Positions 1 to 21,191 of a DNA stretch of 21,191 nt are shown here, one piece after another. The position numbers and the translations under genes were made by a program. The stretch comes from a virus, in the IMG/VR virus record IMGVR_UViG_3300032278_000142, positions 1 to 21,191 of that record; one strand, given 5' to 3'. The notes under the pieces are model-generated. The model was not told the DNA's origin, did not search any database, and saw nothing but the letters and a program-made list of their open reading frames with translations. Each line of letters begins with the position of its first letter. Position 1 is the stretch's first letter.

Positions 1-2177
1 CCGTCCGGTTGTATGTCCAGCCTAAAAGTTCCCAGTTTCCAGTCCTGGGCAGCAGCTGTGTTTTCTATTTTAAGCGCAATGGCTCTTGCTCTTGCGCGTG
101 TGTCAATTTTACCAGTGGAACTGGTGATTGTAAAGGGTCCTAGCGAAGAACTTGCCGCTGTGTCATTAGGATAATCTCTCAGCAATAAAGTAATGCGAGT
201 GTCCCCCGTCTGACTAATAAAATCAGGAAGGAATCTTCGGATCTTCATAATGTATTCGCCGTCTCCTCTTATGTCTGGGGCCCCTAAAAGTTGTCCTTGT
301 GCCGCTCTTTTCTGGGTAATGTCAAAATCTCCTGAAAGAACGTTAGCTGTAACCGCAGTCACTACTCCTCCGGCATTCACTTGATCCGTTCCTGTTTCAT
401 GTTCATAATAAATACTTGTTCCATCCGTGTTACCTACAACATCAAAGGATGCATTATCACTGGTCGTATAATAACAGGCATGGGGTTTAGCAAAGACTTC
501 TGAATCTTCCCAGGCCGTTCTGGGTAGAGAACCGGTATACCATATAGGTTTTTTAAGCATCACGGATTCTAAATAATTATAAGTCACGACTCGATCAATA
601 ACATTAGAACCATCACTACAATAAAACCAATTCACTTCTCCAAAAAGATTATTCAAACCACAATTAATAAGATTTCTTGATACGGTGTTAAGATCATCAA
701 ACACATAGTCTTCTACTAGACATGGCATCGATTGAAGTTGACCTGCGTATTGAAAGAATCCATTTTCAGACATCCAAAAAGCGGTACCATCAACTTCCAT
801 ACAGGCATTCTTACCAATGAGTCCACAGTTCGTTCCGACTTGTTCAAAAGAAAAGGTAAAAGGTTGACCAACAAAACGCATCAAGAAGATGGCTGCATCG
901 GTCCAGATATAAATAGCATCTCGACCTCTAATAGCTCCCATGATTTGAGAACCATTGGCTAATCGTTGAGTTCCTGCCGTATTGGTTGCGGAAGGCGTAT
1001 AGTCGCTGGTACTTTCTTGATCCGACCACCTAATAAACATGTCGTCTTGGGTAGTTGTATCACCAATCGTGGTTTCAGTTCCTAAAAAAATTAAGTGACG
1101 ATCAACCGGAGACACTAACATATGTCTGGAAGCAGTGGGTGCTCCTGAAATAACGGTTGCTCGATTCGCTGTTGGATTCGAAGCAGCTGCATCCCATTCA
1201 TAACATGCTCCATTATAAATAAGAGCCATGAGTTTAGTTCCATAGTTATCCAGAACCCAGAGTCCTGGTTCAATCGTATAGTCGGCTGAGGATGCTTCGC
1301 CCCAGGCAACATAATCTGAAATATTAGTTATCGTGGCTCCTCCAGTATGCTCCGCTCGAGTGGTTCCATTTACCGCACGTGCTCCTCCACTTAAAGTTCC
1401 TGTAGTGGTATCATTAGCTGTAAAAGAAATATCCTCAGTCCCTATTCTAATTTCTCCTGAAGTAGGAAAAGCAGTTGAATCAGTTAGGACAACATTAGTG
1501 GTCGCATCATCAGGAAGTGTGGTTACTAAAGTAGTAGTCGCTGCTCCTGAAGCGGATCCAGAATAAGTTCCTGTTCCAAAACCATAACCACCCACTTCTT
1601 GAGCAGGTCCTACGGTTACATAACACAAAGCGGAAGCCGAACCTGAATTACTTAATTGAGTTCCGGATTCTGCTGATGCCATGGTAATGGTAATCGTGGT
1701 TGCAGTCGGTGCTGACGTCACCATAAATAGAATATCTTCAAAGGAAGCATCAGTATAAGTTGATCCTACGGCTGTGACTCCGCTCACTCCATCAAATTTA
1801 ACAATGTCATCATCCACTAACCCGTGTGGGCTTGGAAAAGTAACGGTGACTGCAGTGTCAGAAGTGGTGCTGGTAAAATCGCAACCTGCTATTGTAGTAC
1901 GTAAAGGATGAATATCATGATATTGTCCTCCTGAGTAGACGTATAAAATTCTGTTAGTTCCTATAGCAGCGTATTTAATACCTGCATTATCGTCCCAATG
2001 GTGAAGGGCTCGAGCAGCTCCGGTTAGGTTATCTTCTCCTAACTGGTCCCAGCCTCCTATTTTTTCAGGGGTACCATATCTAAAACGGACATAGTCTCCC
2101 CCCGTCCATTGTGCTTCGGCGCCGGTAGCTGTAACTTGTTTATTGAATCCTGGTAAAAAGTTTACTTTTTGTAGCAT
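1..2177 (-). CDS. P22 gp10-like tail/DNA-stabilisation protein, 3' end missing
   Basis: This is an open frame from the ATG at 2177 to the left edge: 725 full codons with no stop seen. The N-terminus carries an LPGFNK motif at residues 8-13 and then VRFRYGTPEKIGGW at 30-43, a signature I associate with the P22 gp10 (Phage_stabilise) tail accessory family, which plugs and extends the tail under the portal. The last visible residues, LGTFRLDIQPDG, look like the end of such a protein, so probably few codons are missing. P22 gp10 is about 472 residues; this one is much longer, partly because residues about 213-280 are an inserted module also found in two neck proteins of this window. There is no strong ribosome site, only GGA upstream. 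The gene follows the oxygenase/halogenase cassette after a 52-base gap. The family call is by motif recognition, not by alignment. Confidence 0.75.
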   Translation of the reverse strand, partial: MLQKVNFLPGFNKQVTATGAEAQWTGGDYVRFRYGTPEKIGGWDQLGEDNLTGAARALHHWDDNAGIKYAAIGTNRILYVYSGGQYHDIHPLRTTIAGCDFTSTTSDTAVTVTFPSPHGLVDDDIVKFDGVSGVTAVGSTYTDASFEDILFMVTSAPTATTITITMASAESGTQLSNSGSASALCYVTVGPAQEVGGYGFGTGTYSGSASGAATTTLVTTLPDDATTNVVLTDSTAFPTSGEIRIGTEDISFTANDTTTGTLSGGARAVNGTTRAEHTGGATITNISDYVAWGEASSADYTIEPGLWVLDNYGTKLMALIYNGACYEWDAAASNPTANRATVISGAPTASRHMLVSPVDRHLIFLGTETTIGDTTTQDDMFIRWSDQESTSDYTPSATNTAGTQRLANGSQIMGAIRGRDAIYIWTDAAIFLMRFVGQPFTFSFEQVGTNCGLIGKNACMEVDGTAFWMSENGFFQYAGQLQSMPCLVEDYVFDDLNTVSRNLINCGLNNLFGEVNWFYCSDGSNVIDRVVTYNYLESVMLKKPIWYTGSLPRTAWEDSEVFAKPHACYYTTSDNASFDVVGNTDGTSIYYEHETGTDQVNAGGVVTAVTANVLSGDFDITQKRAAQGQLLGAPDIRGDGEYIMKIRRFLPDFISQTGDTRITLLLRDYPNDTAASSSLGPFTITSSTGKIDTRARARAIALKIENTAAAQDWKLGTFRLDIQPD

Positions 2178-2197
2178 AGAAAATCCGTTTAAAATAC

Positions 2198-2212
2198 AAA
2201 TATACTATATTT
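2198..2212. promoter_or_regulatory. AT-rich palindrome upstream of the gp10-like gene
   Basis: AAATATA and TATATTT flank a single central base, in the 52-base gap between the last cassette gene and the gp10-like gene. On the minus strand the same bases contain TATATT, a possible -10 element, with TTGATC 15 bases upstream, which is a poor -35 with a short spacer. It may be an operator or a weak promoter that lets the tail gene be expressed apart from the cassette. It may also be chance in AT-rich DNA. Confidence 0.25.
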
Positions 2213-2229
2213 TTGAGGAGATCAACTTA

Positions 2230-2739
2230 TTACATAACCCAAAAAGCGTTGCCAATGATCACGGTTCGACCTTCTTTTTGACTTGGTTTTACTTCATGAG
2301 AATAAAGCGACGGGAAAAAAATACAGTCCCCTGCCTTCAGATGATGGGACTGCCCGTTAACTATAAGGGGTGAAGTACCCGGAGGAGAAGCTACATAGTA
2401 ACTAAAAGAAAAAGCATATGGAAAATGATTATGTTCGATGACGCAAGAGTTCTTATCATAAATGATTCCCCAACAATCTTTAAGGGTAAACGAATAAGAA
2501 GGCTGATCAAATCGGGGTAAAGAAAAATGCTTGCCAACCTCGGTAAATAAACCCTCGAGCCATTTAACTAGTGTATTAAGAGCCGGAATATTTTTATGAT
2601 GGAAATTAAAATTGGTTCTTCTTCCCCCTAAATGTTTTCCTCCTCCTAAACGAGCAGCTAAAGAAGTTTGAATAGCTACTTGTAATTGAGGATTAAGAGT
2701 AGAAGCTAAAGGGTATTTAAAAATAATAGGTTCTATCAC
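2230..2739 (-). CDS. Putative 2OG-Fe(II) oxygenase-like double-stranded beta-helix protein
   Basis: This 169-residue protein starts with GTG at 2739; the GTGA there overlaps the upstream stop by four bases. The C-terminal half looks like a compact double-stranded beta-helix: EHNHFPYAF (H103, H105), a strand region, then GDCIFFPSLYSHEV (H148) and an arginine ten residues later (R158). This order is typical of 2OG-Fe(II) oxygenases of the PF13759-like type. The first metal motif reads HxH instead of HxD, so the metal site is either altered or cupin-like. The N-terminal 90 residues have no motif I recognise. It is the last gene of the cassette, translationally coupled to the previous oxygenase. 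Its substrate is unknown. A metal-binding cupin without 2OG dependence is the main alternative. Confidence 0.65.
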   Translation of the reverse strand: MIEPIIFKYPLASTLNPQLQVAIQTSLAARLGGGKHLGGRRTNFNFHHKNIPALNTLVKWLEGLFTEVGKHFSLPRFDQPSYSFTLKDCWGIIYDKNSCVIEHNHFPYAFSFSYYVASPPGTSPLIVNGQSHHLKAGDCIFFPSLYSHEVKPSQKEGRTVIIGNAFWVM

Positions 2740-3371
2740 CTAAAACCTTTTACTTTCTTGTCTTTAAACCATGCAGGAAGACCCGCGCATACTCTTCCAT
2801 CATATTTTAATTTAAGAGCATTAGGTTGAGTAGAATCCGTATAATGAATAAACCCCTGACAATAAGTATTACCTTCAAAAGGTTCTCTCCAATGTTCTAG
2901 ATCACAGGCTTTATAAAGTAATAAATCCCCTGGGGCGAGTATAACTTTTTTGCCGGGTTGATTAGATTTTTCTGAAAGATAAATAGGCCATTGAGTGTCC
3001 CCTCCAATATGAATGGTACCAGAAATTTCGCATTCATCTCTATCCCTATGTCGTTTAAGAATATCTCCTTTCTTATAAATACGGGCATAAGAATAAGAAG
3101 GATAGAGTTTATATCCCGTTTCTTTTTCTACACGCTCATGCAACCCTTCTAATAAGGTTTCGAAGACACCATCTGCATAATGAGAATAAGTTTTAGGAAT
3201 TTGTCCGTCATCCCATGTACCCCAGTACTCAGTAAAAGGGGAAATATATCTGCTATCAAATAATATTTTGGACACTCTTCTTTTATTTTGAAAGTAATGA
3301 AAAATAAAATCAGTTAATTGTTTAGTAATCGCTTGTCTTACTACTTTATATTTATTTTTTTTAAACGACAT
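2736..3371 (-). CDS. 2OG-Fe(II) oxygenase-like protein, phage type
   Basis: This 211-residue protein has the core SYARIYKKGDILKRHRDRDE, giving H108 and D110 as the HxD pair, then WPIYL, LAPGDLLLY and the distal histidine H160 in CDLEHWREPF. This layout (R.Y..GD.L..H.DR...E, later GD...Y and EHWRE) is one I recognise from 2OG-Fe(II) oxygenase-like proteins common in cyanophages and other marine phages. The complete HxD...H triad predicts an active hydroxylase-type iron enzyme using 2-oxoglutarate and O2. Its ATG lies inside the end of the upstream gene (11-base overlap), and its stop overlaps the GTG of the next gene. Its product is unknown; small-molecule or protein hydroxylation are both possible. 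Confidence 0.8.
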   Translation of the reverse strand: MSFKKNKYKVVRQAITKQLTDFIFHYFQNKRRVSKILFDSRYISPFTEYWGTWDDGQIPKTYSHYADGVFETLLEGLHERVEKETGYKLYPSYSYARIYKKGDILKRHRDRDECEISGTIHIGGDTQWPIYLSEKSNQPGKKVILAPGDLLLYKACDLEHWREPFEGNTYCQGFIHYTDSTQPNALKLKYDGRVCAGLPAWFKDKKVKGFR

Positions 3372-3993
3372 TTTTAACCATTTCTTTTGGTACAGCCTGA
3401 ATATTCCAATGAATAAATCTAAAGGGTTCTATACCATGATCTACTGCATATTCATGTTCTACATAACCTGGAAAAATAATCAATGTTCCAGGCTTCGGTT
3501 TAAAATGTACCAGTTCACTTGCATATGTCACTGAATCTAATTGTTTCTGGTGTAATTTTGTCATTATCGCACCGGCTCGAGGATCATGAAAGATAGGAAA
3601 AGATGTTTTATCTGAACATTTTAAAAAATAAAAACCTGAAACATGTTGATTCCAATGATGATGGGCTGAGTGATGACCTCCTCCTCTTTTAGAAAATTCC
3701 TGCACCCACATTTCAGAAAACATCGTAACGTATTTTGTCATATCAAATCCCTGCCAATCTAAAAAGTCTCTAGATTTTTGCCCAACATAATCTCTGAATG
3801 TTGCAAAGCGCTTATCCTGCGTTATAGGATTCGAGTGATGAGCCATCCCAAAATCCCTGGTTTTTTTTATACTTTTTTCATCTCTCTTACGCGCAGCTTT
3901 AATATATTCATTACTTGCTTTGTTTAATAATTTTACAAATTCTGGCTTATATTCAGTCCACAGAGGAGTTGAAAAATACTCGAGTTTATGCAT
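3361..3993 (-). CDS. Putative 2OG-Fe(II) oxygenase, PF13759-like
   Basis: This 210-residue protein contains AHHHWNQHVSGFYFL (residues 110-124), FPIFHDPRA (132-140), and then GTLIIFPGYVEHEY with H180, followed by R192 near the end. The order histidine-rich motif, SG.Y.L, F.DPR, FP...H, R matches the putative 2OG-Fe(II) oxygenase family PF13759/TIGR02466. In this group the first metal motif is not a plain HxD; H111 or H113 with H180 are the likely ligands, and which residues bind metal cannot be settled by eye. The gene starts eight bases inside the halogenase end and its own end overlaps the next gene by 11 bases, so it belongs to the same translated unit as the halogenase. Confidence 0.8.
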   Translation of the reverse strand: MHKLEYFSTPLWTEYKPEFVKLLNKASNEYIKAARKRDEKSIKKTRDFGMAHHSNPITQDKRFATFRDYVGQKSRDFLDWQGFDMTKYVTMFSEMWVQEFSKRGGGHHSAHHHWNQHVSGFYFLKCSDKTSFPIFHDPRAGAIMTKLHQKQLDSVTYASELVHFKPKPGTLIIFPGYVEHEYAVDHGIEPFRFIHWNIQAVPKEMVKNVV

Positions 3994-5614
3994 GGAACTT
4001 TTTCCGTAAATATTCGTAAGGAGTTGGAAAATTTTTTACTTCTTTATTCCATCTTTTTTTTCTTTCGTCTAACTTATCTTTACGCGACTCCACTGTCTTT
4101 AAACTTGAAAGAGCCAATTTATACTTAAGAGTATGAGAATCAAGAGGATTCCAATTGAGGCCTACCGCCATACAATTGGTAAGATTATTGGCCTGGCCAT
4201 AGTTAAAGTCAGTATGTCTTTTTGAAAAAGGTTCTTTTAAAAATCCAGAGAGCTGGCCTTTGGTATAAGAAAGTAAAGAAGACCAGTCTTTCTTTTGAAG
4301 AGCTTTCCAATAGTCAGTATCATCTCGATGAGAAAGTGCATAAGGTAATGAAACCCCCATGACAAAACGATCAAAATCGCTATGACATTTAGCTGTGAAC
4401 TCATCTCGATCCCATTGACTGATGTGTCCTCGTTCTAAAATTCGAGTTAAGTTAAATAAAAATTCATGCATACTTTGTAAGCCATTAGATTGGAGAGGTT
4501 CAATAAACGCTGCAGCTAATCCAATAGCGCATACATTTTTCACCCAGAGTTTTGATTGAATACCACACTTCATTGGAATGAGATTATATTCTAGGTCTTC
4601 AACTTTTTGATATCCTTTTTTAACAAGGGTCTGTTTAAATTCTTTTAAAGCATCTTCTGAAGAAATAAATTTATCCGAAAATACATAGCCTGCTCCCATT
4701 CGGGACCATAAAGGAATTTCCCACACCCAACCATTTTCAATAGCAGTGCAGTTGGTATAGTTTACAATTTGTTTATTGGGATTGGTGTAAGGAATTCGAG
4801 TGGCCCATGCTTTATTGTTCGGAAGAATATGATCATAAGGAATAAAAGGTACATGCATTTTACTGTTTATTAAAAGCGCTCTAAAGCCTGTGCAATCAAT
4901 AAATAAATCTGCATAAACTTGTTGTCCTCCTTCTAACAATAAATATTCAATTCCGCCTTCCCCATCCTCTCGCGTGCGCACGACTTGTACTTTGGATACA
5001 AAATGAGTAAAACGATCAGGATAACGGGCTTTACAATACTTATCTCTTAGCCAGTTTCCAAATTTAGCAGCATCAAATTGATAAGAGTAATGAGACAAAA
5101 GTTGCACCTCATGAAGATAAGGGTCTTCTTCTAACCTTGCTCGTCCATGAGCACTGCTAAAAGTATCAGTAAACATAGATTTGTTTTGATTGATTAATGC
5201 CATGCCTGGATACATACAGTCAGCATAGTCACGGGTAGGTGTCTCAGGGTATTTTAATTTTTTAAGATGCCAGTCTTTAAGGGCCAGTTCACTTCCTTCT
5301 AGATAAGGTTGACCGAAAGGATAATGAAAGCGTCCTGAATCTTTGCGATACCAATTTTCAAATGCAATACTATGTTTATAAACAGCATCGGTATGAGGCA
5401 TGAATTCTTCATCTTTAATATTTACCATTCTTAGCCAGTGTAGAATGCCACTAAATCCCCCTTGGCCCCCAGCCACTGTGCTTTCTCCAACTCCTATAGT
5501 AGGAAGATCGGCTGGTTCTATTAAAGTAATTTCTTTTTCTGGAAACTCACTTAATAAAGTAGCGGCCGTCATATAGCCTGCTGTTCCCCCTCCTACGATT
5601 ACAATCTTTTTCAT
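3986..5614 (-). CDS. Flavin-dependent halogenase, tryptophan-halogenase family
   Basis: This 542-residue protein is near the usual length for the family (PF04820). It has an N-terminal FAD-binding Rossmann motif GGGTAG (8-13), GVGEST (41-46), the halogenase signature WVWEIP (296-301), and VYKHSIAFENW, where K80 lines up with the catalytic lysine of PrnA and RebH that carries the chloramine or hypohalous species. Family enzymes use FADH2, O2 and halide to halogenate electron-rich aromatic groups; a cyanophage member (VirX1) is active and favours iodide. At the place where PrnA has EPLES, this protein has EPLQS (Q375), so the second catalytic glutamate is a glutamine. No flavin reductase gene is nearby, so a host reductase would have to supply FADH2. 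The start overlaps the upstream stop as ATGA. Substrate and halide are unknown. Confidence 0.92.
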   Translation of the reverse strand: MKKIVIVGGGTAGYMTAATLLSEFPEKEITLIEPADLPTIGVGESTVAGGQGGFSGILHWLRMVNIKDEEFMPHTDAVYKHSIAFENWYRKDSGRFHYPFGQPYLEGSELALKDWHLKKLKYPETPTRDYADCMYPGMALINQNKSMFTDTFSSAHGRARLEEDPYLHEVQLLSHYSYQFDAAKFGNWLRDKYCKARYPDRFTHFVSKVQVVRTREDGEGGIEYLLLEGGQQVYADLFIDCTGFRALLINSKMHVPFIPYDHILPNNKAWATRIPYTNPNKQIVNYTNCTAIENGWVWEIPLWSRMGAGYVFSDKFISSEDALKEFKQTLVKKGYQKVEDLEYNLIPMKCGIQSKLWVKNVCAIGLAAAFIEPLQSNGLQSMHEFLFNLTRILERGHISQWDRDEFTAKCHSDFDRFVMGVSLPYALSHRDDTDYWKALQKKDWSSLLSYTKGQLSGFLKEPFSKRHTDFNYGQANNLTNCMAVGLNWNPLDSHTLKYKLALSSLKTVESRKDKLDERKKRWNKEVKNFPTPYEYLRKKFHA

Positions 5615-6126
5615 ATCGTTACTATATTTAAAACTATTCTAGTTGGAGTATCTGTCTGTACTACTCCAGAATGTTTGTTTAAATTGTCAAAAATTAATAA
5701 TTCATTTTCATTGGATGGATATTTTTTGTCTTTAATTATTGTTCCACCATTACAAGTTATAAAATTTAATATAGAAAGAGTAACATTTTCTCTTGGTTTA
5801 TTTTTTTCATCATATACATCCGTATGACGGACATGTTTTATTTTTTTATTTTGATTCGTATAAAGATTAAGTTTCATTCTCAATAATTCTTTGATTGGAA
5901 AATCTAGAAAATAAAGAATAGGTTCAAACTCTTTGAAGAGGTGTGAAATAGGAGCAGGAGGGATCGTATTATATAAGACGTGAACAAACATAAAATGCTT
6001 ATCTTCTTTTACACCTGGATAGGAAACAGTTTGGTTAGTAAAATACCAAGGAAAAGCACTACCTGTAACTAAATGTTTTAATTTATTAAAATATCTAGCC
6101 GGTAAAAGATTCTTTTTAATTTGCAT
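5611..6126 (-). CDS. Putative 2OG-Fe(II) oxygenase
   Basis: In this 171-residue protein the C-terminal part contains VRHTDVYDE (H101, D103), then TLSILNFIT, GGTIIKD, ELLIFDNLNKHSG (H152) and R163 in TPTRIVLNI. This is the HxD...H...R pattern of an iron and 2-oxoglutarate binding beta-helix. The N-terminal 80 residues are not recognisable. The end overlaps the halogenase start by four bases (ATGA), which argues for a linked role. The best upstream ribosome site, AAAGGAG near 6160, is about 37 bases before the ATG, far beyond normal spacing. In-frame alternatives nearer to it would need an ATA start, so the true start is uncertain. Confidence 0.7.
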   Translation of the reverse strand: MQIKKNLLPARYFNKLKHLVTGSAFPWYFTNQTVSYPGVKEDKHFMFVHVLYNTIPPAPISHLFKEFEPILYFLDFPIKELLRMKLNLYTNQNKKIKHVRHTDVYDEKNKPRENVTLSILNFITCNGGTIIKDKKYPSNENELLIFDNLNKHSGVVQTDTPTRIVLNIVTI

Positions 6127-6186
6127 ATCAGACGTATCAAATTGGTACTGTATATCTTACTCCTTTTGTTATTTCTGTACAGGTTT

Positions 6187-6211
6187 TACCATACTATTAT
6201 TAATAATGGTA
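6187..6211 (-). other. Imperfect hairpin in the cassette's one sizeable gap
   Basis: The minus-strand sequence can fold into a stem of six outer pairs (TACCAT with ATGGTA), a two-base bulge, four inner A-T pairs and a three-base loop. It lies in the 99-base gap between two oxygenase genes, the only large gap within the cassette. It is followed by AAAACC, not by a T run, so it is not a standard terminator. It could slow transcription or guide RNA processing. The stem is AT-rich and may be weak. Confidence 0.35.
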
Positions 6212-6225
6212 GCGTATTTCTTTAA

Positions 6226-6774
6226 TCATTTAAATCTAGGTCCCAATAAAAGCATAGCTATAGATTTTCGTGTTCCTTTAGTCACAGGCGTAATACGATG
6301 TAAAATAAAAGAAGGGAAAATAACTAGGTTGCCCGGCACATTAAGCTCTGGAACTTTAACCGTTGTATTTACTTGAAGTTCTAAGTCTCCTCCTTCATAC
6401 GAAGAATCGGAAAGATTGAGAAGAGCTGTTAGTTTAATATCGCTGGCTCCCTCTTCAGTACCGTCTTGATGAAAGCCATATTCACTTCCCGAAGAATAAA
6501 CATTATAGATAAGATGTTCTTCTTCATTTAAAGAAAATAATTGAAACCCAAAAGCATAATTGTTTATAAAAAGTGTGGATTCATAAAATTTATTTAAATA
6601 AGGTTTGGCTTTTTTCCATGGAACTCCTTTCACTTTAGAAGTCTTAATGACTCCATCAGCCCCTTGTTGAGCTCGCGTAGATATGAGATCCCTTTTTAAT
6701 AGAGTATTAATTTTTTTTATTTCCTGAGGATTGTAAAGTGATTCCCACCAATATAAAGGATTACCAAGAGCCAT
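6226..6774 (-). CDS. 2OG-Fe(II) oxygenase, PKHD/prolyl-hydroxylase-like
   Basis: This 182-residue protein has all the expected elements: FHQDGTEEG with H102 and D104, LNLSDSSYEGGDLEL at 119-133, then IFPSFILHRITPVTKGTR with distal H159 and 2OG-binding R169. The order and spacing match prolyl 4-hydroxylase-like and PKHD-type 2OG-Fe(II) oxygenases, which hydroxylate proteins or small molecules. Its ATG directly follows the stop of the upstream gene (TAAATG). It shares LSD...Y.GGDLE and HR.TPVTKG.R with that neighbour, so the two are probably tandem paralogues that diverged strongly at their N-termini. Its target is unknown. Confidence 0.85.
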   Translation of the reverse strand: MALGNPLYWWESLYNPQEIKKINTLLKRDLISTRAQQGADGVIKTSKVKGVPWKKAKPYLNKFYESTLFINNYAFGFQLFSLNEEEHLIYNVYSSGSEYGFHQDGTEEGASDIKLTALLNLSDSSYEGGDLELQVNTTVKVPELNVPGNLVIFPSFILHRITPVTKGTRKSIAMLLLGPRFK

Positions 6775-7428
6775 TTATTTCCACGGGCTTCCTAAATGCC
6801 AGGCAGGGACACTATACCGGATACCTTTCGTAACAGGAGTGACTCGATGCCAAACAAAAGAAGGAAAGACAACCAGACTTCCTTTTTCTTGAAGTTCTTT
6901 TACTTTTAAAACCTGGTTCTTAACTTCATATTTTTTTTCAGGATCATACTGTCGGGGATTCATTTCTAAGTCCCCACCCGTATAATCTTTTTTATCAGAA
7001 AGCATTAAAATGGTACTTAGTTTTCTGATTTTCCCATGGGTAGGTTTTCCAGGAGCATGATAAGGCTTGTCCCAAGAATCACAATGCCATCCATAATATT
7101 GACCTTTATGATATTTAGTAAACTGACAAGGCTCAGAGTAATCCCATTCAAAATTCCATCCCGTCTGTTGATTAGCGATCCGGACACAAGGTTGAAGTAA
7201 ATTCCAAACCCATATTTCTTCTAGCCAGACGACATAAGAATCTCTTTTCTTTTTTAATGCTTTGAGTTGAGTTTTAGCTTCTTTAGACATTCCCCTTAAA
7301 CTTTCTTCTTTAATCTCCCCTGTGGTAGCAATTCTATGTTGACGCGACAATCCTAATTTTAATATTTCATCACAAATACGCTCTGGAATAATTTTATTAA
7401 AGTACCAATAATAATATTTTAGATTCAT
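6775..7428 (-). CDS. 2OG-Fe(II) oxygenase, PKHD/prolyl-hydroxylase-like
   Basis: This 217-residue protein contains CQFTKYHKGQYYGWHCDSWD (H115, D117), LSTILMLSD and YTGGDLEM, then LVVFPSFVWHRVTPVTKGIR with H194 and R204. This is a complete HxD...H...R site of a 2OG-Fe(II) oxygenase. The Y.KGQ.YGWH.D pattern recalls phage and bacterial hydroxylases that act on proteins or small peptides. Compared with its downstream paralogue it has a longer N-terminus with a lysine-rich helix at residues about 48-64 and an insert between the HxD motif and LSTIL. It starts with ATGA overlapping the upstream methyltransferase-like gene, behind a GGAG site about nine bases upstream. Confidence 0.87.
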   Translation of the reverse strand: MNLKYYYWYFNKIIPERICDEILKLGLSRQHRIATTGEIKEESLRGMSKEAKTQLKALKKKRDSYVVWLEEIWVWNLLQPCVRIANQQTGWNFEWDYSEPCQFTKYHKGQYYGWHCDSWDKPYHAPGKPTHGKIRKLSTILMLSDKKDYTGGDLEMNPRQYDPEKKYEVKNQVLKVKELQEKGSLVVFPSFVWHRVTPVTKGIRYSVPAWHLGSPWK

Positions 7429-8003
7429 CCTGTTGCTCCGTGTTCTTTTATAAGACTGTAACGACGTCTTCCTTTATTCAAGACTCTAAAACCATAAACA
7501 GAGCAAAGATTAACTATTATATCCATCTTATATCTTTTGTAATCATTAAAACAAAAGGTTGTTCCTAGATGTGCGCGATGACAAAAGAACATAACTTCTC
7601 TTAAAACATCGGTCGTTCGTTGTGGTCCATCAAAATGAACGCAGGTATATCGATTTAATAGGTGTGGTTTTTCATCATAAATAATAAAGCCGTTGCGATA
7701 TTTATCCATATACTCCGTATCGGCCATTTCTAACAAATGAAATTCTAAATAATCAATTAAATCTTTTTTTGTATTCCATTTAACTTTGTTACTTACACCG
7801 GCCTGTATGTTTCCGTAAGGATCAATGCCTAGGTGATGAAAATTTTGAAATTTTTTGCGACCTTCTTCTAACATGATTTGAGACCCATTTCCTTCATGAA
7901 CCCCTATCTCACAGGTAAGAACATATCCATTAGTTTCTTCTTTATAAGAACTCTGAACTGCTTCCGTTAAGAGTTCATATTCTACTTCTTTAATAATACG
8001 CAT
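7425..8003 (-). CDS. Class I SAM-dependent methyltransferase-like protein
   Basis: I place the start at 8003, where AAAGGA sits six bases before an ATG, giving 192 residues. An earlier in-frame ATG at 8084 (219 residues) has no ribosome site. CEIGVHEGNGSQ (31-42) resembles motif I of class I methyltransferases, LGIDPYG (58-64) fits the acidic second strand, and VHFDGPQRTTDVLREV (122-137) followed by FNDYKRY (152-158) resembles the DG.H...V..D and DDY region of macrocin-O-methyltransferase-like enzymes (TylF or Methyltransf_24 type). The predicted role is O-methylation of a small molecule or sugar. It is the first gene of the cassette and is coupled to the next oxygenase by ATGA. Another SAM-fold or nucleotide-binding enzyme is possible. 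Confidence 0.6.
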   Translation of the reverse strand: MRIIKEVEYELLTEAVQSSYKEETNGYVLTCEIGVHEGNGSQIMLEEGRKKFQNFHHLGIDPYGNIQAGVSNKVKWNTKKDLIDYLEFHLLEMADTEYMDKYRNGFIIYDEKPHLLNRYTCVHFDGPQRTTDVLREVMFFCHRAHLGTTFCFNDYKRYKMDIIVNLCSVYGFRVLNKGRRRYSLIKEHGATG

Positions 8004-8143
8004 ATCTTTTTCCTTTATTTTTATCTTTCTATCATATTTGGCGAAGTAAAGCCATAGCCCCTGGAATTGATACGGGAGCCTCATACTTGAAAAGAATGAG
8101 TCCTACATTTTCTGGGAGTGTAATAAAAGTTTGGGGAAAAATT
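8004..8143 (-). other. Cassette leader region without a confident gene
   Basis: These 140 bases separate the last tail gene from the methyltransferase-like gene and are the second largest gap in the window. If the cassette has its own promoter it should lie here, but I find no convincing -35/-10 pair. An open frame of 60 codons crosses the region (8032-8214), but its ATG lies inside the tail gene and has no ribosome site. Confidence 0.4.
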
Positions 8144-8749
8144 TTAAACAGAATCCCAAGCGAAAGTAGCAGGATTCCAATTAACCGTTCCTTGAGGATT
8201 GTTGTCTCTTTCATCTATACTATCAAGAGAAGTTTCAAACTCTTGTGGGGGATCCGTTTTTACAGCTGTCCATTTTTGGCCAGCTTCATTCCAACGAATT
8301 CTATAAGCTCTTTCAGTACTTAAACCATCATCAGAAATATACGTTGTAACCGTAGGATATGCGATAGGTCCTGTCCAAACATTTTGAGCACTTAAAGACC
8401 AAGAAGCAAAAGGTTGGGGATCTATAAAAATATCTTTTGAAGGACTATATATTTTCCCTATACCCGCATAATTTGCACGAAAAGCTAATGATTGATCTTC
8501 AGAAATCGTCCCATCTTGTTGGTAATGAGTACCTCTTCTTGTATTATATGAAGTTTGTTTCCATGTTCCTGTTTTAAATAATTTACGGCAATAGTCTTCG
8601 CCTTGAACATGTCCAGTATGATCTCCTAATTTACCAACGGCAAGAGGAGTATCATTAGATATTGCTACAACATTTGTAACTACCCAATAATCCTCGTTAG
8701 TATTATCAAAGGGATCGGTTTGTTTTTGAATTTTTGCAAAATAAGCCAT
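8144..8749 (-). CDS. Conserved phage structural-region protein, function unknown
   Basis: This 201-residue protein begins MAYFAKIQ, with WVVTNVVAISND at 22-33. The pattern is one I recognise from uncharacterised proteins of cyanophages and other marine phages. Several YR, W and N residues recur (KTGTWKQTSYNTRRG; YRIRWNEAGQKW), and the end is N-W-N-P-A-T-F-A-W-D. I see no signal peptide or membrane segment. It begins one base after the stop of the glycine-rich adhesin, so it is probably co-translated with it and may be a fibre partner, chaperone or virion decoration. I cannot assign a function. Confidence 0.75.
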   Translation of the reverse strand: MAYFAKIQKQTDPFDNTNEDYWVVTNVVAISNDTPLAVGKLGDHTGHVQGEDYCRKLFKTGTWKQTSYNTRRGTHYQQDGTISEDQSLAFRANYAGIGKIYSPSKDIFIDPQPFASWSLSAQNVWTGPIAYPTVTTYISDDGLSTERAYRIRWNEAGQKWTAVKTDPPQEFETSLDSIDERDNNPQGTVNWNPATFAWDSV

Positions 8750-8750
8750 C

Positions 8751-9731
8751 TTATAAAGTTATGGTTCCTGTATCTGTAAAGTAAGCGATTGTATCAGAAC
8801 CACATGTTGCTATAGCGCCGCCTCCACCAACTCCGAATGTCGCGGGTTTACTTGCTGTTGGAAATCTCATAACGAAGAATCCTTTTCCTCCGTTACCACC
8901 ATTCCAAGTGCCTGGGGTATATGCATTGCCTCCACCGCCGCCGCCAAGATTGGCTGTGCCTGGGTTTCCGCTAACTGCACCGGTTCCACCACCACCTGCT
9001 CCTCCAGTACCTGAAGGTCCTCCAAACCAGCCGCCGCCACCGCCGCCGCCGCCGTAAGTAGTTCCTCCTGGAAATCCAGGATAAATTGCTACCGGTCTTC
9101 CAGCGCCTCCGGGGCCACCACCAGAGTTTCCTCCTTGGTGAGGATGAGGTGAACCATTGTTTCCGATCGCTGTGGCACCGCCACCGCCGCCTGATCCATA
9201 GTCAAGGGGGCCACCATTAGAGGTTCCGCCAGCAAAGCCTTGAGGGCCTCCTTGTGCAGTTGGAATTGCAGGAACATTTCCTGTTCCTCCAACATTTCCT
9301 AAGTGATTTGTTCCGCCACCTGAACCGCCTGGAGTACCACCTCCACAGGCGTGACAGCTGCACCCACCACCTTTTCCGCCTCCTAAAGCTGATAAAGTTT
9401 CGGGAGTACCGGGACCAGTGTTAACTGTTGTTACGGTTGTGTTGCCACCATTAGTTCCGCTGTGCACAGATGGAGGAGAACATTTACATGCTCCTGATCC
9501 ACCTGCACCGATTGTTACGGTAATAGGAAGTTCTTCGTCTGTGAATATTACTGATGCAGCACAAGGATTAGAATACGTTCTACGCAATCCACCTCCGCCG
9601 CCACCACCGCCAGCGTTCGGGTTTCCGCCACCGCCGCCGCCACCGGATACTATTAAATAATCTGCAGTTAATTCTTTTACGGCTCCTCTACCACCTGATC
9701 CGAAGCCTAAAACTTTATAACCAAAAGACAT
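8751..9731 (-). CDS. Glycine-rich tail adhesin-like protein
   Basis: This 326-residue protein is dominated by glycine runs (for example residues 30-36, 41-48, 227-234 and 263-268) between short polar or aromatic spacers. It starts after a clear AGGAGG site. N-terminal residues 1-30 (YKVLGFGSGG...ADYLIVSGG) resemble the lead-in of glycine-rich phage tail proteins (Gly_rich families), whose runs can form a polyglycine II lattice presenting variable loops for receptor binding, as in the gp38 adhesins of T-even-like phages. Seven cysteines (57, 82, 84, 124, 126, 129, 310), including CKC and CSCHAC, are unusual in a virion adhesin and could bind metal or form cross-links. The gene is much richer in G+C than its surroundings. 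A receptor-binding role is inferred from composition and position at the end of the tail genes. Confidence 0.8.
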   Translation of the reverse strand: MSFGYKVLGFGSGGRGAVKELTADYLIVSGGGGGGGNPNAGGGGGGGGLRRTYSNPCAASVIFTDEELPITVTIGAGGSGACKCSPPSVHSGTNGGNTTVTTVNTGPGTPETLSALGGGKGGGCSCHACGGGTPGGSGGGTNHLGNVGGTGNVPAIPTAQGGPQGFAGGTSNGGPLDYGSGGGGGATAIGNNGSPHPHQGGNSGGGPGGAGRPVAIYPGFPGGTTYGGGGGGGGWFGGPSGTGGAGGGGTGAVSGNPGTANLGGGGGGNAYTPGTWNGGNGGKGFFVMRFPTASKPATFGVGGGGAIATCGSDTIAYFTDTGTITL

Positions 9732-9752
9732 ATTTCTTTCCTCCTATAAATT

Positions 9753-11018
9753 TTAGCCGTCGTTAGCAGCGTCTGTTGTATAGAATAATTTAATTCCTAG
9801 TAATCTTACATCACCGGTGAACGTGTCGCCACCTGCTGTTGCATTTCTAACGACTTGAAAATACGTATAATCATCGTCCGCTGGAGTTCCTGCAATTGTT
9901 ACTGCAGCACTCACTGGACTAACTAATACATCTTCAACAGCACCGCCGCCTGCGTCTGTAACATCGATAGCTGTTCCAAAAGCTATGTCTGATGTATCAT
10001 CATTCGCGACACCGACACCTTGAAGACCAATAAGGGCGTTTCCTGTATCTGTGTTGCTCGGACTCCAAAAAGCTTGGAAGGTCACTGTACCTAAATTCCA
10101 TGATTTAGGCATCGCGATGGAAAACTGTGCATATTCAGCTGTACTTGCATCAAAATCTAAAACTTTTAGTTCAGGTCGAGTTGCTGTCGTTTCAACGGCA
10201 GCGGCTTCAGCTCCATTTGTTGTTGGACCAAACATTGCTTGTGCTGGAATAAAAATAGTTTCTGTGCCTGCATTTTTAACTACAGAACCACCGGCTTGTA
10301 CTTCTCCGGATCCATTGGGAGCAATATTGATGTTTCCATCAACGCCATCAGCAATTGTAATAGTTCCTGAATTTGTGCCATTGTTTGTGTTTAAAATTAA
10401 ATCTCCAGTTCCTTGTGTAGTGACGGTTGCGTTAGCATTATTGTCACCCACTTGAACTGTATCTGCTCCAAGGTTAACATCACCTGTTCCATTTGGAATA
10501 ATATCAATATCTCTATCTGAAGTTGAAACTATGTCGTAAGTTACAACATCTAAATTTCCACCTAATTGTGGTGTTGTGTCATCAGCCACACTCGCTATAA
10601 ATCCAGTATCAACGATATCTGGATTAGTACCATCGTTCGCTGTTGCATAAACTATTTTTGTAGCTCCAGCAGGAAAAGTTACACTGTCTCCTGAACCAGA
10701 AACATATTTAAAAACTACTGAATCATCACATGAGTTTTTAATTATATAAAAAGTTTGAACGTCGATAGGAATAGTACAATTTCTACTTGCTGCAAGTGAT
10801 CCTGTAAATTCTATAACTCTATGTGCAAGAGTTGCACCTGTTGATCCGTCAGAAACCGATAGATCTGTATCAGCACCATCAGTTATAGCTTGAGTGGTAA
10901 AACCACCTGAAATCTGTTCGATAATATCCCAGTTTGTATTTGTTAAAGTTCCCCATGTACCAGCTTTTTCGCCAGTGGTCATGAGTTGAATTCCGAGTAC
11001 TGTATAATTTGATGCCAT
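9753..11018 (-). CDS. Tail fibre-like protein with beta-repeat region
   Basis: In this 421-residue protein the N-terminus (MASNYTVLGIQLMTTGEKAG, then TWG, N.NWDIIEQ.SGG) is a common start of marine phage fibre proteins and probably attaches to the virion. Residues about 157-240 contain short beta-strand repeats of the type NGTGDVNLG, QGTGDLILN and NGSGEV, consistent with a trimeric beta-helix shaft. Residues about 250-421 form a compact beta-rich end (IFIPAQAMFGP, AFWSPSN, VRLLGIKLFYTTD) that may be the tip or a binding domain. AGGAG lies just upstream of the ATG and overlaps the stop of the previous gene. The role as a fibre is inferred from repeats and location; its ligand is unknown. Confidence 0.78.
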   Translation of the reverse strand: MASNYTVLGIQLMTTGEKAGTWGTLTNTNWDIIEQISGGFTTQAITDGADTDLSVSDGSTGATLAHRVIEFTGSLAASRNCTIPIDVQTFYIIKNSCDDSVVFKYVSGSGDSVTFPAGATKIVYATANDGTNPDIVDTGFIASVADDTTPQLGGNLDVVTYDIVSTSDRDIDIIPNGTGDVNLGADTVQVGDNNANATVTTQGTGDLILNTNNGTNSGTITIADGVDGNINIAPNGSGEVQAGGSVVKNAGTETIFIPAQAMFGPTTNGAEAAAVETTATRPELKVLDFDASTAEYAQFSIAMPKSWNLGTVTFQAFWSPSNTDTGNALIGLQGVGVANDDTSDIAFGTAIDVTDAGGGAVEDVLVSPVSAAVTIAGTPADDDYTYFQVVRNATAGGDTFTGDVRLLGIKLFYTTDAANDG

Positions 11019-11027
11019 AATTTTCTC

Positions 11028-12659
11028 CTATGCCGTATGTTCTATATCTGTATAAGAAGTATTTCCAGTTATGTCAACATCTTTATAATATAATGGGGAT
11101 GTACCCGCGGAACCTAAACTTACTGTAGCTGATTGACCTGTTGCTCCAACAGTCATTTGTGTTGGAGAAGCAGCTCCTACAGAAGTTATTGCTGATACTC
11201 CAGTTAAAGGAACACCTATTTCAAGTATAATAGATCCTAGTGAAGAGGTTGCGCCTACTCCAGTTAAATCAACTAATTCAACATTAGCAACTGTTACTGA
11301 TCCAACAGAAGTGGTTGCACTTACTCCACTTGGAAAATCAATCCATAAAAAACTCAAGGATCCAAGACTTGATGTTGCAGAAACTCCAGTTAAAGGAACA
11401 CCTATTTCAAGTCCAATAGAGCCAACACTTGCTGTTGCTGAAACTCCAGTTAAAAGATCATCAACACCATATGATAATCCTGGTGTACCTAGTGAAGTAG
11501 TTGCATAAACTCCAGTTAATCCAACTGACAATTCTGTTGGAGATACTGCTCCAACACTAGCTGTCGTTGAAAGACCTGTAAGACTTATTGTAAACGCAGA
11601 TTCACCCCAGTTTTCAGATCCCCATGTATCTCTTCCCCATCCTTGTTCAGGAAAAGCAGCAATAGTACCTAAAGATGCTGTTAATGAAAGTCCGCTTAAA
11701 TTAATAACAGGCTCCTCAGTATCACCCCATGGTTCACTGCCCCAACTATCTCTACCCCAACCAGCGTTAGTACCAACATATGTTGGAGCTCCAACAGAAG
11801 ATGTTAAAGCTGATGGCGCAGTAATAGGAATCTCTATAGCAGTTATAACTGAACCGAGAGAAGATGTTAAAGCTGAGGGTGCTGTAAGTATTTGTAAAGT
11901 TTGTACTTCGGCTGCACCAACGCCAGATGTTAAACCTAATCCAGATAATGCAACAGAATAGGTTACTCCCCATCCAGCATTACCATATTCGAGTCTACCC
12001 CACCCATCGGTGGCTTGAGCATAAGGAAATGATCCAACAGAAGCTGTTGCTGATAGACCTGTCGGAGTAATAGTGAGACCTGATTCGCCCCAATTCTCTA
12101 TACCCCAGGCATCACTGCCCCATCCTACTACATTGAAAGCTTCAGGAGTTCCAACCGATGAAGTTGCAGAAACACCTGTTAAGGCAACACTGCTATCATT
12201 CTGTACATTCCAATTTCCCTGACTCCATGATAAAGCTCCCCATGTATCTTGGGTCATATCCATAATGCCGCCCATTCCAATACCATGGACCCAGCATGCA
12301 AAATAAAAATCTGTTTCTGAAGTAGGAGCTATTTCTATATAACGAGTAGTAGCTGCATTAAAAGTTGTTGTATTGGTGTAAGCAGCTTGATTACTGGCTC
12401 CGTCTAAATAATAAGTAACTCCGGAAGAAATAATTCCGGCTTGCATTGTAGCTAAAATTGAACTGTTGGAAGTAGAAAAAATTAATGGATGACTATCATT
12501 ACTTGAACCTGATTGTTCTAAACGAACTGTTCCTGAAGCAACCCATGGGAAAGTAAAACTTGCGGGTTGAGAACCATCAAATGTATAAATTAAACCTGTA
12601 GAACCAGTAACGTACTGCGTTCCAGTTGTAACCGCTACTGTGACTGTAAGATTAGCCAT
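11028..12659 (-). CDS. Repeat-rich tail protein with N-terminal cupredoxin-like domain
   Basis: This 543-residue protein has two parts. Residues about 30-135 resemble a cupredoxin fold seen in some phage virion proteins: a histidine in NDSHPLIFS (H57) and, near the end, FACWVHGIGMGGIM, giving C122, H125 and M129, the usual type 1 copper ligand set, although C-x2-H-x3-M is one residue tighter than in plastocyanin. Residues 160-519 contain 14 copies of a unit like LTGVSATSSVGS, interrupted by four tryptophan-rich blocks such as GWGRDTWGSENWGES, with a weaker one at 139-150. The C-terminal 20 residues are unique. It lies between a small virion protein and a fibre gene, so a tail or fibre role is likely. 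Translation may depend on the upstream gene, because a hairpin covers its ribosome site. Confidence 0.78.
   Translation of the reverse strand: MANLTVTVAVTTGTQYVTGSTGLIYTFDGSQPASFTFPWVASGTVRLEQSGSSNDSHPLIFSTSNSSILATMQAGIISSGVTYYLDGASNQAAYTNTTTFNAATTRYIEIAPTSETDFYFACWVHGIGMGGIMDMTQDTWGALSWSQGNWNVQNDSSVALTGVSATSSVGTPEAFNVVGWGSDAWGIENWGESGLTITPTGLSATASVGSFPYAQATDGWGRLEYGNAGWGVTYSVALSGLGLTSGVGAAEVQTLQILTAPSALTSSLGSVITAIEIPITAPSALTSSVGAPTYVGTNAGWGRDSWGSEPWGDTEEPVINLSGLSLTASLGTIAAFPEQGWGRDTWGSENWGESAFTISLTGLSTTASVGAVSPTELSVGLTGVYATTSLGTPGLSYGVDDLLTGVSATASVGSIGLEIGVPLTGVSATSSLGSLSFLWIDFPSGVSATTSVGSVTVANVELVDLTGVGATSSLGSIILEIGVPLTGVSAITSVGAASPTQMTVGATGQSATVSLGSAGTSPLYYKDVDITGNTSYTDIEHTA
11197..11226 (-). 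repeat. 30-base exact direct repeat, copy 1
   Basis: This copy is identical to 11383-11412. Both encode the start of a repeat unit with its preceding linker (LEIGVPLTGV). The distance between the copies, 186 bases, is a multiple of three, so recombination between them would delete 62 residues in frame. Confidence 0.85.
11383..11412 (-). repeat. 30-base exact direct repeat, copy 2
   Basis: This is the second copy of the 11197-11226 sequence. The flanks differ within a few bases on both sides, so identity is limited to this block. Confidence 0.85.
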
Positions 12660-12676
12660 AAGGAATTGCTCCTTAT
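12658..12676 (-). promoter_or_regulatory. Hairpin covering the ribosome site and start of the repeat-rich tail gene
   Basis: On the minus strand ATAAGGA and TCCTTAT form a perfect seven-pair stem around a five-base loop. The left arm holds most of the AAGGAG ribosome site and the stop codon of the upstream 146-residue gene; the right arm reaches the first two bases of the ATG at 12659. A ribosome finishing the upstream gene would open the stem, so this looks like translational coupling. The stem has only two G-C pairs, so it is of moderate strength. Confidence 0.5.
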
Positions 12677-13113
12677 GCTATTCGAATAATCGCGTCCGAA
12701 GCGTCAGCCGTTGGGAATTGAATTGTAAAAGTTCCGCTTGAAACTGTCTTATCTCCACCGAATGCAATGGCACAACATGCTGGATCCCCAGATGCTGAGT
12801 CATTAAAAATTAAACATCCATTAGCAGTGAACGAAGCTGAAGTCCAACTTGTGTCTGCAAAATCACACACTGCTGTATCAGTTGATAATACAGGGGTTAC
12901 ACTTGTTAAAGCGTTTCCTTTTGCTGTGTATGCAGTTCCAGATGTATTCGTAATTTCGTTTGATGCACTATAAGCTGTAGTTGATTTACTTAACGTTGCA
13001 GAACTTGTGTACAAAGCTAAATTAAAAGTGTTTCCAGTTGAAGCTGTAAAGTTATGAACAGCAGTTAAAATTTCTGTTTTGAAACTGTTACAAATTGCTG
13101 ATGTTATTGCCAT
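12673..13113 (-). CDS. Conserved marine-phage virion-region protein, function unknown
   Basis: This 146-residue protein starts MAITSAICNSFKTEIL, followed by FNLALYTSSATLSKSTTAY and CLIFNDS...CCAIAFGG, ending in a beta-rich QFPTADASDAIIRIA. I know this type as a frequent uncharacterised protein in the structural region of pelagiphage-like and uncultured marine phage genomes. It has no signal peptide or membrane span and five cysteines. A good AGGAG site precedes the ATG. Its stop lies in a hairpin that may couple it to the next gene. A small tail or head-tail component is the most likely role, from position only. Confidence 0.78.
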   Translation of the reverse strand: MAITSAICNSFKTEILTAVHNFTASTGNTFNLALYTSSATLSKSTTAYSASNEITNTSGTAYTAKGNALTSVTPVLSTDTAVCDFADTSWTSASFTANGCLIFNDSASGDPACCAIAFGGDKTVSSGTFTIQFPTADASDAIIRIA

Positions 13114-13129
13114 AATATTCTCCTAGTTT

Positions 13130-13879
13130 TTATGGAGACGGAGAGTTGATGGGTATTCTAACTGTACCATCTGTGTAATCATCTCGTCTTCGTCTACCAA
13201 TTTGCACTCCTGCAAACTTCTGTAATTCTTGTTTATATTTATTTTCGTATAATGTCAACATGTCCATCGGACCTTTTAAATATCCAAAAGCTTCCGTTAA
13301 TGTAGCATATAATAAGCCTTGTGGGAAGTACTGACTAATATAAGTTGTAGCTGTAGTAGTTAGACTCTTGGGTACCATGTCATAATATATTCTATGCATA
13401 TAATTAGCATCTGGCGTAGGAGCTAGATAAAGACCTCCCGACGTGGTGCTTGAAGTTCCTGTAGCGCCTCCAAACATCGCATAATACTTAGGAAATCCTG
13501 TAACGTCCTGATCCGGTTGTCCCCCTTCGGTTCCAGTTAGTCTATCGACATATTCACTTAAATAAGTTTGATCCTTTTTAATTAACCAGGTTCCAGGGCC
13601 TGTAGAAGCTGAGGTACTATTAAAAACTTCTACCCCACGCACAAATACTGTTCCAGTATTTCCTTTAGTTCCTAATCCTGCAACATTAATGGTATTATCA
13701 TCAACAGCTAAATTTCCTTCACTAACAAATCTATTATTGTCGCTGGGAACATCATAAAAAATTCTAAATTCTGCATTTTCAATAAACTGATCTACAATAG
13801 TTGTAGTCAAAACATTCGCATCAGTTTCAGTATAATTTAGAATCGCTGCTTTTAAAGTTGTGTATGTAAATCCGGCCAT
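13130..13879 (-). CDS. Adaptor-like neck/tail protein
   Basis: In this 249-residue protein the N-terminal helix (YTTLKAAILNYTE) leads to DQFIENAEFRIFYDVP. Further on are YLSEYVDRLTG, FPKYYAMFGG, LYLAPTPDANYMHRIYYDMVP and LLYATLTEAFGYLKG, followed by a long helix LYENKYKQELQKFAGVQIGRRRRD. This arrangement (helical start, beta core with P.P...Y...YY..P, then helical LLY..L.EA..Y.K) is typical of phage adaptor proteins that join portal to tail, in the broad T7 gp11/gp4-like group. The basic tail RRRRD could contact DNA or the portal. The ATG comes two bases after the stop of the preceding gene. Confidence 0.65.
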   Translation of the reverse strand: MAGFTYTTLKAAILNYTETDANVLTTTIVDQFIENAEFRIFYDVPSDNNRFVSEGNLAVDDNTINVAGLGTKGNTGTVFVRGVEVFNSTSASTGPGTWLIKKDQTYLSEYVDRLTGTEGGQPDQDVTGFPKYYAMFGGATGTSSTTSGGLYLAPTPDANYMHRIYYDMVPKSLTTTATTYISQYFPQGLLYATLTEAFGYLKGPMDMLTLYENKYKQELQKFAGVQIGRRRRDDYTDGTVRIPINSPSP

Positions 13880-13881
13880 AA

Positions 13882-14691
13882 TTATGATCTATCGTTTACG
13901 GGTCCGCCGAAAACGAAAAAACCTCCTCCTGTTTCTACACTACTAGCCGCATTGGCTAAAGTAAAACTAAAACTATCACTCACAGGCAATGTTGATGGTT
14001 CTCCTGCATAAGGAATAGTGCTGTCAATTTTAGTTATTTCATATGAGCCATAAATTTTTGCCCCGGAAGTATGAGCTACTGCTGTAGTCGCTTCTGGTGT
14101 TTTTCCATAAGAAGGAGCTGCGGTTCCTCTTGTACAGCCGGTTAAAGTATTAGAAGTCCGTCCAGTATATTGAATAGTTTCACTTGTAATTTTTCCAAAT
14201 TCAACAGTATTGGCATCTGTATTAGTGGATTCAATAACAATGTATCCTGAGGTAGGAAATTCCGAACCATCGGTTAATACAATAGAAGTATCAGTAGCAG
14301 TAATAGTTGTAGCTAAAGTCGTACTTAATTCAAAAGTGGAAATGGCTACTCCTCCTACCGGGTTTTTAACTTGATAAAATCTAACTGCATCTCCAGTAGA
14401 TCGTTGATGTCTATTTTCTGTTACAATAACCGTAGTTCCTACTTCTGTAGTAAAAGGATTATTATTTAAAGCAGCAGGTGTGGGTAAAGCTACTCTTGAT
14501 GGTCTTGCTCTCATTAAAGCTTGAGGGTCTGCGCTTGTGGGTTTAGGTTCCAATTGAGGTTGTTTAGGTTCAAATTCTGAAAAATGAACCCATGCGCCAT
14601 TCCATTCCCTTACCATTTCTAAATAAGGAAAAGCTAAACCAGATCTATCTGATATAGCAAGTGCATGTTTACCTGAAGCAAATGTAGTCAT
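13882..14691 (-). CDS. Virion protein with shared beta module
   Basis: In this 269-residue protein the N-terminal part (GKHALAISDRSGLAFPYLEM, then V.EWNGAWVHFSEFE, and later EPKQPQLEPK) is a type I have seen beside neck genes in marine phages. Residues about 123-214 form a module (STTLATTITATDTSIVLTD, FPTSGYIVIE, ETIQYTGRTSNTLTGCTRGT, AVAHTSGAKI) that also occurs in the adaptor just upstream and in the gp10-like tail protein. The C-terminus (SFSFTLANAASSVETGGGFF) is glycine- and phenylalanine-rich. It is packed between two adaptor-like genes with two-base gaps. A neck or tail-completion role is inferred; the family is not known to me. Confidence 0.68.
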   Translation of the reverse strand: MTTFASGKHALAISDRSGLAFPYLEMVREWNGAWVHFSEFEPKQPQLEPKPTSADPQALMRARPSRVALPTPAALNNNPFTTEVGTTVIVTENRHQRSTGDAVRFYQVKNPVGGVAISTFELSTTLATTITATDTSIVLTDGSEFPTSGYIVIESTNTDANTVEFGKITSETIQYTGRTSNTLTGCTRGTAAPSYGKTPEATTAVAHTSGAKIYGSYEITKIDSTIPYAGEPSTLPVSDSFSFTLANAASSVETGGGFFVFGGPVNDRS

Positions 14692-14693
14692 AA

Positions 14694-15656
14694 TTAAGCG
14701 TTAGGATAGTAGACCTTAGGAGCAATATAAGTACTTGTAATATCTGCGTCCTCTTTTACGGCTCTAGCCAATTCATCCTCATAATAAAGTTTTAATTCTT
14801 GTGATCTTTGGGGTGCATTCTTTTGTGATAAATAAAATGCTAATCCTGCAGTCATGCAAGGGGAAAAACGATAAGGCACATTTACTGCATTAGTATAAGC
14901 ACCACCGTCTTGAATCCTTCGTGAATAATATAAATTTAATTTATTTCCATCCTGTGCTGCACCTGGAGTTAAATATATAGTTATATTTGTTCGATCAATA
15001 AATCTTTGAATAAAGAAAGAAGTAGGTGTTCCTTTTGCACTCTTATTAGAATATCCTTGATACTGAGATCGACTTACTTCAGTCATTGGGGAATCAATAC
15101 TTGTAGAAGTAATTCTATAATTAACTTCTAATATATTATCCATTCCTGTAGCATGTTGAGTAACCGCATCAGAACTTGAATGAGTGGCAGCTGTCGTGCC
15201 ATTAGATCCACGAATCGCTCCCGTAAGATTTGCTGCGCCTGTGGCTGCAGATTTTCCTGTGTATCTAATCGTTTCAGAGTTAACCGTAATTGTTCCTCCT
15301 CCTTGATCAGCACCAGGCATATCTGTAACTTCTGTTAAAGGAATATCTGTAACAGATGCATTAATTCCTGCAGATAAAGTCGTTGTTAATCCTTGAGATG
15401 CACCATCGGCCGGGGATCGATAAGTAGTATAGACATTTGTTCCATCTACTAAAGTAAAGCCTTGATTCGCCACTTCCCAATAATGAAGTCCTCTATTACT
15501 CCATTCAGAAAATAATAGATTTAAAGATCGTTTAGCTGTTTTTAATTGATAGCCTGAAACGTTTTGTAGACCAATTCTTTCATAAGCTTCTTCTATGATT
15601 TCATCAATCGGAAGAGTCTTATCGAAAGTGTATGATTGAGAAGTAGTGTTAGCCAC
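14694..15656 (-). CDS. Head-tail adaptor/head-completion protein
   Basis: This 320-residue protein starts with GTG, supported by AGGAGG seven bases before it. The N-terminal region IDEIIEEAYERIGLQNVSGYQ, continuing through TAKRSLNLLFSEWSNRGLHYW (residues 17-60), resembles the helical start of P22 gp4 and related head-completion or tail-tubular adaptors (L..A...G......A...LN.ML..W...G...W). The C-terminal half has a typical FRYS-like ending: PYRFSPCMTAGLAFYLSQK, then a helix ELKLYYEDELARAVKEDAD. Residues about 90-168 are an inserted beta module shared with two other virion proteins here. The core without the insert is near the usual adaptor size. It probably forms the ring under the portal. 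Confidence 0.72.
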   Translation of the reverse strand: MANTTSQSYTFDKTLPIDEIIEEAYERIGLQNVSGYQLKTAKRSLNLLFSEWSNRGLHYWEVANQGFTLVDGTNVYTTYRSPADGASQGLTTTLSAGINASVTDIPLTEVTDMPGADQGGGTITVNSETIRYTGKSAATGAANLTGAIRGSNGTTAATHSSSDAVTQHATGMDNILEVNYRITSTSIDSPMTEVSRSQYQGYSNKSAKGTPTSFFIQRFIDRTNITIYLTPGAAQDGNKLNLYYSRRIQDGGAYTNAVNVPYRFSPCMTAGLAFYLSQKNAPQRSQELKLYYEDELARAVKEDADITSTYIAPKVYYPNA

Positions 15657-15664
15657 AAATCCTC

Positions 15665-15970
15665 CTAACCGTAGAAGACAGTAACTTTATCCACGCCACC
15701 AGTAACTTCACAATAAGAACTTGTTGCACAATAAAGGCCATTACCAGGGATATCTATTTGGTAAACTGTGTCTTCACCTGCTGTTCCTGATCCTGCTGGT
15801 ACATCAAATGTAGCCAGAATAGTTCCACTTGCACCACCATCTCTAATTACAATGGTACCAAGCGCTGCTTCACTGCAATAATAAATTCCAAGAACTCTAC
15901 TTGGGCCAGCGAATATAGCTCCATCAGTTGTGAGATGTGTTGCTTTTACATCTGTTGAATAACCGCTCAT
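15665..15970 (-). CDS. Small virion-region protein, function unknown
   Basis: This 101-residue, beta-rich protein (LGIYYCSEAALGTIVIRDGG, ATFDVPAGSG, QIDIPGNGLYC) has four cysteines. Its pattern (lead-in, IYY, G.I.I.DGG.SG, F..P...G....I.IP..G......) is common for small structural or fibre-tip-like proteins in marine phages. AGGAG lies 11 bases before the ATG, and a strong UUCG hairpin lies farther upstream, so its level may be set separately from the preceding gene. It has no signal peptide or membrane segment. Confidence 0.72.
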   Translation of the reverse strand: MSGYSTDVKATHLTTDGAIFAGPSRVLGIYYCSEAALGTIVIRDGGASGTILATFDVPAGSGTAGEDTVYQIDIPGNGLYCATSSYCEVTGGVDKVTVFYG

Positions 15971-15990
15971 AATTTTTATCTCCTAATTAT

Positions 15991-16014
15991 TGTGAGCTCC
16001 CGAAGGAGCTCACA
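15991..16014 (-). other. Ten-pair hairpin with UUCG tetraloop
   Basis: The minus-strand RNA would fold as TGTGAGCTCC, TTCG, GGAGCTCACA: a perfect ten-pair stem closed by C(UUCG)G, one of the most stable RNA tetraloops. It lies nine bases after the stop of one virion gene and just before the ribosome site of the next. No T run follows (ATAATTAGG comes next), so it is a weak candidate for a classical terminator. It may partly stop transcription, block 3' degradation, or mark a processing site. Confidence 0.75.
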
Positions 16015-16023
16015 AATTATTTA

Positions 16024-16500
16024 TTAAGCTAAGTTAATATTTTGTTGGTACAAAATAGTAGCTCTAATTTCACCATCAGTAGTAGCACCAGTACTCGTCC
16101 ACGTAAGTCTTAGGTCTGCAGTTCCGATATCAGCCCAAGCCAATGTACCACCAGCTTCTTCTGTTGGATATGCTCGTCCAGCTCCTGAAGCGATTGTAAC
16201 TGAGTATGAGTTGAGAAAAGTAGCGTTACCACCAACTGTATCCCCAATACTGAAAACGCACGTAGCACCAGCCATTACGGTTGGTTTATCAAGTACGATA
16301 TCAATGATTTGTGAATTAGCTGGAATAATAACAGTAGTTTCATTTGCAGCAGAAGCTCCATCATCAAGAGTGGAACCTGTTGTAAACGTTTGTGCCATTA
16401 CCACTTGTCCAGTGTTTTTTACATTCGTTCCAACTGTAGTACCAGTCGTATTTTTAATCGTTCCCGCTTTTATTGGGCCCGAAAATGTAGTTGTTGCCAT
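16024..16500 (-). CDS. Small virion-region protein, function unknown
   Basis: This 158-residue protein starts with MATTTFSGPIKAGTIKNTTG and ends with RLTWTSTGATTDGEIRATIL plus YQQ. This type is widespread in marine phage structural regions and is probably a virion component; the beta-rich core (ETTVIIPANSQIIDIVLDKP, ATFLNSYSVTIASGAGR) suits a jelly-roll or decoration fold. It has no signal peptide. AGGAGG eight bases before the ATG gives strong initiation. It heads a likely transcription unit, with a candidate promoter about 90 bases upstream, and is followed by the UUCG hairpin, both consistent with high expression. Confidence 0.75.
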   Translation of the reverse strand: MATTTFSGPIKAGTIKNTTGTTVGTNVKNTGQVVMAQTFTTGSTLDDGASAANETTVIIPANSQIIDIVLDKPTVMAGATCVFSIGDTVGGNATFLNSYSVTIASGAGRAYPTEEAGGTLAWADIGTADLRLTWTSTGATTDGEIRATILYQQNINLA

Positions 16501-16545
16501 GATTATAATCCTCCTAATTTATATGATGCAATCTTTAGGCCGTCG

Positions 16546-16582
16546 ACTATACTCGTTTGCACCAAATTAATAATTGTATAGT
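16546..16582 (-). repeat. Inverted repeat at the predicted RNA 5' end
   Basis: ACTATAC (16546-16552) and GTATAGT (16576-16582) are perfectly complementary, with a 23-base loop. With the -10 element at 16589-16594, transcription would begin near 16582, so this stem would sit at the very 5' end of the RNA. It could protect the transcript or be an operator. Confidence 0.4.
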
Positions 16583-16588
16583 AAGGAA

Positions 16589-16617
16589 TTTATAACGCAG
16601 ATTTACGCAGAGCGCAA
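16589..16617 (-). promoter_or_regulatory. Candidate sigma70-type promoter for downstream virion genes
   Basis: On the minus strand TTGCGC (16617-16612, three of six consensus bases) is followed, after exactly 17 bases, by TATAAA (16594-16589, five of six). The spacer contains TCTGCGT twice, separated by AAA. It lies in the 153-base gap before the 158-residue virion gene, one of the largest gaps in the window. The -35 match is weak, so this rests mainly on the -10, the spacing and the location. Confidence 0.4.
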
Positions 16618-16653
16618 GGTATCCCTATGAATTTGTATGATTTTTGATAGCGC

Positions 16654-16863
16654 TTAAGTGGCTATCGAAACTTCGGCCTGGGCTTCGTTTATTTTAGTTT
16701 GAAGCGTTTGTTCTTCAAACTCTTTGGCAATGATCTCTTTAACAATTTCCTGAATTTTTTTATCGATATGCCCCATGTGTAAAGTATATCTACCTTCCTT
16801 CAGGTGCTCCTGTTGCCACTCTAGTTCCAAGGACCGTTTCGTAGTGTATAGGTCTTCGGTCAT
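16654..16863 (-). CDS. Small charged helical protein, function unknown
   Basis: I choose the ATG at 16863 because AGGAGG stands six bases before it. An ATG 15 bases earlier lies inside that ribosome site. The product of 69 residues (MTEDLYTTKRSLELEWQQEH..., DKKIQEIVKEIIAKEFEEQT) is rich in charged residues and probably forms a coiled coil. It overlaps the end of the 86-residue gene by 74 bases in another frame. The pair lies between the capsid gene and later virion genes. A small assembly factor is possible, but I recognise no family. Confidence 0.6.
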   Translation of the reverse strand: MTEDLYTTKRSLELEWQQEHLKEGRYTLHMGHIDKKIQEIVKEIIAKEFEEQTLQTKINEAQAEVSIAT

Positions 16864-17050
16864 CGCTAACCTCCTCATAGGTTATCCATTTACCACGTTT
16901 AGCAGTAAATCCATCAGACTCGAACTTTACCTCATTTTTTCCCAGTTTGTCAAGGATTGATTTCTCAATACCTTCAGCACTGTCTTGAGCCTTTACGCTA
17001 AAGTCAGCATAATAGCCATGATATCGAATCTGTACTCGGAAGTTTTTCAT
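16790..17050 (-). CDS. Small protein, function unknown
   Basis: This 86-residue protein begins MKNFRVQIRYHGYYADFSV, with KAQDSAEGIEKSILDKLGK and KWITYEEVSDDRRP later. The beta-helix-beta layout of the first 60 residues resembles small uncharacterised phage and cyanobacterial proteins that begin with a strand (MK.F.V.I.Y.G....V.A.....A). The last 25 residues overlap the next gene and may be less constrained. No strong ribosome site precedes the ATG, and a terminator lies just upstream, so expression may be low or depend on read-through. Confidence 0.6.
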   Translation of the reverse strand: MKNFRVQIRYHGYYADFSVKAQDSAEGIEKSILDKLGKNEVKFESDGFTAKRGKWITYEEVSDDRRPIHYETVLGTRVATGAPEGR

Positions 17051-17075
17051 AGTGAATTTCTGTCTTTATAGTCAA

Positions 17076-17103
17076 AATGGGGCGATTTTGAGGCCGCCCC
17101 ATT
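17076..17103 (-). terminator. Rho-independent terminator after the major capsid gene
   Basis: The minus-strand RNA forms AATGGGGCG, a ten-base loop, and CGCCCCATT: a nine-pair, GC-rich stem that runs into TTTTG. It starts 16 bases after the capsid gene stop. The T run is short. The other strand also has a T-rich flank (ATTAATTTTATTT), so it could work in both directions. Confidence 0.78.
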
Positions 17104-17118
17104 AATTTTATTTAAGTA

Positions 17119-18030
17119 TTACGCACCTTCGACGCCGAAGATACCTCTAGGGTCAGATACGCCAAAAACGTATCTTGCTCTAGCTTTGTATCTTACGTTG
17201 CCAGTGTCAAAGTCCCCTTCCATCTTAGTAGTAAGAGGAGCTCTGTCAAAGTGTTTCATACCGTTAGGTACATCTGTAGTAATGTACCAAGCATCAGTAT
17301 CTGTAAGGTAGTTGTTCACTCTATAACCTTGAGGAATCATACCCATAGATTTGACTGCATTGATATCATTATCAGCAGTTCCAACTCTACCTTGAGATTT
17401 CATCAATCTCTCAGCAGTGAACTGACCAGCAGAAGGGATGATCATCTTCACACCTTTAGCAGCAATTTTTAAACCTCTTTCATCAGTCATTGCAGCGATA
17501 TCAATTAACGCTTGCTCTAACGATGTTTCGTTTAAGTCTGCTTGCGTAGCAAGTGTATTAGAAAATACTCCTGCTAGTGTTGGGTGTGCAGTACTAAATA
17601 GCGAAACTGAATCGCCTGAATCATAGTTATCTGTAGTAGGTAACCCTTGAATCAGAGGATAAACAGCTTTTACTTGTTTAGTATTTGCCATCGATCTTGC
17701 TAGTGCTTTTGTGTAACGAGAAGAAAGTTTGTCGTACAGGTTATCTTCAATAGCTTCCTCAGTGATTGCAAAAGCGAGAGCAATTGTCTCGTTAGTGTAT
17801 CTTGCTGTGAAAGTTTCTTGCGCTTGATCAAAAGCAACGCCGGTTCCTTCCGGTTTTACCATTGCGTTAGCGAAACCTGACAACATAACTTCTTCTTCAA
17901 AAGCTCTGTCAGATGACTCAGTCGTATAAATCTCCGCCGACTGATTTTCGTATTGTTTGTACTCCAGGCCAAATAAAGCATTTAAACCTGGCTCTAGTTC
18001 TTTAACTAGTTGATTACGTGATATTGCCAT
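17119..18030 (-). CDS. Major capsid protein, HK97-fold, gpT-like
   Basis: This 303-residue protein forms the head shell. It has an N-terminal arm (LVKELEPGLNALFGLEYKQY), ARYTNETIALAFAITEEAIE at 82-101 (the type of segment that starts the peripheral domain), LFSTAHPTLAG, MIIPSAGQFTAERLMKSQGR, then TDAWYITTDVPNGMKHFDR and ARARYVFGVSDPRGIFGVEG at the end. This pattern, in particular F.T.HP and Y.FGVSDPRGI.G, matches capsid proteins related to Mu gpT in many marine phages. The scaffold-like gene, co-chaperonin and decoration-like gene directly upstream, and the strong terminator downstream, agree with it. AAGGAG precedes the ATG. Confidence 0.9.
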   Translation of the reverse strand: MAISRNQLVKELEPGLNALFGLEYKQYENQSAEIYTTESSDRAFEEEVMLSGFANAMVKPEGTGVAFDQAQETFTARYTNETIALAFAITEEAIEDNLYDKLSSRYTKALARSMANTKQVKAVYPLIQGLPTTDNYDSGDSVSLFSTAHPTLAGVFSNTLATQADLNETSLEQALIDIAAMTDERGLKIAAKGVKMIIPSAGQFTAERLMKSQGRVGTADNDINAVKSMGMIPQGYRVNNYLTDTDAWYITTDVPNGMKHFDRAPLTTKMEGDFDTGNVRYKARARYVFGVSDPRGIFGVEGA

Positions 18031-18041
18031 AATTTAACTCC

Positions 18042-18617
18042 TTATATCCCTGCTATGTTGTTACCTAGAATGTGACTACAGATCATAACTCTCCAAACGC
18101 TTCCTGCTTCGTCGAGTGTCTGATTCTGTGTGTCTCTAGTTATGCCTAATAACTTCACCTGATTTGCAGCTGTCGTTACCGCGCCGATCGTGAAACCCGA
18201 AATGTAATTCGGTGCTCCAGAACCAGCTGAGTCTACGATTGGTGCAGTTCTTCCTGCATCAGCCTGCGTAAGTGTAGTTAATGCTGTTCTCATTTCAAAC
18301 ATTTGTTGTGGATCGTCATTGACGAGCACTGTGTGATCTGTTGCAGCATTATTAGGCGCCCAGTTGGACCATGTTGGCTTTTGAGTACTCGGATCAGTAT
18401 AAAATGAACCGTTTAGTGAACCTAGTTGATTAACTACTCCAATACCTGCAGTTGCTACTGTTACGTAGCCTGTTGCAGCGAGCAATACCATATCATGATG
18501 GTCTATTGCTGTTGTTGATGCAGCTTTCTTCCATTCCCCTAAACCGGCGTTATTGTCATTCTGACCCACTTTTCTCAACGGTCTCAATCCGAAACCAGTT
18601 GAACTTTGGTTAGCCAT
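18042..18617 (-). CDS. Probable head decoration/stabilisation protein
   Basis: This 191-residue protein begins MANQSSTGFGLRPLRKVGQN, followed by HDMVLLAATGYVTVATAGIG, VLVNDDPQQMFEMRTALTTL, TQADAGRTAPIVDSAGSGAP and VKLLGITRDTQNQ, ending in VMICSHIL. The order GF.PLR, D.V...TG.V, V.DDP...F..., T.AD.G and a final V.I..H is one I associate with small capsid-stabilising proteins encoded just before the capsid gene in marine phages. A GGAG site lies before the ATG, and the capsid ATG follows after 11 bases, so both are probably produced in bulk from the promoter at 18687-18658. Confidence 0.6.
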   Translation of the reverse strand: MANQSSTGFGLRPLRKVGQNDNNAGLGEWKKAASTTAIDHHDMVLLAATGYVTVATAGIGVVNQLGSLNGSFYTDPSTQKPTWSNWAPNNAATDHTVLVNDDPQQMFEMRTALTTLTQADAGRTAPIVDSAGSGAPNYISGFTIGAVTTAANQVKLLGITRDTQNQTLDEAGSVWRVMICSHILGNNIAGI

Positions 18618-18632
18618 ATTGTTTCTCCAAAT

Positions 18633-18655
18633 GTAGACTATTATTCATAGTCTAC
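18633..18655 (-). promoter_or_regulatory. Leader hairpin before the decoration/capsid unit
   Basis: GTAGACTA and TAGTCTAC form a perfect eight-pair stem with a seven-base loop, ending just before the TTTGGAGAA ribosome site, which stays free. It begins three bases after the -10 element of the candidate promoter, so it would lie at the RNA 5' end. Such end stems can stabilise phage mRNA. Confidence 0.55.
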
Positions 18656-18657
18656 GG

Positions 18658-18687
18658 TTTATATAAATTTCGTTGGTTGAATGTTAA
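18658..18687 (-). promoter_or_regulatory. Candidate sigma70-type promoter for the capsid unit
   Basis: TTAACA (18687-18682, five of six consensus bases) is followed after 18 bases by TATAAA (18663-18658, five of six). A -10 of TATATA two bases earlier gives a 16-base spacer instead. The site fills the 74-base gap between the 152-residue gene and the decoration-like gene. It would give a short transcript for the decoration and capsid proteins that ends at 17076. Confidence 0.55.
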
Positions 18688-18691
18688 AAAA

Positions 18692-19150
18692 TTAACGTTT
18701 TCTACCACCGAAGGTTGTACGAGACTGTCGATCTATATCGATCGGCATACTCTTATGCTCTTCCTGCCTCAATCGTTCGTCTACAGCGTCCATCTGCTCC
18801 TGCCCTAATTTGGCAAAATAATCAGATCTCTGCTTCGCGATCTCAGTAGGTACCCTTGTAAGCACAAGGCCTCCGTGCCCGATCACCCCTGCGTATTTAC
18901 CGTCTGGTATTGCTGGATAGTCATCTCCGGGAAATTCGTCGGCTCTTACTAATTCATACCCGGACCTTAATCGTCCTTGTATGTTTTTCGTGTCGACAAA
19001 CCCCATGATTTCTACCCTGACCCATCTGTGTCTGAATCCAGTTGGCGCGTTGGGCGTATCTAAGTACGATGGTGGAGTCCAAACTTTCTTACGTAAAGTT
19101 TTAGCTCTTGTCTGGCTCGCACGGGAAGTAGTTTTTGTTTCTTGTGTCAT
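18692..19150 (-). CDS. Head-region protein, function unknown
   Basis: This 152-residue protein is basic at the start (TSRASQTRAKTLRKKVWTPP), followed by FRHRWVRVEIMGFVDTKNIQ, RSGYELVRADEFP, YAGVIGHGGLVLTRVPTEIA and a helical, charged end DAVDERLRQEEHKSMPIDID. I recognise the pattern (P.G...RWVR....G..D..N...R...G......E......G.VG..GLVL..VP.E...) from proteins between scaffold and capsid in marine phage genomes; their role is not known to me. The GGAG ribosome site overlaps the end of the scaffold gene. A head assembly or head-tail joining role is likely from position. Confidence 0.7.
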   Translation of the reverse strand: MTQETKTTSRASQTRAKTLRKKVWTPPSYLDTPNAPTGFRHRWVRVEIMGFVDTKNIQGRLRSGYELVRADEFPGDDYPAIPDGKYAGVIGHGGLVLTRVPTEIAKQRSDYFAKLGQEQMDAVDERLRQEEHKSMPIDIDRQSRTTFGGRKR

Positions 19151-19154
19151 ATGC

Positions 19155-20186
19155 TTATTCTCCCTCCGTGAGTTTTAGTTGTCTTGCATACTCTTCTAGT
19201 GGCACACGCAATTTTTTAGCAATTGCTACTTGTGATGGTGTGAGTCTCACACTTTTGCGATTAATCCTTGGACTACGCGTTGCAGAAGCAACGTTTTGTG
19301 TAGGTTTATTAATCGTCTTTTCTACAGTATTACCAAATTTCTGAGGGAATTCAAGTCTTATTCTTTTATCAATTTCTTCATAATAAGAATTTGACTTTGG
19401 ATCGAACCCTTCTTCTTCAGTAAGCTTTCTATGTAGATCAAAAGCTGTGTAAGTCATGGCATTATCTTTGCCAAACCACTCATTTTTTTCCGCCCAGTCC
19501 TCTGCTTTTGGATCTGGTGGCGGCGTTTGTTGAGTAGGATACTGGGCTCCGGGTCCTTGTTTTCTTGTAGTCTCTCTAGCAGTCTCTTCCATTTTTTGTC
19601 TGCTTTTGATTTCTGCAAGTTTGCCCTGCTCATATCCTAATTGTGAGATGGCTGTTAACGCTTCCACTTCAGCTTTTTTATCGTCTGCTTCTCTAGAAGC
19701 ACCTAATTTAGCTTGAGCCGCTGCTAAAGATGATGAGATTCTATTCTCCATTTCTTTGGCATAATCTCTATCTAAATTAGTGGCTGTCTGAGTTAACTCA
19801 TCTCGTTGTCTCATTACACGTTTAGCATAAGTAACAGCTTCTTCTTTTTGTCTCTCTGCTTCACGCATTTTTCTGGTAAGTTTAGCAATACGTTTTTTAA
19901 CGCCTTCACTATACTCTTCCATTTCTTTCTTTTGTTCTGTGGGTTGTTCTTTTACTTCTTCCTCTGTAGCTTGTTCTTTGTCGTCCTTGCTATCTCGAAC
20001 ATCCACTGGCTCATCCAATTTCTCAGGTGTGTCAGCGGGCTTATCACTGTCTTGAGTAGTTTTTTCATCTTTTACTTCTCCTCCTTCAGCTTTTTTATCT
20101 AAGTCAATGTCAGTTGCTTTTTCATCAGCATCCCCGACATCAATCAGTTCTTCTTTTCTTACTTCTTCTTTTACTTCTTCTGGCAT
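19155..20186 (-). CDS. Probable capsid scaffold protein
   Basis: In this 343-residue protein the first 90 residues are highly charged and probably disordered (MPEEVKEEVRKEELIDVGDA and on). Residues about 90-210 form a long helical, coiled-coil-like part (KKRIAKLTRKMREAERQKEE; ALTAISQLGYEQGKLAEIKS). A proline-rich hinge TPPPDPKAEDWAEKNEWFGK leads to a compact, basic end (INRKSVRLTPSQVAIAKKL). An acidic start, helical centre and basic capsid-binding end just before the capsid genes fit phage scaffold proteins. The segment DPKAEDWA..N.WFG.D..MT..AF..H..L is common in scaffold-type proteins of marine podoviruses. GGGAGG lies before the ATG. Confidence 0.75.
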   Translation of the reverse strand: MPEEVKEEVRKEELIDVGDADEKATDIDLDKKAEGGEVKDEKTTQDSDKPADTPEKLDEPVDVRDSKDDKEQATEEEVKEQPTEQKKEMEEYSEGVKKRIAKLTRKMREAERQKEEAVTYAKRVMRQRDELTQTATNLDRDYAKEMENRISSSLAAAQAKLGASREADDKKAEVEALTAISQLGYEQGKLAEIKSRQKMEETARETTRKQGPGAQYPTQQTPPPDPKAEDWAEKNEWFGKDNAMTYTAFDLHRKLTEEEGFDPKSNSYYEEIDKRIRLEFPQKFGNTVEKTINKPTQNVASATRSPRINRKSVRLTPSQVAIAKKLRVPLEEYARQLKLTEGE

Positions 20187-20201
20187 AGTTCCTCCCTATG
20201 A

Positions 20202-20651
20202 TTAAATTTCATGGAATATATCTTCAGGGTTTTCCACGGTTGCTAGAACTTCATCATCATTCAGAAGTCTAACTTCACCCCCATCTATTTTCATTCTGGA
20301 TCCAGCATACCTAGCAAAAATAACCCAACTCCCTTTTTTACACCAAGGTCCTTTAGGATATCTTTCTTTATCTTTGTATGCATCCGGTCCTACTTTTAAA
20401 ACAAGTCCACAAGTCGATGCTACTTGAGAACGTTCTATAACGTCATCCGTTATAAGAATACCACCTTTAGTTTTCTCTTTCATTTTAAAAGGTAAAACTA
20501 AAAGTCTCCAACCAGTTGGTTCGGGCAATTTAGCGTGCTCAGATGTTAAATCTTTTTCAGGCTTTTTAGGTTCTTGATCGTATTTTTCTTGAAGAGCGTC
20601 CCTATGTTTTGGGACTTCCTTTTGGTTTGATACTGATAACTGTTCCGTCAC
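20202..20651 (-). CDS. Phage GroES-like co-chaperonin (Cpn10)
   Basis: I choose the GTG at 20651, which has AAAGGAG ten bases upstream; a TTG start at 20675 (157 residues) would put that ribosome site inside the gene. The product is then 149 residues. After about 45 charged residues comes a Cpn10 domain: GWRLLVLPFKMKEKTKGGIL (like GroES R..V....), the mobile-loop GGILITD that would bind GroEL, GLVLKVGPDA, KKGSWVIFARYAGSRMKIDG and EVRLLNDDEVLATVE. The hydrophobic loop residues ILI correspond to IVL in GroES, so GroEL binding should be retained. It probably modifies host GroEL for capsid folding, as T4 gp31 does. The N-terminal extension and a WCKKGSW insert are not in bacterial GroES. Confidence 0.87.
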   Translation of the reverse strand: MTEQLSVSNQKEVPKHRDALQEKYDQEPKKPEKDLTSEHAKLPEPTGWRLLVLPFKMKEKTKGGILITDDVIERSQVASTCGLVLKVGPDAYKDKERYPKGPWCKKGSWVIFARYAGSRMKIDGGEVRLLNDDEVLATVENPEDIFHEI

Positions 20652-20844
20652 TGTCTTTTTGCTCCTTTTTTTCAAGCAGGCTGGATATTTCCTGACTCAT
20701 GTACTGATAAGTACGTAATTGTCCTAACATATACTGATATTTCTCCATATTGTCAACACCGCCAGAAACCATAGCAGCTACAACATCATCATGTCTCATT
20801 TTGATGATTCTTCTAACCTTATCAACGAATACTATTTCGTCCAT
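20602..20844 (-). CDS. Small helical protein, function unknown
   Basis: This 80-residue protein (MDEIVFVDKVRRIIKMRHDD..., NMEKYQYMLGQLRTYQYMSQ, EISSLLEKKEQ) is mostly helical and probably a coiled coil with a flexible lysine-rich end. AAGGAGG precedes the ATG, which overlaps the previous stop as TAATG. Its end overlaps the co-chaperonin by about 50 bases. Short proteins of this type occur before the head genes in related marine phages; the role is unknown. Confidence 0.75.
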   Translation of the reverse strand: MDEIVFVDKVRRIIKMRHDDVVAAMVSGGVDNMEKYQYMLGQLRTYQYMSQEISSLLEKKEQKDSDGTVISIKPKGSPKT

Positions 20845-20975
20845 TATTTCTTCCTCCTTTTTGTCTTTTTCTTCTTTCCCTTAGGTTTACTACCATAAGT
20901 TTTTGTCCATTCTCGAGCGATCTTCGGCTCATTCTTCCATAGATAACGTCTTTGTTTTTCAGACTTAAACGGCAT
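20844..20975 (-). CDS. 43-residue Lys/Arg-rich conserved small protein
   Basis: The sequence starts MPFKSEKQRRYLWKNEPKIA, continues REWTKTYGSK and ends in a run of lysines and arginines. The first 30 residues match a small protein I recognise from many marine phage genomes. Upstream AAAGGAG stands four bases before the ATG, and both ends overlap neighbours as TAATG. The strong positive charge suggests binding to DNA or RNA, or an assembly role, but no function is established to my knowledge. Confidence 0.8.
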   Translation of the reverse strand: MPFKSEKQRRYLWKNEPKIAREWTKTYGSKPKGKKKKTKRRKK

Positions 20976-21187
20976 TACTCTCCTTTAGGAATCTCATAAT
21001 CTTTTAATACTTGTAATTTTTCTTCGGCAGATGCAATTTTATGGAGTTGACAATCTAATTCTTTTTGATGATTAAGATGTTCACTTACTCCTACTGAATT
21101 TTCCAAAAGTAATTTAATCGTAGCATCTGCTGCTGCGATGTCGGCCTCATACTGTTTTTGTAGTGCGTCTATTAAGACTGCTCTCAT
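20975..21187 (-). CDS. Small helical protein, function unknown
   Basis: This 70-residue protein (MRAVLIDALQKQYEADIAAA, HQKELDCQLHKIASAEEKL) is predicted to be almost all helical and coiled-coil-like, ending EIPKGE. The start lies four bases from the window edge and reads TTAATG, so an upstream gene probably ends there with an overlapping TAA. Its stop overlaps the next ATG. The start is likely but cannot be fully checked, because the ribosome site lies beyond the edge. Confidence 0.65.
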   Translation of the reverse strand: MRAVLIDALQKQYEADIAAADATIKLLLENSVGVSEHLNHQKELDCQLHKIASAEEKLQVLKDYEIPKGE

Positions 21188-21191
21188 TAAG

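Follow-up and report, generated by a model that had tools for sequence, protein, structure and literature searches.

What would a marine phage do with a tightly packed set of eight enzyme-like genes? Among the “auxiliary metabolic genes” of marine phages that lack an explanation, those for 2OG oxygenases and halogenases rank with the commonest, and a role in host metabolism is the usual assumption, in particular for the 2OG oxygenases. The set studied here lies in a 21,191-nucleotide stretch of DNA (the window) from a marine phage akin to viruses of SAR11 bacteria, with the HTVC023P-type pelagiphages as relatives. The initial annotation had described a cassette at 2230-8003 of six 2OG-oxygenase-like genes, one halogenase gene and one methyltransferase-like gene, which looked like either a pathway or several tailoring reactions on a single substrate. 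Our ORF check confirmed the eight head-to-tail genes, all on the minus strand (Table 1), together with the overlaps of A/B (4 bases), B/C (11), C/halogenase (8), halogenase/E (4) and G/MT (4) and the abutment of F and G; E and F are spaced by 99 bases. When compared with the related locus L001, six cassette genes (MT, G, F, halogenase, C and B) gave dN/dS values of 0.13-0.24. In L121, an independently assembled 11-kb sequence with 97.5% nucleotide identity, all eight genes recur in identical order. The cassette genes are thus real and under purifying selection.

Table 1. Cassette and flanking genes of the window
Gene	Position	Strand	Description
T1	3..2177	-	Virion structural protein, HTVC027P gp75 homologue; phrog_3287 2e-101
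A	2230..2739	-	169 aa, PF13759/TIGR02466-type 2OG-oxygenase-like; HxH spanning residues 103-105, with the distal His at 148
B	2736..3371	-	phrog_2954 (5.3e-48), labelled “ferrochelatase”; predicted 2OG oxygenase, P4H/PHD2-like fold
C	3361..3993	-	2OG-FeII_Oxy_5 oxygenase, HxH...H (H111, H113, H180); PF13759 8.1e-14
Halogenase	3986..5614	-	542 aa, flavin-dependent family; PF04820 E 1.7e-89
E	5611..6126	-	phrog_274, labelled “DNA endonuclease V”; 2OG-oxygenase-like, H101, D103, H152, R163
F	6226..6774	-	PKHD-type 2OG oxygenase, HQD...H...R complete; PF13640 2.5e-11
G	6775..7428	-	PKHD-type 2OG oxygenase, HCD...H...R complete; PF13640 1.4e-15
MT	7425..8003	-	Tentative methyltransferase-like, EIGVHEGNG motif; alternative upstream ATG would move the end to 8084
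I	8144..8749	-	phrog_7759; conserved, borders the array on its fibre side
GlyR	8751..9731	-	Fibre/adhesin-like, glycine-rich (113/326 residues); PF21722 2.5e-09
T2	9753..11018	-	HTVC027P gp69 homologue, annotated as tail protein
WG-repeat	11028..12659	-	Fibre-like protein; 12 WG, 17 Trp

Regarding the oxygenases, C, F and G exceeded the cut-offs of their Pfam 2OG families and A barely did so (PF13759, 27.5 bits against 27), with A also matching phrog_81 (1.9e-15) and being alignable with the C family. C is homologous to PDB 3BVC/2RG4. B and E had no good Pfam match themselves. The four complete HxD...H triads reported earlier were found as described, in B (H108/D110/H160), E (H101/D103/H152), F (H102/D104/H159) and G (H115/D117/H194), and an Arg after the distal His, a candidate for 2OG binding, was present in E (163), F (169) and G (204), with no equivalent Arg assigned in B. 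A and C carry HxH...H in place of HxD...H, an arrangement that is invariant in the PF13759/TIGR02466 family alignment.

The database labels of B and E name other enzymes. The three triad residues of B were invariant in 25 sequences, and its AlphaFold2 model had a mean pLDDT of 92. A profile search of the PDB with the B sequence gave nothing credible, whereas a Foldseek search with the model returned 742 matches at E <= 0.001, of which the best 50 were of 2OG-oxygenase type throughout. Foldseek and the VIA comparison (Z about 16) both matched the model to P4H/PHD2, the closest folds including PHD2 and the Pseudomonas putida P4H, whose structure was determined as a complex with EF-Tu. P4H and PHD2 are protein hydroxylases. 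The double-stranded beta-helix fold was judged on the B model only, and E, F and G were placed by sequence. No ferrochelatase family appeared in the Pfam matches of 26 members of the B family, and in an alignment of 23 E relatives no endonuclease V or pyrimidine-dimer glycosylase family was matched, 15 of the 23 matching PF13640. The labels “ferrochelatase” (phrog_2954) and “DNA endonuclease V” (phrog_274) thus appear to be wrong for B-type and E-type genes, B looking like one more oxygenase on its predicted structure and E likewise on its family matches.

The halogenase matched PF04820 over its full length (residues 3-445, 301 bits against a cut-off of 21) and showed the FAD motif GGGTAG at residue 8 and GWVWEIP at residue 295. 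Lys80, equivalent to the catalytic Lys79 of PrnA, was present and invariant across a 12-sequence alignment. The position of the catalytic Glu (PrnA Glu346, in EPLES) was occupied instead by Gln375 in the halogenases of the window, L001 and L121, by His in loci L002 and L018, and by Glu in every other phage copy; the Glu was kept in 125 of the 126 motif matches of bacterial loci. We regard the window protein as a PF04820 member by descent, halogenating activity not being assumed, and with Gln in place of Glu it may have little or no such activity. The solved structure nearest to it is 6QGM (E 1.7e-80), that of VirX1 from cyanophage Syn10. Like the window gene, VirX1 belongs to a fibre-linked array with oxygenases, in which two halogenases adjoin each other (VirX1 being Syn10's second), and in the close relative syn9 the array comes after two “tail fiber assembly” genes. 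However, the Syn10/syn9 records are only about 35% identical to the window halogenase, and VirX1 retains EPLES where the latter has EPLQS. A recent bacterial donor was considered and rejected: the best genome match (99%) proved to be this phage itself, wrongly binned into a Dehalococcoidia MAG, and the next-best (41% identical) stands alone in a deltaproteobacterial genome. The Trp-Gly repeats of the fibre at 11028-12659 were not supported as a specific halogenase target, such fibres occurring with and without a halogenase, with no difference in Trp content between halogenase-positive and -negative phages (p 0.92, 3 vs 8).

Six 2OG-oxygenase-like genes and a PF04820 member stand as annotated. 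MT resembles methyltransferases only weakly, its PF13578 match (E 0.0027) falling short of the curated cut-off. Its structure model was unusable (pLDDT 42, with just two sequences for the alignment), a PDB sequence search with it gave no match, and the gene was present in only three assemblies (window, L001 and L121), one relative being found in viral contigs.

We have then examined the corresponding site in relatives. The array lies between the tail-fibre-side genes and one virion protein, T1, which also bounds the cassette in the window, where its ORF is open at the window end. The 292 kb upstream of T1 contained 278 oxygenase matches and the 138 kb downstream contained none. Each of the 25 complete I-to-T1 regions carried between 1 and 10 oxygenases, G being among the commonest members, and eight of them carried a halogenase; genes for sulfotransferases and O-methyltransferases are further members of some sibling arrays. 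In the isolates HTVC027P, 023Pt_psg01 and HTVC023P the array occupies the identical site, and in HTVC033P the array enzymes adjoin fibre genes. A few unrelated or unassigned ORFs also occur in the arrays. Random scattering of these genes in other phages, which would have spoken against the initial annotation, was not seen: they are kept at one site. Their location beside tail-fibre-side genes, missed earlier, is the strongest clue. The fixed site next to fibre genes, combined with a set that changes among relatives, suggests a chemical finishing of the parts with which the virion grips its host.

The changing membership also bears on the proposed pathway. As the array varies from phage to phage and no scaffold-forming enzyme (NRPS, PKS, ligase or precursor peptide), by which a small-molecule biosynthetic gene cluster is recognised, was found among the eight cassette genes of the window, the dense set of tailoring-type enzymes stands and the fixed pathway does not. 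It is therefore unlikely that the enzymes serve, during infection, to produce or modify a small molecule such as an amino acid or a secondary metabolite carrying halogen or hydroxyl groups, to which the position within the virion-structure region and the strong differences between close relatives, a poor fit to a fixed product, are also unfavourable. Nevertheless, a halogenase with oxygenases recalls the tailoring genes of natural-product clusters, SnoN, one of the top structural matches of B, has a small-molecule substrate, VirX1 can iodinate a diverse range of small molecules in vitro (Gkotsi et al. 2019, as cited in PMC10452541), and such a role was proposed for the cluster of the jumbo cyanophage S-SSM6a (Iyer et al. 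2021, PMC7824862). The S-SSM6a/S-SSM7 cluster resembles that of the window in that its halogenase is accompanied by a methyltransferase and by several oxygenases of the 2OG and cupin types, and in S-SSM7 it is located near the neck gene gp13. It differs by its carbamoyltransferases and sugar genes, none of which is in the window cassette, and the window phage is of a different, smaller type.

Array content was found to vary together with the fibre-side genes. Over 18 loci, gene I correlated with array content (Mantel r 0.42, p 0.0008), and so did GlyR (partial r about 0.46, p 0.0014-0.0016). T1, whose distances were narrowed by the way the loci were chosen, showed no correlation (r -0.09, p 0.66), and even the array half closest to T1 gave the same pattern, tracking the fibre side. 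This co-variation could arise simply from the array being exchanged in one block with the fibre genes. It is also predicted if the enzymes alter the host surface (LPS, a glycan or an outer-membrane receptor), so that progeny avoid debris and other phages are excluded, since the set must then match the receptor of the fibre. Sulfation and methylation, encoded in sibling arrays, are chemistries used on glycans, and the S-SSM7 halogenase adjoins sugar-metabolism genes. Yet the halogenase family targets aromatic rings, which are absent from surface glycans, and no glycosyltransferase was recognised within the arrays of the HTVC023P-type group, making this an improbable account. More improbable still is that host proteins, for example EF-Tu or ribosomal proteins, are the targets of hydroxylation, or that the enzymes drain 2-oxoglutarate so as to reprogram host metabolism. 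The fold of B near the EF-Tu-bound P4H would agree with it, and the authors of S-SCSM1 prefer effects on 2OG/nitrogen metabolism (PMC9602691), but it explains neither the fixed site in the tail region and the co-variation with fibre genes nor the halogenase, sulfotransferase and methyltransferase partners. The fibre-side place and the co-variation with a fibre-side gene point instead to a specific alternative, the modification of the virion's adhesins.

In unrelated phages of the T4-like type, cyanophages and pelagimyophages among them (HTVC008M, Sf-CH11, Mosig, syn9/Syn10, S-RSM4, S-RIM44, S-CAM8, ACG-2014b, S-RIM32 and S-CREM1), the same enzyme families adjoin genes for tail fibres or the neck. 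The B homologues of Syn30 and S-SCSM2R and the halogenase of S-B64 are exceptions, as they do not adjoin fibre genes. A mere insertion hotspot gathering unrelated accessory genes with no common substrate would be compatible with the strong content turnover, with the inverted sub-blocks in the arrays of L045, L076 and HTVC027P, and with the few unrelated or unassigned ORFs. The content is, however, far from random, with oxygenases dominating all 25 complete arrays, and the recurrence beside fibre genes of unrelated phages also leaves this explanation with little probability.

We thus favour, with a probability of roughly one half, that the cassette enzymes carry out post-translational tailoring of tail fibres or adhesins. 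The “one substrate” of the initial annotation would survive in this form, as the virion's own adhesin. The cassette would represent one variant of a fibre-linked tailoring locus whose content is exchangeable, and its enzymes would most likely be late products, synthesised alongside the tail proteins. For HTVC027P gp73, the published main text names the gene and does not give its expression timing. Inside the host cell, the enzymes would act on newly made fibre/adhesin proteins from 8144-12659 and on T1, the 2OG oxygenases hydroxylating side chains and the halogenase family member acting on aromatic ones (Trp/Tyr); sulfotransferases or methyltransferases would add further groups in other phages. 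The altered surface chemistry of the receptor-binding parts might then serve adhesion, stability or escape from host resistance, and we propose that exchange of adhesins between phages brings with it the exchange of the enzyme set. Virus-encoded hydroxylases of structural proteins (prolyl hydroxylases, and the collagen-modifying enzymes of giant viruses) offer a possible parallel: they too are viral 2OG oxygenases possibly acting on the virus's own fibrous proteins, but belong to eukaryotic viruses and occur as single enzymes with no halogenase. No report of phage oxygenases modifying fibres turned up in a literature search. More tentatively, at least two unrelated marine phage groups may diversify their own tail adhesins through exchangeable cassettes (hydroxylation, sulfation, methylation and possibly halogenation), such that host recognition would evolve through the exchange of both the adhesin sequence and its post-translational chemistry. 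If so, the natural substrate of VirX1 would be a tail protein. Isolates carrying such arrays exist (HTVC023P, HTVC027P and syn9), which makes adhesin modification testable.

The clustering of 2OG genes in HTVC023P-type phages is already published. Wittmers et al. (2022, PMC9599517) described, in the same phage group, the B family (HTVC023P gp67) and co-located 2OG genes, and read B as a ferrochelatase of heme/iron metabolism, whereas the model obtained here is that of a 2OG oxygenase. Neither “halogenase” nor “tail fibre” occurs in their text, and the locus described here differs from it in being tied to fibre genes and in including halogenases. What is new is the fibre link, the co-variation and the evidence against the phrog_2954 and phrog_274 labels. 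Arguments for iron/heme metabolism and for seasonal adaptation in pelagiphages have drawn on the phrog_2954 “ferrochelatase” (PMC9599517, PMC11561400), which looks like an oxygenase here.

The 21,191-base virus record is most similar in its virion proteins to the HTVC023P-type pelagiphages, and the gene order of its structural region agrees with that of HTVC027P and 023Pt_psg01. The eight-gene layout and the overlaps described in the initial annotation were reproduced when the ORFs were re-examined. The methyltransferase-like gene (MT), tentatively a methyltransferase, has two candidate in-frame starts, the annotated one at 8003 and an upstream ATG at 8084. A short domain, TEDISFT/ETIRYTG...GTTAATHSSS-like (phrog_7578 or E1_FCCH-like), is seemingly common to three virion genes and may be a fold that recurs among tail proteins.

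Features of the window, with the families or matches assigned
Feature	Position	Strand	Assignment
T1	3-2177		Flanking virion protein; apparent short domain
A	2230-2739	minus	Pfam 2OG oxygenase match at threshold; HxH...H
B	2736-3371	minus	2OG-oxygenase-like
C	3361-3993	minus	Pfam 2OG oxygenase match; HxH...H; homologous to structures 3BVC and 2RG4
Halogenase	3986-5614	minus	Clear PF04820 member
E	5611-6126	minus	2OG-oxygenase-like
F	6226-6774	minus	Pfam 2OG oxygenase match
G	6775-7428	minus	Pfam 2OG oxygenase match
MT	7425-8003	minus	Methyltransferase-like
Gene I	8144-8749		Fibre-side border
GlyR	8751-9731		Glycine-rich fibre/adhesin-like protein
T2	9753-11018		Homologue of HTVC027P gp69, annotated tail protein
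Trp-Gly-repeat protein	11028-12659		Fibre-like; repeated W-G units (GWGRDTWGSENWGES type)
Virion gene	13882-14691		Apparent short domain
Virion gene	14694-15656		Apparent short domain
Virion gene	19155-20186		49% match to HTVC027P, 46% to 023Pt_psg01
Co-chaperone gene	20202-20675		GroES-like; adjoins scaffold-like gene, as in HTVC027P gp55

E had no Pfam match of its own; 15 of its 23 relatives match PF13640, and HxD...H...R is conserved in E. Judged by sequence, it looks 2OG-oxygenase-like and not an endonuclease V, despite its phrog_274 label. Sequence search of B against solved structures gave no usable match. B nevertheless looks like a 2OG-type oxygenase rather than a ferrochelatase, because its AlphaFold2 model (mean pLDDT 92) matches structures of 2OG oxygenases, among them prolyl-4-hydroxylase and PHD2, and because H108, D110 and H160 are invariant in the family alignment. 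GenBank and PHROGs (phrog_2954) both use the ferrochelatase label, as do two papers (PMC9599517, PMC11561400). This label and the phrog_274 label "DNA endonuclease V" look wrong for the families of B and E, and phrog_2954 already lies behind published ecological conclusions. The first paper co-located 2OG genes with "ferrochelatases" in HTVC023P-type phages, the second found such genes enriched in seasonal viruses, and a halogenase/2OG cluster is known from jumbo cyanophages (PMC7824862). The open-licence papers searched yielded none linking such arrays to tail fibres, no report of halogenases in HTVC023P-type phages and no correction of the phrog_2954 label.

We have gathered 80 loci through T1 and 19 through the halogenase, and mapped the families across them with iterated profiles. 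Upstream of T1, 292 kb contained 278 oxygenase matches; the 138 kb downstream contained none. All 25 loci with a complete gene I-to-T1 region carried oxygenases (1-10 per array, median 6), and 8 of these 25 arrays had at least one halogenase. Sibling arrays also contain genes for sulfotransferases (L052, L093) and for O-methyltransferases or other methyltransferases (L002, L053). Among isolates, the same site holds arrays or array-type genes in 023Pt_psg01, HTVC023P (gp65-67 and gp71) and HTVC027P (gp72-74, opposite strand), and in HTVC033P such genes follow the fibre genes. A fixed small-molecule pathway is argued against by this fast turnover of membership and by the absence of a scaffold-making enzyme from the window's cassette.

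In L045, L076 and HTVC027P (L021:14093-15754), entire blocks of the array run in the opposite orientation to the genes that flank them, which suggests that the block can flip or insert as a unit. Small Cys-rich proteins (CxxCxxCC-like) occur within two arrays (L044:2460-2933, which had no Pfam match, and L071:1091-1570) and are apparent members of the tailoring set. Several relatives have similar Trp-Gly-repeat proteins on the upstream side of T2, whether or not they carry a halogenase.

Homologous arrays lie beside tail-fibre or neck genes in the T4-like Pelagibacter phages HTVC008M and Mosig and in the T4-like cyanophages Sf-CH11, syn9/Syn10, S-RSM4, S-RIM44, S-CAM8, ACG-2014b, S-RIM32 and S-CREM1; that of S-CREM1 adjoins a "collagen-like protein" gene. 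The B homologues of Syn30 and S-SCSM2R and the S-B64 halogenase are exceptions.

The most economical reading is that the tailoring enzymes modify the neighbouring fibre/adhesin proteins. They would be made late and act on these proteins before release; the P4H-like and PKHD-like enzymes would hydroxylate, which fits protein substrates, and the halogenase, whose family requires an aromatic ring, could use that of Tyr or Trp. In a small exploratory test on 18 de-duplicated, non-independent loci, array content (shared protein clusters) correlated with gene I similarity (r 0.42, p 0.0008) and not with T1 similarity (r -0.09, p 0.66), the range of the latter being narrow because T1 similarity was used for locus selection. 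The array half nearest T1 behaved likewise (r 0.435 for gene I and 0.013 for T1), and glycine-rich fibre proteins gave a partial r of ~0.46 with array content (p 0.0014-0.0016, n 16). If the array and the fibre genes were swapped together as a single block, this correlation would arise with no functional link between them. The strongest competing explanation is receptor modification, since it also predicts co-variation with the fibre genes. In the cyanophage S-SCSM1, 45 proteins were reported from virion proteomics, and the functions named for them in the text include no 2OG oxygenase. This fits enzymes that work inside the cell and are left unpackaged, although 13 of the 45 had no assigned function.

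Flavin-dependent halogenases use a catalytic Lys79/Glu346 pair (PrnA numbering). The window halogenase keeps the lysine (Lys80) but has Gln375, within an EPLES motif, at the second site. This Gln recurs in L001 (92% identical) and L121 (99%); L002 and L018 have His. Glu occupies the site in all remaining phage copies that were examined and in almost all motif matches from bacteria. Since its dN/dS of 0.14 indicates purifying selection, the gene is not decaying; its halogenating activity is putative. The nearest solved structure is VirX1 (6QGM); in Syn10 two halogenase genes lie side by side, and VirX1 is the second.

L121 (PACM01000007.1, 1-11048) was binned as a Dehalococcoidia MAG (NAT172); at 97.5% identity to the window over 11 kb, it is by its sequence a phage contig that was binned wrongly. 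The cassette proteins of L121 are 97-100% identical to those of the window, and the proteins on the fibre side diverge more (T2 86%, GlyR 94%, I 92%).
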